From the NCBI RefSeq assembly GCF_000378965.1, contig NZ_KB900536.1:1480052-1544051 (forward strand): a stretch of 64,000 nt of DNA. The letters are read 5' to 3'. Origin of the DNA: Thioalkalivibrio thiocyanodenitrificans ARhD 1 (GTDB lineage Bacteria; Pseudomonadota; Gammaproteobacteria; Ectothiorhodospirales; Ectothiorhodospiraceae). Shown here in pieces: positions 1 to 64,000 of the stretch. Numbering within the stretch: the stretch's first letter is position 1; each line of letters opens with the position of its first letter. The translations under genes and the position numbers were made by a program. The notes beneath the pieces were generated by a model. It saw only the letters and a list, made by a program, of their open reading frames with translations, had not been told where the DNA came from and searched no databases.

Positions 1-283
1 CCAGCCGCGGCTCGAAGCTGCCGTTGCGATCCCGGGGCGTGGCAATCTCGACCTCCCCGTGACTGCCCTTGAGCGTCTTGCGGCTGAATCCGTTGCGACT
101 GTTGCCGCTGTGGTGCCCAGCCGGGTCGTGCTTGGCATAGCCCAGGTGCGCCTCCATCTCCGCGCCCAGCGCGGTTTCCACCACCAGCTTCATCAGCTCA
201 GCGCTGAAATCACTGAGATCCTTCTCCGTCTTGATCCCCTTGGCCAGGCGCGCCGCCAACTCCTTCTTCTCTTGTTCTTGCAT
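1..283 (-). CDS. IS256-family (mutator-type) transposase, N-terminal part
   Basis: The minus strand from ATG at 283 reads [16 protein letters not shown] and continues through [20 protein letters not shown] and the motif [20 protein letters not shown]. This is the conserved N-terminus of IS256/mutator DDE transposases. The frame stays open to base 1, so the catalytic domain lies outside the window. GGAGG sits 7 bases before the ATG. The transposase moves its own element by cut-and-paste or copy-out. Whether this copy is intact cannot be seen here. Family call is firm from the N-terminal motifs; the exact IS is not named. Confidence 0.88.
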
Positions 284-350
284 CTGCTTGCCTCCCGTTT
301 CAGCTACCATAAACAGAAACAAGCAGTTACACAGATTTAATTACAGTCCC
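1..350 (-). mobile_element. IS256-family insertion sequence, transposase-proximal end
   Basis: Read on the minus strand, the segment just upstream of the transposase starts GGGACTGTAATTAAATCTGT at 350. It is AT-rich, unlike its surroundings, and is placed as the terminal inverted repeat of an IS256-type element. The outer boundary is therefore about 350. The other end and the target-site duplication are outside the window, so boundaries and intactness are unproven. The element stops about 50 bases short of a heptamer array at the 3' end of rluD. Confidence 0.7.
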
Positions 351-400
351 GAGTGTAGCCGGTAATACCCCGCCCCTCATGGCGGCGCCGGCTGCCCTCT

Positions 401-435
401 TTCAACCTTCAACCTTCAACCTTCAACCTTCAAGG
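401..435. repeat. Heptamer tandem array (TTCAACC)4-TTCAAGG
   Basis: Five consecutive 7-bp units. On the minus strand the array reads CTTGAAGGTTGAAGG and forms the last codons and the TGA stop of rluD. No inverted partner is visible nearby; the IS256 end lies about 50 bp away and could have removed one. Confidence 0.9.
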
Positions 436-1391
436 CTCCGAAGGAGCCTAGAAATGTCTTCCGGCATCGGTGCTTCCCAGGCCATCGATTCGCCTGTTTT
501 CGGGTGAACCAGTTCGAGGCGCGCCGCGTGCAGGGCCTGCCGGCGAAAGGCCTTGAGCGCTCCCCGGGCGGCTGCCGACAGGCCGGCAGGTAGTTTCAGG
601 CGTCCCCCGTAGACAGGATCGCCGACGATGGGGTGATGGATATGCGCCATGTGCACCCGGATCTGATGGGTGCGCCCGGTCTCCAGGTTCACACGCAGCA
701 GCGTATGCGCGGCAAAGCGCGCCTGCACGCGGTAGTGGGTGACGGCAGGCTTGCCGCCGGTCACCACGGCCATGCGCTTGCGATCCACCGGATGACGGCC
801 GATGGGGGCCTCCACCGTGCCGCCGGCCACCACAACCCCCTGGACCAGCGCCAGATACTCGCGGCCCACGGCGCGTGCCTGGAGCTGGCGCACCAGATCC
901 GTATGGGCCTCCAGGGTGCGCGCCACCACCAGCAGTCCGGAGGTTTCCTTGTCGAGACGATGCACGATGCCCGCCCGGGGCAGGACCGCCAGGTCGGGGG
1001 CATGGTGCAGGAGGGCATTGACCAGGGTCCCGGCCCGGTTGCCGGCGGCCGGGTGCACCACCAGTCCCGGCGGCTTGTTGATCACCAGCAGGGTATCGTC
1101 CTCGTAGATCACGTCCAGGGGAATGGGCTCGGGCAGGTCACGGGATGCCGCCTCTGTCCGGGCCCGGATGACCACCCTTGCCCCGGCGCGGGCCGCATCC
1201 CGGGGGCGGGGAATCTCGCCGTCCACGCGCACCCAACCGGCCTGGATCCACTGCTGTATGCGGCTGCGGGAATAGTCCGGGTACATGCGCGCCAGCACGG
1301 CGTCCAGCCGCTGCCCGGCCATGTCATCGGGCACCTGTCCCTGCAGATCAATGATCTCGTGTTCGCCCGACAAACTGGCGCCCCCCTGCAT
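423..1391 (-). CDS. rluD: 23S rRNA pseudouridine synthase RluD
   Basis: 322 residues, the usual RluD length. An S4 RNA-binding domain spans about residues 27-85. The RluA/RluD catalytic domain follows, with the signature HRLDKETSG at 144-152 and catalytic Asp147. In E. coli RluD makes the pseudouridines at 1911, 1915 and 1917 in helix 69 of 23S rRNA and supports 50S maturation. It is divergent from bamD, the common arrangement in gammaproteobacteria. The last residues (SLEG) and the stop codon lie inside the heptamer array at 401-435, so the natural C-terminus may have been slightly altered by the repeat. Start chosen at 1391; nearby starts are possible because the first 15 residues are not conserved. 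Confidence 0.93.
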   Translation of the reverse strand: MQGGASLSGEHEIIDLQGQVPDDMAGQRLDAVLARMYPDYSRSRIQQWIQAGWVRVDGEIPRPRDAARAGARVVIRARTEAASRDLPEPIPLDVIYEDDTLLVINKPPGLVVHPAAGNRAGTLVNALLHHAPDLAVLPRAGIVHRLDKETSGLLVVARTLEAHTDLVRQLQARAVGREYLALVQGVVVAGGTVEAPIGRHPVDRKRMAVVTGGKPAVTHYRVQARFAAHTLLRVNLETGRTHQIRVHMAHIHHPIVGDPVYGGRLKLPAGLSAAARGALKAFRRQALHAARLELVHPKTGESMAWEAPMPEDISRLLRSLEG

Positions 1392-1539
1392 CGTGTTTAT
1401 CCTGCCCCTATCCTACCGCGCAGCGCGGCTGTACGGACCCGCCGGGGCGTTGCGTCCGCGGCCTGCAGGGTCCTGCGCCCATGCAGCGCGGAGGCGCCTT
1501 TCCCCCGCCCATCGGGCAGGCCCCGGGGAGCAGCATCTC

Positions 1540-1568
1540 TGTGGGACCGGACACGGGTGCGGTATACT
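1540..1568 (+). promoter_or_regulatory. Possible -10 box of the bamD promoter
   Basis: TATACT at 1563-1568 lies 30 bases upstream of the bamD start in the rluD-bamD divergent spacer. The -35 region around 1540 is not a good match, so this is tentative. Confidence 0.35.
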
Positions 1569-1597
1569 GCACCACATTACTTCAGCCCCGGTGCCCC

Positions 1598-2371
1598 ATG
1601 ACTTCCATGCGCCAGATCACCCTCGCCGCCATTGCCGCCCTGCTCTCCATTTCCCTGATCGCCGGCTGCGGGACCAACCGCCAGGATCCCACCCGGGACT
1701 GGTCACCGAGCCAACTCTACAGCGAGGCCCGGGCAGCCCTGGACCGCGGCAATTTCGATCAGGCCGTCGGGTACTACGAGAGCCTGGAGGCCCGCTACCC
1801 GTTCAGCCGCTTCGCCCAGCAGGCCCAGTTGGAGGTGGCCTATGCCTACTACCGGGCCGACGAGCCCGACATGGCGCTTGCCGCTGCCGACCGCTTTATC
1901 CAGATCAATCCGCGCCACCCCTACGTCGACTATGCCTACTATCTCAAGGGCCTGGTCAATGCCAAGCGGCATCAGGGGTTCGTTGACCGCTGGTTTCCAC
2001 GAGACGTCCGGGAGCGCGACCCGGAGCCCCTGCGCCAGGCCTTTGAGGATTTCAGCACCCTGGTGCGCAACTTCCCGGACAGCCCGTACGCGGATGACGC
2101 CCGGCAACGCATGATCTACCTGCGCAACATGCTGGCCGGCCATGAACTGTACGTGGCGGAGTTCTATATGCGCCGGGGCGCCTGGCTCGCGGCGGCCCAG
2201 CGCGGACGCATGGTGGTGGAACGCTACCACGAAAGCGACGTCACGCTGGACGCCCTCGAGATCATGGTGCGCGCTTACCGGGAACTGGAGCTGGATGACC
2301 TGGCCGAGGATGCGCTCCGAGTACTGGAGGTAAACGACGCAGCGCGGGCCGCACGCCTGCGGGGCAGCTGA
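1598..2371 (+). CDS. bamD: Outer-membrane assembly lipoprotein BamD
   Basis: 257 residues. The N-terminus is a lipoprotein signal with lipobox LIAGC (Cys24 from the ATG at 1598; a second ATG at 1607 is also possible). The mature protein is built of TPR repeats: LYSEARAALDRGNFDQAVGY, then a block with YPFSRFAQQAQLEVAYAYY, then YAYYLKGL and the W-F-P-R-D region typical of BamD/ComL. BamD is the essential periplasm-facing lipoprotein of the BAM complex and works with BamA to fold outer-membrane beta-barrels. The reading frame is open further upstream to 1481, but the signal peptide fixes the start near 1598. Confidence 0.95.
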   Translation: MTSMRQITLAAIAALLSISLIAGCGTNRQDPTRDWSPSQLYSEARAALDRGNFDQAVGYYESLEARYPFSRFAQQAQLEVAYAYYRADEPDMALAAADRFIQINPRHPYVDYAYYLKGLVNAKRHQGFVDRWFPRDVRERDPEPLRQAFEDFSTLVRNFPDSPYADDARQRMIYLRNMLAGHELYVAEFYMRRGAWLAAAQRGRMVVERYHESDVTLDALEIMVRAYRELELDDLAEDALRVLEVNDAARAARLRGS

Positions 2372-2411
2372 GACAAAGCCAACCGCCGCATCAGCCACAG
2401 GGGCCGGGATC

Positions 2412-2933
2412 ATGTGGGATTTCTTCAAGACTGTCCGCCATCGCCACTCCATCCGTCGCTACCAGGCAGACATGCCGGTGGAAGCCGAGAAGCTTCACGC
2501 CATCCTCGAAACGGCCGTCGCGGCCCCTTCCGCCGGAGACCTTCAGGCATACCGCATCACGGCCGTGCAGGATCAGGCCTTGCGTGATGCCCTGTGCCGG
2601 GCCGCCCACGATCAGGCGTTCATCGCCGAAGCGCCCGTGGCCCTCGTGTTCTGCGCCGAAGGCGAGCGCTCAGCCCGCAAGTACGGAGATCGCGGCCGCA
2701 ACCTGTACGCCCTTCAGGACGCCACCATCGCGGCGGCATACGCACAGCTGGCGGTCGTGGCCGCGGGGCTGGGCTCCACCTGGGTGGGTTTTTTCGATGA
2801 AGAGGAAGTGCGCCGCGTGCTCGGACTTCCCGGTGACCGGCGCCCCATCGCGCTCCTGTGCGTGGGCTATCCTGCCGAGCTTCCGGAGGTAACACCCCGG
2901 CGCCGGCTGGATGAACTGGTGTCCTACAGGTAA
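2412..2933 (+). CDS. Nitroreductase-family flavoprotein
   Basis: 173 residues. The N-terminal RHSIRRY (about 11-17) and the APSAGDLQAY segment are FMN-binding signatures of the nitroreductase fold. A later segment (AAAYAQLAVVAAGLGSTWVG) matches the helix lining the dimeric FMN site, and the end has LLCVGYPAE, typical of the family. Members are FMN-dependent NAD(P)H oxidoreductases acting on nitro compounds, quinones or flavins; the substrate cannot be told from sequence. It sits 40 bases after bamD in the same direction and may be co-transcribed. It converges with glnB across a repeat-rich spacer. Confidence 0.85.
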   Translation: MWDFFKTVRHRHSIRRYQADMPVEAEKLHAILETAVAAPSAGDLQAYRITAVQDQALRDALCRAAHDQAFIAEAPVALVFCAEGERSARKYGDRGRNLYALQDATIAAAYAQLAVVAAGLGSTWVGFFDEEEVRRVLGLPGDRRPIALLCVGYPAELPEVTPRRRLDELVSYR

Positions 2934-2936
2934 GTC

Positions 2937-3008
2937 GGAAGTGCGAATTGGGAAGTGGGAAGTCAGGTCAACGTCGACTTCGCACTTCCCAATTCCAACT
3001 TCTCACTT
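2937..3008. repeat. Inverted pair of GGGAAGT-type heptamer repeats
   Basis: The left half reads GAAGTGCGAATTGGGAAGTG. The right half reads ACTTCGCACTTCCCAATTCC, which largely complements it. The units are near 7 bp with core GGGAAGT/ACTTCCC. The pair lies between the convergent stops of the nitroreductase gene and glnB and could act as a two-way terminator hairpin, though no clear T-run follows. Confidence 0.75.
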
Positions 3009-3010
3009 CG

Positions 3011-3406
<396 letters not shown>

Positions 3407-3422
3407 TCAAGAATGCGTTTTG

Positions 3423-3546
3423 AGCCACAGAGGGCACAGAGGTCACAGAGAAAGAATCAGGGAACGTAATACGGGCTCGTTTCAAACGCCCCGAGGTTGG
3501 ACTTCCAAGCCTTCAAACCTCTGTGACCTCTGTGCCCTCTGTGGCT
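3423..3546. repeat. Perfect 28-bp inverted repeat of CACAGAG-type 9-mers with 68-bp spacer
   Basis: The arm 3423-3450 runs AGCCACAGAGGGCACAGAGG and on to TCACAGAG. The arm 3519-3546 is its exact reverse complement. Each arm is about three 9-bp units (CACAGAGGN). It fills the nadE-glnB spacer and would form a long stem in the nadE-glnB transcript. A second copy of the same design is at 12230-12371. Confidence 0.9.
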
Positions 3547-3565
3547 GAAAAATGTTCCACTCCTG

Positions 3566-5206
3566 CTAGCTTAGCAATCTTCCGTACCCCGATGTAATGG
3601 GGAAGCGCCGATCCTTGCCGAATGCGCGCCGTGTCACACGCACGCCGGGCGGCGCCTGCCGGCGTTTGTATTCGTTGCGCAGCACCATGAGGGCCACACG
3701 CCGCACGGTCTCTTCCTCGAACCCGGCGCGCACGATCTCCTCCACCGACTGATCCTGCTCCACGAAGCGCTCCAGGATGGGGTCCAGGATCTCGTAGGGC
3801 GGCAGGCTGTCCACGTCTCGCTGCCCGGGCGCCAGTTCCGCCGACGGCGGCCGCTCGATGACCCGCGCGGGGATCGCCGGGGAGACGCCGTTGCGGTATT
3901 CCGCCAGGCGGTAGACCCAGAGCTTCGCCACGTCCTTGAGCGGCGCGAAGCCGCCGGCCATATCCCCGTAGAGGGTGCTGTAGCCCACCGCCATCTCGCT
4001 CTTGTTGCCGGTCGTGAGCAGCATGCGGCCGGTCTTGTTGGAGATGGCCATGAGGATAATGCCCCGGCATCGCGCCTGGATGTTCTCCTCGGTGGTATCG
4101 GCCGGCAGACCCTCGAACTCGCCGGCGAGCGACGACAGGAAGGACTCCACCATGGGGCCGATGGGAATCTCCCGGTAACGCACCCCGAGGGTGCCGGCCT
4201 GGGCGCGCGCGTCCTCCACACTGATGGACCCGGTATAGCGGTAGGGCATCATCACCGCCTCCACCTGGTCCGCACCCAGGGCGTCCACGGCGATGCACAG
4301 GGTCAGCGCGGAATCGATGCCGCCGGAAAGCCCCAGAACCACCCCGTGAAAGCCGTTCTTGCGCACATAGTCGCGCACCCCCATGACCAGGGCCTCGTAG
4401 AGTTCCTCCGCCTCCCCGTGCTCCGGGGCCAGGTCGCCCGGCAGCGGTTCCAGGGGCGCGTCCTGCCCGGGTATCGCCACCCGCGCCAGGGAGAGGGACT
4501 CCCGCCACGCGGGCAAGCGCTGACAGATCTGTCCGTCGCGCCCGACCACCAGGGACTGCCCGTCGAAGACCAGCTCGTCCTGGCTGCCGACCGTGTTGAG
4601 ATACACCACCGCCAGTCCGCACTCCCGGACCCGGGCCTGCAGGGCCTGCAGGCGCTCGTCGTGCTTGCCCCGATGATAGGGCGAGGCGTTGATGTTGAGG
4701 ATGAGCGAAGCACCCGCGTCGCGGGCCCGGGCGACGGGCTCGGGCTGCCAGATGTCCTCACACACGGTGAGGGCCACGGGCATGCCGCGCACGCGGATCA
4801 CGCACGCATCGTGACCCGGAACGAAGTAGCGCCTTTCGTCGAATACGCTGTAGTTGGGCAGCACCTGCTTGTCGTAGCGGGCGGCCACCAGACCGTCGCG
4901 CAGGAGCAGGGCACTGTTGTGCAGACCACGCCCGTCGCCCATTGGCGCACCGAGGATCACGTCGATCCCCCTGACTTGCGGCGCAAGTGCATGCAGCGCG
5001 CGTTGGGTGCGCGCGTGGAGACTGGCGCGCAGCAGCAGATCCTCCGGCGGATAACCGGTGATGGCCAGTTCGGGGAACAGCACCAGATCGGCGCCGAGTT
5101 CGTCACGTGCCTTCAGCGCCCAGTCCCGGATACGCTCCGCGTTGCCCTCCACGTCTCCCACCAGGGTGTCCACCTGGGCCAGGGCGATCTTGAGGGTAGC
5201 GTTCAT
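3566..5206 (-). CDS. nadE: Glutamine-dependent NAD+ synthetase
   Basis: 546 residues: a nitrilase-type glutaminase domain joined to an ATP-dependent synthetase domain. The glutaminase triad is visible: Glu46 (FPELAITGYP), Lys113 (YDKQVLPNY) and Cys149 (VCEDIW). The synthetase half has the P-loop LGLSGGIDSALT near residue 290 and later TTGNKSE. The enzyme amidates deamido-NAD with ammonia from glutamine, the last step of NAD synthesis. Start chosen at ATG 5206 (MNATLKIALAQVDTLVGD). An upstream extension of the frame reads through heptamer repeats (SSKFKVQ) and is an artefact. It lies between sucD and glnB, same strand. Confidence 0.95.
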   Translation of the reverse strand: MNATLKIALAQVDTLVGDVEGNAERIRDWALKARDELGADLVLFPELAITGYPPEDLLLRASLHARTQRALHALAPQVRGIDVILGAPMGDGRGLHNSALLLRDGLVAARYDKQVLPNYSVFDERRYFVPGHDACVIRVRGMPVALTVCEDIWQPEPVARARDAGASLILNINASPYHRGKHDERLQALQARVRECGLAVVYLNTVGSQDELVFDGQSLVVGRDGQICQRLPAWRESLSLARVAIPGQDAPLEPLPGDLAPEHGEAEELYEALVMGVRDYVRKNGFHGVVLGLSGGIDSALTLCIAVDALGADQVEAVMMPYRYTGSISVEDARAQAGTLGVRYREIPIGPMVESFLSSLAGEFEGLPADTTEENIQARCRGIILMAISNKTGRMLLTTGNKSEMAVGYSTLYGDMAGGFAPLKDVAKLWVYRLAEYRNGVSPAIPARVIERPPSAELAPGQRDVDSLPPYEILDPILERFVEQDQSVEEIVRAGFEEETVRRVALMVLRNEYKRRQAPPGVRVTRRAFGKDRRFPITSGYGRLLS

Positions 5207-5221
5207 GGGGAAGGGCTGTTC

Positions 5222-5315
5222 AAGGTTCAAGGGGGGAGACGCATACTGTAACGGCAGTCGTGACATCAAGATCGATACCTTGAACTTTGAACTTTGAACC
5301 TTGAACTTTGAACTC
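5222..5315. repeat. Heptamer arrays, short inverted pair between sucD and nadE
   Basis: AAGGTTCAAGG at 5222-5232 faces five units (TGAACTT, TGAACTT, TGAACCT, TGAACTT, TGAACTC) at 5281-5315. The two are complementary and enclose about 48 bp. The larger array begins a few bases after the sucD stop (TGA at 5322-5324, within CTTTGA). Confidence 0.85.
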
Positions 5316-5321
5316 ACCGTT

Positions 5322-6188
<867 letters not shown>

Positions 6189-6207
6189 GAGAGGCGCTTC
6201 GCTTGGA

Positions 6208-6256
6208 TTCAAAGTTCAAAGTTCAAAGTTCAAAGTTCAAAGTTCAAAGTTCAAGG
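6208..6256. repeat. Heptamer array (TTCAAAG)6-TTCAAGG, left flank of four-helix-bundle gene
   Basis: Seven consecutive units between sucD and the four-helix-bundle gene. On the minus strand the first unit supplies the gene's TGA stop (6251-6253). It is in inverted orientation to the array at 6690-6724. Confidence 0.95.
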
Positions 6257-6667
6257 TGCGTCTACCCGATCCGGCTTGGTGTGTCGAAACTTGTAACCCT
6301 TGTACTGACTTTGCTGCAGATACCTGATGAAACCCGCCAGCAAACGACTGAGTGCGAGGCAATCAGATCTCAGCCTCGCCGCACACTGTTTATCGAGCAG
6401 GGCCGAATCTTCAGCCACGTAAACCTGTGAGCGCAGCTCCCCGACCGACCCCTTTGCGATAGAGAGAAAGTTGACCAACTCTCGATTCCCACCACGCTCA
6501 TAGCCTTCGGCGATGTTCGACATCACTGAAACCGCTGCACGACGCATCTGGCCGCACAGCGCAGGATCTGAAACAAGCGCGTCACTACGCGTCAATCTGT
6601 ATATCGCGGCCGTCAGTTCCCTTGACCGCTTCCAGACTTGAAGATCCTCGAATCGCGTCCCGGACAC
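6251..6667 (-). CDS. Four-helix-bundle protein (S23/Avd-like family)
   Basis: About 138 residues from GTG at 6667, chosen because GGGAGGA lies 7 bases upstream; a TTG at 6685 is in frame. Visible family features are [19 protein letters not shown] near the start, then [20 protein letters not shown] and [20 protein letters not shown], the core pattern of the S23 (23S rRNA intervening-sequence) protein family. These are small, basic, pentamer-forming helical proteins related to Avd of diversity-generating retroelements. Their function outside those systems is unknown. No reverse transcriptase or variable repeat is near. The gene splits sucCD and is flanked by inverted heptamer arrays, one of which gives its stop codon. 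Confidence 0.88.
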
Positions 6668-6689
6668 TCCCTGTCCTCCCGTCAATGCT

Positions 6690-6724
6690 TGAACCCTGAA
6701 CTTTGAACTTTGAACTTTGAACTC
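6690..6724. repeat. Heptamer array (TGAACTT-type)5, right flank of four-helix-bundle gene
   Basis: Units TGAACCC, TGAACTT x3, TGAACTC. It directly abuts the sucC stop codon (TAG, then AGTTCAAAG on the minus strand). Confidence 0.93.
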
Positions 6725-7884
6725 TATCTCACTGCCGCCACAGCCTTGCGGGCGCCGTCGGTGAGTGACTCGGCGGGCGTGATATCGAGACCGCTGTCCG
6801 CCAGCATGCTGCGCCCCTGCTCCACGTTGGTGCCCTCCAGACGGACCACCACGGGGACATTCACGTGCACTTCCCTTACCGCGTTGATGATGCCCTCGGC
6901 GATCAGGTCGCAGCGCACGATGCCGCCGAAGATGTTCACGAATATCGCCTTTACCGAGTCGTCGGAGAGGATCAGCTTGAAGGCCTCGGTCACACGGGCG
7001 GCCGTCGTGCCGCCGCCCACGTCCAGGAAGTTGGCGGGCTCGCCCCCGTGCAGCTTGATCAGATCCATGGTGGCCATGGCCAGGCCCGCGCCGTTGACCA
7101 TGCAGCCGATACTGCCGTCGAGGCGCACATAGTTGAGCTCATGCTCCCGGGCCCGCGCCTCGCGCTCGTCCTCCTGGGTGGCGTCGCGCATCTCCGCGAG
7201 CTTCGGGCGGCGATACAGCGCGTTGTCGTCCAGGTTGACCTTGCCGTCCAGGGCCACCAGCTCGCCGTCACCCGTGACCACCAGGGGGTTGATCTCCACC
7301 AGGCTGGCATCGGCGTCCATGAACAGGGCGTAGAGGCGCGCCAGCAGCTTCACCAGTGCCGAAACCTGCGCCCCTTCGAGACCCAGGGCAAAGGCGACAC
7401 GCCGCCCCTGGTAGGGCATGAAACCGGCGGCGGGATCCACATGCAGGGTAATGATCTTCTCCGGCGTCTCGGCGGCCACCGTCTCGATGTCCATCCCGCC
7501 GGCGGCGGAGGCCATGATGGCGACCCGGCGCCGGGCCCGGTCCACCAGCAGGCTGAGATACAGTTCACGGGAGATGCCGGTCAGGGATTCCACCAGCACA
7601 TGGTTCACGGGCAGGCCTTCGGCGCCGGTCTGGTGGGTGACCAAGCGGCTGCCCAGCAGGTCCTCCACGGCGTCGCGCAGGGCCTTGACGCCCTCCACCC
7701 GGCGCACGCCGCCGGCCTTGCCGCGGCCTCCCGCATGTACCTGGGCCTTGACCACCCAGGCATCACCGCCCAGGGCTTCGACCGCCGCATCCACGCCGGA
7801 GGCCCGGTCCATGGCCACCCCTTCGGGCACCGGGATGCCATGTTCGCGAAACAGGGCCTTGGCCTGAAACTCGTGCAGGTTCAT
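6724..7884 (-). CDS. sucC: Succinyl-CoA synthetase, beta subunit (ADP-forming type)
   Basis: 386 residues (family about 388). It starts [20 protein letters not shown]. The ATP-grasp domain has [18 protein letters not shown]. The C-terminal CoA-ligase domain has [28 protein letters not shown] and [11 protein letters not shown]. It binds the nucleotide and succinate and partners SucD. Start 7884 is fixed by the conserved N-terminus; the frame is open further upstream. A perfect 16-bp palindrome lies about 20 bases before the start. The SD is weak. Confidence 0.95.
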
Positions 7885-7902
7885 GAAGGGAAAGATACCC
7901 CC

Positions 7903-7918
7903 GTGCACTGCAGTGCAC
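7903..7918. promoter_or_regulatory. Perfect 16-bp palindrome upstream of sucC
   Basis: GTGCACTGCAGTGCAC is fully self-complementary and ends 18 bases before the sucC start. It could be a repressor operator or an RNA hairpin near the start codon. The binding protein is unknown. Confidence 0.5.
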
Positions 7919-7994
7919 AAGGACGGCCTTGCGGCCGCAGCCCGGACGATACCGTAGTGCCGCTTGCCGGCGCCCCATGCCGGGTACAGGCCCG

Positions 7995-8288
7995 ATTCGG
8001 CCCGGGGCCGGGCCTCCTGCACATCACCACCCCGTAGGAGCGGCGACCCCGCCGCGAACCGGCCTTACCCGGGGTGCCGCCTCCATTCGGCCCGGGGTCG
8101 GGCCTCCTACGCAACACCACCCCGTAGGAGCGGCGACCCCGCCGCGAACAAACCATGCCAAGGGCCCACCCCCTTTCGGCCCGGGGTCGGGCCTCCTGCA
8201 CACCACCACCCCGTAGGAGCGGCGACCCCGCCGCGAACAAACCATGCCAAGGGCCCACCCCCTTTCGGCCCGGGGTCGGGCCTCCTAC
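7995..8288. repeat. REP/BIME cluster upstream of sucC
   Basis: Seven 25-bp REP units alternate in orientation. Units at 8034-8058, 8124-8148 and 8213-8237 run from GTAGGAG through GCGACCCCGC to GCGAA. Units at 7995-8019, 8086-8110, 8175-8199 and 8264-8288 are the opposite orientation with a GGCCCG stem. The pairs repeat with a period near 90 bp. This is the REP type mobilised by RAYT proteins, and one RAYT gene abuts the cluster. Together with the palindrome it fills the 400-bp gap; no gene is seen in it. Confidence 0.9.
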
Positions 8289-8725
8289 AGCCAGATCGCA
8301 TCCCAATGGGGGTAATCCCGTGCACTTTGGACCAATCCGGCACGGACCGGATTGGCAACCACATAACGCGCAAGTCCTACCAGATCCTCTTCATGGCGAA
8401 CGGCGTGGTCGTAAAACCCAGCTTGCCAGATGCAACCATTCAGGCGCCGCGCGGATATGGACTTGACCCGACCCACGACCCGCTGGAGCGCGTCCGAGCC
8501 ATGGAGCTGCATCAGCCAATGCAGGTGATCCGGCATCACGACGAAGGCGAGCGTAAGCGCCTTTTCGCGGATCTGCTCCTCCCGGAGGATCTTGATGAGC
8601 ATTCGAGCAGCGCAGAAATCCAAAAAGATCGGTTTACGATCCAACGTGACCGTAGTGATCAGGTACGCCCGGCCCGACTCCGAACAGCGCCCAATGCGCA
8701 GGTTTCGCCCCTGAAATCTTGACAT
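8285..8725 (-). CDS. REP-associated tyrosine transposase (RAYT)
   Basis: 146 residues, Y1/HUH transposase fold. It shows RAYLITTVTLDRKPIF near the start and the HUH motif MPDHLHW (His67, His69). The C-terminal helix contains WQAGFYDHAVRHEEDLVGLA and YVVANPVRAGLV, where the catalytic Tyr is expected. RAYTs cut and rejoin REP hairpins as single strands and are usually single-copy genes flanked by the REPs they act on, exactly as here. The stop codon TAG is the first TAG of the adjoining REP (GTAGGAGG), so gene end and REP are fused. Confidence 0.92.
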   Translation of the reverse strand: MSRFQGRNLRIGRCSESGRAYLITTVTLDRKPIFLDFCAARMLIKILREEQIREKALTLAFVVMPDHLHWLMQLHGSDALQRVVGRVKSISARRLNGCIWQAGFYDHAVRHEEDLVGLARYVVANPVRAGLVQSARDYPHWDAIWL

Positions 8726-8769
8726 GAATGCACCCCCTTTCCTTGGGAAGGAAGAAATGAACTCACCCC

Positions 8770-8884
8770 GTAGGAGCGGCGGCCCCGCCGCGAACCGGCC
8801 TTACCCGGGGTGCCGCCTCCATTCGGCCCGGGGTCGGGCCTCCTACGCAACACCACCCCGTAGGAGCGGCGACCCCGCCGCGAA
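8770..8884. repeat. REP units upstream of the RAYT gene
   Basis: Three units at 8770-8794, 8822-8846 and 8860-8884, same classes as at 7995-8288 (GTAGGAG...GCGAA and its inverse). They complete the flanking of the RAYT gene and lie before the PP0621-like gene. Confidence 0.88.
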
Positions 8885-8977
8885 CCGGCCTTGGCCAATC
8901 CCGGTGAGACAGGCCAGACAGGCCATCAGACGCATTTTCTTGTATCTTGTCTCTGAATTCCTGTATCTGACGCCCTC

Positions 8978-9217
8978 ATGCGCATCCTCTTCCTCATCGC
9001 CGCCGTCGTGCTGGTCTTCCTGATCGTCCGGACGCTGGTTCGCAAACCCCTGGGCCATTCCCGGCCCGAGAAGCGCCCGTTGCCCTCGGGCAACATGGTG
9101 CGCTGCGACTACTGCGGCCTCCATGTACCGGACGAAGAGGCCCTGTTGTCCGACGGGCGCCGTTACTGCAGCCAGGAACATCGCGAGCTCGATCGGCTTC
9201 CCCGCCGGGACGACTGA
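8978..9217 (+). CDS. PP0621-family small membrane protein
   Basis: 79 residues. One N-terminal membrane segment (ILFLIAAVVLVFLIVRTLV, about 3-21) is followed by a short soluble tail with MVRCDYCGLHVPDEEALLSD and RYCSQEHRE. That Cys/His pattern looks like a zinc-binding knuckle. The architecture matches the PP0621 family, often encoded just upstream of pilS as here (12-bp gap). Function unknown. Confidence 0.8.
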   Translation: MRILFLIAAVVLVFLIVRTLVRKPLGHSRPEKRPLPSGNMVRCDYCGLHVPDEEALLSDGRRYCSQEHRELDRLPRRDD

Positions 9218-9229
9218 GCCCCACGGCCC

Positions 9230-10828
9230 GTGCCCGCCCTGCCCACCTCACGGCCCGAACTCAACTGGCGATCGCTCCGCGTCTTTTCCTTCTACCGCCT
9301 GTTCATCGCCGGGTTGCTGCTGGCGGTGGAATGGCTGGGTACCGGCCCGATCGTCCTGGGCCAGGCATTGCCGGAGGTGTTTCTGGCGGCGGCGGGGATC
9401 TACGTGATCGCCGCCCTGCTGCTGGGCTTCTGCGGGCGCCTGCGCCGGCCCGCCTTCGAGACTCAGGTGGGCCTTCAGGCGGCGGTGGACATCCCGCTCA
9501 TCACGGCCCTCTCCTACGCCAGCGGCGGCATCGCCAGCGGGCTCGGCATGCTCATGATCCCGGCCATTGCCGGCCTGAGCCTGCAGATGCCCGGCCGCTG
9601 GGGCCTCCTGTTTGCGGCCCTGGCGGCCCTCTCCCTGCTGGGCGCGCAGATCCAGGGCATCGTTATCGGAGTCTTCGATGACGGGGCCTTTACCCAGACG
9701 GGTCTGCTGGGCGCCGGACTGTTCGCCACCGCCCTGCTGGCCATGGGGCTCTCCTGGCGGGCCCGGGAAAGCGAGGCCCTGGCCATACGCCACAGCATCG
9801 ATCTGGCCAACATGGCCGAACTCAACGCCCATATCATCGACCGCATGCAGGCGGGGGTCATCGTGGTCAACGACGAGGGCCACATCCACCTGATCAACGA
9901 GGCCGCCTGGAGCCTGGTGGGCAACCCGGACCCGGAGAACCCCAGCAGCCTCGCCAATCTCTCCCCCCGGCTGTTCGCGGCCCTGCAGGAATGGCTCAGG
10001 GAACCGGGCAACGGGACGCCGGTCACCCTGCCGGGCAACAGCCAGGGTCCGGAACTCCGGGTCCGGTTCACGCGCCTGGGCGTGGACCGGGCCGTGGGCA
10101 CGCTGCTGTTCGTGGAGGACACGGCAGAACTCCGGCGCCAGATGCAATCCGCCAAGATGGCCTCCGTGGGCCGGCTCACCGCCAGCATCACCCACGAGAT
10201 CCGCAACCCGCTCGGCGCCATCAGCCATGCCGCGCAGTTGCTGGCCGAGTCCGAGTCCCTGGCGCCGCCGGACCGGCGTCTGAGCGGGATCATCCAGACT
10301 CAGAGCCAGCGCATGAACGCCGTGATCCAGAGCGTGCTGAGCCTGTCCCGCAAGGAGGAGCCCCGCCGCGAGGAGATCCGGCTGCTGCCCTGGACCACGG
10401 CCTTCGCCCGGGAGTTTCAGGGCCACCGGAACCTGGAGATGGACCAGGTCGCCATACGCATCACCCCGGCGGACACCCGCGTGTACTTCGATCCCGATCA
10501 CCTGCACCAGATCCTGTGGAATCTGTGTGACAACGCCCTCACCTATGGCAAGGCGCCCGACGGACGCGCCCGGATCGAGTTGCGTGGCGGCGCCCATCCC
10601 GCGGGCGGCCATGCCAGCCTCGATGTGCTGGACAGCGGTCCCGGCGTGGATCCAGGCATTGCCGGGCAGTTGTTCGAGCCTTTTGTCACCTCCAGCAGCA
10701 GCGGCACCGGACTCGGCTTGTATATCTCCAGGGAGTTGTGCGAAAACAACGGGGGCAGCCTGGAGTATCTGCCCCTGCCGAGCGGCGGAAGCTGCTTCCG
10801 GATCCTGTTCCCGGTACCCGAAGCATGA
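9230..10828 (+). CDS. pilS: Sensor histidine kinase PilS
   Basis: 532 residues from GTG. It has an N-terminal block of about six membrane helices (first near 18-40) and a PAS-like region (NAHIIDRMQAGVIVVNDEGH). The HisKA domain has THEIRNPLGAI with the phosphoacceptor His322. The HATPase domain has LWNLCDNALTY (N box) and GTGLGLYISREL (G2 box). PilS senses pilin in the inner membrane and controls phosphorylation of PilR. The stop overlaps the pilR start (ATGA), so the two are co-translated. Confidence 0.94.
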   Translation: MPALPTSRPELNWRSLRVFSFYRLFIAGLLLAVEWLGTGPIVLGQALPEVFLAAAGIYVIAALLLGFCGRLRRPAFETQVGLQAAVDIPLITALSYASGGIASGLGMLMIPAIAGLSLQMPGRWGLLFAALAALSLLGAQIQGIVIGVFDDGAFTQTGLLGAGLFATALLAMGLSWRARESEALAIRHSIDLANMAELNAHIIDRMQAGVIVVNDEGHIHLINEAAWSLVGNPDPENPSSLANLSPRLFAALQEWLREPGNGTPVTLPGNSQGPELRVRFTRLGVDRAVGTLLFVEDTAELRRQMQSAKMASVGRLTASITHEIRNPLGAISHAAQLLAESESLAPPDRRLSGIIQTQSQRMNAVIQSVLSLSRKEEPRREEIRLLPWTTAFAREFQGHRNLEMDQVAIRITPADTRVYFDPDHLHQILWNLCDNALTYGKAPDGRARIELRGGAHPAGGHASLDVLDSGPGVDPGIAGQLFEPFVTSSSSGTGLGLYISRELCENNGGSLEYLPLPSGGSCFRILFPVPEA

Positions 10829-12165
10829 GCATTCAGCACGTACTGATCGTCGACGACGAACCGGATATCCGCGAACTGCTGGAGATCACGCTCGGGCGCA
10901 TGGACCTGTCCACGTGCGCGGCCGGGACCGTGGCGGAAGCCCGTACGCTCCTGGAGGGCCGCCACTTCGACCTGTGCCTCACCGACATGCGCCTGCCTGA
11001 CGGCAGCGGCATCGAACTGGTCGAGTACATCCAGCAACGCCGCCCCCAACTCCCCGTGGCGATGATCACCGCCTACGGCAGCATGGACACCGCCATCGCC
11101 GCCCTCAAGGCCGGGGCCTTCGATTTCGTCTCGAAACCGGTGGACCTGAAGATGCTGCGGGACCTGATCAACAGCGCCCTGTCGCTCGCGCGGTCACGGC
11201 CCCCGACGGACGGAGACGCCCCGGACAGCAGACTGCTGGGCGAGGCGCCCCCCATGCGCCAGCTCAAGGAGACCGTCCGCAAGCTGGCCCGCAGCCAGGC
11301 CCCCGTGTGCATCCTGGGGGAATCCGGCAGCGGCAAGGAGCGGGTCGCCCGGGAGATTCACCGCCTCGGCCCCCGGGCGGAGCGTCCGTTCGTGCCGGTC
11401 AACTGCGGCGCCGTGCCCACCGAACTCATGGAGAGCGAGTTCTTTGGTCACCTCAAGGGTGCCTTCACCGGCGCCGCCGGTGACAAGGAAGGGCTCTTTC
11501 AGGCTGCCCAGGGGGGCACCCTGTTTCTGGACGAGGTGGGGGAACTGCCCCTGCATATGCAGGTCAAGCTGCTGAGGTCCATCCAGGAACGGGCCGTGCG
11601 GCCTGTGGGCGGCAACCGCGAGACCCCCGTGGACGTGCGCATCCTCTCCGCCACCCACCGGGACCTGGCCGCCCTGGTGGCCGAGGGGCAGTTCCGGCAG
11701 GACCTGTACTACCGGCTCAACGTGATCGAACTTCGGGTCCCTTCCCTGCGCGAGCGCCTGGAGGACCTGCCCCTGCTGGCCGGGCATATTCTGTCCCGTA
11801 TCGCCCGGGACTGGGAATCCACCGGCTTCCGGCTCGCGTCCGACGCCCTGGAACTGCTTCGCGCCCACACGTACCCCGGCAACATCCGCGAACTGGAGAA
11901 CATCCTCGAGCGCGCCGCCACCCTGTGCGAGGGAAACACCATCCGCGCCGCCGATCTGCAGATGCCCGAGTCGCATGATGACCTGCAACCACTCCGCACC
12001 GATGCGCCCGGGCAGGGCCTCGAGGACCTGCTGGAGGACCGCGAGCGCCGCGCCATCCTCAAGGCTCTCGCGCAGACCGGCGGTAATCGCACCGCCGCCG
12101 CCCGCCTGCTGGGCATCAGCTTCCGGCAGATGCGCTACCGGTTGAAGAAGCTCGGCATCGAGTAA
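10825..12165 (+). CDS. pilR: Sigma-54 response regulator PilR
   Basis: 446 residues. The receiver domain begins MSIQHVLIVDDEPDIRELLE, with phosphoacceptor Asp54 (LTDMRLPDG). The AAA+ domain has Walker A GESGSGKE, the sigma-54 contact loop GAFTGA, and LFLDEVGELP. The C-terminal Fis-type helix-turn-helix ends GISFRQMRYRLKKLGIE. PilR activates pilA transcription with sigma-54; a matching promoter and a likely binding site precede pilA about 300 bp downstream. The open frame reaches back to 10738 inside pilS, but the start at 10825 is set by the receiver N-terminus. Confidence 0.95.
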   Translation: MSIQHVLIVDDEPDIRELLEITLGRMDLSTCAAGTVAEARTLLEGRHFDLCLTDMRLPDGSGIELVEYIQQRRPQLPVAMITAYGSMDTAIAALKAGAFDFVSKPVDLKMLRDLINSALSLARSRPPTDGDAPDSRLLGEAPPMRQLKETVRKLARSQAPVCILGESGSGKERVAREIHRLGPRAERPFVPVNCGAVPTELMESEFFGHLKGAFTGAAGDKEGLFQAAQGGTLFLDEVGELPLHMQVKLLRSIQERAVRPVGGNRETPVDVRILSATHRDLAALVAEGQFRQDLYYRLNVIELRVPSLRERLEDLPLLAGHILSRIARDWESTGFRLASDALELLRAHTYPGNIRELENILERAATLCEGNTIRAADLQMPESHDDLQPLRTDAPGQGLEDLLEDRERRAILKALAQTGGNRTAAARLLGISFRQMRYRLKKLGIE

Positions 12166-12167
12166 GG

Positions 12168-12220
12168 GGGAGAGGCGGGAGGCGAAAGGCGAGAGGCGCA
12201 AGACGCAAGACGCAAGACAA
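12168..12220. repeat. Heptad-phased array after pilR
   Basis: Consecutive 7-bp blocks change gradually: GAGAGGC, GGGAGGC, GAAAGGC, GAGAGGC, GCAAGAC, GCAAGAC, GCAAGAC. The 7-bp period is kept while the sequence drifts between two unit types. It ends just before a CACAGAG inverted repeat. Confidence 0.8.
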
Positions 12221-12229
12221 GATTGATGA

Positions 12230-12371
12230 GCCACAGAGGACACAGAGGTCACAGAGGGTCAAAGAGAAATCAGGCAAACGCTGTTTGTCTATCCGCATCC
12301 CCGCCGTAGCCACCGGACGGCGCATACGGCCTTCTCGCTCTTAACTCTGTGCCCTCTGTGTCCTCTGTGGC
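12230..12371. repeat. 27-bp inverted repeat of CACAGAG-type 9-mers, second copy
   Basis: The arm 12230-12256 (starts GCCACAGAGGACACAGAGG) and the arm 12345-12371 are reverse complements with one mismatch. They enclose 88 bp without a gene. Same design as 3423-3546. With the heptad array it accounts for most of the 12166-12460 gap. Confidence 0.9.
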
Positions 12372-12465
12372 CAACACGCCTTTCCGACCCGAAGCTTCGC
12401 CGCGCATGGCACAACGCAGGCGCCCTGCGACCCACGGTTCCGAATCCCCCCGAAATCTGCCGCCC

Positions 12466-12486
12466 CTTGTCACCCGGAGTGACAAG
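12466..12486. promoter_or_regulatory. Probable PilR binding site (inverted repeat)
   Basis: CTTGTCAC and GTGACAAG form perfect 8-bp arms around 5 bases. The centre is about 95 bp upstream of the sigma-54 GG box, a normal enhancer position. Known PilR sites contain TGTC-type elements. A further GTCAC follows at 12491. Assignment to PilR is inference from position. Confidence 0.6.
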
Positions 12487-12568
12487 ATTGGTCACCCCGT
12501 TCCGCGCATTCAATGGTAGGTGTACCGTTCGTCCCCCCATACCATCCGGCTATCCCGAATCAGGGACC

Positions 12569-12584
12569 TGGCACGTTGTCTGCA
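12569..12584 (+). promoter_or_regulatory. Sigma-54 promoter of pilA
   Basis: TGGCACG at 12569-12575, then four bases, then CTGC at 12580-12583: the -24/-12 layout TGGCACG-N4-TTGC with one mismatch and correct spacing. Expected transcript start near 12595, about 55 bases before the pilA ATG. Confidence 0.85.
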
Positions 12585-12650
12585 TTACTGACGTCCGAGA
12601 GTACTCACGATTCCACCGCGGACAACCGCTGCATCCTAAGGAGCTTCACC

Positions 12651-13097
12651 ATGCAGAACATGAAGAGAACGGCACAGCAGGGCTTCACCCTCATCGAACT
12701 GATGATCGTGGTGGCCATCATCGGCATCCTGGCGGCCATCGCGCTGCCGGCCTACCAAAACTACACGGCCCGGGCCCAGGCGTCGGAAGCGCTCAGCTCC
12801 ACCGCGGGCCTCCGCGCCGACATCGCCGTCTACGTATCCGAGAACAATGGCGCTCTCAACGTTGAGACCGATCCGGCCATTGTGGCCGTAGCGGGTGGCC
12901 TGAATGGCAAGTACATCTCAAATGGCAACGTCGATGTTCTTGCAGGCGGCGTGATCTCTGTGCCCTTTGACGCGGGCGTGCTGGACACCCAGACCATGAC
13001 CCTCACGCCGACCATTGAGGCCGGCACCAGCCAGATCAGCACATGGACCTGTGCGGGCCTCGCAAACCAGGCCCATATCCCCTCCGGCTGCCAGTAA
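12651..13097 (+). CDS. pilA: Type IV major pilin PilA
   Basis: 148 residues. A short basic leader (11 residues, ends QQG) is followed by the class IVa pilin N-terminus [20 protein letters not shown]. PilD should cut between Gly11 and Phe12 and N-methylate the Phe; Glu5 of the mature form is present. The C-terminal Cys pair (TWTCAG and SGCQ) would form the D-region disulfide. It is the polymerising subunit of the pilus made by the downstream pilBCD products. AAGGAG lies 8 bases upstream. Regulation by PilR/sigma-54 is supported by the promoter at 12569. Confidence 0.95.
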
Positions 13098-13190
13098 CTG
13101 GCTGTAGCAATAGAGGCAACCTCAGGGATACTCCGGGTTCCGTCGCCGCCTCACAAACAGAGTGAGCGGGACACGACGGATCCCGCCTTA

Positions 13191-13220
13191 CAGGGCCGCA
13201 ACCGCGGCCCTGTTCTTTAT
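13191..13220 (+). terminator. Rho-independent terminator after pilA
   Basis: CAGGGCCGC (13191-13199) and GCGGCCCTG (13204-13212) pair perfectly around AACC, followed by TTCTTTATT. It separates pilA from pilB. The remaining spacer 13221-13410 shows nothing recognisable. Confidence 0.92.
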
Positions 13221-13419
13221 TAGGCCATGGAGAGACGCCAGGATGCTTGCCCCAGGGCAAGCCCCCTCGCCGCTCAACTTACTCCTGACGGCAACCGGAC
13301 ACCCGATCGGCAGGAGTGCTCGTCACCCTGCACCAACCCATGACTCCGGGCAACAGGAGGTCCGTGCTATTCTCCCAAGCACATGTCGAGACAGGCCGCA
13401 CAAAGCCGGACCATTTGCA

Positions 13420-13447
13420 TTGACTTCACAGATGCTTCCGCTAACAT
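13420..13447 (+). promoter_or_regulatory. Possible sigma-70 promoter for pilBCD
   Basis: TTGACT at 13420-13425 and TAACAT at 13442-13447 with a 16-bp spacer, 44 bases before the pilB start, downstream of the pilA terminator. Confidence 0.5.
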
Positions 13448-13490
13448 GCTGTCCAGATAGGTATTTTATAAACCTACGCACAGGGAATCC

Positions 13491-15206
13491 ATGTCGACAC
13501 CCGCAGCTTCCATTCCGCTGAGCGGCCTTGCGCGCCGCCTGGTGCAGGACGGCCTGCTCAGCGAGGCCGACGCCGGCAACGCGTTGGCGCAGGCCCAGAA
13601 GAAGCGCGTCCCCCTGGTCGCCCACCTGGTGGATCAGAAGCTCGTGGAACCCCGGCGCGTCGCCCAGGCGGCCGCCGAGGAGTTCGGCAGCCCCGTGTTC
13701 GACCTGGACGTATTCGACCGGGAACTCCTGCCCAAGAAGCTGGTGGACGAGAAGCTGGTGCGCAAGCACCACGCGCTGCCGCTGTTCAAGCGGGGCAACC
13801 GCCTGTTCGTCGCCCTGTCCGACCCCATGAACCTCAATGCCCTGGACGAGATCAAGTTCAACACGGGCATTGCCACCGAGCCGGTGCTGGTGGAGCAGGA
13901 CAAGCTCGCCAAGCTCATCGAGGACAGCCTCAACGATTCCACCTCCGTGATGGACGGGCTGTCGGACAGTGACCTGGACAACCTGGAGGTGGTGGCGGGG
14001 GATGAGGACAAGGGGCCTGACCTCAGCGAAAGCGACGTGGACGACACCCCGGTGGTGCGTTTCGTCAACAAGGTGCTGCTGGATGCGATCAACCGCAAGG
14101 CCTCGGACATTCACTTCGAGCCGTACGAAAAGGAGTTCCGAGTACGCCTGCGCATGGATGGGGTGCTCCACGAGGTGGCCCACCCCCCGGTGAGCCTGTC
14201 GCCCCGGATCATCGCCCGCATCAAGGTGATGTCGCGCATGGACATCTCGGAGCGCCGCATCCCCCAGGACGGGCGCATCAAGATGCAGATCTCCAGGAAC
14301 CGGGCCATCGATTTCCGTGTCAGCACCTGCCCGACGCTCTATGGCGAGAAGGTGGTGCTGCGAATCCTCGACCCGACCAGCGCTTCCCTCGGAATCGACG
14401 TGCTGGGCTATGAGGAGGATCAGAAGCAGCTTTATCTGAACGCCCTGGCAAAGCCCTACGGCATGATCCTGGTCACGGGGCCCACGGGTTCCGGAAAGAC
14501 GGTCTCACTCTATACGGGCATAGGCATACTGAACACGGCGGACCGCAATATATCGACTGCGGAGGATCCGGCGGAGATCAATATGCCGGGGATCAACCAG
14601 GTCAACGTCAATCCCAAGGTGGGGCTGACATTTGCATCCGCCCTGCGCGCCTTTCTTCGTCAGGACCCGGACGTGATCATGGTCGGCGAGATCCGGGATC
14701 TGGAAACCGCCGAGATCGCCATCAAGGCGGCCCAGACCGGACACCTGGTGCTTTCCACCCTGCATACCAATGACGCGCCCCAGACCCTGACCCGGTTGGC
14801 AAACATGGGTGTACCCCCCTACAACATCGCTTCTTCCATCCTGCTGATCATCGCCCAGCGTCTGGCCAGGAGGCTGTGCACCCAATGCAGGGCGGTGGAT
14901 GACGTACCCAGGGATGTATTGATCCAGGAAGGATTCACGGAAGAGGAAGTCGACGGGGGGATGAAGATCTACAAGGCCGTGGGCTGCGACCAGTGCACCA
15001 ACGGCTACAAGGGACGCGTGGGGGTCTACCAGGTGCTGCCCATCACCGAAACCATGCAGCGCCTGATCCTGGAAGGGGGCAACTCGATGCAGATGGCCGA
15101 GCAGGCCGAAGCCGAGGGTGTCGCGGACCTTCGGCGCTCCGGGCTGCTCAAGGTCAAGGCGGGCATGACCAGCCTTGAAGAGATCAACCGGGTAACCAAG
15201 GACTGA
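13491..15206 (+). CDS. pilB: Type IV pilus assembly ATPase PilB
   Basis: 571 residues. An N-terminal MshEN/GspE-II-type domain (about 10-150) is followed by the secretion ATPase domain. Walker A is GPTGSGKT with Lys336; the Asp box and Walker B region read QDPDVIMVGEIRDLETAEIA; the His box reads LSTLHTNDAP. A zinc-type pair follows (CTQC and CDQC). The hexameric ATPase powers pilin polymerisation at the inner membrane with PilC. It begins a pilB-pilC-pilD-coaE-zapD run. Confidence 0.96.
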   Translation: MSTPAASIPLSGLARRLVQDGLLSEADAGNALAQAQKKRVPLVAHLVDQKLVEPRRVAQAAAEEFGSPVFDLDVFDRELLPKKLVDEKLVRKHHALPLFKRGNRLFVALSDPMNLNALDEIKFNTGIATEPVLVEQDKLAKLIEDSLNDSTSVMDGLSDSDLDNLEVVAGDEDKGPDLSESDVDDTPVVRFVNKVLLDAINRKASDIHFEPYEKEFRVRLRMDGVLHEVAHPPVSLSPRIIARIKVMSRMDISERRIPQDGRIKMQISRNRAIDFRVSTCPTLYGEKVVLRILDPTSASLGIDVLGYEEDQKQLYLNALAKPYGMILVTGPTGSGKTVSLYTGIGILNTADRNISTAEDPAEINMPGINQVNVNPKVGLTFASALRAFLRQDPDVIMVGEIRDLETAEIAIKAAQTGHLVLSTLHTNDAPQTLTRLANMGVPPYNIASSILLIIAQRLARRLCTQCRAVDDVPRDVLIQEGFTEEEVDGGMKIYKAVGCDQCTNGYKGRVGVYQVLPITETMQRLILEGGNSMQMAEQAEAEGVADLRRSGLLKVKAGMTSLEEINRVTKD

Positions 15207-15210
15207 ACCA

Positions 15211-16422
15211 ATGGCCCAGGTGCAGAATACCAGCTTTGTATGGGAAGGCCTCGACAAGAAGGGGAGCAAGGTCAAGGGGGAGACCATGGCCGCCAGTGAA
15301 GTGCTGGCACGGGCCGAGCTCCGTCGTCAGGGCATCAACCCGCTCAAGATGCGCAAGAAGCCGAAACCCCTGTTCGGCGGCAAGAAGAAGATCATACCCA
15401 AGGATATCGCCGTTTTCCTGCGCCAGATGGCCACCATGATGGAGGCCGGCGTGCCTCTGGTGCAGGCATTCGACATCGTCGGCCGGGGCCACGAGAACCC
15501 CTCCATGCAGGAACTCATCATGGCCATGAAGGCCGACGTGGAGGGTGGAACGACATTCTCGGCGGCACTGGGCAAGTACCCTAAGTACTTCGACGACCTG
15601 GTGGTCAACCTGGTCAACGCGGGCGAGCAGGCCGGCGCGCTGGAGACACTGCTGGACAAGATCGCCGTCTACAAGGAGAAGACGGAAAGTCTCAAGGGCA
15701 AGATCAAGAAGGCCCTGTTCTATCCCGCGGCCGTGCTGGTCGTGGCGTTTATTGTCACGTCCATCCTGCTCATCTTCGTGGTGCCCCAGTTCCAGGATCT
15801 GTTCGACGGTTTCGGCGCGGACCTGCCCGTCTTCACCCTCTTCGTCATCGGCATCTCGCGCTTCTTCCAGGCCTACTGGTGGGTGATCTTCGGCGGGATC
15901 ATCGCCGCCGTTTTCGGGTTTCGCCAAATGCACCGGCGCTCACCGGCGTTTCGCCGCCGTCTGGATCTGCTGTCCCTCAAGATCCCGGTGATCGGCGAGG
16001 TGCTGCGCAAGGCGTCCATCGCGCGCTTCGCCCGCACCCTGTCCACGATGTTCGCCGCCGGCGTGCCCCTGGTGGAAGCCATGGACTCCGTGGCCGGAGC
16101 AACGGGCAATGCGCTCTACCAGGAAGGCACGTTGAGGATTCGTGACGAAACCGCCTCCGGCACGCAACTGCAGCAGGCCATGCGCAACACCGGATTGTTC
16201 CCCAACATGGTGGTGCAGATGGTTACCATCGGCGAGGAATCGGGCGCCCTGGACGACATGCTGGATAAAGTGGCCGACTTCTACGAGGAGGAAGTGGACA
16301 ACATGGTGGACAGCCTGTCCAGCCTCCTCGAGCCCATGATCATGGCCTTTCTCGGCATCGTGGTGGGCGGTCTGGTCGTGGCCATGTATCTGCCCATCTT
16401 CCAGCTCGGAGCGGTGGTTTGA
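15211..16422 (+). CDS. pilC: Type IV pilus inner-membrane platform protein PilC
   Basis: 403 residues. Two GspF/PilC repeats are visible: the first begins FLRQMATMMEAGVPLVQAFD, the second FARTLSTMFAAGVPLVEAMD. Membrane segments lie near FYPAAVLVVAFIVTSILLIF, around YWWVIFGGIIAAVFGF and at the C-terminus (IMAFLGIVVGGLVVAMYLPI). PilC couples PilB to the growing pilus base. It lies 4 bases after pilB. Its stop is followed at once by a heptamer array. Confidence 0.96.
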   Translation: MAQVQNTSFVWEGLDKKGSKVKGETMAASEVLARAELRRQGINPLKMRKKPKPLFGGKKKIIPKDIAVFLRQMATMMEAGVPLVQAFDIVGRGHENPSMQELIMAMKADVEGGTTFSAALGKYPKYFDDLVVNLVNAGEQAGALETLLDKIAVYKEKTESLKGKIKKALFYPAAVLVVAFIVTSILLIFVVPQFQDLFDGFGADLPVFTLFVIGISRFFQAYWWVIFGGIIAAVFGFRQMHRRSPAFRRRLDLLSLKIPVIGEVLRKASIARFARTLSTMFAAGVPLVEAMDSVAGATGNALYQEGTLRIRDETASGTQLQQAMRNTGLFPNMVVQMVTIGEESGALDDMLDKVADFYEEEVDNMVDSLSSLLEPMIMAFLGIVVGGLVVAMYLPIFQLGAVV

Positions 16423-16429
16423 AAGGCGA

Positions 16430-16464
16430 TTCAAGATTCAAAGTTCAAAGTTCAAAATTCAAGG
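16430..16464. repeat. Heptamer array between pilC and pilD
   Basis: Five units: TTCAAGA, TTCAAAG, TTCAAAG, TTCAAAA, TTCAAGG. Single orientation, 8 bases after the pilC stop codon. Confidence 0.9.
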
Positions 16465-16513
16465 ACAGGGGGCCGGGTTGATCGTTCACCGGCCCCTCTG
16501 AGTCGGGGAACCC

Positions 16514-17380
16514 ATGATTGAACTGCTGCAAGCCAGCATGCCCGTGCTGCTGATCCTGACCGGGCTATTCAGTCTGCTGGTGGGCAGTTTTCTCAACGTG
16601 GTCATTCACCGGCTGCCGCTCATGATGGAAAGGCAATGGCGGCAGGAGGCCACCGAGATGCTGAGCGCCGAAGGCCATACGCTTCCGCCTGTCGAGGACA
16701 GCGGCCCCTACAACCTGTGGGCCCCGCGTTCCGCCTGCCCGGATTGCGGCCACCGCATCACCGCGCTGGAGAACATTCCCCTGCTGAGTTACCTGTTGCT
16801 GCGCGGCCAGTGCAGCGACTGCGGCGCGCGTATACCGCTGCGCTATCCGATGGTGGAGGCGGCCACGGCGCTGCTCTCCATCCTCGTCGTATGGCATTTC
16901 GGATTCACCTGGCAGGCGGGCGCGGCACTCCTTCTCACCTGGGCCCTGCTGGCGCTTTCCGTCATCGACCTGCGCACCACCCTGCTGCCCGATGCCATCA
17001 CGCTTCCCGTGCTGTGGCTCGGACTGATCCTGAACCTGGGCGGCATGTTCACGGATACCACCAGCAGTCTCATCGGTGCCGTCGCCGGATATCTCAGTCT
17101 CTGGCTTTTGTATCACGGCTTCCGGTTGCTCACGGGCAAGGAAGGCATGGGATTCGGCGACTTCAAGCTCTTTGCGCTGATCGGTGCCTGGCTGGGGTGG
17201 CAGATTCTGCCGCTGGTGATTCTGCTCTCGTCACTGGTGGGGGCGGTGGTGGGCATCACCCTGATCGTTGTATACGGGCGCGACCGCGCGCAACCGATCC
17301 CCTTCGGACCCTACCTGGCTGCGGCCGGCTTCATCGCCCTGCTCTGGGGCGACGCGATCATGTATCTATACCTGGGGTGA
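16514..17380 (+). CDS. pilD: Prepilin peptidase / N-methyltransferase PilD
   Basis: 288 residues with about eight membrane segments. The N-terminal domain has the LVGSFLNVVIHRLP motif and two zinc-binding pairs (CPDCGHRI and CSDCGARI). The aspartyl protease residues are in SVIDLRTTLLPD and the GxGD motif GKEGMGFGDFKL. It cleaves the leader of PilA and minor pilins and methylates the new N-terminus, and also serves type II secretion pseudopilins if present. Confidence 0.96.
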   Translation: MIELLQASMPVLLILTGLFSLLVGSFLNVVIHRLPLMMERQWRQEATEMLSAEGHTLPPVEDSGPYNLWAPRSACPDCGHRITALENIPLLSYLLLRGQCSDCGARIPLRYPMVEAATALLSILVVWHFGFTWQAGAALLLTWALLALSVIDLRTTLLPDAITLPVLWLGLILNLGGMFTDTTSSLIGAVAGYLSLWLLYHGFRLLTGKEGMGFGDFKLFALIGAWLGWQILPLVILLSSLVGAVVGITLIVVYGRDRAQPIPFGPYLAAAGFIALLWGDAIMYLYLG

Positions 17381-17395
17381 GGGGGGCTCGAGAAA

Positions 17396-17571
17396 TTCAA
17401 AGTTCAAAGTTCAAGGTTCAAAGTTTAAAAGGTGGGCTCGGCGGGTTCGAACCGGCACAGTGGAACCGGCCACCAAAGCACTTCCCTTGAACCTTGAACC
17501 TTGAACCTTGAACCTTGAACCTTGAACGTTGAACCTTGAACCTTGAACCTTGAACGTTGAACTTTGAACCT
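17396..17571. repeat. Inverted pair of heptamer arrays between pilD and coaE
   Basis: TTCAAAG-type units at 17396-17423 (four) face twelve TGAACCT/TGAACGT-type units at 17488-17571. They enclose about 64 bp and could fold into a long imperfect stem. The right array ends 10 bases before the coaE ATG, so it takes the place of a normal 5' leader. Confidence 0.92.
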
Positions 17572-17581
17572 CGACTTCCTC

Positions 17582-18220
17582 ATGTTGCGCATCGGACTGA
17601 CCGGCGGCATCGGCAGCGGCAAGAGCCTCGTCTGCGATCTGTTCGCGAGACGGGGGGTACCCGTGATCGACAGCGATGCGATCGCGCGGGAGATTGTCAC
17701 CCCGGGCAGCGAGATTGCGGAGGCCGTGATTCGCGAATTCGGGGAGACATACCGGGATGTCACGACGGGTGGTCTGGACAGAAAGGCCCTTCGTCGGCTA
17801 GTTTTCGGGAACATCCGGGCACGTCACAGACTGGAGGCTATACTGCACCCTAGAATCAGGCTGGAATTGAGCCGGCGCCAGATCGGCCTGGACGCACCCT
17901 ACTGCATCCTGAGCATCCCCTTACTGATCGAGTCAGGCTTCGGGGATCTGGTCGACCGTATCCTCGTGGTCGACTGTCCGGAATCCCTGCAGGTGCAACG
18001 GGTCATGTCCCGGGACGGGGTCACACAGGAGGAGGCTCAGGCCATCCTCGCCAGCCAGGCCTCCCGCGAGCAGCGTCTGGCTCAGGCGGACGATGTCATT
18101 GATAACACCGGCCCTCCGGGGGACCTGGAAGACAAGGTGGAAAGGCTGCACCGGCAGTACCTGGTATGGGGAAGAACGACCCACAGGAAGGACCCCGCTC
18201 CGGACCTGCCGGAATCATGA
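17582..18220 (+). CDS. coaE: Dephospho-CoA kinase
   Basis: 212 residues. The P-loop GGIGSGKS is at 8-15, then VIDSDAIARE (substrate Asp) and LIESGFGDLVDRILVVDCPE with the LID region after it. It phosphorylates the ribose 3'-OH of dephospho-CoA, the last step of CoA synthesis. Start chosen at ATG 17582 from the conserved MLRIGLTGGIGSGK; the frame reads further back into the heptamer array. No good SD is visible because repeats occupy the leader. Confidence 0.93.
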   Translation: MLRIGLTGGIGSGKSLVCDLFARRGVPVIDSDAIAREIVTPGSEIAEAVIREFGETYRDVTTGGLDRKALRRLVFGNIRARHRLEAILHPRIRLELSRRQIGLDAPYCILSIPLLIESGFGDLVDRILVVDCPESLQVQRVMSRDGVTQEEAQAILASQASREQRLAQADDVIDNTGPPGDLEDKVERLHRQYLVWGRTTHRKDPAPDLPES

Positions 18221-18236
18221 TGAGGAGGTTGTCGAC

Positions 18237-19079
18237 ATGTTTGTGAATTTTGCACTCAAGGTAGAGAATAACGAATATGTCCTCCATGAATCCCCCACGG
18301 CTTCCTCGGTGAGCGACACCATCACCTACGAACAACCCCTGCTGGAGCGCATGCGCCTGTTCATGCGTATCGAGGAGCTGATGCATCGCTTCCGATTCTC
18401 TCTTGAAGGCAAGAGTGGATGGGAGACCCATTGCGCGCTCACCACGCTGATCGAGGTCCTCGATCTGACCAACCGGGTGGATCTGAAGCGGGAACTGATG
18501 AAGGAACTGGAACGCCAGATCGCCAACCTGAGTCATCTGATATCGGAACCCTCTGTCGACCAGGATCGCCTCAACCGCATCATCAACCAGCAACGTGAAC
18601 TGATCGAGGAAATTCACACGATCAATGGCCAGCTGGATCAGCATATCAAGGCCAACGATCTGTTCGGCAGCATTCGTCAGCGCAACGCCATACCCGGAGG
18701 CACCTGCGACTTCGATCTGCCCGCATACCACTTCTGGCTGGCGCGTCCCGCCAGTGAGCGGCGCGAGCTTCTGCACAGTTGTTCCCGGCCCTTCCAGGAG
18801 ATCAACGAAGCAGTAAGTCTGGTGCTCAAGCTCATCCGCAACAGCGCCGAGCCGCGTACCACCGTGGCGCCCCAGGGATTCTACGAGCAAGCGCTGGACA
18901 GTTCCGTTCCCTGGCAGATGATCCGCATCACCCTGCCATCCGACACGCCCTGTTATCCGGAGATCAGCGCCGGACGCCAGCGGTTCTCGGTGCGCTTCCT
19001 GAAACCGGGCGACATGACCCAGCGCGCGAGACAGTGCGAACAGGACATCACCTTCCAGCTCGCCTGCTGCGCGCTCTGA
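18237..19079 (+). CDS. zapD: Cell division protein ZapD
   Basis: 280 residues (family about 250). It shows the helical N-terminal part with TYEQPLLERMRLFMRIEEL and the C-terminal beta part (RNAIPGGTCDFDLPAYHFWL, then ISAGRQRFSVRFL). ZapD crosslinks FtsZ filaments at the Z-ring. GAGGAGG precedes the ATG at 18237. It follows coaE by 16 bases, the usual pilD-coaE-zapD order; the small yacG gene that often follows is not seen. Confidence 0.93.
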   Translation: MFVNFALKVENNEYVLHESPTASSVSDTITYEQPLLERMRLFMRIEELMHRFRFSLEGKSGWETHCALTTLIEVLDLTNRVDLKRELMKELERQIANLSHLISEPSVDQDRLNRIINQQRELIEEIHTINGQLDQHIKANDLFGSIRQRNAIPGGTCDFDLPAYHFWLARPASERRELLHSCSRPFQEINEAVSLVLKLIRNSAEPRTTVAPQGFYEQALDSSVPWQMIRITLPSDTPCYPEISAGRQRFSVRFLKPGDMTQRARQCEQDITFQLACCAL

Positions 19080-19252
19080 CAAGGGACATTACCGGGGCCG
19101 GCGGTCACGCCGATACCCGGGGAATTCCGAACCCGCATACCTGCCCCGAAATACCGCCCGCGCAATCCGGATGTGCGGCTCTCGGCATCGTCGCCGCTCA
19201 CGAACCAACCTCGCATGAACCCTCCCGGCGATCCTGCCCGGGCCAAACCCTG

Positions 19253-19321
19253 TTCGCCCGGGGGACCGGGCTCCTGCAGGGGGGATCAGGGTACGCGTAG
19301 GAGCCCGGTCCTCCGGGCGAA
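19253..19321. repeat. Divergent REP pair between zapD and the Nudix/ThiE gene
   Basis: Two 25-bp units in opposite orientation at 19253-19277 and 19297-19321. They keep the GTAGGAG head and CGAA tail of the RAYT-associated REPs but have a different stem (CCCGGTCCTCCGGG). They lie between convergent genes. The rest of 19080-19386 holds nothing recognisable. Confidence 0.75.
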
Positions 19322-19386
19322 TCTGCCGTTGCCGACGAATGCTTTCGATTCGAGACGTCAAAGAACCGGGATTCATGGGTGCCCCA

Positions 19387-20367
19387 TCAGCCGGTCACAG
19401 ACCCCTTCACTTCCCTCTCCCAGAAGGCCCGAATCCCGGCGACTCCCTGACCTCCACAGGTCCGGGCCCGTTCCACGTCGCCGGGACCAACTCCACCCAG
19501 CGCATAGACGGGCATGGTGGCGGCCTCGGCCAGGGCGGCGAATCCTTCCCATTCCAACACCCTGGCTCCGGGGTGGGACACTGTGGGCAATACCGGTGAG
19601 ACGACAGCGAAGTCCACGCCGGCATCATTGGCCAGATCCATCTCGCGCCGATCGTGCACCGAGGCGGATACCATGAGGCCATCACGCCGCGCGTCCGCGC
19701 GCCATCGGGTGAGCCGCTGGCTGTTAAGGTGCACACCGTCCGCAGCGACGGCCCGCGCCATGTCCGGGTCGGCATTGAGCATGACGCGCACATCCAGGGA
19801 CCGGGCCAGGGGCATTACCCGCTCGGCCAGTCGTGCCAGGCGATCCGGACTCAGGGAAGGCGCTCTCAACTGCATCAGATGAATGCCGCCTCGTTCCAGC
19901 CGATCCTCGAGTCTCCGGAGAAAACCCGGTTCATCGTTGGACGGATCCGGCGTGATCAGACAGCAGTCGGGCAACTGCAGGGCGGCAACGATGGCGTGAT
20001 TCGCCGCGGGGAAGTCGTAGTTGGACAAGGCGGGCGCGGATACCCAGCGCAGGGACTGTCCCTCGCATCCGCGGGGTTCGCCCGCGAAGGCGTCCACAAC
20101 ACTGACGCGCAGGCAAACGCGCTTGTCGCCGTAGTCGTGATTGATATTGATGAGCGGCTGAAAACTCTGGACGCGTATGTCCAGTTCTTCCCGGAGTTCC
20201 CGGTACAGGGCGTGCTCCAGCTCCTCCCCCGGCTCGAACTTCCCGCCCGGAAACTCCCATAGGCCGCCCTGATGCACGTGATCCGGGCGGCGCGCGATGA
20301 GGTATTCGCCGCGTGCATTTCGAATGGCAGCGACCGCCACCGGAACCGGTGTCAGGTCGGGCGACAT
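19387..20367 (-). CDS. Nudix hydrolase (MutT-like) fused to thiamine-phosphate-synthase-like domain
   Basis: 326 residues. The N-terminal Nudix domain has its box at about 42-64 (GKFEPGEELEHALYRELREE), with Asp where the last Gly is usual; it begins VPVAVAAIRNARGEYLIARR as in MutT. The C-terminal TIM barrel (about 150-320) resembles ThiE, with GIHLMQLRAPSLS, ADGVHLNSQRL and MPVYALGGVGPGDVERAR. Such fusions occur next to argJ-secA in other gammaproteobacteria. The Nudix half should remove 8-oxo-dGTP; whether the ThiE-like half is active is unclear. Start set at ATG 20367, 40 bases after argJ. Confidence 0.88.
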   Translation of the reverse strand: MSPDLTPVPVAVAAIRNARGEYLIARRPDHVHQGGLWEFPGGKFEPGEELEHALYRELREELDIRVQSFQPLININHDYGDKRVCLRVSVVDAFAGEPRGCEGQSLRWVSAPALSNYDFPAANHAIVAALQLPDCCLITPDPSNDEPGFLRRLEDRLERGGIHLMQLRAPSLSPDRLARLAERVMPLARSLDVRVMLNADPDMARAVAADGVHLNSQRLTRWRADARRDGLMVSASVHDRREMDLANDAGVDFAVVSPVLPTVSHPGARVLEWEGFAALAEAATMPVYALGGVGPGDVERARTCGGQGVAGIRAFWEREVKGSVTG

Positions 20368-20407
20368 GGATGACGAGCAGACAGCGGCATCGCTGCCCCC
20401 GGCACGG

Positions 20408-21619
20408 TCATGACCGGTACTCCGCGTTGATCCGCACATAGTCAAAGGAGAGATCACAGGTGTGGATCCGTGCCTCGGCCGATCCCCGCGCCAGATGGAT
20501 ACGGATCGGGATCTCCGCCTCGCCCATGACCCGCTGCCCCGCCTCTTCCGAATAGTCCGGGGCGCGCCCGCCCTTCTCGACTATCAGGACGTCACCGAGC
20601 TCGATGCGCACCCGTGAAACGTCCAGGTCCGCTACACCGGCGCGGCCCACGGCGGCCAGGATACGTCCCCAGTTGGGGTCCGAGGCGAACAATGCGGTCT
20701 TCACCAAAGGTGAATGGGCCACCGCATCGGCCACCTGCCTCGCCTCCCGCGGAGTCGCGGCGCCGGTGACATGCAGCGTGATGAACTTGGTCGCGCCCTC
20801 TCCGTCGCGCACGATGGCCTGTGCCAGGTGATCGCAGACAGCCTGCAACGCAGTCATGAATCGGCGACGATCATCGGCATTGACCAGTCGGATGCCGCTG
20901 GCGCCGGTAGCCGCCAGCACACAGGCATCGTTGGTGGAGGTGTCACCGTCGACGGTGATGCAATTGAAGCTGCGTTCGACCGCGCCCTCCAGCATCGCCT
21001 GCAACTCGGCGGTGGGGACGGATACGTCGCTGGCGAGAAAAGAGAGCATGGTGGCCATGTCCGGATGGATCATGCCCGAGCCCTTGGCGATGCCGGTGAG
21101 CGTGACCGTCCCGCCCAAAAGCGTGATACGGCGGCTGATGCCCTTGCCCACGATGTCGGTGGTCATGATGGCGCGCATCGCCTCGATCCACGTGTCCGCC
21201 GAAAGCCGCGCGGCAAGTCCCGGGATTGCCTCCCGGATGCGCGGAACGGGCAGGGGCTCCCCAATCACACCGGTGGAGAAAGGCAGCACCTGCTCCGGCC
21301 GGCAGCCCATCACCTCCGCCACATGGGCGCAGCTCGCCTGCGCATCCCTGAGCCCGCGTTCCCCGGTGCCTGCATTGGCGTTTCCGGCGTTGATCAACAG
21401 ACAGCGCGCACCCCCTGCCGCCAGATGCTCCCGGGCCACGACCACCGGCGCAGCACAGAAGGCATTACGCGTAAACACCGCCGCCAGGCTGGAACCGGCC
21501 GCCAGTTCCATGAGCACCAGGTCATCGCGTTCCCGGTAACGAATCCCCGCCGCCACGGTACCCAGGCGCACGCCGGGCACGGCAAGCAGTTCAGCAGGTT
21601 CGGTCAGATGGACGGGCAT
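20408..21619 (-). CDS. argJ: Glutamate N-acetyltransferase / amino-acid acetyltransferase ArgJ
   Basis: 403 residues. The self-cleavage site is in GMIHPDMATMLSFLASD (cut before the Thr of ATM), giving the alpha and beta chains. Also visible are LINAGNANAGTGERG near residue 75 and SDPNWGRILAAVGRAGV near 315. It transfers acetyl from ornithine to glutamate in the cyclic arginine pathway. It lies between secA and the Nudix/ThiE gene on the same strand. Confidence 0.95.
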   Translation of the reverse strand: MPVHLTEPAELLAVPGVRLGTVAAGIRYRERDDLVLMELAAGSSLAAVFTRNAFCAAPVVVAREHLAAGGARCLLINAGNANAGTGERGLRDAQASCAHVAEVMGCRPEQVLPFSTGVIGEPLPVPRIREAIPGLAARLSADTWIEAMRAIMTTDIVGKGISRRITLLGGTVTLTGIAKGSGMIHPDMATMLSFLASDVSVPTAELQAMLEGAVERSFNCITVDGDTSTNDACVLAATGASGIRLVNADDRRRFMTALQAVCDHLAQAIVRDGEGATKFITLHVTGAATPREARQVADAVAHSPLVKTALFASDPNWGRILAAVGRAGVADLDVSRVRIELGDVLIVEKGGRAPDYSEEAGQRVMGEAEIPIRIHLARGSAEARIHTCDLSFDYVRINAEYRS

Positions 21620-21640
21620 GAGGGCGCTGGAAGGTCAAGG

Positions 21641-21820
21641 TTCAAAAGTTCAAAGTTCAAAGTTCAAAGTTCAAAGTTCAAGGGACAAGGGACAAGGGAC
21701 AAGGGACAAGGGACAAGGGACAAGAAGAGACGCCAATCGTGTCCAGTTTGTCGCGACAGTACTGAACCCCGCCGAGATCCTTCACTTTGAACTTTGAACT
21801 TTGAACTTTGAACCTTGAAC

Positions 21821-21822
<2 letters not shown>
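21641..21822. repeat. Composite heptamer arrays (TTCAAAG and GGGACAA) in inverted arrangement, argJ-secA spacer
   Basis: TTCAAAG-type units at 21641-21680 run directly into six GGGACAA units at 21682-21723. After about 64 bp, five TGAACTT-type units follow at 21788-21822, complementary to the first array. Two unrelated heptamer sequences share one phase here. The last unit overlaps the TGA stop of secA (21821-21823). Confidence 0.92.
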
Positions 21823-24604
<2,782 letters not shown>

Positions 24605-24666
24605 GGGTTCGGGAGGTTCTTCCAGAGTAGTGGGACTGACCCGAATAGGGCGCCATAAGAGGCGCC

Positions 24667-24698
24667 TATAATACCCCATGGAGGGGGAATCGGTCAGC
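24667..24698 (-). promoter_or_regulatory. Possible secA promoter
   Basis: On the minus strand TATTAT (near 24673-24668) is preceded 18 bases upstream by CTGACC. About 60 bases before the secA start. A moderate sigma-70 match only. Confidence 0.35.
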
Positions 24699-24742
24699 GC
24701 GTGGCGCACCGCAGGCCCTCAAACGGCCCGTCCGGCACGGGG

Positions 24743-25654
24743 TCAGCGGGAAGCCTTGATGAAACGCGAAGGATTGATGTGCCGGCCGTTCTCCAACACT
24801 TCAAAATGAACGTGGGGGCCGGTGGCGCGGCCGGTCTGCCCCAGCAGCGCGATCACCTGGCCCTTGCGCACCGTATCCCCTTCCTGGACCTTGAGGTCCT
24901 TGTTGTGCGCATACCGGGTGACGAAACCGTTGCCGTGATCAATCTCCACCAGCTTGCCGTACACATTGCGGTCCCCGGCCCAGGTGACGATTCCCCCGCC
25001 CACGGCCACCACGTCGCTGCCGGGCCGGCCGGCGAAATCGATCCCCCGGTGATACACCCGGCGCCCGGTGAACGGGTCATTGCGCATGCCGTAACTGGAG
25101 GAGATCCAGCCCTGGGTGATGGGGCGCCCTTCCGGGGTCACCTCCTCCTGAAGCTGTCTGGAGATCATCAGCCGGTCCAGCAGCCGCAATTGCGATTCCT
25201 GCTCCGCCATGATCCCGTCCAGGGCATCCAGCTGGGCCATCAGGTCCGGTGCATGGCCGATGCCGATCTCCGCCTCGGGACCGCCGATACCCGGCATCGC
25301 GGCGAAATCGAACTCGCCGTCGTCCAGACCGGCCAACCGCACGAGCCGCTCCCCCAGGGCGTCCAGACGGGTGGCCCGGACCTGCAACTCGGCGAGACGT
25401 ATGGTGAGCGCGTCGATATTGGCCTGGGCGTTGTCCCGGGCAGATTGCAGGCCTTCCCGCTGGGCCTGCAGCCGGTCTTCCCAGGAGGAAACGAAGGCGG
25501 CATCCCCATGGCGCACCCCGGCGGCAAAACCGGCCACCACCAGTGCGCCCAGCAGAAACGCCACGCCCGCGCCGGCCACGAGCCAATGGTACCAGCGGCA
25601 ACAGTTCAGGTTGTGGCGGCGGGCGCCATTGTGGCTGAGCAGGATGATGTTCAT
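24743..25654 (-). CDS. Inner-membrane-anchored M23 family metallopeptidase
   Basis: 303 residues. One membrane segment (about 24-46), a coiled-coil region (about 60-130), then an M23/LytM domain with zinc ligands in HRGIDFA (His, Asp) and HVHFE. The active-site residues are all present, so a peptidoglycan endopeptidase is expected rather than an EnvC/NlpD-type regulator. It lies between lpxC and secA, the same place as in other gammaproteobacteria. Divergent from dciA. Confidence 0.88.
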   Translation of the reverse strand: MNIILLSHNGARRHNLNCCRWYHWLVAGAGVAFLLGALVVAGFAAGVRHGDAAFVSSWEDRLQAQREGLQSARDNAQANIDALTIRLAELQVRATRLDALGERLVRLAGLDDGEFDFAAMPGIGGPEAEIGIGHAPDLMAQLDALDGIMAEQESQLRLLDRLMISRQLQEEVTPEGRPITQGWISSSYGMRNDPFTGRRVYHRGIDFAGRPGSDVVAVGGGIVTWAGDRNVYGKLVEIDHGNGFVTRYAHNKDLKVQEGDTVRKGQVIALLGQTGRATGPHVHFEVLENGRHINPSRFIKASR

Positions 25655-25753
25655 CTTGACCCGGTGCTAAGATGGCGGTCGGGCCGATGATAGCCCCTTC
25701 CGCGGTGGTTTGAGAACCCTGATGCCCATTGTAATTGACGCTCAATCAAGCAG

Positions 25754-26194
25754 ATGCGCCGCGTTCGCCAGCTGATCGATGAAAGCCTGGTATCCCGCGC
25801 CCGGCAGATGGGCGCGCTGACCCAGAGCCTGCGTCAACTCCTGCCCCCGGCCCTGGCCCCCCATTGCCGGGTTTCCGGAGTGACGCCGGAGCACCTGATT
25901 GTGGCGGCGGACGGTGGGAGCTGGGCCACGCAATTGCGCTATCTGCAGCGCGAGATTGTCAAGCACATGAACGCCCACCATGGCCTGAGCGTCGTCAGGG
26001 TCCGGGTTCAGGTGTCGGCACCCTCGTCCGGGGACGAGGCGGCCCGGTCCTGCGGCACGCGCCCCGCCCGGCCTCGGCCCCGGGTCCCGGCCGGCGCCGG
26101 GGCGGTCCTTCGGGAAACGGCGCGCACCCTGGACGACCCGCAACTGGCCGGTGCACTGAAGCGGCTGGCCGAGCGGGCCGGCCGGAAGTCCTAG
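25754..26194 (+). CDS. dciA: DUF721 protein, replicative helicase loader DciA
   Basis: 146 residues. The N-terminal DUF721/KH-like domain (about 15-95) reads ALTQSLRQLLPPALAPHCRV and continues through LIVAADGGSWATQLRYLQRE. The tail is Arg/Pro/Ala-rich, likely disordered. DciA loads DnaB on DNA in bacteria lacking DnaC/DnaI. It is convergent with lpxC; a GC-rich hairpin (arms 26340-26347 and 26351-26358, GCGCGGAC/GTCCGCGC) lies between them. Confidence 0.85.
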   Translation: MRRVRQLIDESLVSRARQMGALTQSLRQLLPPALAPHCRVSGVTPEHLIVAADGGSWATQLRYLQREIVKHMNAHHGLSVVRVRVQVSAPSSGDEAARSCGTRPARPRPRVPAGAGAVLRETARTLDDPQLAGALKRLAERAGRKS

Positions 26195-26339
26195 CCCGCG
26201 TATCTTACCGCCGTTCGTGGCGAGGGCGTCGGGATGCCGCTGTGGCAGGGCGCACACAGCGCGCAGACCGGCGGCCGGAGCAGAAGGGGGGCGAAATATG
26301 CGGGCTGGCTGGCGGACTTGGGGGACCTGCGGGAGGCGG

Positions 26340-26358
26340 GCGCGGACAGGGTCCGCGC
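26340..26358. terminator. GC-rich hairpin between convergent dciA and lpxC
   Basis: GCGCGGAC and GTCCGCGC pair perfectly around AGG. There is no T-run on either strand, so it is at best a weak terminator or mRNA-stabilising stem. Confidence 0.35.
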
Positions 26359-26387
26359 GCGCCGCGTCAGATTGATCTGCATGCGGG

Positions 26388-27302
26388 CTAGAAGGCGGTG
26401 ACAGGCTGGGCATAGGAGATCGGCGCGGCCACGCCCTCATCCTCGAAGGTGATGCATTCCCACGCGTCTTCCTGGGCAATGAGGCTGCGGATCAGCCGAT
26501 TGTTCAGGTCGTGACCCGACTTGAACCCGGTGAAGGCACCGATCAGGCTGTGACCCAGCAGGTACAGGTCGCCGATGGCATCCAGGATCTTGTGTTTGAC
26601 GAATTCGTCGTCATAGCGCAGGCCGTCTTCGTTGAGAATCCGGAAATCATCCAGCACGATGGCGTTGTCCAGACTGCCGCCCAGTGCCAGCTGCCGTTCG
26701 CGCAACATTTCTATATCGCGCATGAACCCGAAGGTACGGGCCCGGCTCACCTCCTTGACAAACGAGGTGGTGGAAAAGTCCAGTTCGGCGGTCTGTACGC
26801 CATTGCTGAAGATGGGGTGCTGGAAATCGATGGAGAAACCCACCTTGAACCCGTCGAAGGGCTCGAACCGGGCCCACTTGTCCGCTTCCCGCACCTCCAC
26901 GGCACGCTTGATTCGGATGAATTTTTTGGGGGCCTCCTGCTCCACGATCCCGGCCGACTGGATGAGAAACACGAAGGGGCCGGCGCTGCCGTCCATGATG
27001 GGCACCTCGGGGGCACTCACGTCCACGTAGACGTTGTCGATGCCGAGACCCGCAATGGCCGAAAGCAGGTGCTCCACGGTGGATACCCGGGCGGCACCGT
27101 CCACCAGCGTGGTGGATAACCGGGTATCCCCGACGTTGTCCGGACTCGCCTTGATCTCCACCGGTGGATCCAGATCCATGCGCCGGAAGACCACGCCCGT
27201 ATCCACGGGGGCCGACCGCAGCATCACGTAGACCTTGTCGCCGGTATGCAACCCGACACCCGTGGCCCTGATATTGTTCTTAAGCGTACGCTGTTTGATC
27301 AA
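26388..27302 (-). CDS. lpxC: UDP-3-O-acyl-N-acetylglucosamine deacetylase LpxC
   Basis: 304 residues, start TTG at 27302 fixed by the conserved [20 protein letters not shown]. Zinc ligands lie in [10 protein letters not shown] and [15 protein letters not shown]; the catalytic His is in [10 protein letters not shown]. It makes the committed step of lipid A synthesis. It is the last gene of the dcw cluster, 218 bases after ftsZ. A 7-bp hairpin (GATTCGG/CCGAATC, 27319-27337) lies just before the SD AAAGGGGA in the leader. The rare TTG start and hairpin suggest restrained translation. Confidence 0.96.
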
Positions 27303-27318
27303 CGCGATAGTCCCCTTT

Positions 27319-27337
27319 GATTCGGAAATACCGAATC
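27319..27337 (-). promoter_or_regulatory. Leader hairpin before lpxC
   Basis: Perfect 7-bp arms GATTCGG and CCGAATC around AAATA, directly upstream of the lpxC SD. On the minus strand a CATAAT box lies further upstream (near 27412) and may be a -10 of an lpxC promoter. Function of the hairpin is not known. Confidence 0.4.
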
Positions 27338-27520
27338 CCTATTCGCTCGCTACTGGCCATCGGTGAGAGCGCTACCCGGTCGCCCGGATGTACAAAAAAC
27401 CGCGACATTATGGCACCAAGTTGCCCAGGATGCATGTTTTTAGTGCAAAACGGGTCCCGGCGGACCTGCCCGACCGACCGGCGGCAGGCTGGCCATGGCC
27501 CCGCCGCCCCGGCCCGGCGC

Positions 27521-28690
27521 TCAGTCCGCCTGCTTCCTGAGGAAGGCCGGGACGTCCAGATAGTCCATGTTCAGGCCGCCGTTGAGGTCCACCGCCGCAT
27601 TGCCCTGGTTCTTGCGGATGACCGTCGGGCGCTCCAGGTGGCCATAGTCCGGCTCCAGTTCGGGCGGGGTCTCCACGAGCTTGACCTTGGGCTTGTCCTC
27701 GATCACGGTCCGGGTCGTGGCGGCGGCCTTGATGCTGCTGCCCAGCCCCGTGGCCACCAGGGTCACCCGCAGTTCGTCGCTCATCTCCGGGTCAATCACG
27801 GTACCCACCACCACGGTGGCATCCTCGGAGGCGAACTCCTTGATGGCATCGCCCACCTCCTCGAACTCGCCGATGGACATATCCAGACCGGCGGTCACGT
27901 TCACCAGGATGCCCCGGGCACCGGCGATGTTGACGTCCTCCAGCAGCGGGCTGGAGATGGCCGCTTCCGCCGCCAGCCGGGCACGGTCCTGCCCTGAGGC
28001 ACTGCCGGTGCCCATCATGGCCATGCCCATCTCCGACATGACCGTGCGGACATCGGCGAAATCCACGTTGATCAGGCCCGGGCGGGTAATGAGCTCCGCG
28101 ATCCCCTGCACCGCGCCCAGCAGGACATCATTGGCGGCCTTGAAGGCGTCCAGAAGGGAGATGTTCTTGCCCAGCACCGTGAGCAACTTCTCATTGGGAA
28201 TGGTGATGAGAGAATCCACATACTTGGAAAGGTTCTCCATCCCGGCCTGGGAGACCGCGAGGCGCTTCTTGCCCTCGAAGGGGAAGGGCTTGGTCACGAC
28301 GGCCACCGTGAGAATGCCCATCTCCTTGGCGATCTGCGCCACCACGGGGGCGCCGCCGGTGCCGGTACCGCCGCCCATGCCGGCCGTGATGAATACCATG
28401 TCAGCACCTTCGATCACCTCGCTGATGCGGTCCCGGTCCTCCAGTGCGGCCTCCCGGCCCACCACCGGGTCGGCACCCGCGCCCAGGCCCTTGGTGATGT
28501 GCCCGCCCAGCTGCAGCAGCGTCTTGGCGGTATGGTTCTTCAGCGCCTGGGCATCGGTGTTGGCACACACGAAGTCCACGCCCTCGATGCTGGCGTTGAC
28601 CATGTGCTGGACGGCATTGCCGCCGCCGCCGCCGACACCGATCACCTTGATCACCGCGTTTTGCGGGAATGTATCCATGAGTTCAAACAT
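27521..28690 (-). CDS. ftsZ: Cell division GTPase FtsZ
   Basis: 389 residues. The tubulin signature GGGTGTGGAPVVAQIAKEMG is in place, plus the T3 loop and NVDFADVRTVMSEMG (T7 region). The C-terminal peptide DYLDVPAFLRKQAD binds FtsA, ZipA and ZapD. It polymerises into the Z-ring. A strong SD (GGAGGT, 6 bases) precedes the ATG. The ftsA-ftsZ spacer holds a degenerate heptamer array. Confidence 0.98.
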   Translation of the reverse strand: MFELMDTFPQNAVIKVIGVGGGGGNAVQHMVNASIEGVDFVCANTDAQALKNHTAKTLLQLGGHITKGLGAGADPVVGREAALEDRDRISEVIEGADMVFITAGMGGGTGTGGAPVVAQIAKEMGILTVAVVTKPFPFEGKKRLAVSQAGMENLSKYVDSLITIPNEKLLTVLGKNISLLDAFKAANDVLLGAVQGIAELITRPGLINVDFADVRTVMSEMGMAMMGTGSASGQDRARLAAEAAISSPLLEDVNIAGARGILVNVTAGLDMSIGEFEEVGDAIKEFASEDATVVVGTVIDPEMSDELRVTLVATGLGSSIKAAATTRTVIEDKPKVKLVETPPELEPDYGHLERPTVIRKNQGNAAVDLNGGLNMDYLDVPAFLRKQAD

Positions 28691-28768
28691 TGTCTTACCT
28701 CCTCAACCCAGTGGTTGATCCGATGCATGAAACGCCGCCCCGACCCGGGGCCACGAAAATTCCCTCTC

Positions 28769-28806
28769 CAATCCCCAATTCCTGATCCCCGATCCCCGAT
28801 CCCGAT
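28769..28806. repeat. Degenerate GATCCCC-type heptamer array between ftsA and ftsZ
   Basis: On the minus strand, blocks CGGGATC, GGGGATC, GGGGATC, AGGAATT, GGGGATT keep a 7-bp phase while the sequence drifts. Starts three bases after the ftsA stop. Confidence 0.75.
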
Positions 28807-28809
28807 TCA

Positions 28810-30045
28810 TTAGAAGTTGCCCTGAAACCAACTCTTCATGCGCTTCCAGATGGCCTGAAGGCTGCCCGACTGGCGGCTTTCCGCCCCACGCCCCAAGCGG
28901 CTCTGGTGACCGAAAAGCAGCAGACCCACACCGGTGGAGTGGATGGGATTTCTCACCACGTCCACGAGGCCACTCACGTGCTGGGGCAGACCCAGGCGCA
29001 CCGGCATGTGAAACACCTCCTCGGCCAGATCGATGACGCCTTCCATCTTCGATGAACCACCCGTCAGCACCACGCCGGCGGCCACCAGTTCCTCGCAGCC
29101 GGAGCGGCGCAGTTCCGCCTGAACCAGCGACAGCAGTTCCTCGTAGCGGGGTTCCACCACTCCGGCGAGCGTCTGCCTGGACAGGCGCTTGGGCGCGCGA
29201 TCGCCGACGCTCGGCACTTCGATGGTGTCGTCCGGATTGGCAAGCTGACGCAGCGCACAGGCGTACTTGACCTTGATGTCCTCGGCATACTGCGTGGGTG
29301 TGCGCAAGGCCACGGCGATATCGTTGGTGACCTGATCGCCGGCAATGGGAATCACCGCCGTATGGCGGATGGCACCGTCGGTGAACACGGCGATGTCAGT
29401 GGTGCCGCCGCCGATGTCCACCAGGCAGACGCCCAGTTCCTTCTCGTCCTCGGTGAGGACAGCGTGGCTGGAGGCCATCTGTTCCAGGATGATGTCGTCC
29501 ACCTCCAGCCCGCAGCGGCGCACGCACTTGACGATGTTCTGGGCGGCGGACACGGCGCCGGTCACCAGGTGCACCTTGGCCTCGAGCCGCACACCCGACA
29601 TGCCCACCGGCTCGCGGATACCCTCCTGCTCGTCGATGATGAATTCCTGGGGCAGGATGTGCAGGATGCGCTGATCCGCCGGTATTGCCACGGCGCGGGC
29701 GGCATCGATCACCCGATCCACGTCCGCGGGCGTGACCTCCTTGTCCTTGATGGCCACAACGCCAGTGGAATTGAGGCTTTTCACATGGCTGCCGGCGATA
29801 CCCGTGAACACCGAGTGGATCTGACAGCCCGCCATCAGTTCGGCTTCCTCCACCGCCCGCTGGATGGACTGCACGGTGGACTCGATGTTGACCACCACGC
29901 CCTTTTTCAGGCCCCGGGAAGGATTGGAGCCGATTCCGATGATCTCGATCTGACCCTCCTCGTTGATCTCGCCCACAATGGCCTCGACCTTGGAGGTGCC
30001 GATGTCCAGCCCCACAATCATTCCCTTATCGGATCGCTTCGACAT
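28810..30045 (-). CDS. ftsA: Cell division protein FtsA
   Basis: 411 residues, actin-like. Phosphate 1 motif GLDIGTSKVEAIVGE, phosphate 2 CLVDIGGGTTDIAVF, adenosine motif VVLTGGSSKMEGV. The C-terminal amphipathic helix (AIWKRMKSWFQGNF) is the membrane-targeting sequence. It tethers FtsZ to the membrane. Start at 30045 with GAGAGG upstream. Confidence 0.97.
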   Translation of the reverse strand: MSKRSDKGMIVGLDIGTSKVEAIVGEINEEGQIEIIGIGSNPSRGLKKGVVVNIESTVQSIQRAVEEAELMAGCQIHSVFTGIAGSHVKSLNSTGVVAIKDKEVTPADVDRVIDAARAVAIPADQRILHILPQEFIIDEQEGIREPVGMSGVRLEAKVHLVTGAVSAAQNIVKCVRRCGLEVDDIILEQMASSHAVLTEDEKELGVCLVDIGGGTTDIAVFTDGAIRHTAVIPIAGDQVTNDIAVALRTPTQYAEDIKVKYACALRQLANPDDTIEVPSVGDRAPKRLSRQTLAGVVEPRYEELLSLVQAELRRSGCEELVAAGVVLTGGSSKMEGVIDLAEEVFHMPVRLGLPQHVSGLVDVVRNPIHSTGVGLLLFGHQSRLGRGAESRQSGSLQAIWKRMKSWFQGNF

Positions 30046-30072
30046 AGAGCCTCTCTTTGTCCTCACTGTCGT

Positions 30073-30858
30073 TCACTGCCCCGCCCGGGCGTCTTCGTCC
30101 CAGGCAACGGCGATGCCGTTGGTGTATCTCAGGTCCATCGTGCGGATGGGTACGTCCCGGTGGGCAGCCACCCGGGGGTAGACACGCAGCAGGCGCTCCA
30201 GGTGATCCGCACCCGTGTCACGGCCCATCAGGATCCGTGCCCCGCCCGCCAGATCGATGAGCCAGGCCTGGCGGGCATCCTCGCGGATCCCCTCCACCTG
30301 TATCCCCACATCCGCCAGACGCGCCTGGACAGCCAGGTAGCGGCGCATGAGCGTGCGCTGACGCCCCGGCCCGCCCTCAAGCGCGGGCAGCCCCCCGGGC
30401 AGACTGTCCGGGGGTGGCGTGAACACATCCCCGAAGCGGTTCACCAACTCTGTGTCGCCCCAGCGCGCCACCGGCACCTGTTCGGTCACCCGCACCACCA
30501 GGGTGTCCGGCCAGTTGCGACGTACGGAGACGCCGTAGACCCAGGGCAGTGTCCTGCCCGCATGCTCCACCGCGTTCAGATCCACACTGAAGAAACCGCC
30601 CGTCACATGAGGGGCAAGCACGTCCTCCAGTTCACGCCGGTCCAGATGGCGAAATTCACCTTCGATCAGGACTGCGCGCACGGGCAGAGTCCCCGGTTGC
30701 AGCGCCCAGGACATGCCGGCGGCCATGGCACCCAGCGTCACCACGAGCGCACCTGCCGCCGCCATTGCGCGCAGCATCCGGCGAAGGCGCAGCCCGCGCC
30801 ACCAGGGCGCGGCCGCCTGGTTGCCCTTGCGCCTTGCCATGGCATTCCGGTTCGCCAC
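30073..30858 (-). CDS. ftsQ: Cell division protein FtsQ
   Basis: 261 residues from GTG 30858 (one base after the ddl stop; GGGGAG upstream). An ATG at 30840 is the alternative. It has a short basic cytoplasmic part, one membrane helix (about 35-55), the POTRA domain (LPVRAVLIEGEFRHLDRREL) and the FtsQ beta domain with PWVYGVSVRRNWPDTLVVRV. It recruits FtsB/FtsL to the divisome. Confidence 0.93.
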   Translation of the reverse strand: MANRNAMARRKGNQAAAPWWRGLRLRRMLRAMAAAGALVVTLGAMAAGMSWALQPGTLPVRAVLIEGEFRHLDRRELEDVLAPHVTGGFFSVDLNAVEHAGRTLPWVYGVSVRRNWPDTLVVRVTEQVPVARWGDTELVNRFGDVFTPPPDSLPGGLPALEGGPGRQRTLMRRYLAVQARLADVGIQVEGIREDARQAWLIDLAGGARILMGRDTGADHLERLLRVYPRVAAHRDVPIRTMDLRYTNGIAVAWDEDARAGQ

Positions 30859-30859
30859 G

Positions 30860-31789
30860 TCATTGCCGCTCCCCGTTGTCCAGGGTCTGCGCGAGAATGC
30901 GCAGGACCAGGGCATCGAAGTCCATGCCCGCGGCCCGGGCCGCCATGGGCACCAGGCTGTGATCGGTCATCCCGGGCACGGTGTTCACTTCGATGAACCA
31001 GGGCACACCCACCCGGTCCACCATCAGGTCCACCCGGCCCCAGCCGGATGCGCCCACGGCCCGGAAGGCCTGCAGCGCCTGGTTGCCCAGGCGCCGTTCC
31101 TCGCTCTCCTCCAGGCCGCAGGGGCAGTGATAGCGGGTGGTGTCCGACTGGTACTTGGCGTCAAAGTCGTAGAACGCGCGGGGCGTCTCAAGCCGGATCA
31201 GCGGCAGCACCTCATCACCGAGGATCGCCGCGGTATACTCCTCGCCCGCCACCCATCGTTCCGCGAAGACGGCCCCGCCGCAGGCGACCGCCCGCAGGTA
31301 GGCCTCCGGCAACTGTTCCGCCGACTCCACCTTCGTCATGCCGATGCTCGAACCTTCGAGCACGGGTTTCACGATCAGGGGCAGGCCCAGTCCGGAGGCC
31401 ACGGCGGACCAGTCGCAATCCCCCTCCAGCACCTGGTAGTCCGGGGTGGGCAGTCCGGCGCCCCGCCACAGGCGTTTGGTGACCAGCTTCTCCATGCCGA
31501 TGGCGGAACCCAGCACGCCGCTGCCCGTGTAGGGCAGCTCGATCAGATCCAGCGCACCCTGGATCACGCCGTCCTCCCCGCCCCGCCCATGCAGCATGAT
31601 GAAGGCCCGATCGAACCCGCCCTGCCGAAGCACCGCGATCACGTCGCGGCCCGTATCGACGCCGTGCGCATCCACCCCTGAACGCTGAAGGGCCTCAAGC
31701 ACCGCCCATCCGCTGATGAGCGAGATCTCCCGCTCCGCGGACCAGCCGCCCATGAGCACCGCCACCTTGCCGAACTCGCCGGGATTCAC
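30860..31789 (-). CDS. ddl: D-alanine--D-alanine ligase
   Basis: 309 residues, DdlB type. The N-terminal motif is KVAVLMGGWSAEREISLISG. The ATP-grasp core has IVKPVLEGSSIGMTKVES and RVDLMVDRVGVPWFIEVNTV. It joins two D-Ala for the muropeptide stem. 4-bp overlap with murB; one base before ftsQ. Confidence 0.96.
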   Translation of the reverse strand: MNPGEFGKVAVLMGGWSAEREISLISGWAVLEALQRSGVDAHGVDTGRDVIAVLRQGGFDRAFIMLHGRGGEDGVIQGALDLIELPYTGSGVLGSAIGMEKLVTKRLWRGAGLPTPDYQVLEGDCDWSAVASGLGLPLIVKPVLEGSSIGMTKVESAEQLPEAYLRAVACGGAVFAERWVAGEEYTAAILGDEVLPLIRLETPRAFYDFDAKYQSDTTRYHCPCGLEESEERRLGNQALQAFRAVGASGWGRVDLMVDRVGVPWFIEVNTVPGMTDHSLVPMAARAAGMDFDALVLRILAQTLDNGERQ

Positions 31790-32703
31790 GACGCATCCTC
31801 CCCGGGGGCGGATTCGCCCACGATGCGCACCTCGGTCTCGAGCCTCACACCGAAACGGTCCTCTACCCGGGTCTGGACGTGCCGGATGAGGGCCTCCAGG
31901 TCAGCCGCCGTGGCATGTCCGGTGTTGATAATGAAATTGGCGTGCTTGTCCGAGACCTGTGCGCCACCCACGGCACACCCCTTGAGACCGGCCGCTTCCA
32001 CCAGCCGCCCTGCATGATCGCCGGGCGGATTGCGGAACACGGAACCGCAACTGGCCACGCCGGTAGGCTGTGTCTCGGCCCGCTGGGCCAGCAGTTCACG
32101 GATGCGCGCGCGTCCCGCCGTCCCGTCACCCGGCTCAAGCTTGAGGGTCGCGGCCACGAACCATTCCTCCACCGGCGTGATCACACTGCGGTAACCCACT
32201 TCGTATTCCCCGGCCTCGCGCAGATGGCGGCGCCCGGTGCGTTCCATGGTTTCCACGGTCTCCACGCAGGACCAGGTTTCGCCCCCCCACGCGCCCGCAT
32301 TCATGGCCAGTGCGCCGCCCATGGTGCCCGGAATCCCCGCCAGGAATTCGGCGCCGGTCAGGTCGCTGTCGGCACAGAAGCGGGCTACCTTGGCGCAGGC
32401 CACGCCGGCCTCGGCGCGAACCCGGTTTCCGGGCAGGCGTTCCAGCCCATCGAGCGCACCGGACAGGGCGATCACCGTGCCCCGCAGTCCGCCGTCGCGC
32501 ACCAGCAGGTTGCTCCCGAGGCCGAGCCACAGCAGGGGTTCCCCCCTGGGCAGCGTGGACAGGAACAGGGCCAGGTCGTCCATGTCCGCGGGCCGGTACA
32601 GGCGCTCGGCCGGGCCGCCCACCCGCCAGGAGTTGTAGCGGGCGAGGGGCTCGTTCTCGCGCAGTTCGCCCCGCAGGGCTTGCAGGTTCTCGGCGGTCAT
32701 CAT
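31786..32703 (-). CDS. murB: UDP-N-acetylenolpyruvoylglucosamine reductase MurB
   Basis: 305 residues, type II MurB. FAD-binding PCMH fold: [56 protein letters not shown]. The catalytic Ser lies in [20 protein letters not shown]. It reduces UDP-GlcNAc-enolpyruvate to UDP-MurNAc with NADPH. 4-bp overlaps on both sides. Confidence 0.96.
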
Positions 32704-34142
32704 GGATGTTCCTCCCCGGATGCGGCGGCGAGGGCCACGGGCAGCGAGGCGGCAAGGGCGCCCACGTTCCCGGCCCCCTGGGTGAGCAGCACGTCCCCGT
32801 CGCGAAGGACCCCCTGCAGGGTCTCCACAAAACGATCGGGAGACTCCACGAATACCGGATTCACGCGTCCGCGGGCCCGGATGGCGCGGGCCAGGGTGCG
32901 GCCGTCAGCCCCGTGGATGGGCGCTTCACCGGCGGCATACACGTCCAGCAGCACCAGCACCTCCGGTTCGGACAGCACTTCCGCGAAGTCCTCGAACAGA
33001 TCCCGGGTACGGGTGTAGCGGTGGGGTTGAAAGGCCAGCACGAGGCGCCGGCCGGGCCAGGCGTCCCGGGCGGCGGCCAGGGTCGCGGCAATCTCCGTGG
33101 GGTGGTGGCCGTAGTCATCCACCAGGGTCACCGTCCCCGAAGGAGTCAGGATGTCCCCGTAGACCTGGAAGCGACGCCCGATGCCCTGGAACCTGTCCAG
33201 GCCGCGCTGGATGGCGTCGTCACTCACCCCCAGTTCGTGCGCTACGGCCACCGCGGCCAGGGCGTTGAGGACGTTATGCCGTCCGGGCATATTCAGCGCC
33301 ACGGCCAGCGGGTGATCACGGCCGGGTAACGTGATGTCGAACCGGGTGCGGGTGCCGTCGGCGCGCAGATGGCTCGCGGCCACGTCGGCGGCCACATCGA
33401 TGCCGTAGGTAAGCGTCGGCCGCCCGACCTCTGCCAACATGTCCGCCAGGTGCCGGTCATTGATGCAGAGCACCGCCAGTCCGTAGAACGGCAGGTGATG
33501 CAGGAACTCCAGAAAGGTGGCCCGCAGTCTGTCGAAATCCCCCTGATAGGTGGCGAGATGATCCGCGTCGATGTTGGTGACCACGGCGATCATAGGCTGC
33601 AGATGAAGGAACGAGGCATCGCTCTCGTCCGCCTCCGCCACCAGATAGGCCCCCTGGCCCAGGCGGGAGTGGCTGGCGGTGCTGTTCAGCCGGCCGCCGA
33701 TCACAAAGGTCGGGTCCAGACCCCCCTCGGCCAGCAGGCTTGCCACCAGGCTGGTGGTGGTGGTCTTGCCATGGGTGCCGGCCACGGCGATGCCGTGCCG
33801 GAAACGCATGAGCTCGGCCAGCATTTCCGCGCGGCGAACCACCGGGATGCGCGCCTCCCTGGCGGCCAGCAGTTCCGGATTCCCCGGCTCGATGGCGCTG
33901 GAGATCACCAGCACGTCCGCGTTGCGCACATGCGCTGCATCGTGACCCCGGTGGACAGCCACGCCCAGACCCTCCAGGCGCCGCGTCATGGCATTCTCGG
34001 CCATGTCCGAACCGCTCACCCGGTAACCGAGATTGGCCAACACCTCGGCGATGCCGCCCATGCCGGAGCCGCCGATGCCCACGAAATGGATGCGCCGGAT
34101 GCGGCGCATGGGCAGGGCGGCGCTTGCGGGAGGCGCGCTCAT
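32700..34142 (-). CDS. murC: UDP-N-acetylmuramate--L-alanine ligase MurC
   Basis: 480 residues. It begins near [20 protein letters not shown] (UDP-binding). ATP loop [21 protein letters not shown]-terminal [20 protein letters not shown] and [15 protein letters not shown]. It adds L-Ala to UDP-MurNAc. Start 34142 overlaps the murG stop by 4 bp; the longer open frame into murG is not coding. Confidence 0.96.
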
Positions 34143-35224
34143 GGCCTGCCTCCCGGTATCAGATCGAGACAGTGACCGGCCACCACCCGGGTGGCATCGG
34201 GCGTGGCCAGCGAACGGGCCGCCTGCGCCATGGCGAGGGCGCGCGTACGATCCATGCGCGAGAGCTCGGCGGCCAGGCGCTGCGCATCCAGTTCGGCGGG
34301 GGGGATCAGCACCGCCGCATCGGCCCGGGTGAGAAAACGGGCGTTCACGGTCTGGTGGTCGTCCACCGCGTGGGGATAGGGCACCAGAATGGCACCCACT
34401 CCCGCGGCGGCCAGCTCCGCGACGGTCAGGGCACCGGCGCGGCAGACCACCAGGTCGGCCCAGGCGTACGCGGCGCCCATGTCCTCGATGAAGGCCGTGA
34501 TCTCCGCCCGCACACCCGCATTGCCGTAGGCCTGCGTGGCCTGCTCGAGGGTGCGCTCCCCCGTCTGGTGGCGCACCAGGGGACGGGCCTCCACCGGCAG
34601 GCGGGCCAACGCGGCGGGCACCGTCTCGTTCAGGGCAAGGGCCCCCAGACTGCCCCCCAGCACCAGTAACCGCAGGGGGCCCCGGCGTCCCTGGAAGCGC
34701 TGGTCCGGCAACGGCAACCCGGCAATCTCCCCGCGCACCGGATTGCCGGTGTGGAGGGCCCCGACCTTCTCCGGAAAGGTGCCCGGGAAGGCTTCCAGCA
34801 CCCGATCGGCGACACGCGCAAGCCAGCGGTTGGTCAGGCCCGCCACGGCGTTCTGCTCGTGGATCACCAGTGGTATGTTCAGGGCCGAGGCCACCAGGCC
34901 GCCGGGGCCCGAGGCGAAACCGCCCATGCCCAGTACCAGCCGGGGTTTCACGCGCATCATCAGCAGCAGGGCAGCCCACAGGGCAATGCCCAGGCGCCAC
35001 GGCGCCAGCAGCCAGTTGACCAGCCCCTTGCCGCGCAGCCCGACCATGGGCAACGTGTGCAGCACCATACCCGCCGCCGGCACGACCCTGGCCTCCAGCC
35101 CCCTCGCCGTACCCAGCCACTGCACCTCTTCACCTCCGCCGCGCAGGTGTTCGGCCACCGCAAGACCCGGGAACACATGCCCCCCGGTGCCGCCGGCCAT
35201 GACCAGGATGGGACGCCCGCTCAT
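34139..35224 (-). CDS. murG: Lipid II synthase MurG
   Basis: 361 residues, GT28. First G-loop [20 protein letters not shown]; second half has [17 protein letters not shown] and the donor-binding [20 protein letters not shown]. It transfers GlcNAc to lipid I at the inner face of the membrane. Start 35224 overlaps the ftsW stop by 4 bp. Confidence 0.97.
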
Positions 35225-36426
35225 GACGCCCGCCTCCCGCGCAGCACCCGGCTGCCCCGCAGCGCCCTGCTCTCCACGGTCTCCCGATGCACGCGCAGCA
35301 GCAGGCCCACGGCGGCGCAACTGACCAGCATGGAGCTGCCGCCATAGCTCATGAAGGGCAGGGTCAGCCCCTTGGTGGGCAACAGGCCCATGTTCACGGC
35401 CATGTTCACGAAGGCCTGCAGGCCGATCCACACGCCAACCCCGTAAGCCGCGTAGGCCCCGAAGGTCTGTCCGGCCGTTTCGGCGGCTCGGGCAATCGCG
35501 AAGCTGCGCCACAGGAACCCGCCGAACAGCAGAATCACCACGGCAATGCCGGCCAGCCCCAGTTCCTCGGCCAGAACGGCGAACAGGAAATCGTTGTGGG
35601 CTTCGGGCAGGTAGAACAGTTTCTGCACACTGGCCCCCAACCCGGCGCCCAGCCAGGAGCCGCTGCCGATGGCGATCAGCGACTGGGTCAATTGAAAGCC
35701 GCTGTTGAAGGGATCCGTCCAGGGATCCACGAAGGCGGTCAGACGTGCCATGCGATAGGGAGTGGTGACCGCCAGGGCAACCAGCGCACCCGCCACGGTG
35801 CCCAGCAGCAGGCCGAACTGCCAGAGCCGGGCGCCGCCCAGGAAAAGCAGCGTGAGACCGATGGCCATCAGCACCACGGCGGCGCCGAAGTCAGGCTGCA
35901 TCAGCAGCAGCACCGCCACCAGGGAAAGCACCACCATGGGGCGCAGGAACCCGGAGAACCGTTCCCGCACCGCACGGGCGTGGCGGCACAGATAGCCCGC
36001 CATGTACAGGGTGATGAGCAGCTTCACCACCTCGGAAACCTGCAGATTGAACAGGCCCAGGCTGAGCCAGCGGGTGGATCCGTTGACCGTGACGCCCACC
36101 CCCGGAATCAGCAGCAACCCAAGCAGCAGGAAGGCGAGCACCAGCAGGAGTGCCGTGGCCGCAGCCCAGTAGGCAAGGCGAATCCGGTACATCGCGGCTG
36201 CGGCCAGCAGGCCAAGGATCACGTACACGGTCTGGCGATAGAGGTAGTGGAAGGGATCACCCAGATTGCGCTCCGCGATGCCCACGGACGCCGAACCCAC
36301 CATCACCAGCCCCAGCCCCAGCAGCGCCGCCACGCACACCACCAGAGTCGGGTCGAGACGCTGCGCCAGTTGCACCCGCAGCTGCTGGCCGGCGTCACGG
36401 GTGGCCTGAAGATCCGCGGCGCTCAC
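35221..36426 (-). CDS. ftsW: Septal peptidoglycan polymerase FtsW (SEDS)
   Basis: 401 residues with about ten membrane helices. SEDS signatures are GVGVTVNGSTRWLSLGLFNL, QPDFGAAVVLMAIGLTLLFL and, near the end, GLTLPFMSYGGSSMLVSCAA. It polymerises lipid II at the septum with FtsI. 4-bp overlaps with murD and murG. Confidence 0.96.
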   Translation of the reverse strand: MSAADLQATRDAGQQLRVQLAQRLDPTLVVCVAALLGLGLVMVGSASVGIAERNLGDPFHYLYRQTVYVILGLLAAAAMYRIRLAYWAAATALLLVLAFLLLGLLLIPGVGVTVNGSTRWLSLGLFNLQVSEVVKLLITLYMAGYLCRHARAVRERFSGFLRPMVVLSLVAVLLLMQPDFGAAVVLMAIGLTLLFLGGARLWQFGLLLGTVAGALVALAVTTPYRMARLTAFVDPWTDPFNSGFQLTQSLIAIGSGSWLGAGLGASVQKLFYLPEAHNDFLFAVLAEELGLAGIAVVILLFGGFLWRSFAIARAAETAGQTFGAYAAYGVGVWIGLQAFVNMAVNMGLLPTKGLTLPFMSYGGSSMLVSCAAVGLLLRVHRETVESRALRGSRVLRGRRAS

Positions 36427-37751
36427 GGGGCCAGCTCCCGCACCGCGGCCATGTAGGCCTCGCCCCGGTGCATGAAGTTTTCGAACATGTCGAGACTTGC
36501 GCAGGCCGGCGAGAGCAGCACGCTGTCACCGGCGCGGGCGAGTCGTGCCGCCTCGGCCACAGCCGCGGGCATGTCCGCGGCCGTCACCACGGGCACCGCA
36601 TCCCCGATGGCCGCGGCCATGGCCGGCGCATCCTCGCCGAGCAGCACGACGGCACGGGCCCGGCCGGCAAGGGCATCACGAAGCGGCGCGAAGTCCTGCC
36701 CCTTGCCCTGCCCGCCCGCGATCAGCACCAGGGGGCCGGAGAATCCGGCCAGGGCGGCCAGCGTCGCGCCCAGGTTGGTGCCCTTGGAATCGTTGTACCA
36801 GGATACGCCGTGAATGCGGGCGACCCACTGGCAGCGATGCGGCAGTCCCTGGAAGCTCATGAGCGCCTCGACCATGGCGGGGCGCGGCAGGCCAACGGCC
36901 TCCCCCAGAGCCAGCGCGGCCAGGGCATTGGCGGTGTTGTGGCGTCCGGGGATGCGCAGCCGGGATTCCGCGATCCAGGGGATCTCCCCGCAGGCCAGCC
37001 AGATCTCACCATCGCGCGTCACCAGCCCCCATTGCCCGGGTGCCGGCTCGTCCAGGCCAAAGCTCACGCGGCGCTCGCCGCCGGACATGGCAGCCACCCT
37101 CGCGTCGTCCCGGTTGATCACCGCCGTGGCTGCCCGGGACAGGATCCGGGCCTTGGCGGCCGCGTAACCTTCCAGGTCCCCGTAACGGTCCAGATGATCC
37201 GCCGACACATTGAGCACCGCCGCCGCCGCCGGTGCCAGGCTTTCGGTGGTTTCCAGCTGGAAGCTGGACAGCTCCAGCACGTAGAGGGCGGGTTCCGGCT
37301 CGGTGATCAGGTCCAGTGCGGGGGTGCCGATGTTGCCGCCCACGCCCACGCGGATTCCAGCGGCGCGGGCCATTTCCCCCACCAGGGCCGTCACCGTGCT
37401 CTTGCCGTTGGAACCGGTGATGGCCACCACCGGAGCGGTGGCGGTGCGCGCAAACAGCTCGATGTCACCCAGGATCTCGGCACCCGCCGCCCGGGCCGCC
37501 GCGACGGCCGGCTCACGCACGCTCACCCCGGGGCTCACCACCAGGCGCCGCGCAGCGGTGAAGACGCCGGCATCAAAGGGGCCGGCATGCACGGCAATCC
37601 CGGGGGCAAGGCGTGTCAGTTCCTCGCGTCCGGGCGGCTGCGCGCGGCTGTCCGCCACGCGGAAGGACTCGCCGCGCGCCAGCAGGTGGCGCGCTACCGA
37701 GAGTCCCGTTGTGCCCAGTCCCACGATCAATGTCTCATCCGTCCCGCTCAT
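36423..37751 (-). CDS. murD: UDP-N-acetylmuramoylalanine--D-glutamate ligase MurD
   Basis: 442 residues. UDP-binding LIVGLGTTGLSVARHLLARG; ATP loop AITGSNGKSTVTALVGEMAR; WYNDSKGTNLGATLAALAGF; C-terminal LLSPACASLDMFENFMHRGE. It adds D-Glu. Start 37751 is 20 bases after mraY. Confidence 0.96.
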   Translation of the reverse strand: MSGTDETLIVGLGTTGLSVARHLLARGESFRVADSRAQPPGREELTRLAPGIAVHAGPFDAGVFTAARRLVVSPGVSVREPAVAAARAAGAEILGDIELFARTATAPVVAITGSNGKSTVTALVGEMARAAGIRVGVGGNIGTPALDLITEPEPALYVLELSSFQLETTESLAPAAAAVLNVSADHLDRYGDLEGYAAAKARILSRAATAVINRDDARVAAMSGGERRVSFGLDEPAPGQWGLVTRDGEIWLACGEIPWIAESRLRIPGRHNTANALAALALGEAVGLPRPAMVEALMSFQGLPHRCQWVARIHGVSWYNDSKGTNLGATLAALAGFSGPLVLIAGGQGKGQDFAPLRDALAGRARAVVLLGEDAPAMAAAIGDAVPVVTAADMPAAVAEAARLARAGDSVLLSPACASLDMFENFMHRGEAYMAAVRELAP

Positions 37752-37771
37752 GCAATGAAGAAGTCCTGCGC

Positions 37772-38834
<1,063 letters not shown>

Positions 38835-38854
<20 letters not shown>

Positions 38855-40214
38855 GGGCATCCCCCCCGGCGTTATGGTTGTTGTGGTGATGCCCTGCCTG
38901 CAGGGCCTGGACCACCCGCTCCATGCGCTGGCTGCGCGAACCCTTGACCAGCACGGTCATGTCCGGGTGCAGCGCGGGGCCCAACGCGCCGATGAGCGAT
39001 GCGCAATCCTCGAAATGCCGCCCGCCCTCACCGAAGGCCTGCACGGCCTGCACACTCAGAGGCCCGGTGGCCAGGAACCGCTCGATGCCAAGCTCCCTTG
39101 CCCGGCGTCCGACTTGCGCATGCAACGCACCGGCCTCGTCGCCCAGTTCCCCCATGTCCCCGAGCACCACGCAACGCTCCCCCGGACAGGTCGCCAGGAC
39201 GTCCAGGGCCGCCAGGGTCGAGGCGGGATTGGCGTTGTAGCTGTCGTCCAGCAGCCGGGCGCCGTTCAGACCCGGCAACGGCGTGAGACGGCCGCTGACC
39301 GGATGCACCCGGGCAAGTCCGCCGAGGATGGCATCCACGGGGATTTCCGCCGCCAGGGAGGCGGCCGCGGCGGCCAGGGCGTTCATGGCGTTGTGGCGCC
39401 CGGCGAATGCCAGCGAAAGATGCCGCTCCTCGCCGGCCAGCCGGAGGGACAACCGGTTCGGGACCTCCCAGACACCGCTCACGTCCGCGGGGCGCTCGAG
39501 TCCGAAGGTGATGATGCGGCGCCCCCGGTTGAGTGTCCGCCAGTAGTCCGCGTAGGCGTCGTCGGCGTTGATCACCGCCACGCCGTCCGCGCGCAGCCCC
39601 TGGAAGATCTCGCCCTTGGCACGGGCCACGCCCTCGATACTGCCGAACCCCTCCAGGTGCGCGGGGCCCGCGTTGGTGATCAACGCGACGTCAGGGCACG
39701 CCAGGGCGGTAAGACAGGCGATCTCCCCGGCGTGATTGGCGCCCATCTCCACCACCGCGAGGCGGTGGTGCCGGCTCATCTGCAGCAGGGTGAGGGGCAC
39801 ACCGATATCGTTGTTGAGATTGCCCCGGGTCGCCAGCACGGGGCCGCTCTCGCGGGCAATGGCCGCCAGCATCTCCTTGACCGTGGTCTTGCCGTTGCTG
39901 CCGGTCAGGGCGATCACCTTCGCCGGCATCTGTGCCCGCCAGGCCTGCGCCAGCCGTCCCAGGGCGAGACGTGTATCGTCCACGACGACCTGCCCCAGGC
40001 GCGTGGGCAGGGCACGATTGACCATGACCCCGGCCGCGGGCAGGGCATCGTCCACGAAGGCATGCCCGTCATGGCGCTCCCCGGACAGGGCCACGAACAA
40101 CTGCCCATGGCGCAGGCTCCGGGTATCGGTGCTCACGCCCTCCGCGATGGCATCCGGACCCTCCACGTATCCGCCCACCATGCGGGCGATCTCCGACAAG
40201 GCGAGGATCATCAT
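38835..40214 (-). CDS. murF: UDP-MurNAc-tripeptide--D-Ala-D-Ala ligase MurF
   Basis: 459 residues. [20 protein letters not shown] near the start; ATP loop [60 protein letters not shown]. It completes the UDP-MurNAc-pentapeptide. Start at 40214 forms an ATGA overlap with murE. Confidence 0.96.
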
Positions 40215-41716
40215 GTGCAATCCTCCGTGAGGCTTCGTGCCAGGCCGCGATCGCTGTACGGGCGCTGCTCATCGCCGACGATCTGCACGGTCTCGTGGCC
40301 CTTGCCGGCCAGCAGCACCACGTCCCCGGGCGCGGCCCCGCGCCAGGCCAGTTCCACGGCCAAGCGGCGATCCGGTTCCAGGTGCGCCCGCTCCGGATGT
40401 TTGAAACCGGCCATCACCTGCCGGGCGATCTCCTCGGGGTCCTCATGGCGGGGGTTGTCGCTGGTCACCACCACGTGATCCGCGTACTGCTCGGCGGCCC
40501 GGGCCATCAGGGGGCGCTTGCCCGGATCCCGGTCGCCGCCACAGCCGAACACGCACCAGAGGCGCCCCTGGCAATGAGCCCGCAACGCATGGAGCACATG
40601 GGCCAGGGCGGCCGGGGTATGCGCGTAATCCACCACCAGGCTGGCGCCGGAGGCCCCGGCAAAGCGCTCCATGCGGCCCGGCACCGTGCGCACCCCGGAC
40701 AGTCGCTCCAGGGCCTCGGACAGATTCAGACCCAGTTGCAGCAGGGTGGCCAGGGCCCCCAGCAGGTTGTGCACGTTGAAATCACCCAGCAGGCCGGCCT
40801 CCAGCCGGCCGTCACCCCACGGGGTATGCACGTGAAATGACAGGCCTTCGGCCCGGAAGCGCACGTCCGATGCTTGCACGCAATCCTGCCCGGGTACCGC
40901 CCCGCCCGTGCCGTAACCCAGGATCGACACGCGCTCCGCCAGGCGGTCCGCCAGCCGGCGGCCGAAGGCGTCGTCGGTATTGAGGATGGCGGTGCCCAGC
41001 CCGGGCCACTCGAACAGCCGGGCCTTCGCCTCGGCGTAGGCGGCCTCGTCGGCGTGGTAGTCCAGATGATCCCGGCTCAGGTTGGTCAGTACGGCGAGGT
41101 CCAGGGCCACGCCGTTGATACGCCCCTGCACCAGGGCGTGGGAGGAGACCTCCATGACCGTGTGGCGTACTCCCCGGCCATGCAGATCCGCGAGGCAACG
41201 GTGCAGGGAAACCGCGTCCGGGGTCGTGTGTCCGGTGTCGGACAGTGCGCCGTAGACACCGGCGCCCAGGGTACCGATCACGCCGCAGCGTCCGGGCTCC
41301 CGGTCAAGGGCCTGCGCCAGAAACTGGGTGACCGAGGTCTTGCCGTCGGTGCCCGTGACACCCACCAGCTTCATGGCCCGGGACGGGTGGTCGAAGAAAC
41401 GGTCCGCCATTTCGCCCAGGCGCCAGGAGAGCTCCGGCATCGCCACGCAGGGCACGGGCAGGCGGTGGGGCGGAGCGACGCCAGGGGCCGGTTCCCAGAC
41501 CACCGCGGCGGCGCCACGTTCCAGCGCCGCGTTCACATGGGCCAGCCCGTGGCTGCGGTGACCGGCCAGGGCAAAAAATGCGGCGCCGGGCTGGGCCCGG
41601 CGACTGTCGATGCAGAGGTCGGTGATCTGGGTGTCCTGCCCCGGCGGCACCGGGGCCAGCCCCTCGAGCAGGGCGGCCAGATTCCAATGTGACCGGGGAG
41701 ACAGGGCTGCCATCAT
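40211..41716 (-). CDS. murE: UDP-MurNAc-L-Ala-D-Glu--meso-diaminopimelate ligase MurE
   Basis: 501 residues. ATP loop GVTGTDGKTSVTQFLAQALD; central VLTNLSRDHLDYH. The DNPR motif (VVTSDNPRHEDPEEI) marks the meso-diaminopimelate-adding type rather than the Lys type. 4-bp overlaps with ftsI and murF. Confidence 0.96.
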   Translation of the reverse strand: MMAALSPRSHWNLAALLEGLAPVPPGQDTQITDLCIDSRRAQPGAAFFALAGHRSHGLAHVNAALERGAAAVVWEPAPGVAPPHRLPVPCVAMPELSWRLGEMADRFFDHPSRAMKLVGVTGTDGKTSVTQFLAQALDREPGRCGVIGTLGAGVYGALSDTGHTTPDAVSLHRCLADLHGRGVRHTVMEVSSHALVQGRINGVALDLAVLTNLSRDHLDYHADEAAYAEAKARLFEWPGLGTAILNTDDAFGRRLADRLAERVSILGYGTGGAVPGQDCVQASDVRFRAEGLSFHVHTPWGDGRLEAGLLGDFNVHNLLGALATLLQLGLNLSEALERLSGVRTVPGRMERFAGASGASLVVDYAHTPAALAHVLHALRAHCQGRLWCVFGCGGDRDPGKRPLMARAAEQYADHVVVTSDNPRHEDPEEIARQVMAGFKHPERAHLEPDRRLAVELAWRGAAPGDVVLLAGKGHETVQIVGDEQRPYSDRGLARSLTEDCT

Positions 41717-43419
41717 GCGGGGCCCTCCCCGGCTGAGACCCGCCGCAGTTCCGGCAGGTCATCGGGGGCGATGTCCAGCAGGCGCAGCGCGCCCTGCATG
41801 ACGCGGGAGAACACCGGCGCCGCCACCTGCCCGCCGTAGTATGCCTCCCCGGTCGGCTCGTCGATGGTCACCACCATCACGAGCCGCGGCGCGCTGGCCG
41901 GTGCCATGCCCGCGAACACCGACATGTAGCGGTCCTCCGCGTAGCCGCCGGCTCCGCTCTTGCGCACGGTGCCGGTCTTGCCGGCCACCCGGTAGGCCTC
42001 CACCGCGGCCCGGTTCCCGCTGCCCTCCGGTGCCACCGCTGCTTCCAGCATCCGTCGTATCCGCTGCGCCGTCTCGGCCGACATGACACGCTCCGGATCA
42101 CGCACCCGCTGACCCGCCACGAACCGTGGCGCGGGCATGAGGCCGTCGTTTGCCAGCGCCGCGTAGGCCTGGGCCAATTGCAGCGGCGTGACGGACAGAC
42201 CGTAGCCGAAGGCGAGCGTGGCCCGGTCCACTTGGCGCCAATAGAAGAAGTCACGCAACAGGCCCGCCGCCTCGCCCGGGAAACCGCTGCCGGTGCCGCG
42301 CCCCAGGCCGGCCCGGTGGAAAACGCTCCAGAGCGCCTCCGATTCCATGTCCAGGGCCAGCTTCGTGGCACCGATATTGGAGGACTTGGCAATGAGCGTG
42401 GTGAGATCGATGCGGCCGTAGTTGCGGATGTCCCGGATGGTATGCCGGCCCACCCGGAACTGCCCCGGCGCGGTGTCCAGGAGCGCGTCCGGGCGCACCG
42501 CGCCGCTTTCCAGTGCCGCGGCCACGGTAAAGGGCTTGATGGTGGACCCCGGCTCGAACACGTCGGTCACCGCACGGTTGCGGGATGCTTCCACGCTCAG
42601 ACCGGCCCGATTGTTGGGGTTGAATGCGGGCTGGTTGACCATGGCCAGGATCTCGCCGGTGCGGGCATCCATCACCACCAGGGATCCGGCCCGGGCACCG
42701 TGGGCCTGCACGGCGGCCTTGAGCTCCCGGTAGGCCAGGTACTGGACCCGCTGATCCAGGGTCAGCGTCACGTCCTTGCCCGGGCGGGCGGGCCGGATGT
42801 TCTCCACGTCCCGGATCACCCGGCCCAGGCGGTCGCGCAACACGCGCTTGGCACCGGGCTGCCCGGTCAGCCGGTCATTGAAGGCCAGCTCGACGCCCTC
42901 CTGCCCCTGATCGTCAATATTGGTGAAGCCCAGTACATGGCCGGCCACCTCACCCATGGGGTAGTAACGGCGAAACTCCCGCTGCAATCCGATGCCGGGC
43001 ACCCCAAGGGCCTGCACACGCTGCGCCACGTCGGGATTCACGTGGCGGCGCAGGTACACGAACTCGCGGGAAGCACGCTCGGTGAGCCGGCTCCGCAGGT
43101 CCCGAGGGTCCAGACCCAGTTCCTGCGCCAACTCGGCGATGCGCTCCGGTGCCTGAAGGGTCTCCCCGGGATTGGCCCACACGGACTCCACCGGGGTGCT
43201 CACCGCCACGGGCTCCCCATGGCGGTCCAGCAGCATGCCGCGGTGGGCCGGAATCGAGACGACCCGCAGGTGGCGCGCATCGCCCTCGCCGCGCAGGAAG
43301 TCCTGCTTGAGGATCTGCAGGTCGAAGGCGCGCGCCACCAGCATCACGAACGCCAGGCAGAAGAGGCCCAGCACCGTGTTGCGGCGAATTGCACTCACCT
43401 TGTCCGGGGCATCCGACAT
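41713..43419 (-). CDS. ftsI: Septal transpeptidase FtsI (PBP3)
   Basis: 568 residues. Short cytoplasmic N-terminus and one membrane helix (about 14-36), pedestal domain, then class B transpeptidase. Catalytic Ser292 in EPGSTIKPF, SSN motif in LIAKSSNIGATK, KTG in VAGKTGTVRKS. It crosslinks septal peptidoglycan with FtsW. Start ATG 43419 is 8 bases after the ftsL stop; an in-frame GTG at 43431 would overlap it. Confidence 0.96.
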   Translation of the reverse strand: MSDAPDKVSAIRRNTVLGLFCLAFVMLVARAFDLQILKQDFLRGEGDARHLRVVSIPAHRGMLLDRHGEPVAVSTPVESVWANPGETLQAPERIAELAQELGLDPRDLRSRLTERASREFVYLRRHVNPDVAQRVQALGVPGIGLQREFRRYYPMGEVAGHVLGFTNIDDQGQEGVELAFNDRLTGQPGAKRVLRDRLGRVIRDVENIRPARPGKDVTLTLDQRVQYLAYRELKAAVQAHGARAGSLVVMDARTGEILAMVNQPAFNPNNRAGLSVEASRNRAVTDVFEPGSTIKPFTVAAALESGAVRPDALLDTAPGQFRVGRHTIRDIRNYGRIDLTTLIAKSSNIGATKLALDMESEALWSVFHRAGLGRGTGSGFPGEAAGLLRDFFYWRQVDRATLAFGYGLSVTPLQLAQAYAALANDGLMPAPRFVAGQRVRDPERVMSAETAQRIRRMLEAAVAPEGSGNRAAVEAYRVAGKTGTVRKSGAGGYAEDRYMSVFAGMAPASAPRLVMVVTIDEPTGEAYYGGQVAAPVFSRVMQGALRLLDIAPDDLPELRRVSAGEGPA

Positions 43420-43427
43420 GCAGTCAT

Positions 43428-43697
43428 TCACTCCAGCAGGATCACGGTGGATCGGGCGTCCGGCAGCGTCATCTCCAGGCGCCCGCGCGCCACCTCTTCT
43501 ATACGGCCGTGGGTGGCCCAGGTGCTCTGCTCCAGTTGCAGCTGACCCCACTCCACGTTCAACTGGTCCCGCACCTCGGTCTCCGCCTGCAACGCGGTGA
43601 ACAACCCGCGGCTGTGGTGCTTGCTGTAGACCACGCCGAGGGCCGAGCCGATCACCGCCAGAAACAGCAGCGAGAGACCGAACAGGCGCAGGTTCAC
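43428..43697 (-). CDS. ftsL: Cell division protein FtsL
   Basis: 89 residues. One membrane helix ([20 protein letters not shown], about 3-22) followed by a periplasmic coiled coil ([20 protein letters not shown], then [17 protein letters not shown]), the usual FtsL layout. Weakly conserved, but the position between rsmH and ftsI is decisive. 4-bp overlap with rsmH. Confidence 0.92.
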
Positions 43698-44644
43698 GGC
43701 AGGCGCTCCGCCACCCGCAGCACGGCGCTGCGCGCGCGGGGGTTGCCCGCCACCTCGGCTTCCCCTGCACGAACCGCGCGCCCGACCAGCCGCAGGGTCT
43801 GGCCGCGCCGGCTCTCGCGGACCGGCAGACGCCGGGGCAGGCGTTCGCCTTCGACCTGCTCGCGCATGAACCGCTTCACCAGCCGATCCTCCAGGGAATG
43901 GAAACTGATCACCGCCAGGCGCCCGCCCGGAGCCAGCAGCGCGGGTATGCTGGCGAGGCAGCGGCGCAGCATGTCCAGTTCGTCATTCACGTGGATACGG
44001 ATTGCCTGGAAAGTGCGCGTGGCCGGATGCTTGTGGCGCTCCCGGGTGGGTACCGCCGCCGCCACGAGGTCCGCCAACTGCCCGGTGCGCTCGATGGGCG
44101 TGTCGCTTCGTGCCTCCACGATCCGCCGGGCGATGCGCCGGGCGAAACGCTCCTCTCCGTAGTCCTTGAGCACCCGGGCAATGTCATCCTCCGGGGCACG
44201 GGCCAGCCAGGCGGCCGCCGACTCGCCGGAATCCGGATCCATGCGCATGTCCAGCGGCCCGTCGCTCTGAAAGCTGAAGCCACGTGCCGGGTCGTCCAAC
44301 TGGGGGGAAGAGACCCCCAGGTCCAGCAGGACCCCGTCCAGCCGGCCAGTGACTCCCAAGCTGTCTGCCACCTGCTGCAGCATGTCGAATGAACACCGCT
44401 CAAAGTGAAAGCGTTCATCGCCGCCGAATCGTCGTGCCGCCTCGGCGGCGGCCTGCGGGTCCCGATCCAGGGCGATCAATCGACCGCCCGGCCCGAGCCG
44501 CTCAAGAATCCTGCCGCTATGCCCTCCCCGGCCGAAGGTGGCATCCACATACAGCCCTTCGGGGCGTACCGCCAGTGCCTCCGTGGCCTCATCCAGCAAC
44601 ACCGCGCGATGACTGTCGGGCGCCGGATTGGAGCCCCCGGTCAC
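43694..44644 (-). CDS. rsmH: 16S rRNA (cytosine1402-N4)-methyltransferase RsmH
   Basis: 316 residues. SAM-binding [20 protein letters not shown], then [20 protein letters not shown] and [13 protein letters not shown] near the end. It methylates N4 of C1402 in 16S rRNA; RsmI, also in this window, adds the 2'-O-methyl to the same base. 4-bp overlap with mraZ. Confidence 0.96.
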
Positions 44645-45093
44645 AGGGAGAGGCTCTCCAGTGCCGCGCTCAGATCGCCGGCCTCATCCTCTTCCCGGAA
44701 CCAGTCCTCCCTGCGCCGGACCCAGGTATCCTCGTCCCACAACTCGAACTTGTTACCCTGGCCCACCAGCACCGCGCGCTTGTCCAGCGCGGCGTACTCA
44801 CGCAGCGGGGTGGGCAGCAGAATTCGGCCCTGCCCGTCCAGTTCGCATTCGGTGGCATGGCCCACCAGCAGACGCTGGAGGCGTCGGACCTGCCGGTCCA
44901 TGTTGGGGCGGGACATGAGCGCCTGTTCGATGCGCTCCCACTCGGGCTGTGGATAGACCAGGAGGCAGCCGTCCCGATCCACGGTGAGCACCAGTCGCCC
45001 TTCACAGGAATCCACCAGGCGATCGCGATACCGGGACGGCATGGCCATGCGCCCCTTGGCATCCAAATTGAGATTGGTCACGCCTCGAAACAC
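44641..45093 (-). CDS. mraZ: Transcriptional regulator MraZ
   Basis: 150 residues from GTG 45093, chosen because the conserved [20 protein letters not shown] follows at once and GGGAG lies 6 bases upstream. The second half has the matching repeat [18 protein letters not shown], so both SpoVT/AbrB-like DxKGR/DGQGR boxes are present. MraZ rings bind repeats in the dcw promoter and repress it; such boxes are visible at 45118-45142, so autoregulation is likely. A GTG at 45123 is in frame but unlikely. Confidence 0.93.
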
Positions 45094-45117
45094 GCCCGGC
45101 TCCCATTGGGGAGGGAA

Positions 45118-45142
45118 AACCACTTTCCCCCACCATTCCCCA
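45118..45142 (-). promoter_or_regulatory. MraZ operator (three boxes)
   Basis: On the minus strand TGGGG, TGGGG and TGGTT (45142-45138, 45132-45128, 45122-45118) are separated by exactly 5 bases each. MraZ is known to bind tandem TGGGN repeats with 5-nt spacers. They lie just after the -10 of the dcw promoter. Confidence 0.85.
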
Positions 45143-45151
45143 CATTTCTAC

Positions 45152-45181
45152 ACTATAGGTACGGTTCCGCCATGGTGTCAA
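45152..45181 (-). promoter_or_regulatory. dcw cluster promoter (Pmra)
   Basis: TTGACA (45181-45176) and TATAGT (45157-45152) with an 18-bp spacer on the minus strand. Transcript start expected near 45145, about 50 bases before the mraZ GTG. Confidence 0.85.
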
Positions 45182-45224
45182 GGAAAAACAGGGCCTGCCG
45201 AGCAAAAATAGTGCTTGTGTCACA

Positions 45225-45395
45225 AAGACTTAGAGCGGGGTCCTAATGGTGGGAGCAGTGCGTCCAGGCGAGCTCGAAACAGCGCATTGGGTTCACGGAG
45301 TTGGGGCCGACTGTTCACAAGTCACTTTAACTGAAGCGGGGTCCTCACCCCTGGGTTCCCGGTCCCGGGGACCCAAGGGTGCTTCATGCTTTGGA
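45225..45395. other. Non-coding spacer with palindrome and direct repeats
   Basis: The 400-bp gap between the dcw promoter and the rnpB terminator has no plausible gene. It holds direct repeats GCGGGGTCCT (near 45235 and 45336) and a large imperfect palindrome (about 45348-45382) with arms around CCTGGGTTCCCGG and CCGGGGACCCAAGG. Nothing else is seen up to 45587. Confidence 0.5.
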
Positions 45396-45587
45396 ACCGC
45401 GCCGGCCGGACGCATCCATAACCGGGTCCCTCGCGAGCAACGAAGCCCTCGAGGACCTGTACGGAACTCGCGAATACCGTACGGACAGGCCGAACACGAG
45501 ACAACCAATTGATCCTTCGATAATTTCCGTCACGAGCATTCTGGCGGGACCCGGCCGCATGTTGGCCCGGAGCCCTCCAGAACACCA

Positions 45588-45617
45588 TAAAGAGCGCCCC
45601 GGGGTCTGCCGGGGCGC
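45588..45617 (-). terminator. Rho-independent terminator of rnpB
   Basis: On the minus strand GCGCCCCGG and CCGGGGCGC pair perfectly around six bases, followed by TCTTTATGG. It lies just beyond the 3' end of the RNase P RNA. Confidence 0.92.
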
Positions 45618-45628
45618 GAAATTCAAAG

Positions 45629-45974
45629 GGAGCCGGCCTGTAAGCCGGGTTCTGTCGGGGACAGTCATTCATCTGGGACGCGCGTCACCGCGCGCCTCAA
45701 GCAGCCTACCCGGGTGCGATGCGGGCCACACCGATGCACCCCTATTTGGCCTTGCTCCGGGTGGGGTTTGCCGTGCCGCGGCGTGTTGCCACCCGCGCGG
45801 TGCGCTCTTACCGCACCATTTCACCCTTACCTGTGCCCGAAGGCCATCGGCGGTATGTTTTCTGTGGCACTTTCCGTCGGCTCGCGCCGCCCAGGCGTTA
45901 CCTGGCACCCTGCCCTGCGGAGCCCGGACTTTCCTCGACGGCGCAAGCACCGCCGCGACTGTCCGGCCGACTCC
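45629..45974 (-). ncRNA. rnpB: RNase P RNA (class A)
   Basis: About 346 nt. On the minus strand the 5' end reads GGAGTCGGCCGGACAGTCGC. The universal block GAGGAAAGTCCGGGCTCC follows, then GGCAGGGTGCCAGGTAACGC, GGTAAGGGTGAAATGGTGCG, GGAGCAAGGCCAAATAGGGG, GATGAATGACTGTCC and the 3' end ACAGAACCCGGCTTA. These are the conserved regions of bacterial type A RNase P RNA, the ribozyme that matures tRNA 5' ends. Its place near mraZ and rsmI matches pseudomonads. Ends are estimated to a few bases. Confidence 0.97.
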
Positions 45975-45982
45975 GGGTGGTT

Positions 45983-46010
45983 AGACTACCGGGGTTTCGG
46001 AAAGTTACAA
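45983..46010 (-). promoter_or_regulatory. rnpB promoter
   Basis: TTGTAA (46010-46005) and TAGTCT (45988-45983) with a 16-bp spacer; the predicted start is within a few bases of the RNase P RNA 5' end. Confidence 0.6.
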
Positions 46011-46217
46011 GAGGCTGTTGGAAACAGGGAGGGAGAACCGCGCATCGAAGAGAACCGCTATCACTGGGCGCGCAACGGAAGGCCTGGCCCCTGCGTGCGA
46101 CACCCCGCCGCATCTCTGGCATTTCATTGACCGGGGTCATGCCCGGACGCAGTGGCACTGTTAACCTGATCACAAGAAAGAGACTCAATCTCCGAAAGGG
46201 AAACTCCAGGTGGCCAC

Positions 46218-46475
46218 ATGAGTATCGGGATACTCGTCCTATTCAGCGTCTGGCTCGCCCTGTTCATCTCCATCGCGTGGGGATTCCTGGCCCGTGTGCG
46301 CCATAGCAGGCGCGTTCACGCCCAGGCAACCCGTTGCGTCGAGGCGCTGAGGGCTCAGCGCCGCGTGCTCGATTGCCTGCAATGCCCCGAACGGGCGACC
46401 TGCGCGGAGGCTCATCTGCCCAACCACTCGCCCTGGCCCGAGGACGACTGCCCGCTGCGGTCACGCGGTGCTTAG
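46218..46475 (+). CDS. Small single-pass membrane protein with Cys-rich tail
   Basis: 85 residues. An N-terminal membrane helix (ILVLFSVWLALFISIAWGFL, about 5-24) is followed by a basic stretch and a tail with CVEALRAQRRVLDCLQCPER, then TCAEA and DDCPL. Five cysteines could bind metal or form disulfides. AGGTGG precedes the ATG. No family is recognised. Codon use looks like the surrounding genes and the signal-anchor pattern is convincing, but a gene this short could still be spurious. Confidence 0.55.
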   Translation: MSIGILVLFSVWLALFISIAWGFLARVRHSRRVHAQATRCVEALRAQRRVLDCLQCPERATCAEAHLPNHSPWPEDDCPLRSRGA

Positions 46476-46557
46476 ATCAGCCGCGGCGGCGAGCGATGCC
46501 GGGGAGTCGGACCGGAACAGACCTCCGCCTGGATCAGAAAAACACCATCAGAACCGT

Positions 46558-46705
46558 CAACAGTCTGTTGTGAAAGTCTCCGGTGGATGCCAGGCAAGGC
46601 GCAAAGCAAGCAACAGCGCAGCGCAGCGCACAGGTGGGTACACGGGCATGCTGGACGTTTTCCAACGCAGCATGGCGCCAGCCGAGAGTCATTCAACAGC
46701 CTGTC
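46558..46705. repeat. MITE-like element with CAACAG-type ends
   Basis: The left end has the palindrome CAACAGTCTGTTG followed by TGAAAGTCTCCGG. The right end, read inverted, is GACAGGCTGTTGAATGA followed by CTCTCGG. The interior contains GATGCCAGGCAAGGCGCAAA, a motif recalled from dispersed non-coding repeats of beta/gammaproteobacteria. No protein is encoded. A partial copy of the end (GAGGCTGTTGGAAAC) lies at 46011-46025 by the rnpB promoter. Confidence 0.5.
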
Positions 46706-46757
46706 AAAGGGAACGGAGTGTGAAGCCTACACCCCCCCGGCCCTTTTCCTACCTTCT

Positions 46758-48413
46758 TCAGGCGGGTGCGGGCGGCCGTAAACCAAGCTGCTCGTCACCT
46801 GCCTCATGCACCTTGACACAGTTGCGACCCGCATCCTTGGCGCGGTACAGGGCAGCGTCTGCCGCAGCGATCAGGCGCTCGGGGCTCAATGCGTCGTGCG
46901 GCACCCGGGTGGCCACACCGACGCTGACCGTGACATGAGGCATGGGTTGCCCTTCGCACGCCTCCAGGTTCAGTCGGGACGCCATTTCGCGGACACGTTC
47001 CGCGACGGCTCTCGCACCGTGCGCGCCGGTATCGGGCAGAACCACGACGAACTCCTCGCCGCCGAAACGCGCCGGCAAGTCCCCCGGCCGCTGCACGGCC
47101 GAGTGGAGCACGGCCGCCAACTGCCGCAGACACTGGTCCCCGGCCAGGTGTCCGTAAAGGTCGTTGTGCCGCTTGAAATGGTCGATGTCCACCATGAGCA
47201 GGCTCAAGGGCATTTCCTGGCGTTCGCAGCGGGCCCATTCCCGGGCCAGTACCTCCTTGAAGTGCCGGTGGTTGGCGAGCCCGGTCAGGCCGTCCTTGAC
47301 GGACATTTCCTGGAGCACCCGGTTGGATTGCTCGAGTGCGCCGGCGAGTTCCACCAGTTGCGTCTGTGAGTGACTCAGCCTGCGATTGATGCGCATGATG
47401 TAGCCTGCTGCCCCGATAACCATGACCAGCAGTCCGAACAGCAGCAGGAGCCAGTGCCAGTAGTGGCGCAGCAGGGTCTCCAGATCGACGCGGTCCAGGT
47501 CCGCATAGGGGCCGATACGCAGTTCCCGCAGCAGCTCGTGCACCGGCGTGTAATCCAGCGGCATGGTCCAGCCGGCGGACTGGCTGGCGCGCGCCTCCGG
47601 GCTGTCCGGCGCGAGCTGCAGCAGCGCCACGCCCACCTGGTGGGCAAGCTGTTCCGGAACGTGCGCACTGCGCGCGAAGGCCCATTCCGGATACAGCCGC
47701 GTGCTGAGCAGGAAGGGAAAGCCCGTCACCTGCCTGCGATTGATCACCTTGAACCGTTCCATGTGCACCACCCCTTCGGCGGCCATGCGCTCCAGGGTGT
47801 CCGTACGCACGGTACCCGCATCCACTTCGCCCGCGGCGACGGCCAGCACGATCTGGTCCTGGGGCAGACCGACGTACTCGATGCGGGTGAAATCCCGCTC
47901 GGGACGGATGCCGGCCTCACGGAACTCGCGCAAGGCCATCAGATAACCCCCGAAGGCGTCTGCGCGCACCGCCATGACTGACCTGCCGCGCAGATCCCGG
48001 AGGGTTTCGATGTCATCGCGGTCCGCACGCGTGAAGATAACCGCGCCGAACTGTGTATGGACACCATCATCGCGCAGGTTGCGCAGGGTGAGGATGCGCG
48101 TCACACCGTACGTTGCCTCGAGTATCGCGTAGGAACCAGGATTGGTGATGACGAAATCCACCGTGCCGGCGGCCATGGCCTCGTCCAGGGAGATATTGTT
48201 GAGGGGAACAACACGAAACTCCCGCCCCGGCACGGCGCGGGTAAGGTACTCTGCGGTAGGTGTCCATGCCCGCACCGCCGCCTCCGGGCCGCGATGGGCC
48301 AGCACGCCGATACGCACCTCCTCGCCTGATTTTGCTTCGTCCCCAGAGGCCGTCAGTGGCAACAACGCCATGACAGCCAGGAGAATTGTCCTGCGCACTG
48401 ACTGCACACGCAC
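46758..48413 (-). CDS. PhnD-like periplasmic binding domain fused to GGDEF diguanylate cyclase
   Basis: 551 residues from GTG. A signal segment (about 8-24) is followed by a PhnD/SsuA-type solute-binding domain (about 30-285) with IGVLAHRGPEAAVRAWTPTA and DFVITNPGSYAILEATYGVT. One membrane helix (WHWLLLLFGLLVMVIGAAGY, about 320-340) leads to a short coiled coil and a GGDEF domain: KDGLTGLANHRHF, VDIDHFKRHND, and the active site GGEEF preceded at the right spacing by the I-site RPGD. It should make cyclic di-GMP in response to a periplasmic ligand, possibly phosphonate/phosphite-like or an anion; the ligand is unknown. Confidence 0.9.
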   Translation of the reverse strand: MRVQSVRRTILLAVMALLPLTASGDEAKSGEEVRIGVLAHRGPEAAVRAWTPTAEYLTRAVPGREFRVVPLNNISLDEAMAAGTVDFVITNPGSYAILEATYGVTRILTLRNLRDDGVHTQFGAVIFTRADRDDIETLRDLRGRSVMAVRADAFGGYLMALREFREAGIRPERDFTRIEYVGLPQDQIVLAVAAGEVDAGTVRTDTLERMAAEGVVHMERFKVINRRQVTGFPFLLSTRLYPEWAFARSAHVPEQLAHQVGVALLQLAPDSPEARASQSAGWTMPLDYTPVHELLRELRIGPYADLDRVDLETLLRHYWHWLLLLFGLLVMVIGAAGYIMRINRRLSHSQTQLVELAGALEQSNRVLQEMSVKDGLTGLANHRHFKEVLAREWARCERQEMPLSLLMVDIDHFKRHNDLYGHLAGDQCLRQLAAVLHSAVQRPGDLPARFGGEEFVVVLPDTGAHGARAVAERVREMASRLNLEACEGQPMPHVTVSVGVATRVPHDALSPERLIAAADAALYRAKDAGRNCVKVHEAGDEQLGLRPPAPA

Positions 48414-49116
48414 CCCTGCTCTGCGCGCGCCCGCTCATGGTCATTCCGATGCGGGCCAGCGCGTTCTTCTTGTTTGTCCGCGTGGGCAATGGCGGTCGTC
48501 GTCCCTGTGTCGGGCGGCGCACACCTTGAACTCCCCACGCCATACTATCCGCAAACGCGGGGTACGCCACTCTTTCCCACAACCCTCTTAAGGAATAATC
48601 CTGATACAGACGACCGCGCAGCAGAGGGCGCTCGGGTGGGTCGCCCCGGGTTCTTCCCAGACTTCACGGACACATCGATCAAGCCTCACACTGAGCGCGG
48701 ATGTGTGTCATGGCAGGTAGAAGACCATTCTCACCGGAGTTCAAGCGGGATCCGGTCCGGACTGGTGCGATCCGAATCGCGCGTTGCCGAGCCGCCTTCC
48801 CGATTCGACGGATCGGTACGTACCTGAAGGTCTCGCCCAGTGGGTAACTACGGCTGGCGTGAGCGAGTGCCGGGAGTGCCACGCCTCCTCAGTATGCGCG
48901 TGGTCCCCGCGGACCGAACCATGTTGCCCGGGTGATGCGGATCAACGCAATTCAGGGTGCCCCGCCGCGGGCACGGTGGCGCATCCGGCATTTGTCTCAA
49001 TGTTGCACACCTTCAATCAATCATTCCGAAGCACGACACCGATGTGGAAAAAGAGGCGGTATGATCATCTGCCGGATACCCCTTGTGTCGGGTAATTACC
49101 AAACTTGTACATACAC
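48414..49116. other. Gene-poor spacer in the accessory block
   Basis: About 700 bp without an intact gene. 48710-48985 contains fragments of an IS3-family element (separate entry). 48414-48700 shows no recognisable coding, RNA or repeat structure. From about 49080 the GC content drops into the next gene. Confidence 0.6.
48710..48985 (+). pseudogene. Degenerate IS3-family transposase remnant (OrfA start joined to OrfB piece)
   Basis: ATG at 48710 reads MAGRRPFSPEFKRD, the OrfA N-terminus of IS3-type elements, then decays. In another frame near 48810, DRYVPEGLAQWVTTAGVSE resembles the OrfA helix-turn-helix. From 48920 HVARVMRINAIQGAPPRAR resembles an early OrfB segment (VARLMR...). Frame changes and missing parts show a deleted, non-functional copy. 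It marks past IS activity beside the low-GC operon end. Confidence 0.55.
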
Positions 49117-49872
49117 TCATTGGTCACCAACACCGTTTGCTTTGCTCAATACTTCCATTACTTCATCATCAAAAATATAAGCCATTGACCAGACAAGCTT
49201 CCTTTCAAACGTCTTCCCCTCCCATGAGCCACTTCTAAAGCGAATGACCACGACGTCCTCGTCAAAAGACACCTCCCAATCACCGGGGTCACACCCGAAC
49301 ATACCATTCAGCTTCTCGACGACTTCAGCGGTCTCCCTCCCCCCGTATTCGGCACCGGCTCCAGAACATAAGCGAACCCGCCGACAAGCGCTCCCAGGAA
49401 CGTCTCTCCACACTGTTACCGATGCAAGCCTCCGCATATACCTTGGATTAAATCCACCAAAGCGCCGAACGACGGTCCTCCCACACACGACATCTTCACG
49501 CGTCCCTCGTGGACTTGGCCAATAATCAAGCAGAGGTCTATCAATTGACACCTCAATGCTCGAACTATCAAAAGACCCACGGATCTTTCCGCCCACATGA
49601 CTTACCTTCCACCCAGCCGCTCTGACCGTTCGTTCCACATCTGACTTTAGGAACAAACATAGACGCCACGTCACCGTGACAAAAGCAAGCGCCACCAGAA
49701 TCAACGCGGCGTCACGATGGCCAACCATTTTAGGAGTGGATGGATGATCAGGAAGGAACCAGTTCTGGACCGAGACAACAAATATTAAAATAGACCCAAT
49801 CGCCAGAATATATGAAACATACCAAGTCACCGCGAGCGCGCTCGGCGGAGCATCGTATCTACAAAGACCCAT
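49117..49872 (-). CDS. Two-helix membrane protein, candidate immunity/partner of the upstream gene
   Basis: 251 residues from ATG 49872, where AAGAAGG lies 6 bases upstream; it overlaps the end of the preceding gene by 14 bp. Two membrane segments (about 14-40, TWYVSYILAIGSILIFVVSV, and about 54-75, ALILVALAFVTVTWRLCLFL) precede a soluble domain of about 170 residues (GGKIRGSFDSSSIEVSIDRP and onward). No family is recognised. GC is far below the chromosomal genes (near 48% by eye), like the last part of the preceding gene, so both look acquired together. As the last gene of the operon after a variable C-terminus, it fits an immunity protein; this is inference only. Confidence 0.75.
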   Translation of the reverse strand: MGLCRYDAPPSALAVTWYVSYILAIGSILIFVVSVQNWFLPDHPSTPKMVGHRDAALILVALAFVTVTWRLCLFLKSDVERTVRAAGWKVSHVGGKIRGSFDSSSIEVSIDRPLLDYWPSPRGTREDVVCGRTVVRRFGGFNPRYMRRLASVTVWRDVPGSACRRVRLCSGAGAEYGGRETAEVVEKLNGMFGCDPGDWEVSFDEDVVVIRFRSGSWEGKTFERKLVWSMAYIFDDEVMEVLSKANGVGDQ

Positions 49873-50350
49873 GTAACGCCTTCTTGCCAATCGAGGCTAT
49901 TCTGTTGGCCTCCAGTTTCGAGGCCGCATAGAGTTTACCATTCAGCACGCCATACATAATTCGATCAAATTCGGAGAAAATTGCACCAAGAATCCAGTTC
50001 TTAAGTATTGAGATCACGAATGCGACTAATAGAGCAACAAATATGGCGACGAGGATCGGAGACGCGAATCCAGACAAGAAACCAAAGGCTATTGCACCCA
50101 AATAACCCGAAAGGACGGTCAAGGCCAAATCAATTGCCCCCGCACCAAGCGCGCTCCATGGATTTCCGGTAGCCGAGTACGTTAAGTATGCAGTTAGCAT
50201 AGCACTGAGCCCTGCTAACACATTACTAACGTCTTTAATTGCTGTGACATAATGGGCAAGAGCGACGCCAGCCTTAGCGAGAAAGCTGGCAAGATCAGCA
50301 ACCACACTCAGTATGGATAGACCGGCGCTTGCAAGGTCAGTCTCAGAATA
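49859..50350 (-). other. Low-GC C-terminal module of the transglutaminase-fold gene
   Basis: Codons 882-1044. GC falls from the mid-60s to under 50% within a few codons after the Gly-rich motif. It encodes hydrophobic stretches such as VLAGLSAMLTAYLTYSA and ASPILVAIFVALLVAFVISI. Sharp composition break at a domain boundary, continuing into the next gene, suggests recombination of a C-terminal module plus partner. Confidence 0.6.
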
Positions 50351-52993
50351 CGAACCATTCCCTCCACCCCCAATCTTCCAGGCCCCCGCTCCAGTCTCCG
50401 CATCAAAGATCACATACCCGGCCCCGCTCCACCCCGGCACGCTGACGGGGTCGGTGTGCACGATCACTTCCTTGCCCACCGCCAGTGCCGCGCGGATCTC
50501 GTTCATGGTCAGGCTGTTCTGACGGATGTGCGGCAACGCCTCGGCCTGGTTGGCCGGGGTAATATGATAGATGCGCTGGCCCTGTTGGGAAGCCTTCTGC
50601 AGCGCCTTGACCGCCGAGACCGCCTCGCCGGGGTTCTCGGGCGTCACGAACATCTGCTCGGGTACGGCGTGCTCCAGGGCGGAACTCAAGGCACCCAGCT
50701 GGAAGTTGAAGTTCTTCCAGGTCTCATGGCCCTGCCCGTCGACGCTCGAGACGTGCGCCACCCGGTCCAGGTCCATCTCCACGCCGCCGGGGGTGATGCT
50801 TCTCGGAATACCGAAGAAGTAGGTGACGTTCGGCACGTAGCCGTAGGTACCGACCGAGGTGGCCAGCTGGAAGTGGCTCTGCTGCGTCAGGGCGGACAGA
50901 TGCCCCAGGGCCAGATACTGGGCGAAGTAGCCCAGCAGCCCCGCGTGGAACATGTCTCCCAGCAGCTCTTCTCTTGTCAGGCCCTCAAGCAGTGCCTCAT
51001 TCTCGGATTCGAGGATGTCCCGGGTCTGTTCCAGGCGCGTCTGCGCCTCTTCCAGGCTGCCTACCGCCACGCTGCCGCCGATCACGCCCACCGCCAGGTA
51101 GGAACCGGCCACCACCTTGTTGGGGTAGTGGCGGGTGCCGTGCACGGGGTCCCGGACGCTGTAGCGGAATGCGAGTTCCTCGCCCAGGCTCATGGGCGAG
51201 CCGGTGAGTACGGTTTCCCCTTTCACCTTGAGCTCGGGCACCACCTGGATGAGATAGGCCGGGATGCTGGAGGGCAGCTGGCTGATGTTGATGTCGGTGA
51301 TCTCGCCCTCGGGCAGCAGCGCAATAAGGGCATCTTCATCGGCCTGGGTCGCGGGGCGGAACGAGAGGGTGATGCGCGCATTGTTGACCTGGGCCCAGGG
51401 GAAGCTGGTCTGGGCCAGGGGATCACCCAGGATGTCGGCTCCGAGGCCGAAGCTGATGCGCGGCTGCAGCGCCTGGGGCAGGACCGCGTAGCGCACGCCT
51501 TCAACAGCCCGCGGATAGGGCAGTCCGCTCGGCAGGATGGGCTCCTCCCGCACAATGACCTTTCGACCGCCGATGACCTCGCCCACGGTGGGTTCGTGCA
51601 TCTGTCCGATGCACGCCTCCAGCGCCTGACGGGCATCCTCCTGGGCTGCCTCAAGCAGGGTGGAATCAAGCCCCTGGACCCAACCCTCGGATTCGTTGAC
51701 GGCACCGCTTTGTAAAAATCTGTCGGTCAGGGCTTGGGCGTCGATCCCGGCGATGGCCGCCACGTCCAGGCCTTCCAGGAATTCGTATTGCTTGAAGCTC
51801 GCATCCAGGGCAAGCCAGGTGTCGGCGCCGCGCATCACCGCGCCCCGCGAGGGCAGGAAGTCGATGGCCGCCTCGGCCCAGACATGCTCCATGCGCACAT
51901 GGGTCACACGGCCGCCCTGGATGAGCCCGGTCACCGGGATGCCTCCGGAGGCGGCATAGTCCATGGCCTCCTCGATACTCTCGAAACCACCCGCCCAGTT
52001 GCGGAACCTGTCCTCGGGCACCTCGATGGTGCCGTGGACATAGCGGGCGGGCACGTCAGAGGCCCGCAGCAGGGCCACCAGCAACCCGGCGATGTCCATG
52101 GCGTTGCCTCGTTGCGCCGACAGCGTCAGGTCGCTGTCCTGCACGGCGCCCCAGGTGGGCAGCCATTCGACGTTGTTGCGCACCCAGTGGTAGATCTCCA
52201 CCGGCTGGTGATTCAGTTCCGCCGCCTTTGCGCGGATCTCCGGACTGAGCCGGATCTCGATGGTTTCATCCAGGTAGGCCGGATCATCGGCACCGGGAAG
52301 CAGATCGTAGGTGTAGCCTTCCAGGCCCGCCCATTGCGCCAGCGGATTGTCCAGGAGCCCCGCGCCCAGAAAGCCGTCCCGGCCTTCCCGCGGCAGATTG
52401 TCCGGGTTGGGCCGCTGGGGGCCGTGGGGCAGCTGCTGCGGGTCGAAGGGATGCTGGGATCGCTCGAGTTGTCGCGCTGAGAGACGCCGTTCGGCGCGTT
52501 CGATGCGATCGCGCAGTTCGCCTTCCGATTCGATGGTTTCGATGCCGGTGAGGTCCTCAAGGAGGGATCTCATTTCCTCCCGGTAGGCGGCGACCGTTTC
52601 GTGATGCCGGGCGACGATTTCCCCGGGCACAGCGCGCTCCCGCAGACGGGCCTCGATCCCGTCGAACTCGTGCAGGATGCCCTGGTCCAGGGCGGCGATC
52701 TGGCGGCGCAGGTCGGCGAGTGCCCGGCGTTCTTCGGCGATGGCCCGGCCCTGGCCGATACCGCGTTCAGCGGAGCGCAACACCTCTCGGGCCTCACGAA
52801 GCGAGGCCGCCAGGCGTTCCCCCTTGGTCGGGGCCCTGACGCGCTCTTCCTGGTGCCCGTGCGAATCGGCATGTAACGCCGCGGCCAACGGTTGGGTGAT
52901 CAACATGGTGAATGCAACGATCACCACCATCGCGACCGTTCGACAAAAGAGGGTGTGCCGGAAGATCAATGGAAAACCTGCTGTGGTACACAT
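49859..52993 (-). CDS. Secreted transglutaminase-fold protein with variable hydrophobic C-terminus
   Basis: 1044 residues. Signal segment about 17-40; coiled coils about 50-180; a transglutaminase-like core about 255-400 with PVEIYHWVRNNVEWLPTWGA, then GNAMDIAGLLVALLRASDVP and ARYVHG, HVWAEAAIDF (His) and WLALDASFKQYEF (Asp). The position of the catalytic Cys (4 before the Ala of DIAG) is Ala, so it is probably inactive. A large middle region of unknown fold follows. At 853-882 the motif PGWSGAGYVIFDAETGAGAW and a Gly-rich GGGGNGSY precede about 160 hydrophobic residues (several membrane helices) encoded in low-GC DNA. Such proteins are known next to RHS-type toxin genes. Here the C-terminus itself looks like an exchanged module. 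Starts 42 bases after the 1211-residue gene. Confidence 0.88.
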   Translation of the reverse strand: MCTTAGFPLIFRHTLFCRTVAMVVIVAFTMLITQPLAAALHADSHGHQEERVRAPTKGERLAASLREAREVLRSAERGIGQGRAIAEERRALADLRRQIAALDQGILHEFDGIEARLRERAVPGEIVARHHETVAAYREEMRSLLEDLTGIETIESEGELRDRIERAERRLSARQLERSQHPFDPQQLPHGPQRPNPDNLPREGRDGFLGAGLLDNPLAQWAGLEGYTYDLLPGADDPAYLDETIEIRLSPEIRAKAAELNHQPVEIYHWVRNNVEWLPTWGAVQDSDLTLSAQRGNAMDIAGLLVALLRASDVPARYVHGTIEVPEDRFRNWAGGFESIEEAMDYAASGGIPVTGLIQGGRVTHVRMEHVWAEAAIDFLPSRGAVMRGADTWLALDASFKQYEFLEGLDVAAIAGIDAQALTDRFLQSGAVNESEGWVQGLDSTLLEAAQEDARQALEACIGQMHEPTVGEVIGGRKVIVREEPILPSGLPYPRAVEGVRYAVLPQALQPRISFGLGADILGDPLAQTSFPWAQVNNARITLSFRPATQADEDALIALLPEGEITDINISQLPSSIPAYLIQVVPELKVKGETVLTGSPMSLGEELAFRYSVRDPVHGTRHYPNKVVAGSYLAVGVIGGSVAVGSLEEAQTRLEQTRDILESENEALLEGLTREELLGDMFHAGLLGYFAQYLALGHLSALTQQSHFQLATSVGTYGYVPNVTYFFGIPRSITPGGVEMDLDRVAHVSSVDGQGHETWKNFNFQLGALSSALEHAVPEQMFVTPENPGEAVSAVKALQKASQQGQRIYHITPANQAEALPHIRQNSLTMNEIRAALAVGKEVIVHTDPVSVPGWSGAGYVIFDAETGAGAWKIGGGGNGSYSETDLASAGLSILSVVADLASFLAKAGVALAHYVTAIKDVSNVLAGLSAMLTAYLTYSATGNPWSALGAGAIDLALTVLSGYLGAIAFGFLSGFASPILVAIFVALLVAFVISILKNWILGAIFSEFDRIMYGVLNGKLYAASKLEANRIASIGKKALHGSL

Positions 52994-53035
52994 CGAAGTC
53001 GATCCCTCGAAAAAACCGTTTATTCCGTTCAGAAC

Positions 53036-56000
53036 TCAGATCTCGCCGGAGATCCCGCGAATCAGCCAGGAGAGGGCTTCGCGCAACTGGCGCGCCTCCG
53101 GCTCGTGAATACGCGCTAGCCAGTCCGCCACCTTCAAGAGATGGAACACGGCCTTCTCCGGATCGCCACGCTCATGGAAGGAGTAGGCTTGGTCCAACTT
53201 CTCGAGGGCCCGCCCATAGTCCGCGTGGAACTCCAACCGGCCCAGAAGCCCAACCCGTACCTCATCGAACGATGGCGGCGACGAAACCTGGAAGCGGTGT
53301 CGGCTGGTGCCGTATTCCACCAGGCTCACCCCCTCGCGCAGTTCGATTTTTGCGCTGACCCAGGCATCCTCGACGTCGTCCGGCAGCAACCACCAGAACA
53401 CCCGCTCCAGTTCCTCGCCGGCTGCAAACTCAAGGTCGAACACCACGGTGTACGGATCAAGCGGAACGCCCACCCCAGGATCAAGAAGCACCCCGTCGGC
53501 CGTCTCCAGGGTCAGGCGAACGGATGCCAGGTCGCCCCGGTTGAGGATCCGCCAGTGGACCGGAACGGCCATCCCGGCGCGATGCAAACCTGGTGCTGGC
53601 TGGACGTGTTCAAGGGCATCAAGCAACAGCCGGGCAAAGACGCCCTCCGCGCCCTGCGCGTGGGCCTGTGCCAGCATGTCGAATCCGGCAATCACGGCCC
53701 TACCGGAACCGAACTGATGAACCGCCATGGCCGTGCCATCCTGTGGCCGACCCCGGGGCACCCTGTACTCGGCCACCGGCACGGCACCCACAAGTCGAAG
53801 CGCCAGGGACCACTCACTGTCCGGGAAGCCCGCCTCCGGCACATCGATCGGCGCGCCTGCGACCGGCTCGATACCGGTCGCCTCCGGCAACATGCCTACG
53901 ATCCGGACCCCGAACACGTCCAGAGAATCGCCGTCCATCATCAACTGCTGATTACGATGATCCCGGCCACCGGCCATGACGATGCCTGCGCCCCCGTAGA
54001 TCGCTTCGCGAAGCTCGCGCTCCACCTGCGGCTTGAGGGCCACATCGGACGAAAGCAGCAGGTAGGCGCTGTAGCCACCACTCCGCAGTTCTCGTGCAAA
54101 AGCATCACGGTCGGTCACGATGGTGTGGAACCAGCCCGCATCCCGGAGCAGGGACGTCAGAAAATCACGCTGTTCGGCGACTCCATCAGCTGACAACGGA
54201 TGTACGCCTGCAAAGGTGAACGCACCCAACTCCATGCCCGTCTCGGGATAATCGCCACACGCCGTCTCGACAAGACCGGTGTCAAACTCCCGCACGGTTC
54301 CATCCTCCTGCTGAACGGTGGCCAGCAATCGAACATGGCCTGTGAGCGCTTCACCGGCCTCGGATGCCTCCACAAGCAGCCGGATACCATTCACCGTGAG
54401 GGCCTGGATGCCGAGATTGGCCTCCTGCCCGGGATTCCGGTCAACGGGGAAGCCGTCTCCGATGCGAGCGGTCTCCGTGTCGAGCAGGAGCCCTGATCCA
54501 TCAAAGAGACTCACCTGCAAGGTGTCACCATGAATCAACCCGCCGGGCGGCATCAGATCCCACTGCATTCCGCCGACGCCTTCACACTGCTCCCTGCGCG
54601 GCGCGTCCATCAGGACCAGAAGCCGTCCACGCCCACCCAACGCAGGTGTTGATAGGAATTTCTCCTCCACACCAACGGCGGCATGGTCAAGGACCCGAAC
54701 CTCTCCCTGGATCTCCGCACTGAGTACGGCCATCAACACAGTGCCCGCCGGTTCGAGCGCCGACCAGGAGCCCGTCAGGCTGGCGACGCCGTCACGGGGA
54801 AGGTCCAAGGTCTTCGACCAGCTGGCCAGCTCCTGTTCGTTCTCCGGATCCAGCAACGTGAGGGTCACCGGCAGATCCACCAAGGCATCATTGCCGTGGT
54901 TGCTCAGCCGGGCTTCCAGGTACAGGGATTCGCTGCGCAACACGGGATCGGGCGTAGCCGAAACGCTGCCGGAAAGACCTGCACCCGTTTCACTGGTGGA
55001 CAACACCCCGAACTCGGTACTGGTGACGGCACGGGACACCCCTTCGGCATCACGAACCGTCAGGACAACCTGATAAACGCCTGCCGGCGCGGACCCCAAT
55101 GGCATGGACCGAACCATGTCCTGTTGGCTGCCCGGCATCAGCGTACGCAGTGCCAGTTCGTCACTCCACATCGGACTGCCGGCAACATCCAGCACCTGCA
55201 GACTCGCCGTATAGCCCTCCAACTGCAGGTTCGGTGCGGTATTGCGGAAGCGGGCGGTAATCACCACCGTCTCCAGGGGCGCGTAGACCGCCTGATCCGT
55301 ATTCACCGAGGCGCCGAGCCCGGTGTCCTGCGGCGCATCGATTCTGAACGCCGAGACCACTTCGTGGCTGGATCCACCGTCCTCCTCAATCAACCGCAGC
55401 ACGACCTCGTAGTCGCCAGCGTAAAGTCCCGAGGTATCGATCAGGCGCGGCGTCACGGAGACGAGCGCACCGGCCGCCACGGCCAGGGCATCGATGCCGG
55501 GCAGAACCGCCACCACGGCGCCGGCGCCATCCCGAACCTCGATGGTGGCGGTAGCTGTTGCGTCCACGGCATCGAGGTTGGCGATCTCGACAGAGACACT
55601 CACCGCTTCCCCGGGGAGATAGCTGCTCTTGTCCGTGGACAACGCGATGTCAAAGCCCGAAGGCAGAACGTCAACACCCTGGGGGCCCAGGAGGCGGGTA
55701 TGCTCACGGCCTGTGAGATCGGTGTAGGTGATCACCACCTGGTCCACAACAGGCCGATGTTCCCCGGGCTGCGGATCCATGACGGTCACACCGAAATCGA
55801 GATCCTCGAGACGCCCTATGGTGAACGTTTCGAAGGACCACTCGATCTCGATGCGGTCCGCAAAGGTTTCCACCCGTTCCGGAGAGACAGCAAACGAGTC
55901 CGGATCCAGCTCGATGCCCTCACTCGACAGCGTGGCAATGACAGTGACATTCCGATAATCCGGGTCACCATCGATGGGTTGACCGCCGACCATGACCCCA

Positions 56001-56671
56001 TCGAATGCCAGGCCTGATTGATAGCGCGTATCCCTCCAGTTGACCACGCCAAGCTCCAGGACGTAGTTTCCGATCTCAGGAAACACGTAGCCGGAATGAA
56101 CCCACCCGGTGTAGCCGCACCCACTGCTGTAACAACGCCCTGAATCCGTCCCGAGCGGACTCCACGCCGGGCCACCCCGGATGATCTCCACGCTCTCGGG
56201 CGTGAGTTGTGCCTCCACCTCCGGCATACCGAAACCGGGCACGATGTTGCCCGTCGAGCGGGTACGTGCAGTGAACAACAGGGCGACCTGTTCCATGGAC
56301 TCATCCAGAACCCGGGCCCATGCGTAATCGGCATATCCCCCGCCGTCGGTCGTCACATAGTTGAAGTAGAAGGCCAGCTCCTCCCCGGACTCTGCGGAGA
56401 ACAGCGGGGAGCGCAGGCGAGAGCCATTGGTCCCCCCGATTCCAGGCAAGGTGGCGCCACGAAAGCTGCTCCCGGTGGTTGCCACCCAGCCGTACTGGGC
56501 CGCCCCCGTGGGCGACAGGGTGACCACCCCGTCCTCCGGGGAAGTGCCGCAGTTCCCCTCGCAGGTCCAACCGCTTGGGATCCCGTTCTCGAATCCGGCG
56601 CCCGGAACAGCGGCCGAGAGGCACGCGAGCAAGCCCAGCAACGCGATGCGCATCCATACGGATCGTGTCAT
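53036..56671 (-). CDS. Large secreted protein with CARDB-like repeats and Rossmann-like domain
   Basis: 1211 residues. Signal peptide 1-25. An N-terminal beta-rich domain (about 25-215) has paired Cys (CEGNCG and CYSSGCGY) and resembles surface-anchored jelly-roll modules. Several CARDB/Ig-like beta-sandwiches follow (about 340-650), each opening like STDKSSYLPGEAVSVSVEIA or VNTDQAVYAPLETVVITARF. A region near 835-1000 (YSAYLLLSSDVALKPQVERE, AGIVMAGGRDHRNQQLMMDG, GSGRAVIAGFDMLAQ) looks like a glutamine-amidotransferase-like Rossmann fold without an obvious catalytic triad. The end is a short helical hairpin. Its ATG overlaps the stop of the upstream gene (ATGA). Function unknown; a surface or periplasmic scaffold is likely. 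Confidence 0.85.
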   Translation of the reverse strand: MTRSVWMRIALLGLLACLSAAVPGAGFENGIPSGWTCEGNCGTSPEDGVVTLSPTGAAQYGWVATTGSSFRGATLPGIGGTNGSRLRSPLFSAESGEELAFYFNYVTTDGGGYADYAWARVLDESMEQVALLFTARTRSTGNIVPGFGMPEVEAQLTPESVEIIRGGPAWSPLGTDSGRCYSSGCGYTGWVHSGYVFPEIGNYVLELGVVNWRDTRYQSGLAFDGVMVGGQPIDGDPDYRNVTVIATLSSEGIELDPDSFAVSPERVETFADRIEIEWSFETFTIGRLEDLDFGVTVMDPQPGEHRPVVDQVVITYTDLTGREHTRLLGPQGVDVLPSGFDIALSTDKSSYLPGEAVSVSVEIANLDAVDATATATIEVRDGAGAVVAVLPGIDALAVAAGALVSVTPRLIDTSGLYAGDYEVVLRLIEEDGGSSHEVVSAFRIDAPQDTGLGASVNTDQAVYAPLETVVITARFRNTAPNLQLEGYTASLQVLDVAGSPMWSDELALRTLMPGSQQDMVRSMPLGSAPAGVYQVVLTVRDAEGVSRAVTSTEFGVLSTSETGAGLSGSVSATPDPVLRSESLYLEARLSNHGNDALVDLPVTLTLLDPENEQELASWSKTLDLPRDGVASLTGSWSALEPAGTVLMAVLSAEIQGEVRVLDHAAVGVEEKFLSTPALGGRGRLLVLMDAPRREQCEGVGGMQWDLMPPGGLIHGDTLQVSLFDGSGLLLDTETARIGDGFPVDRNPGQEANLGIQALTVNGIRLLVEASEAGEALTGHVRLLATVQQEDGTVREFDTGLVETACGDYPETGMELGAFTFAGVHPLSADGVAEQRDFLTSLLRDAGWFHTIVTDRDAFARELRSGGYSAYLLLSSDVALKPQVERELREAIYGGAGIVMAGGRDHRNQQLMMDGDSLDVFGVRIVGMLPEATGIEPVAGAPIDVPEAGFPDSEWSLALRLVGAVPVAEYRVPRGRPQDGTAMAVHQFGSGRAVIAGFDMLAQAHAQGAEGVFARLLLDALEHVQPAPGLHRAGMAVPVHWRILNRGDLASVRLTLETADGVLLDPGVGVPLDPYTVVFDLEFAAGEELERVFWWLLPDDVEDAWVSAKIELREGVSLVEYGTSRHRFQVSSPPSFDEVRVGLLGRLEFHADYGRALEKLDQAYSFHERGDPEKAVFHLLKVADWLARIHEPEARQLREALSWLIRGISGEI

Positions 56672-59400
56672 GGGGAGTCCTCCACGCCTTCTATGCGCAG
56701 TCTTATGCGTACGCCCTTGCTTTCGCCCGGGGTGATACTTTCGGGTTCCGCTCCCAGGTGACCCTCAATCCGGATGTTCGGCGGCACGATCAGGTCGTCG
56801 GTACGCACTGAGCTCACGGTCATGCCCAGCACGTTCACGACTTGAATCGGGTAAGAACCGGCCTCTTCAAACGCTTGGGTGATCGTCCCCAAAGAGACAA
56901 GACTGGAGGATGCGGCAGCCATGACCGGGATGTGCGCGTCACCCTGATGTACCACGTTTCCATCAGGGTCAATCAAGGCATAGTCAAAGGTCAGCTCGGA
57001 GTCGACGTTCGAGAGGTTTTCCAAACTCGCCAGGAACTCGACCTCCACCTCCTCACCCCTGATCACCTGGGTCGGAACGGTATGGATACCCAGCGAGCGC
57101 AGACGGCTGGTTTCCACCACACGGATGAGCACCATCTCTTCGGACAAGAGAACGTCCCGATGCTCCGTGAGGACTTGCACATTTATGCGGTAATCCCCGG
57201 GCGGCCAGTTTCCGGGTGACCAGGTGAATTCACGGGTCACCAATTCGCCCGGATCGATGTCGAATCGTGCGTCACGAGGACCTCCCGGGACCGGGATCAC
57301 GAAGTCCTCACGCAGGTCGTTATTGATCCCCAGCACGGTCGCCGCCATCACCACCCGCTGACTCTCATCCCCTTCGTTCTCGACCTCCGCCGAGACCAGC
57401 ACCTCATCGAAGGCCTCATAAGCCACGCGATCCTTGACCACGCGCACAATTCCTATGCCATCCGTAGCGGCCTTCTGCAGCGGGATATCCAGACGAACGA
57501 CACCATGCTGCTGGAGGACGAAACCATTGGATCCCGAGAGATAACCAACCGCGCTCGCGGACACCTCGAACGCCAGCGATTCTATGTCCGTGATCTGGTA
57601 TTGCCCGCTCTCATCGGTCGAAGAGGACAAGCCACCCACTGTCACGGTCGCCCCGGCAACCGCTAGATCCGTCTCCACGTCATAGACGCGCCCGTGCAGC
57701 GTGGTGGCAGGATCCGGGAGCGGAATCAGGTGCAACGTGCCGATGGTCACCTGGGATCCGGGAACGGCAACCAGATTCACCGCAACGGATTGGTAGCCTT
57801 CCCGGGTAACATGCAGCACGAGTTCCCCGGCTTCCAGATCACCAAGGACGAATACGCCTGCACCATCAGTGGCGGCCGCTGCCGTCCCATCCTTGAGCGT
57901 GACCGATACACCTTCCATGGCAAGACCGGTATCCACGTCCACGATGGTCCCGGTGATCGAGACCGGCCCATCCGGCACCTGGCCATCATCCGGATGCAGC
58001 GCAGGGGAGAATTCCACCCGCTGCCCCGCCTGCACCGTCGCGGTTGCATTGACCGAATGGTATCCCGGGGCAACCACCTGAATGTGCACCAAACCCGGCG
58101 ACACCGTTACCGCGTAACGGCCATCCATGCCTGTCGAGACCGACACATCGGCATCACCACTGAACCCGATTGTTGCTGTCACGGGCGAGCCGGTGCCAGC
58201 ATCGCTCAGGCGTCCGGAGATCAGCGCGGTTTGAGGAGCAGCGGGAAGGCGCACCGCTCCCAGATCCAGGAACTGACCGGCCTGCAGGGAAATCGACTGG
58301 ACGTACCCCGCGTATCCGGCGGCACCGTAACTTACGGTGTACCCTTGCGGCTCCAGGTCCTCGAGTGTGAACCGTCCGTCCGTTCCGGTGGGAAGGGTTA
58401 TGCTCGAACCATCGTCACCCGCGGCAGTGACCATCACCCCATTGAGCGGCACCCCAGTGGAGTCATCAAGAACCCGGCCACCGATCGCCGCCAGCCTCGG
58501 TACCGGCGGACTTGTGACGGCTCGCGGCGCCTCGATTGCGCGCAAGGCCAAAGCCGTGGCCAACACACTGCCATCCCAGGATCCGTTCGCACCCTGCCTT
58601 GCGAGCAGCTGATTCAGCGCAGCATCGTATCTGGACGTGTCCGTGGTGAGGGGTATCAGGGCCAGAAGGGCTTCGGCGCTTTCCCAGATCTCCCCCCAGA
58701 GCCCCTGCTCCTGATTGTTCCAGAGAAAGTCTGCGGCACGCTGCAATGGCGCAGACAGGTTGTAGTCAAAGCGGTGGGGTTGAAGAACCGACAGCGCACG
58801 GGATGTCAGATAGAAAGACGGGAGACTCACAGAAGTGGCCGAGAAAGAACCGTCGGCATGCTGGCGTTGCAGCAGGTAGGCAATGGAAGGTTGAATCACG
58901 GCCCCGCTTGCGACTCCCGCAACCGCCAAGGCTTCCAGCGCGTCAAGTGTATCCAGAACACTGCTCTGATCACCCGGACGTCCGCCAAAACCGCCGTCCT
59001 CGTTCTGATGGATGAGCACTGCCTCGACTTCATCAGAACCGGACTGCCCTGCCAGTCTTCGCGCGATCAGCACACGGGACAGGTACGGCAAGGCGCCGTC
59101 CACGCTGGCCGCATCAAGGTATCCCAGCCCGCCTGCCTGCGCGGACTCCGAACCCCGCCCCGGGAGACGAAGCGCACGCAGGGATTCGCTGGTGGAGTGA
59201 TACGGGAGACTCTCGTCAGAGGACGACGCGAATCGCCCATCGTCATGCTGTTGATGCAACAGCCACTCCACCGCGGCCTCGTTCCCCTTTGCGGGAGAAG
59301 CCAGCACGGCGCAGACAATGAGAGGGAAGAATACGGCGCCAGAAATGATGCGCCAGCAGAAATGCCCATCCGGCAATCGTGATCGAGCAGCCATGCTCAT
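56668..59400 (-). CDS. Secreted alpha/alpha-toroid protein with carboxypeptidase-regulatory-like repeats
   Basis: 910 residues. Signal/anchor about 15-40. Residues 42-290 hold squalene-cyclase/prenyltransferase-type toroid repeats with the pattern Q-x-x-x-DG-x-F/W: LLHQQHDDGRF, LIHQNEDGGFGG, LLQRQHADGSF, LLARQGANGSWDG. Then four beta-sandwich repeats of the carboxypeptidase regulatory type (about 305-645), each with G-x-V-x-D...T-D-x-x-G-x-F/Y (TGTDGRFTLEDLEPQGYTVS, STDESGQYQITDIES). Two more Ig-like domains end the protein. No cyclase DxDD motif is seen, so an enzyme role is unlikely; the toroid resembles the binding/thioester-type domain used in alpha-2-macroglobulin relatives. First gene of the operon. 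Confidence 0.87.
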   Translation of the reverse strand: MSMAARSRLPDGHFCWRIISGAVFFPLIVCAVLASPAKGNEAAVEWLLHQQHDDGRFASSSDESLPYHSTSESLRALRLPGRGSESAQAGGLGYLDAASVDGALPYLSRVLIARRLAGQSGSDEVEAVLIHQNEDGGFGGRPGDQSSVLDTLDALEALAVAGVASGAVIQPSIAYLLQRQHADGSFSATSVSLPSFYLTSRALSVLQPHRFDYNLSAPLQRAADFLWNNQEQGLWGEIWESAEALLALIPLTTDTSRYDAALNQLLARQGANGSWDGSVLATALALRAIEAPRAVTSPPVPRLAAIGGRVLDDSTGVPLNGVMVTAAGDDGSSITLPTGTDGRFTLEDLEPQGYTVSYGAAGYAGYVQSISLQAGQFLDLGAVRLPAAPQTALISGRLSDAGTGSPVTATIGFSGDADVSVSTGMDGRYAVTVSPGLVHIQVVAPGYHSVNATATVQAGQRVEFSPALHPDDGQVPDGPVSITGTIVDVDTGLAMEGVSVTLKDGTAAAATDGAGVFVLGDLEAGELVLHVTREGYQSVAVNLVAVPGSQVTIGTLHLIPLPDPATTLHGRVYDVETDLAVAGATVTVGGLSSSTDESGQYQITDIESLAFEVSASAVGYLSGSNGFVLQQHGVVRLDIPLQKAATDGIGIVRVVKDRVAYEAFDEVLVSAEVENEGDESQRVVMAATVLGINNDLREDFVIPVPGGPRDARFDIDPGELVTREFTWSPGNWPPGDYRINVQVLTEHRDVLLSEEMVLIRVVETSRLRSLGIHTVPTQVIRGEEVEVEFLASLENLSNVDSELTFDYALIDPDGNVVHQGDAHIPVMAAASSSLVSLGTITQAFEEAGSYPIQVVNVLGMTVSSVRTDDLIVPPNIRIEGHLGAEPESITPGESKGVRIRLRIEGVEDSP

Positions 59401-59430
59401 GTCCCTTGATCCACTCCTTGGATGCGCCTT

Positions 59431-59459
59431 TTTATATCATGCAGGGTACGTGGTCGCAA
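59431..59459 (-). promoter_or_regulatory. Promoter of the secreted-protein operon
   Basis: TTGCGA (59459-59454) and TATAAA (59436-59431) with a 17-bp spacer on the minus strand, about 30 bases before the 910-residue gene. The four genes downstream are overlapped or closely spaced, so one transcript is likely. Confidence 0.7.
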
Positions 59460-59564
59460 CCTTGCAAGCATTCACCCCGACCGACGCGGATCGGGAAGGG
59501 CCACGCCCTCCAACCCTGTCCTTCCGACCACCACTCTGCGTGCACCGATGGACGAATGACCCCT

Positions 59565-60419
59565 TCATCCATCCGGGTCTCTCATCTTCACGGCCAAGGC
59601 ATAGAGCTGGTTCCTGGACGCCCCGGTGACCTCGGCGGCCAGTTTCGCGGCCTTCTTCACGGGCAGTTCCTCAAGCAGCATTCGCAGCACCCGTTCCGCC
59701 TCGGGCGGTACGCCCGCGTCCCGGACCTCGGGGGCGCCGGCCGCAAGCACCACGAATTCCCCCTTACTGTGATCCTCGTGTGCGGCGAGCCACTCGCACA
59801 GTCCGGCGAGGCTGCCGCCCTGCACCTGCTCGAAGGTCTTGGTCAGTTCCCGGGCCACCACGGCGCGGCGCTCCGGGCCCAGGGTCTCGCGCATGTCCGC
59901 AAGGCAGGCGGCGATGCGGTGGCTGGATTCATAGAAGATGAGCGTGCGCGGATCGCCGGCCAGGGCCTGGAGCCGCTGGCGGCGGGCGGGGCCTTTCGCG
60001 GGGAGAAAACCCTCGAACACGAACCGGTCGGACGGCAGGCCGCTGACGGACAGGGCCGCCATGGCGGCCACCGGGCCCGGCACGGGAGAGACCCGGATAC
60101 CCGCCTCCCGGGCGGCGGCAACGAGCCGGTAGCCGGGATCGCTGATCAGCGGCGTGCCCGCATCGGAGACCAGCGCCACGGTGGCGCCCGAGCGCAGGCG
60201 CTCGATCAGGCCGGGCACCTGCCGGGGCTCATTATGCTCATGCAGGCTCACCTGCCGGGCGCTGATGCCGAAATGGCTCAGCAGGACGCCGGTGCGCCGG
60301 GTGTCCTCGGCGGCCACCACGTCCGCCGCGCGCAGTGTCTCCAGGGCGCGCGCGGAGATGTCGCCCAGGTTGCCGATGGGCGTGGCCACCACGTAGAGGA
60401 CACCCGCTTCAATTGACAC
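59565..60419 (-). CDS. rsmI: 16S rRNA (cytidine1402-2'-O)-methyltransferase RsmI
   Basis: 284 residues from GTG 60419 (GGGGGTGG upstream). It starts with VLYVVATPIGNLGDISARAL; LVSDAGTPLISDPGYRLVAA and VPGPVAAMAALSVSGLPSDR are the SAM-binding tetrapyrrole-methylase-fold motifs; FYESSHRIAACLADM follows. It adds the 2'-O-methyl on C1402 of 16S rRNA, complementing RsmH. Divergent from lpoA. The longer open frame upstream overlaps the lpoA signal peptide and is not used. Confidence 0.95.
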   Translation of the reverse strand: MSIEAGVLYVVATPIGNLGDISARALETLRAADVVAAEDTRRTGVLLSHFGISARQVSLHEHNEPRQVPGLIERLRSGATVALVSDAGTPLISDPGYRLVAAAREAGIRVSPVPGPVAAMAALSVSGLPSDRFVFEGFLPAKGPARRQRLQALAGDPRTLIFYESSHRIAACLADMRETLGPERRAVVARELTKTFEQVQGGSLAGLCEWLAAHEDHSKGEFVVLAAGAPEVRDAGVPPEAERVLRMLLEELPVKKAAKLAAEVTGASRNQLYALAVKMRDPDG

Positions 60420-60513
60420 ATCCACCCCCGGTCCAGATACTGGCTCCTGCCAGCGACAGCGCCCGCCCGCCAGTCTACGCGCACCCACGGACACAAGACC
60501 AATCCCGACACCC

Positions 60514-62445
60514 ATGACCCACCCATTGCCCCTCGCGCGGCTCCTGACCGCCCTGCTGATCAGCCTGACCCTGGCCGCCTGCGCCCCCGCTCCGCGCCCC
60601 ACGGAACCGCCCGTCGATCCCGCCGAGGCCGTCGCGCTGGAACAGGCGGGGGAAACGCTGGAGGCGGCGCGCCTCTACCTTCGCCTGGCCGCCGGGACCC
60701 GGGAGCCGCAGCGCACGGAACTGACACTGCGGGGGCTGGAACTGCTGCTGGCGCAGGCGCCCGAGGCCGGGGATGAGGAGTCCGCGGAATCGGCCCTCGC
60801 GTACCTGGCCACGGCGGATCTGGCGCCCCAGGACCGGGTTCGCACCCGGCTGGCCAATGCCCGGCTGGCACTGTGGCGCGAGCGGCCCGAGGATGCGCTG
60901 GCGGCTCTGCCCGCGGAGGTGCCGGGGGTGCCGGCAGCCCTGGGGCGCCGGGTGGAAGAAACCCGCGCCGATGCCTACGCGGCCCTGGAGGACTGGGGAC
61001 GGATGGTGGAAACCCATATCCGCCTGGAGGGGTGGCAATCGGACCAGGCCGGCATCGACGCCAACCGGGAGGAACTGTGGGATCGGATGCTTGCCCTGGA
61101 CCGGGCCACCCTGATGCGCCTGGAAACCGAAGCCCGCGACCCGGTAAGCGCCGGGTGGCTGGCGCTGGCCCGGGCCGCCCGGGGCACGGCGCCGGTGACC
61201 GAGGCACTGGAGCGGGCGCTGGAGGCGTGGGCGGCCCGTTACCCGGACCACCCGGCCGCGCCCGCGCAGGTGCGCCTGTTGCGGGAACAATGGGCGGCGC
61301 TCGGCCGCTATCCCGACCACATCGCCGTGCTGCTGCCAATGAGCGGGCGGCTGTCGGTCGTGTCCTCGGCCGTGTACGAAGGGCTGACGGCGGCCTACTA
61401 CGGCCTGCCCGCGGATGCGCGGCCGACCCTTCGCCTGTATGACACGGGCGAACAGCCCGAGGCCGCCTGGACCCTCTACCAGCAGGCCGTCGACGACGGG
61501 GCCGATCTGGTCATCGGGCCGCTGGACCGCCAGGCGGTGACCCTGTTCGCCGGGGCCGAATCCCTGCCGGTGCCCGTGCTGGCCCTCAATCATTCGGTGC
61601 AGGACACGGCACCGGAGCACTTCTACCAGTACGGGCTCAACCCGGAGGACGAGGCACGCCAGGCCGCCGAGCACGCGGCCATCGAGGGCCACCTCTTCGC
61701 CCTGGTGCTGGCGCCGCGCAATGACCTCGGAGAACGTCTCGGCCGGAGCTTCGCCGAGCGCTTCGAAGACCTGGGGGGCATGGTCCTGTCCACCGAGTTC
61801 TACGCGCCGCAGGCGTCGGATTTCGCCGGACCCATCACCCGCGGGGTCGGCCTCGAAGCGAGCAGCGCCCGGCACCGGCAGTTGCAGAACGTGGTGCGCC
61901 GGTCACTCGAGTTCGAACCCCGGCGCCGGCAGGACCTGGACCTGGTGTTCATGGTGGGGTCACCGCGGGAGGCGCGACTGCTGGCGCCGCAGTTGCGCTT
62001 TCACCGCGCCGGGGATTTACCGGTGCTGAGCACCTCCCACGCCTATGACGGCACCCGCAATCCCCAGGCGGACCAGGACCTGGACGGCGTGGTACTGGCG
62101 GACATCCCCTGGGTGCTGGACGTGGAAGTGGGGGACGCGCCGGGCCGGGAAGCCCTGTCACCCGTCCTCTCCCCCGCCAGCCGGCAGCTGCCGCGCCTGG
62201 TGGCGATGGGCCATGACGCCCTGCGCCTGGTGCCGCTGCTCAACCATCTGCACGAGCGTCCGGGAGAACGGTTCGCCGGGCTGACCGGCAGCCTCCACCT
62301 GGACGAGTCGGGCCGGATCCACCGGCAACTCCACTGGGCCCGGTTCCAGCGCGGCGAGCTGCGCCCGCTCATGGCCGTGGCACCGCCTGACAGGCCCGTA
62401 CCGGACGCCGTGCCGGCCGTACTGAGAGAGCCGCCCTCGCCTTGA
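60514..62445 (+). CDS. lpoA: Penicillin-binding-protein activator lipoprotein LpoA
   Basis: 643 residues. Lipoprotein signal with LTLAAC (Cys22). The N-terminal half is helical/TPR-like; the C-terminal half is a type I periplasmic-binding fold beginning HIAVLLPMSGRLSVVSSAVY, with DDGADLVIGPLDRQAV and VPVLALNHS. LpoA spans the periplasm to activate PBP1A. The position before yraN and opposite rsmI matches the family. Confidence 0.93.
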   Translation: MTHPLPLARLLTALLISLTLAACAPAPRPTEPPVDPAEAVALEQAGETLEAARLYLRLAAGTREPQRTELTLRGLELLLAQAPEAGDEESAESALAYLATADLAPQDRVRTRLANARLALWRERPEDALAALPAEVPGVPAALGRRVEETRADAYAALEDWGRMVETHIRLEGWQSDQAGIDANREELWDRMLALDRATLMRLETEARDPVSAGWLALARAARGTAPVTEALERALEAWAARYPDHPAAPAQVRLLREQWAALGRYPDHIAVLLPMSGRLSVVSSAVYEGLTAAYYGLPADARPTLRLYDTGEQPEAAWTLYQQAVDDGADLVIGPLDRQAVTLFAGAESLPVPVLALNHSVQDTAPEHFYQYGLNPEDEARQAAEHAAIEGHLFALVLAPRNDLGERLGRSFAERFEDLGGMVLSTEFYAPQASDFAGPITRGVGLEASSARHRQLQNVVRRSLEFEPRRRQDLDLVFMVGSPREARLLAPQLRFHRAGDLPVLSTSHAYDGTRNPQADQDLDGVVLADIPWVLDVEVGDAPGREALSPVLSPASRQLPRLVAMGHDALRLVPLLNHLHERPGERFAGLTGSLHLDESGRIHRQLHWARFQRGELRPLMAVAPPDRPVPDAVPAVLREPPSP

Positions 62446-62798
62446 AGACGCAACGCCAGGGACGGCGCGCGGAACAGGAGGCCCTCGCCTTCCTGCAGGC
62501 GCGCGGCCTTCACCTCATCGAGTCCAACTACCGGTGCCGTGCCGGCGAGATCGACCTGGTCATGGCGGACGGCGAGACCCTTGTCTTCGTGGAAGTGCGC
62601 ATGCGTATCAACAGGCGGTTCGGCGGCGCGGCTGCCAGCGTGACCCCGGCCAAGCAGCGGCGCCTGTGCGCCGCCGCGCGCCATTACCTCCTGATCCGCG
62701 GCGAACCGGAAGGACCCATGCGCTTCGACGTGGTGGCCCTCGAAGGCGGCTCGACCCCGCACTGGATTCCCAACGCCTTCGATGCGCCGGTGGATTGA
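62442..62798 (+). CDS. yraN: YraN family (UPF0102) endonuclease-like protein
   Basis: 118 residues from TTG, overlapping the lpoA stop by 4 bp. Restriction-endonuclease-like fold: GRRAEQEALAFLQARGLHLI, then NYRCRAGEIDLVMADGETLV and FVEVRMRINRRFGGA (the E..D..ExK-type core has ExR here). Role uncertain; proposed in DNA processing. Confidence 0.92.
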   Translation: MKTQRQGRRAEQEALAFLQARGLHLIESNYRCRAGEIDLVMADGETLVFVEVRMRINRRFGGAAASVTPAKQRRLCAAARHYLLIRGEPEGPMRFDVVALEGGSTPHWIPNAFDAPVD

Positions 62799-62938
62799 CT
62801 GCCGCAACTGCCGCCTGTCCGGCCGCTCACGGTCTGTCCCGACGGCCCGTCGACTTGCCGGGGCCCGGTCCCCTGCGCCCACGCGGGAACCGGGAGGGCG
62901 GAGAGACGCCGGCGCCCGTCCCGTGGCAAACTGAATCC

Positions 62939-64000
62939 ATGAACGACGACACGCCCCTGATCGCCGCGCTGCGCCAGTGCATACCCGCCGAAGCCCTGCT
63001 CACGGAGCCCGGCGACTGCTGGCCCTACGGCTACGACAACTCCCGCCGGCAGGCCCTGCCCGAGGCGGTGGTGTTCCCCACCGATGCGGAGCAGGTGCGC
63101 CGGGTGGTGCGACTGTGCAACGAGTACGCCACCCCGGTGGTGGCCCGTGGCCGGGGCACGGGCACCACCGGCGCCACCGTTCCGGTCAGTGGCGGCGTGG
63201 TCCTCTCCTTCGAACGCATGGGCCGGATCCTGGAGGTGGACCCCGACAACCGGTTGATGGTGGTACAGCCCGGTGTCACCAACCAGGCGGTGCAGGACGC
63301 GGCCCGCGAACACGGTTTCTTCTGGCCGCCGGACCCCACCAGCGCAGCCGTCTGCACGGTGGGCGGAAACCTAGCCTACAACTCCGCGGGACCACGGGCG
63401 GTGAAGTACGGAACACCCCGCGAGAACACCCTGGGCCTGTGCGCCATCACCGGCGATGGACGCCCGTTGCGCACCGGCGTGTTCACGACCAAGGGGGTGG
63501 TGGGCTATGACCTGACACGCCTGATCATCGGTTCCGAGGGGACGCTGGCCATCATCACGGAAGCGACCCTCAAGCTGACTCCCCTGCCCGAGTCCACACT
63601 CACCCTGCAGGCGGTCTATGCCGACATGCGTGATGCCGCCCGGGCAGTGGCGGCGCTGATGGCCCAGCCGGTGATTCCGTGCGCCCTGGAATTCATGGAC
63701 CGGAGCGCCATCGAGATGATTCGCTCGTACGCACAGGTGGATCTGCCCCGTGGCGCCGGGGCCCTGCTGATGATCGAGGTGGACGGTCCGGCGGACTGCG
63801 TGGAGGCGGCGGGCGATGCAGTGGCGCAGGCGGCCTCGGTGGACGGCGTGCTGTCGGTGACGGTGGCAAAAAGCGAGGAAGAGGTCAGGGCCCTGTGGGC
63901 CACGCGCAAGGCGCTGTCACCCGCACTGCGCAACGTGGCGCCCAAGAAGATCAACGAGGACGTGGTGGTGCCCGTCTCCTGCATACCGGAACTCATCGAC
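62939..64000 (+). CDS. FAD-linked oxidase, GlcD/D-lactate dehydrogenase-like (3' end outside window)
   Basis: 354 residues visible, open at the right edge. PCMH-type FAD-binding domain: EAVVFPTDAEQVRRVVRLCN, the pyrophosphate loop ARGRGTGTTGATVPVSGGVV, VQPGVTNQAVQDAAREHGFF, TVGGNLAYNSAGPRAVKYGT and LIIGSEGTLAIITEATLKL. A GlcD-type C-terminal domain has begun. It oxidises a 2-hydroxy acid (glycolate or D-lactate are the usual substrates). Start ATG 62939, with GGGAGGGCGGAGAG upstream. Substrate cannot be fixed from the visible part. Confidence 0.88.
   Translation, partial: MNDDTPLIAALRQCIPAEALLTEPGDCWPYGYDNSRRQALPEAVVFPTDAEQVRRVVRLCNEYATPVVARGRGTGTTGATVPVSGGVVLSFERMGRILEVDPDNRLMVVQPGVTNQAVQDAAREHGFFWPPDPTSAAVCTVGGNLAYNSAGPRAVKYGTPRENTLGLCAITGDGRPLRTGVFTTKGVVGYDLTRLIIGSEGTLAIITEATLKLTPLPESTLTLQAVYADMRDAARAVAALMAQPVIPCALEFMDRSAIEMIRSYAQVDLPRGAGALLMIEVDGPADCVEAAGDAVAQAASVDGVLSVTVAKSEEEVRALWATRKALSPALRNVAPKKINEDVVVPVSCIPELID

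What the first reader, a model, noticed from the sequence alone, without database searches (positions are those of the whole stretch)
45977..59564. Accessory island inserted between rnpB and rsmI
The order mraZ - rnpB - rsmI - lpoA - yraN is familiar from pseudomonads. Here 13.5 kb separates rnpB from rsmI and holds a MITE-like repeat, an IS3 remnant, a PhnD-GGDEF fusion, a Cys-rich membrane protein and the secreted-protein operon, part of it with low GC. The rnpB flank looks like an integration-prone site.
Basis: partly seen in the sequence, partly recalled or inferred. Interest (0 to 1): 0.55.

Follow-up and report, generated by a model that had tools for sequence, protein, structure and literature searches.

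The report
Variable gene island with toxin operon
Between two housekeeping genes this bacterium carries a block of foreign-looking genes that its close relatives lack at that spot, and the main cargo looks like a secreted toxin with an exchangeable tip, a matching protective gene and two partner genes, a combination also found in several other bacterial phyla.

Summary
Window ~46,012-59,545, between rnpB and the rsmI stop, is a 13.5 kb accessory interval. The closest congener (RsmI 91% identical) has 385 unrelated bp there; three others have 2-3 kb of other cargo. Of 46 genomes (own included) with both genes together, 42 have gaps of 25-613 bp; the four above 2 kb are all of this genus. No tRNA, no integrase among the ORFs scanned, no end repeats: a tolerant site with turnover, not a shown integrase target.

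The 'secreted-protein operon' is a polymorphic-toxin operon. The 1044-aa protein is 93% identical to a congener's up to residue ~874; then the tip and the next gene are unrelated. Of 68 database loci with relatives, 59 hold the boundary; 74 tips are almost all mutually dissimilar (some NlpC/P60, Ntox16, one CDI nuclease), and orphan cassettes occur. The window's tip and next gene recur together in Desulfurivibrio. The transglutaminase domain lacks its cysteine (44 of 44), as in the RHS toxins of Zhang et al. 2012, but the window protein has no RHS repeats; a 375-aa domain without Pfam match precedes the tip, and two secreted-looking partner genes recur. By hydropathy 58 of 72 tips look membrane-spanning; the best guess is depolarisation. 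Toxicity is untested.

The parts
45625..45974 (-). rnpB (RNase P RNA, class A), left constant flank
   Evidence: Rfam RF00010, 336.7 bits, E 1.2e-109
46012..46028 (.). left junction: homology to the closest congener G001 stops here, just upstream of rnpB
   Evidence: blastn 93% identity over 43,818-46,028; in the alignment identity breaks after about 46,012
46218..46475 (+). 85-aa ORF with a hydrophobic N-terminus and several Cys; no Pfam match
46561..46703 (+). MITE-like repeat
   Evidence: six further copies at 73-79% identity in the same genome
46758..48413 (-). PhnD-type binding protein fused to a GGDEF domain
   Evidence: Pfam Phosphonate-bd and GGDEF; 88% identical homologue on another contig of G002
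48701..48847 (+). possible IS3 OrfA remnant
   Evidence: ORF beginning MCVMAGRRPFSPEFKRD; family motif recalled, no database hit
49117..49890 (-). putative immunity gene, 257 aa, two hydrophobic stretches long enough for TM helices, GC 0.51, overlaps the toxin ORF by 32 nt
   Evidence: 35% identical over 243 aa to the gene after the matching orphan tip in Desulfurivibrio; very weak match (18% over 111 aa) to an orphan ORF in G055; GC3 0.49
49862..50353 (-). variable C-terminal tip (residues 881-1044), hydrophobic, GC 0.48
   Evidence: unrelated to the congener's tip although the core is 93% identical; 52% identical over 126 aa to a Desulfurivibrio orphan cassette; GC3 0.47 against 0.82 for the core
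50348..51472 (-). pre-toxin domain (residues 508-882) ending in GYVIFDAETGAGAWKIGGGGNG
   Evidence: 44-row alignment; no Pfam match in 44 members; model pLDDT 92.2; found in 27 of 369 class genomes, own included
51803..52249 (-). transglutaminase-like domain (residues 249-397), residue at the catalytic Cys position is Ala
   Evidence: PF01841 E 9.3e-13; 3isr alignment and 44-row column counts
49859..52993 (-). whole toxin-carrier ORF, 1044 aa, N-terminal hydrophobic leader and helical region
53036..56671 (-). partner protein p1211, NF038132 domain and sub-threshold MG2/E-set matches, apparent signal peptide (by eye)
   Evidence: upstream of the core on the same strand in 17 of 38 loci
56668..59400 (-). 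partner protein p910, prenyltransferase-type toroid repeats plus CarboxypepD_reg repeats, apparent signal peptide (by eye)
   Evidence: near the core on the same strand in 28 of 38 loci
59520..59545 (.). right junction: homology to G001 resumes just before the rsmI stop
   Evidence: blastn 93% from 59,545, alignment slightly further out
59565..60602 (-). rsmI, right constant flank
   Evidence: PF00590 and PF23016

Best explanation
The rnpB-rsmI gap in this genus (probably Thioalkalivibrio) is a tolerant site where accessory genes come and go. Here it received a polymorphic-toxin operon. Three secreted-looking proteins are encoded in order: a toroid/CarboxypepD_reg protein, an E-set-rich protein, and a carrier with an inactive transglutaminase domain, a conserved pre-toxin domain and a short exchangeable tip; the last gene encodes immunity to that tip. 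The likely mechanism: the carrier is exported by Sec and displayed with its partners, the transglutaminase domain binds rather than cuts, and on contact the tip is released near the GAGAYxISGGxNG boundary and inserts into a rival's inner membrane, dissipating its potential, while the membrane-bound 257-aa protein blocks it in kin. Shown by sequence: variable interval, tip swapping, co-travel of this tip with its neighbour gene in one distant genome, orphan cassettes, loss of the catalytic Cys. Inferred: secretion route, contact dependence, cleavage, pore formation, immunity.
For: Variable interval. Core/tip break: DNA identity to the G003 operon ~0.91-0.95 down to about position 50,400 and about 0.5 after it, protein likewise. 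Family: 68 loci, 59 of them with at least one copy reaching the boundary; 22 of 2,701 tip pairs detectably similar at E 1e-4; among 74 tips NlpC/P60 in 7, Ntox16 in 2, CDI EC869-like in 1. Tandem or orphan cassettes: 14 of the 68 loci hold more than one boundary copy, and G055 has three more besides its full-length copy. Same tip with same neighbour in Desulfurivibrio. An ORF of 60 aa or more on the same strand, starting from 90 nt before to 400 nt after the tip's stop, was found for 75 of 78 tips, median distance 4 nt. Membrane tips have membrane neighbours in 36 of 47, other tips in 3 of 12. Tip GC3 below core GC3 in 63 of 72. GxxxG count in 58 membrane tips 100 against a shuffle mean of 69, 0 of 300 shuffles as high. 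Catalytic Cys position lacks Cys in 44 of 44.
Against: No toxicity or protection was tested. The window's own tip has no Pfam match and low model confidence (pLDDT blocks mostly 25-67). Tip and neighbour similarity agree in only 2 of 16 similar tip pairs (against 2 of the other 1,814); one of the 14 disagreements is the window's own second tip relative, L153 (31% over 92 aa), whose neighbour is not detectably similar. The supposed orphan immunity homologue in G055 is very weak and did not pass E 1e-4 in the all-against-all comparison. Downstream ORFs were picked by a simple rule, with no random-gene control. The strict GxxxGxxxG zipper is not clearly enriched (12 against 6.8; 15 of 300 shuffles as high). 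Seven of 44 transglutaminase domains have a Cys two residues before the catalytic column, so activity is not wholly excluded there. p910-like genes are undetected in 10 of 38 and p1211-like in 21 of 38 loci. TM counts come from a simple hydropathy window. No repeats mark the ends.
Confidence: 0.7

Rival explanations
1. The tip is a toxin but not an ionophore: it is an entry or anchoring segment, or acts on another membrane target such as lipid or peptidoglycan synthesis.
For: Some tips on the same core are enzymes (NlpC/P60, Ntox16, CDI nuclease), so the carrier is not tied to pores; the window tip has no recognised family.
Against: 58 of 72 tips of 80-299 aa have two or more predicted TM stretches, and no recognised enzyme covers the window tip.
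Confidence: 0.25
2. An adhesin or surface-matrix operon: the variable tip is a membrane anchor and the small downstream protein an assembly partner; no killing.
For: The two partners look like surface proteins (CarboxypepD_reg, toroid, E-set); most tips are hydrophobic.
Against: Known toxin domains at the same position, orphan cassettes, and low-GC tips differing between near-identical cores.
Confidence: 0.09
3. The interval is a dedicated integration site at rnpB used by a site-specific element.
For: Cargo differs among the five genomes of the genus and starts just upstream of rnpB, though G003 and G004 share one gene.
Against: No tRNA, no integrase among the ORFs scanned, no exact repeat of 9 bp or more between the junction regions; gaps outside the genus are short.
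Confidence: 0.07
4. The 13.5 kb is ancestral at this site and was lost in the relatives.
For: G003 holds an 82-93% identical set of three genes elsewhere, so the operon may be old in the genus.
Against: Absent from the site in G001-G004, which carry other DNA there, and gaps of 613 bp or less outside the genus; GC below that of the flanks.
Confidence: 0.04

Closest known systems
Polymorphic toxins with inactive transglutaminase domains followed by RHS repeats (Zhang et al. 2012, PMC3482391, section 19)
   Same: Transglutaminase-like domain lacking a catalytic residue, apparent secretion leader, diverse C-terminal toxin domains; two of the loci fetched here join the same core region to RHS repeats (L131, L149).
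   Different: No RHS repeats in the window protein; a 375-aa domain without a Pfam match precedes the tip; the TG match begins at residue 249, not immediately after the leader; recurrent partner genes; mostly hydrophobic tips.
CDI ionophore toxins and CdiI immunity (Halvorsen et al. 2024, PMC11630599; abstract and one results section read)
   Same: Helical membrane-directed C-terminal tips, hydrophobic immunity proteins, high polymorphism on a common carrier.
   Different: No haemagglutinin/TPS Pfam match in the carrier and no CdiB-like match among the ORFs scanned; the window's putative immunity protein has 257 aa, against the 72-100 reported there; activity unknown.
Rhs and CDI orphan tip/immunity cassettes (general knowledge; papers seen only as listings)
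   Same: Conserved core, variable tip, tandem orphan cassettes with their own downstream gene.
   Different: Carrier of the window has no RHS repeats; a link to T6SS was not tested.

Membership tests
Polymorphic toxin systems | Conserved carrier with a sharp boundary to mutually unrelated C-terminal tips | tested here: met
   22 of 2,701 tip pairs similar; identity drop at residue ~880
Polymorphic toxin systems | Known toxin domains among the tips | tested here: met
   NlpC/P60 7, Ntox16 2, CDI EC869-like 1 of 74 tips; most tips, the window's included, have no match
Polymorphic toxin systems | Cognate immunity gene directly downstream, travelling with the tip | tested here: inconclusive
   downstream ORF for 75 of 78 tips; the window pair recurs in Desulfurivibrio but not in L153; 2 of 16 similar tip pairs have similar neighbours; protection untested
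Polymorphic toxin systems | Stand-alone or tandem toxin cassettes | tested here: met
   G055; 14 of 68 loci with more than one boundary copy
Polymorphic toxin systems | Toxicity of the tip and neutralisation | not testable with these tools
   needs bench work
Inactive-TG/RHS toxins of Zhang et al. 2012 | TG domain lacking a catalytic residue | tested here: met
   column aligned to the 3isr Cys: A 36, D 7, S 1 of 44; His and Asp kept in 44 of 44; a Cys two residues earlier in 7 rows
Inactive-TG/RHS toxins of Zhang et al. 2012 | RHS repeats follow the TG domain | tested here: not met
   Pfam finds only Transglut_core in the window protein at E 0.1; RHS seen in L131 and L149
Inactive-TG/RHS toxins of Zhang et al. 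2012 | TG located immediately after the signal peptide or TM helix | tested here: not met
   TG match begins at residue 249, after a helical region
CDI (CdiA/CdiB) | TPS secretion domain and CdiB partner | tested here: not met
   no such Pfam match in the operon proteins
CDI ionophore tips | Depolarises target cells | not testable with these tools
   hydropathy and GxxxG excess only
Integrase-driven genomic island | Integrase and att repeats, often at a tRNA | tested here: not met
   no tRNA, no integrase in the ORFs scanned, no exact repeat of 9 bp or more between the junction regions; imperfect repeats not tested

The most novel reading that the evidence does not exclude
A distinct, self-contained toxin-delivery platform: three secreted proteins (toroid/CarboxypepD_reg, E-set, and a carrier with a dead transglutaminase plus a 375-aa pre-toxin domain without a clear solved relative) that display and insert mostly membrane-depolarising tips, spread across several phyla and independent of RHS, TPS/CdiB or T6SS parts.
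Probability: 0.3. Interest if true: 0.8.

Novelty: new variant of a known kind. Interest (0 to 1): 0.57.

Why it matters
If right, it adds an RHS-free carrier and a delivery domain without a Pfam family to the polymorphic toxins. The domain is found in 27 of 369 genomes sampled from the class, own included, so it may be a common weapon hidden under 'transglutaminase-like'. It gives a testable set: many tips on one carrier, most of them apparently membrane-directed, with neighbour genes to pair off. It also shows a small site, with no integrase seen, where such cargo turns over within one genus.

Tried and rejected
Integrase or tRNA-borne island: no tRNA, no integrase among the ORFs scanned, no exact repeat of 9 bp or more between the junction regions. 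Clean empty site: G001 has 385 unrelated bp instead, so no target duplication could be read. Plasmid or phage carriage: plasmids gave 17 records, none covering 80% of the query; the 15 listed cover 21-32%, 7 of them annotated as RHS proteins and 2 as DUF6531; phages gave none. The window's own neighbour gene was found in 1 of 369 class genomes (itself) and its tip in 4 of 369 (itself and three at E 4e-4 to 1e-3). Solved-structure search with the pre-toxin domain: no Foldseek match at E <= 0.001 (best 0.016), best VIA Z 3.6; weak or missing matches do not show a new fold. For the whole protein the TG part matches 3isr (Z 13.0, rmsd 3.5, 158 residues). NCBIfam on the window tip: one hit far below its cut-off, ignored. 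My first reading of which column holds the catalytic Cys (residue 296) was wrong and was corrected by the 3isr alignment. PADLOC and PHROGs were not searched. Papers: the listings (capped: 20 of 64, 10 of 176, 15 of 35; titles and starts of abstracts seen) showed nothing on RHS-free transglutaminase polymorphic toxins or rnpB-rsmI islands; the library lacks most subscription journals, so this is weak evidence of absence. One further paper (PMC10318531) was seen as two passages; not relevant.

Rows dropped before counts: 92 HMM hits to 82 tips (hits short of the boundary, ORFs open at contig ends), then 74 (three duplicates, two RHS-length tips, three under 80 aa). One search left out duplicates, ORFs whose boundary lies before residue 800 and ORFs over 1,310 aa. 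One search left out 11 named loci and those with under 7.5 kb upstream. Of the 68 loci, 8 gave no hit to the boundary profile and 1 fell short of it, several of them being short contigs.
Full report
Where it is. The window is part of an unnamed 3.75 Mb genome. A congener's contig (G003:C21, 60,234 bases) agrees in length and in the match with a Thioalkalivibrio sulfidiphilus ALJ17 record, found as L098, so the genus is probably Thioalkalivibrio; this is inference.

The island. rnpB and rsmI lie 13,593 bp apart by search coordinates. Of 58 genomes searched for both, own included, 46 had them in the same order on one contig: 42 with gaps of 25-613 bp and four over 2 kb, all in this genus. The other 12 lacked a match or had the genes on different contigs or strands; in G007 they lie more than 1 Mb apart. 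Among the 47 genomes held for the family, 38 had both together and the longest gap outside the genus was 436 bp. The closest congener, G001, keeps 93% identity up to window 46,012-46,028 and again from about 59,520-59,545, with 385 unrelated bp between. G001 is a draft of 600 contigs and 82% completeness, but one contig spans the site. G002 holds a Phd-like/PIN pair (the Phd match is below Pfam's cut-off) and two ORFs without Pfam matches, G003 a PIN gene and an NHL-repeat protein, G004 the NHL-repeat protein. So: constant ends, variable cargo, with one gene shared by G003 and G004. The left end stops just upstream of rnpB, where its promoter should lie, which suggests that selection, not a recombinase, sets the boundary; that is inference. 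The PhnD-GGDEF gene has an 88% identical homologue on another contig of G002, so the cargo is modular.

The operon. Four minus-strand ORFs overlap or nearly touch: 910, 1211, 1044 and 257 aa. The first three begin with apparent signal peptides (read by eye). The first has toroid-type and CarboxypepD_reg repeats, the second an NF038132 domain, the third a transglutaminase-like domain.

Why it is a polymorphic toxin. G003 has the first three genes at 82-93% amino-acid identity on a different contig from its rnpB and rsmI, but from residue ~874-880 of the third onward, and in the fourth gene, nothing is shared. DNA identity is 0.91-0.95 over the last 2 kb before position 50,400 and then at the level of unrelated sequence. 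GC3 falls from 0.82 in the core to 0.47 in the tip and 0.49 in the fourth gene. G055, from another family, has one full-length copy followed by cassettes beginning near residue 330, with other tips and other small genes, an IS110-like transposase (by eye) between two of them, and a repeated DNA segment before two cassettes and before a stand-alone ORF. A scan of genome contigs with the core gave 68 loci in Proteobacteria, Nitrospirae, Myxococcales, Firmicutes and others by their record titles; 59 hold at least one copy reaching the boundary GY-I-DP-TGAGAY-ISGG-NGG in varied form, and 14 hold more than one. Of 74 tips, Pfam finds NlpC/P60 in 7, Ntox16 in 2 and a CDI EC869-like nuclease in 1, with weaker hits to a few other families; most have none. 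Only 22 of 2,701 tip pairs are detectably similar.

Immunity. The window tip is 52% identical over 126 aa to an orphan tip in Desulfurivibrio, and the gene after that tip is 35% identical over 243 aa to the window's 257-aa protein. Against this, a second relative of the tip (L153, 31% over 92 aa) has a neighbour that is not detectably similar, and the orphan ORF in G055 that I took for a homologue matches at only 18% over 111 aa and failed at E 1e-4. Across the set, similar tips have similar neighbours in 2 of 16 pairs, against 2 of 1,814 other pairs; the contrast is strong but the count small, and the rows are related. Membrane tips have membrane neighbours in 36 of 47 cases, other tips in 3 of 12.

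Mechanism. Of 72 tips of 80-299 aa, 58 have two or more predicted TM stretches, with an excess of GxxxG spacing but no clear excess of the full zipper. This resembles the CDI ionophores of PMC11630599 (abstract; section on identification). The position of the catalytic Cys holds no Cys in any of 44 full-length proteins while His and Asp stay; seven have a Cys two residues earlier. Zhang et al. 2012 describe such inactive domains in RHS toxins and suggest that they anchor the toxin by binding peptides (PMC3482391; passages, that section whole). In the window protein RHS repeats are missing; two fetched relatives (L131, L149) join the same core region to RHS repeats, so the two designs are related. 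The part between, residues 508-882, folds confidently in prediction (pLDDT 92.2), has no Pfam match in 44 members and no strong match to solved structures. It occurs in 27 of 369 genomes drawn from the class, own included, some in open frames of 1,500-3,600 codons that may carry RHS repeats. Partner genes recur on the same strand: p910-like in 28 of 38 (22 upstream, 6 downstream) and p1211-like in 17 of 38 loci with at least 7.5 kb upstream.

Verdict. The island is real; its cargo is a polymorphic-toxin operon of a variant kind. That the tip kills by depolarisation is a good guess, not a result.

Noticed in passing
401-21821: Many arrays of 7-bp units (TTCAACC, TTCAAAG, CCTTGAA and kin) and one 89-bp unit repeated 3.3 times at 7,996-8,286.
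   Followed up: no
46561-46703: MITE-like element with six more copies in the genome at 73-79% identity.
   Followed up: partly
46758-48413: PhnD-type binding protein fused to GGDEF, with an 88% identical homologue on another contig of G002.
   Followed up: partly
L159:9196-21156: Ottowia locus with six copies of the carrier boundary in tandem, one full-length, with different tips.
   Followed up: partly
L091:700-12000: G055 cassette array: a near-identical segment of about 100 bp precedes two cassettes and a stand-alone ORF, and an IS110-like transposase (by eye) sits between two cassettes.
   Followed up: partly
L131:14508-20627 and L149:315-6827: The same carrier core region joined to RHS repeats, linking the RHS-free and RHS designs.
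   Followed up: yes
L089:4871-6353: Downstream of the G003 operon, an ORF that resembles a REP-associated transposase and a possible GNAT toxin-antitoxin pair (read by eye).
   Followed up: no

What the first reader, a model, noticed from the sequence alone, without database searches (positions are those of the whole stretch)
49117..50437. Candidate exchangeable toxin tip and immunity gene at the end of a secreted-protein operon
In the 1044-residue transglutaminase-fold gene, GC drops abruptly after the motif PGWSGAGYVIFDAETGAGAW and a Gly-rich run. The remaining 160 codons encode a very hydrophobic segment, and the next gene (two membrane helices plus soluble domain, overlapping by 14 bp) has the same low GC. 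A conserved boundary motif, a variable C-terminus and a downstream small gene is the classic layout of polymorphic toxin and immunity pairs. No RHS protein is present, so the tip would be carried on the transglutaminase-fold protein itself. The hydrophobic tip suggests a membrane-active toxin.
Basis: partly seen in the sequence, partly recalled or inferred. Interest (0 to 1): 0.85.

Follow-up and report, generated by a model that had tools for sequence, protein, structure and literature searches.

The report
Swappable membrane toxin tip with immunity
A secreted bacterial protein ends in an exchangeable, membrane-inserting tip followed by a probable protective gene; relatives across many bacteria carry the same body with dozens of unrelated tips, so this looks like a little-noticed family of antibacterial toxins.

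Summary
Against a same-genus relative, the operon matches at 87.9% DNA identity over 9.1 kb. The match stops at window base 50355 (codon ~880, inside the GGGxNG run after PGWSGAGY). The tips and next genes beyond it are unrelated. A profile of the ~115 residues before that point found 76 loci in 84,980 species genomes. After it come 76 closed tips in 58 BLAST-unconnected groups; 64 are hydrophobic (1-4 predicted membrane helices), and 51 of 55 hydrophobic tips with a near neighbour are followed by a small membrane-protein gene. Several relatives carry tandem 5'-truncated cassettes, each with a new tip and small gene. The window's own tip plus next gene recurs together as a spare cassette in Desulfurivibrio (another phylum), behind a gene with 94% the same pre-junction DNA and an unrelated tip. 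Distant carriers end in Ntox16, NlpC/P60 or RHS repeats. The 13.5-kb island is missing from the same site in a sister genome. I read it as a polymorphic toxin on an inactive-transglutaminase carrier without RHS repeats, specialised in membrane-active tips, with P0002 as immunity. Toxicity, pore formation, neutralisation and delivery are inferred, not shown.

The parts
56668..59400 (-). Upstream partner 1 (910 aa): prenyltransferase/squalene-cyclase-like alpha-toroid repeats, then carboxypeptidase-regulatory-like beta-sandwich repeats; secreted
   Evidence: Pfam PF13620 1.9e-40, PF00432 4.6e-07; homologues upstream of other carriers and, by annotated name, upstream of a TG-RHS toxin in Spartinivicinus
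53036..56671 (-). Upstream partner 2 (1211 aa): NF038132 domain, Ig/MG2-like domains, conserved C-terminal region; secreted
   Evidence: NCBIfam NF038132 1.4e-85, MG2 5.9e-06, below cut-off; homologue directly upstream in 23 of 41 full-length carriers with enough upstream sequence
49859..52993 (-). Toxin carrier protein (1044 aa): signal peptide, helical bundle, inactive transglutaminase fold, beta-rich body, pre-toxin domain, hydrophobic tip
   Evidence: AlphaFold mean pLDDT 81.8, pTM 0.75; best fold match 3isr, a transglutaminase-like protease
51803..52249 (-). Transglutaminase-like core, residues 249-397; catalytic Cys position is Ala298, His370 and Asp397 kept
   Evidence: Pfam PF01841 9.3e-13; column counts over 41 homologues: no Cys at 298, His370 37/37, Asp397 37/37
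50354..50695 (-). Pre-toxin domain, residues ~767-880, ending in PGWSGAGYVIFDAETGAGAWKIGGGGNG
   Evidence: no Pfam or NCBIfam model; profile A2 finds 117 domain matches in the loci; identity to window protein 0.65 in residues 861-880, 0.11 in 881-900
50355..50355 (.). Exchange junction: DNA homology to the same-genus relative ends here
   Evidence: blastn block 50355-59420, 87.9% over 9088 bp, nothing beyond; low-confidence linker 878-897 in the model
49862..50344 (-). Exchangeable tip (residues 884-1044), hydrophobic, all-helical: predicted membrane-active toxin
   Evidence: same tip in Desulfurivibrio spare cassette, 53% over 123 aa
49117..49872 (-). Predicted immunity protein (251 aa from ATG; 257 aa if TTG at 49890): two membrane helices plus soluble alpha/beta part
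   Evidence: homologue directly behind the same tip in L035 (35% over 243 aa, E 1e-34), orphan homologue in L024:14143-14802; no family match
46031..59544 (.). Island holding the three-gene operon, immunity gene and a GGDEF gene; absent at the same site in relatives
   Evidence: flanks 44251-46030 and 59545-64000 lie 384 bp apart in G001 (94% and 93%); also empty in G002, G003, G004

Best explanation
This is a polymorphic toxin and immunity pair. The carrier is a Sec-exported, three-gene surface system whose last protein holds an inactive transglutaminase-like domain, a beta-rich body and a ~115-residue pre-toxin domain. After the GGGxNG junction follows a ~160-residue hydrophobic helical tip. 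The tip is most likely delivered to neighbouring, closely related cells, inserts into their inner membrane and depolarises it (forms a pore or channel). The overlapping next gene, P0002, most likely sits in the producer's inner membrane and blocks the tip. New tip and immunity pairs are gained by homologous recombination in the body or pre-toxin domain, with foreign DNA or with silent cassettes, while the whole island also moves between sites. Shown here: modularity, exact junction, co-travel of tip and next gene, cassette arrays, island mobility, hydrophobic nature, loss of the catalytic Cys. Inferred: export to the surface, delivery into a rival, toxicity, pore mechanism, immunity.
For: (1) Window versus same-genus G003: three-gene unit 87.9% identical over 9,088 bp, ending at codon ~880; tips and next genes then unrelated. 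(2) Around the junction, DNA identity before/after: own vs G003 0.91/0.29, Desulfurivibrio cassette vs its own full gene 0.94/0.27, own vs that cassette 0.76/0.62 because they share the tip, two G065 cassettes 0.96/0.31. (3) 76 closed tips in 58 BLAST-unconnected groups. (4) Related tips have related neighbours: 5 of 20 tip-related pairs versus 9 of 2830 unrelated pairs; the four strongest tip pairs with usable downstream DNA all share the next gene. (5) Tandem 5'-truncated cassettes with different tips and small genes in G065, G078, Moraxella macacae and Desulfurivibrio. (6) Hydrophobic tips have a membrane-type neighbour in 51/55 cases, soluble tips in 6/12 (Fisher p 0.0014). (7) Same carrier in distant bacteria ends in Ntox16, NlpC/P60 or RHS repeats. 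(8) Membrane toxins with integral-membrane immunity proteins are established for Ssp4/Sip4 (PMC12669606), and Ssp6 is an ion-selective pore (PMC6889166).
Against: No toxicity or immunity data. Helix counts rest on a simple hydropathy rule, and AlphaFold confidence in the tip is low to middling (block means about 34-73). No sequence match of the tip to any solved pore former. A Sec-exported protein with several strong hydrophobic helices could stall in the producer's own inner membrane, and the outer-membrane step is unknown. The window's genome holds no spare cassette. Many weak tip pairs show no detectable relation between neighbours, partly because short membrane proteins diverge beyond detection.
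Confidence: 0.8

Rival explanations
1. The variable hydrophobic end is a membrane anchor, not a toxin: it fixes the transglutaminase-fold protein in the producer's inner membrane and the next gene is its membrane partner.
For: Sec signal plus strong hydrophobic helices would act as stop-transfer segments; the neighbours are mostly membrane proteins.
Against: An anchor need not be replaced by dozens of unrelated ones, stored as silent cassettes or travel with its neighbour across phyla. Distant carriers put Ntox16, NlpC/P60 or other soluble domains at the same place.
Confidence: 0.1
2. The tip is an antibacterial membrane toxin but not a pore former: it inhibits a membrane enzyme or transporter, or serves as a translocator.
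For: Tips differ widely in length and sequence; P0002 has a sizeable soluble domain in addition to two membrane helices, more than a simple pore blocker needs.
Against: All-helical hydrophobic make-up with no conserved polar catalytic motif; partners are mostly small membrane proteins, as for known depolarising toxins.
Confidence: 0.2
3. The C-terminus is merely fast-evolving, with no exchange.
For: Tip identity is lower than body identity even between related tips (53% tip versus 80% pre-toxin).
Against: The step is abrupt within a few codons between copies that are 91-96% identical just before it; GC changes at the same point; cassette arrays and co-travelling next genes exist.
Confidence: 0.02

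Closest known systems
Polymorphic toxins with an inactive N-terminal transglutaminase domain followed by RHS repeats (Zhang et al. 2012, PMC3482391)
   Same: Signal peptide, then a transglutaminase domain that lost a catalytic residue, then a variable C-terminal toxin and a downstream immunity gene; distant relatives of this carrier do have RHS repeats (L105), and a TG-RHS toxin of Spartinivicinus has an annotated prenyltransferase-repeat gene upstream
   Different: That paper states these TG domains are always followed by RHS repeats. Here there are none: TG, body, pre-toxin domain and tip only. Tips are overwhelmingly hydrophobic
MafB/MafI of Neisseria (PMC4287609)
   Same: Secreted carrier with exchangeable C-terminus, downstream immunity gene, silent cassettes lacking an initiation codon
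   Different: Different carrier; the MafB toxin tested there degrades RNA, whereas tips here are mostly membrane-type
Ssp4/Sip4 and Ssp6/Sip6 membrane toxins of Serratia (PMC12669606, PMC6889166); W-TIP domain (PMC3482391)
   Same: Hydrophobic helical toxin; for Ssp4 an integral inner-membrane immunity protein; membrane depolarisation is the mechanism proposed here by analogy
   Different: Delivered by type VI secretion (Ssp4, Ssp6); no sequence link was tested; none is described as an exchangeable tip set on one carrier

Membership tests
Polymorphic toxin system | Conserved N-terminal part joined to unrelated C-terminal domains at a fixed junction | tested here: met
   58 groups among 76 tips; step at codon ~880
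Polymorphic toxin system | Small gene directly downstream that changes with the tip | tested here: met
   Related tips share related neighbours, 5/20 versus 9/2830 pairs; window pair conserved with Desulfurivibrio
Polymorphic toxin system | Standalone or silent C-terminal cassettes and orphan immunity genes | tested here: met
   In relatives L024, L028, L035, L074; not in the window's own genome. Orphan P0002-like gene in L024
Polymorphic toxin system | C-terminal domain is toxic and neutralised by the neighbour | not testable with these tools
   needs expression assays
Polymorphic toxin system | Recognised trafficking domain for a known secretion system | tested here: inconclusive
   N-terminal signal-peptide-like stretch seen by eye; the only Pfam match to the carrier is the TG core; no model for the rest
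TG-RHS polymorphic toxins (Zhang 2012) | Inactive transglutaminase domain after a signal peptide | tested here: met
   Ala298 in place of Cys; no Cys in any of 34 rows with a residue there
TG-RHS polymorphic toxins (Zhang 2012) | RHS repeat array after the TG domain | tested here: not met
   No RHS match in P0001; same search finds RHS in L105
Ssp4/Ssp6-type pore-forming effectors | Hydrophobic helices plus membrane-type immunity protein | tested here: met
   By hydropathy only; a resemblance, not homology
Ssp4/Ssp6-type pore-forming effectors | Depolarises target membranes | not testable with these tools
   needs dye and bilayer assays

The most novel reading that the evidence does not exclude
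The three-gene unit (alpha-toroid protein, Ig/MG2-like protein, inactive-transglutaminase carrier) is itself a so far undescribed contact or surface delivery system specialised in placing exchangeable membrane toxins into the inner membrane of rivals, independent of type V, VI and VII secretion and of RHS shells.
Probability: 0.3. Interest if true: 0.85.

Novelty: new variant of a known kind. Interest (0 to 1): 0.68.

Why it matters
Polymorphic toxin tips on record are mostly enzymes (PMC3482391 lists few non-catalytic ones). This carrier has a large, diverse stock of short membrane-type tips paired with small membrane proteins, in gammaproteobacteria (including Acinetobacter, Moraxella, Photobacterium, methanotrophs and sulfur bacteria) and some other phyla. 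The carrier's body, pre-toxin domain, and the tips and immunity genes checked have essentially no family models. If confirmed, it would give many new membrane toxin and immunity pairs, an RHS-free carrier class, and a clear test of how such hydrophobic tips leave the producer and enter a rival.

Tried and rejected
Plasmid collection: tip, pre-toxin domain and P0002 gave no match; only the TG region matched, mostly in RHS proteins. PADLOC: nothing. Rfam on 46000-60000: nothing. Solved structures: tip and P0002 no credible match; pre-toxin profile gave only weak matches to hexapeptide-repeat-type proteins (E 0.01), taken as chance. Fold search of the full model is filled by the TG domain and by helical bundles, so the pre-toxin fold is not settled. 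AlphaFold of P0002 (pLDDT 59, three sequences) is too poor for a fold search, so none was run. REP-like repeat searched in the window with one pattern: none. Promoter and terminator scan of 48400-50400: nothing above shuffles for promoters, uninformative. Fast divergence without exchange: rejected. Literature: four full-text searches found no description of RHS-free TG carriers with hydrophobic tips; the library lacks most subscription journals and preprints, so absence there is weak evidence.
Full report
What was checked. PGWSGAGYVIFDAETGAGAWKIGGGGNG sits at residues 853-880. GC falls from about 0.65 to 0.47-0.51 at this point and recovers only beyond the end of P0002.

The body is conserved and the tip is not. 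The same-genus genome G003 (its record names Thioalkalivibrio sulfidiphilus ALJ17) holds the same three genes. blastn gives one long block, window 50355-59420, 87.9% identity over 9,088 bp, and nothing adjoining it on either side. That block is P0004, P0003 and the P0001 body, and it ends at codon ~880. Beyond it G003 has an unrelated hydrophobic tip and an unrelated 182-aa multi-helix membrane protein. In an alignment of 41 carriers, identity to P0001 is 0.65 over residues 861-880 and 0.11 over 881-900. AlphaFold places a low-confidence linker at 878-897, exactly between a confident body and a helical tip.

Size of the family. A profile of the ~115 residues before the junction (A2) has no Pfam or NCBIfam counterpart. 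One scan of 84,980 species genomes gave 76 loci. They include Thioalkalivibrio, Methylobacter, Methylovulum, Thiomargarita, Parabeggiatoa, Photobacterium, Pseudoalteromonas, Acinetobacter, Psychrobacter, Moraxella, Pyxidicoccus, Dokdonella, Desulfurivibrio and some MAGs of other phyla. In an even sample of the class, 20 of 369 genomes have the domain. Six-frame analysis gave 117 domain matches; 76 closed ORFs have tips of 60-260 aa. By BLAST these fall into 58 unconnected groups. 64 tips have mean hydropathy above 0.5, all with one to four predicted membrane helices. Several of these loci are contigs of the same organism, so the counts are not independent.

Cassette arrays. In G065 a full-length gene is followed by three 5'-truncated copies of the body. 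Each ends at the junction in a different tip followed by a different small gene. A ~160-bp repeat whose ends are inverted repeats lies at cassette starts, with transposase-like genes interspersed. The same kind of layout occurs in G078, Moraxella macacae and Desulfurivibrio. Contigs of G027 and G039 break at the junction and G044's just beyond it, as repeats would cause.

The window's own tip travels with its own neighbour. Desulfurivibrio sp. AMeS2 (another phylum) has a full-length gene with a different tip and, behind it, a spare cassette whose tip is 53% identical to the window's over 123 aa. The gene after that cassette is a P0002 homologue (35% over 243 aa, E 1e-34). DNA identity before and after the junction is 0.94/0.27 for that cassette against its own full gene, but 0.76/0.62 against the window. 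An orphan P0002-like gene lies in the G065 array. Across all pairs, related tips have related downstream ORFs in 5 of 20 cases, unrelated tips in 9 of 2830. The p-value (2e-8) assumes independent pairs, which they are not; the direction is clear. Some of the 9 come from repeats between G065 cassettes and possible shared immunity types. The Desulfurivibrio full-gene tip is itself weakly similar to the cassette tip (27%, E 3e-4).

What the tip does. Among hydrophobic tips with a close downstream ORF, 51 of 55 are followed by a protein with at least one predicted membrane helix; among soluble tips 6 of 12. Distant carriers with the same pre-toxin domain end in Ntox16 (two Pyxidicoccus), NlpC/P60, DUF6310 or carry RHS repeats, so the position after the junction does hold known toxin domains. 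Membrane toxins with integral-membrane immunity proteins are documented for Ssp4/Sip4 (PMC12669606), and Ssp6 forms ion-selective pores (PMC6889166). Insertion into the rival's inner membrane with depolarisation is therefore the best inference. Nothing here shows toxicity. The tip has no match to a solved pore former.

The carrier. The TG core has Ala at the catalytic Cys position, and none of 34 homologues with a residue there has Cys; His370 and Asp397 are kept in all 37 that cover them. This agrees with the inactive TG domains of Zhang et al. 2012 (PMC3482391). That paper says such domains are always followed by RHS repeats; here there are none. Best structural match of the core is 3isr (Z 13.1, rmsd 4.7 over 156 residues). 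A P0003-like gene is directly upstream in 23 of 41 full-length carriers with enough upstream sequence, and a P0004-like gene within reach in 4 (flanks were too short to reach P0004 in most). An annotated prenyltransferase-repeat gene also precedes a TG-RHS toxin in Spartinivicinus. Whether these partners export or display the toxin is inference.

Mobility of the island. Window flanks 44251-46030 and 59545-64000 lie 384 bp apart in G001 (94% and 93% identity), and lie 2-3 kb apart in G002, G003 and G004. The flank of G003's own copy is present in the window's genome at another place, 1.7 Mb from the window's island (82%). Two levels of exchange are thus visible: the island, and the tip with its neighbour.

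GC drop. 25 of 26 relatives with bodies above 55% GC have a lower-GC tip, but the Pyxidicoccus pair shows almost no drop and L078 none. Part of the drop could come from codons for hydrophobic residues, though the soluble part of P0002 is also low in GC. It is supporting evidence, not proof of foreign origin.

Limits. Membrane helices come from a Kyte-Doolittle rule; next genes were picked mechanically; genome contigs holds one genome per species; the literature library is open-access only. The verdict is a new variant of a known kind, with modularity shown and function inferred.

Noticed in passing
L024:3630-3800, 6325-6490, 7867-8037, 14000-14170: A ~160-bp repeat with inverted-repeat ends (GTAGGTTGGGCTGACGAAAGGAAGCCCAAC...) sits at the start of silent toxin cassettes in G065; it looks like a REPIN and may help cassettes move.
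   Followed up: partly
L022:5570-6118 and L057 downstream of 6702: Genes that look like REP-associated tyrosine transposases lie just behind the toxin/immunity end in G003 and in the Ctena symbiont MAG (reading by eye, not tested with a profile).
   Followed up: no
L142:5484-15197: In Spartinivicinus a gene annotated as prenyltransferase/squalene-oxidase repeat protein directly precedes a TG-RHS toxin, so the alpha-toroid partner may be common to RHS and non-RHS transglutaminase toxins.
   Followed up: partly
window:46031-59544: The island sits near the cell-division gene mraW in the window and is missing from the same site in four same-genus genomes.
   Followed up: yes
window:46758-48413: A 551-aa ORF that reads by eye as a periplasmic-binding-like sensor fused to a GGDEF domain lies inside the island; DNA homologous to it (86%) sits in G002 contig C117, away from the island site.
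   Followed up: no
window:53036-54200: The conserved C-terminal part of P0003 (residues ~825-1211) has no Pfam match and looks like a glutamine-amidotransferase/ThuA-type fold by eye.
   Followed up: no
L071:4332-5170: Psychrobacter carries two related soluble small genes in a row behind a soluble tip, a likely poly-immunity array.
   Followed up: no
L074:6782-7237 and 11371-11841: Two small genes in the Moraxella macacae array resemble DUF3592 (weak, below cut-off), a possible immunity family for one tip type.
   Followed up: partly

What the first reader, a model, noticed from the sequence alone, without database searches (positions are those of the whole stretch)
49117..59459. Four-gene operon of giant secreted proteins without a recognised role
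A promoter at 59431-59459 precedes four co-directional genes: toroid plus carboxypeptidase-regulatory repeats (910 aa), CARDB-like plus Rossmann-like (1211 aa), pseudo-transglutaminase (1044 aa), small membrane protein (251 aa). The first two overlap by ATGA, the second and third are 42 bases apart, the third and fourth overlap. Three have signal peptides. The set combines a complement-like toroid, adhesive beta-sandwiches and a transglutaminase fold, which suggests one extracellular assembly. I know of no named system with this composition.
Basis: partly seen in the sequence, partly recalled or inferred. Interest (0 to 1): 0.75.

Follow-up and report, generated by a model that had tools for sequence, protein, structure and literature searches.

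The report
Polymorphic toxin operon with swappable tips
Four linked genes in a sulfur-oxidising bacterium look like a secreted weapon against competing bacteria: two large surface proteins, a carrier protein whose toxic tip is swapped between strains, and a matching small antidote gene; the toxin class is known, but this three-part carrier appears not to have been described.

Summary
The genes are real and placed as described. The role is recognisable. The third gene (C) is an RHS-free variant of the 'inactive transglutaminase' polymorphic toxins (Zhang et al. 2012, PMC3482391), and the fourth (D) is its predicted immunity gene. In a relative, C is 93% identical up to the codons for KIGGGGNG; after that, both the tail and the next small gene are unrelated. 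Across 28 copies, identity falls from 43% before this junction to 13% after it (shuffled control 12%). Other copies end in a NucA/NucB DNase followed by a SUKH immunity gene, in DUF6310, or run into a pretoxin-HINT domain. One genome has tandem cassettes 97.5% identical in DNA up to the junction with different tails. All 24 membrane tails are followed by a small gene with predicted TM helices. Every full-length C read lacks the transglutaminase Cys. Genes A (toroid plus carboxypeptidase-regulatory repeats) and B (beta-sandwich domains) travel with C across genera: A-B-C in at least eight genomes, A and B fused in at least two of these. I find no description of this partnership. They probably form the surface part that displays or delivers C (inferred). 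The window's own toxin is probably membrane-active. New variant of a known kind.

The parts
56668..59400 (-). Gene A, 910 aa: N-terminal hydrophobic signal, alpha-alpha toroid (Prenyltrans), four carboxypeptidase-regulatory beta-sandwich repeats, further beta domains
   Evidence: linked to B/C in relatives
53036..56671 (-). Gene B, 1211 aa: signal or lipoprotein-like N-terminus, NF038132 domain (res 34-228), MG2/CARDB-like beta domains, possible Rossmann-like domain (inference), helical C-terminus
   Evidence: ATGA overlap with A; fused to A in L037 and L035 and in other relatives
49859..52993 (-). Gene C, 1044 aa: polymorphic toxin carrier
51803..52249 (-). Transglutaminase-like core of C (res 249-397); catalytic Cys replaced by Ala at res 298 (RGNAMD), His and Asp kept
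   Evidence: Pfam E=9.3e-13; motif in ten copies
50351..51094 (-). Conserved pre-toxin module of C (res about 634-881)
   Evidence: alignment A1 and genome scans
50354..50425 (-). Junction motif GAGYVIFDAETGAGAWKIGGGGNG; last conserved residues before the variable tail
49862..50353 (-). Variable C-terminal tail of C (164 aa, hydrophobic, 3 predicted TM segments, 48% G+C): predicted membrane-active toxin domain
49117..49872 (-). Gene D, 251 aa, 2 predicted TM segments, 51% G+C: predicted cognate immunity protein
50355..59420 (-). Block of 87.8% DNA identity shared with L031; starts 20 bp before A and ends at the junction motif, so tail and D are excluded
46023..59545 (.). 13.5 kb island between rsmI and rnpB carrying the operon; a close relative has only about 390 bp there

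Best explanation
The operon is a secreted polymorphic toxin system. C is the toxin carrier: a Sec signal, a catalytically dead transglutaminase domain, a conserved pre-toxin module ending in a Gly-rich junction, and a swappable C-terminal toxin. In this genome the toxin is a hydrophobic helical tail, probably one that inserts into and permeabilises the inner membrane of a rival cell. D is the matching two-TM immunity protein, which would block the toxin in the producer's own membrane. A and B are long secreted toroid/Ig-like proteins that probably form the surface or extracellular part that displays C or brings it to the target. The tail-immunity pair is exchanged as a low-G+C cassette by recombination in the conserved core. 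Shown by sequence: the junction, polymorphism, pairing, tandem cassettes, dead active site and A-B-C linkage. Inferred: secretion, toxicity, immunity by D, membrane-permeabilising action, and the role of A and B.
For: Sharp junction against L031: C 92.8% identical to the motif, then unrelated tail and next gene. In 28 copies identity is 43% before and 13% after the junction; shuffled control 12%. Known toxin parts at the same place: DNase_NucA_NucB E=3e-13 with adjacent SUKH gene E=6e-9, a pairing listed by PMC3482391; DUF6310 E=9e-13; pretoxin HINT E=1.7e-8 in the next frame of L152. Tail and next gene are co-inherited: L031/L046/L160, two L147 copies, and L147/L148 (Fisher p=1.4e-4). 24 of 24 membrane tails have a TM-bearing next gene; 5 of 7 soluble-ending tails have a TM-free one. 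Tandem truncated copies: L033 cassettes 97.5% identical in DNA over 1805 bp, then different tails; L147 has five modules in a row. G+C: C core 66%, tail 48%, D 51%; in L031 66/48/41%. Larger homologues are transglutaminase + DUF6531 + RHS toxins. Cys absent in all ten full-length copies with a readable motif. A and C co-occur in 9 of 11 A-bearing genomes against a 19/274 background (p=2e-10); B and C in 6 of 8 (p=1e-6).
Against: No toxicity or immunity has been measured. The window's own tail and D match no family, and their pairing is not seen elsewhere; D was searched only in plasmids. The AlphaFold2 model of C is unusable (mean pLDDT 33.5), so the membrane-active idea rests on hydrophobicity alone. 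A and B may have another role; in G170 only an A-like protein precedes C.
Confidence: 0.85

Rival explanations
1. A surface adhesin or extracellular matrix assembly: A, B and C are adhesive structural proteins, and the variable tail is only a membrane anchor or an antigenically variable tip.
For: A and B are rich in beta-sandwich repeats, C has a dead transglutaminase fold, and the tails in most copies are hydrophobic.
Against: An anchor needs no DNase with a SUKH gene, no DUF6310 and no HINT. It does not explain a co-varying next gene or truncated tandem copies that lack the N-terminus.
Confidence: 0.07
2. The C/D pair is a polymorphic toxin-immunity module, but A and B are unrelated surface proteins that hitch-hike on the same island.
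For: Truncated copies and some C genes stand without A/B; G170 has only an A-like gene before C; RHS-type homologues work without A/B.
Against: A-B-C order is kept at 30-65% identity across genera and different chromosomal sites; A and B are fused in several; overlaps are kept.
Confidence: 0.25
3. The system is aimed at eukaryotic predators or hosts rather than at rival bacteria.
For: Large secreted modular proteins can serve either use (general knowledge; no tool result here supports it).
Against: A dedicated immunity gene next to each tail is the mark of toxins that would harm the producer's own kind; PMC3482391 links missing immunity genes with distant targets.
Confidence: 0.05

Closest known systems
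Inactive-transglutaminase polymorphic toxins (Zhang et al. 2012, PMC3482391)
   Same: N-terminal signal, transglutaminase domain without the catalytic Cys, variable C-terminal toxins, immunity genes; homologous transglutaminase and pre-toxin parts
   Different: The paper says these domains are always followed by RHS repeats. C has no RHS repeats and its gene is preceded by the A and B genes.
Rhs / WapA-type toxins (DUF6531, RHS repeats)
   Same: Swappable toxin after a conserved junction; tandem orphan cassettes
   Different: No RHS repeats or DUF6531 in window C
CdiA/CdiB contact-dependent inhibition
   Same: Toxin tip plus immunity gene, orphan cassettes (own knowledge)
   Different: No Pfam match to filamentous haemagglutinin repeats in A, B or C, and no CdiB-type neighbour in the operon
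Streptomyces umbrella toxin particles (PMC11062931)
   Same: Polymorphic toxin secreted together with other large proteins as a complex (works-like analogy only, from the abstract)
   Different: No homology was tested or claimed

Membership tests
Polymorphic toxin systems | Conserved N-terminal part with sharply variable C-terminal domain | tested here: met
   43% vs 13% identity across the junction in 28 copies; L031 comparison
Polymorphic toxin systems | Known toxin domains at the C-terminus in some members | tested here: met
   NucA/NucB DNase, DUF6310, HINT in the next frame of L152; window's own tail unmatched
Polymorphic toxin systems | Cognate immunity gene directly downstream | tested here: met
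   SUKH after NucA/NucB; co-inherited pairs and matching TM type; for window D itself by position and type only
Polymorphic toxin systems | Standalone toxin cassettes nearby | tested here: met
   G019 and G737 tandem truncated copies; none in the window genome
Polymorphic toxin systems | Toxicity and specific immunity in cells | not testable with these tools
   needs experiment
Inactive-transglutaminase toxins (Zhang 2012) | Transglutaminase domain with lost catalytic residue behind a signal peptide | tested here: met
   Cys to Ala or Ser in all ten readable full-length copies; signal judged by eye
Inactive-transglutaminase toxins (Zhang 2012) | RHS repeats after the transglutaminase | tested here: not met
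   No RHS or DUF6531 match in window C, L034, L037 or L005; hence filed as a variant, not as a member
CDI (CdiA/CdiB) | Two-partner secretion domain and CdiB porin gene | tested here: not met
   No such match in A-D

The most novel reading that the evidence does not exclude
A, B and C together form a new multi-protein delivery apparatus for polymorphic toxins, independent of RHS cages and CdiB, in which a toroid/Ig-like surface complex replaces the RHS shell and mostly carries membrane-active toxins with membrane immunity proteins.
Probability: 0.4. Interest if true: 0.75.

Novelty: new variant of a known kind. Interest (0 to 1): 0.6.

Why it matters
It assigns a role to genes that would be annotated as large secreted proteins of unknown function in a scattered set of gammaproteobacteria, and gives about 30 untested tail-immunity pairs, most of them membrane-type, matching no Pfam family where scanned. 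It also offers a test case for how toxins lacking RHS cages, CdiB or type VI parts leave the cell: delete A or B and ask whether killing is lost.

Tried and rejected
PADLOC: no matches. Viral contigs: no relatives of the pre-toxin module. Plasmids: only RHS-type transglutaminase toxins match C; none match B or D. Solved structures: one weak transglutaminase match for C and none for the L034 tail, so the ADP-ribosyltransferase look of that tail is by eye only. AlphaFold2 on C with two sequences: mean pLDDT 33.5, not used; no fold search made. The second structure job was not used because only window and L031 sequences were allowed and would have been as shallow. Promoter and terminator scans were at chance level. 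Considered and dropped: CDI (no CdiB or haemagglutinin match), anti-phage defence (no PADLOC match). T6SS cargo is judged unlikely because of the apparent Sec signals; the genome was not searched for T6SS genes.

Full report
Observation. Pfam finds in A the Prenyltrans toroid and four carboxypeptidase-regulatory repeats. In B it finds only a sub-threshold MG2 match. In C it finds a transglutaminase core, and in D nothing. NCBIfam adds the NF038132 domain at the start of B. The window genome holds a single C gene and no other copy of its pre-toxin module.

What C is. The closest named relative, Thioalkalivibrio sulfidiphilus ALJ17 (L031), has the same operon at another chromosomal place, after rlmB instead of rsmI. 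DNA identity is 87.8% from 20 bp before A to the codons for KIGGGGNG in C, and stops there. Behind that point the two C proteins end in unrelated hydrophobic tails of 164 and about 100 residues, and the next small genes are unrelated too. G+C falls from 66% in the C core to 48% in the tail and 51% in D; in L031 the values are 66, 48 and 41%.

A class-wide scan found C relatives in 19 of 274 genomes, and a profile of the pre-toxin module found more. I tabulated 31 tails with their next gene. In the 28 copies with enough sequence, the 60 residues before the junction are 43% identical on average and the 60 after it 13%, equal to a shuffled control of 12%.

Tails of known type settle the class. 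In L037 the tail is a NucA/NucB DNase (E=3e-13) and the next gene a SUKH protein (E=6e-9); this pairing is listed in PMC3482391. L005 carries DUF6310. In L152 the frame after the junction is broken and the following frame holds a pretoxin HINT domain. In G019 two tandem truncated copies share 97.5% DNA identity over 1805 bp up to the junction and then differ; G737 has five modules in a row. Similar tails have similar next genes more often than other pairs (Fisher p=1.4e-4). That count treats pairs as independent, which they are not, and in L147 some similar tails have unlike neighbours. Membrane tails are followed by TM-bearing genes in 24 of 24 cases, and soluble-ending tails by TM-free genes in 5 of 7. 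TM calls are a simple hydropathy count, and the next gene was picked by a fixed rule (longest ORF starting close to the stop), with one alternative frame chosen by hand.

Dead transglutaminase. The motif reads RGNAMD or similar, with Ala or Ser for the catalytic Cys, in all ten full-length copies where it could be read; His and Asp are kept. Larger homologues are transglutaminase + DUF6531 + RHS proteins. Zhang et al. described inactive transglutaminases in polymorphic toxins as always followed by RHS repeats and proposed that they anchor the toxin at the surface. C lacks RHS repeats, so I file it as a variant.

A and B. A-B-C runs together in the window, L031, L033, L150 and three fragmented assemblies L177-L179. 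A and B are fused into one frame before C in L037 and L035. Fused A-B frames also reach contig ends in G205 and G101. In L151 the order is C, small gene, A. In the class sample 9 of 11 genomes with A also have C (p=2e-10), and 6 of 8 with B (p=1e-6); these tests ignore phylogeny, and the cut-offs for A and B were chosen after seeing the hits. The ATGA overlap is kept in L177. I found no paper describing such partners, within an open-access library only.

Context. The operon sits in a 13.5 kb stretch between rsmI and rnpB; the nearest relative, 92-94% identical in the flanks, has about 390 bp there. Only 5 of 47 genomes of the family carry the module. RsmI is 73% and RlmB 83% identical between the two species while C is 93%, which fits horizontal exchange but is not proof.

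Mechanism. Shown: carrier, junction, variable tails, paired neighbours, linkage. Inferred: Sec export of A, B and C; display or delivery by A and B; insertion of the window tail into the target's inner membrane; neutralisation by D in the producer's membrane. The structure model of C failed, so the membrane-active reading rests on hydrophobicity and on D's two predicted TM segments.

Noticed in passing
L031 13883-14431: A REP-associated-type transposase-like protein (read by eye from the translation) lies directly after the immunity gene in T. sulfidiphilus ALJ17.
   Followed up: no
L177 (end 11279), L179 (start 1): Two assemblies break within a few bases of the toxin junction (GGANGGF), as expected if the core is followed by different tails in the sampled population or in several copies.
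   Followed up: partly
window 46758-48413: A periplasmic-binding plus GGDEF-type protein (by eye) lies in the same 13.5 kb rsmI-rnpB island.
   Followed up: no
L181 1852-3579: Another same-genus genome has a different 575-aa ORF in the rsmI-rnpB interval, so the site may be an insertion hotspot.
   Followed up: no
window 45625-45974: RNase P RNA (class A), Rfam 336.7 bits.
   Followed up: yes
L034 18383-18967: Tail of the second C copy resembles ADP-ribosyltransferase toxins by eye; no Pfam or PDB match.
   Followed up: partly
L037 6939-13133: The fused A-B protein (2064 aa) also contains a von Willebrand A domain and CARDB.
   Followed up: partly
L032 10001-10648: The NF038132 domain of B occurs alone in Thioalkalivibrio sp. 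ALJ16, 53% identical, with no further match to B.
   Followed up: no
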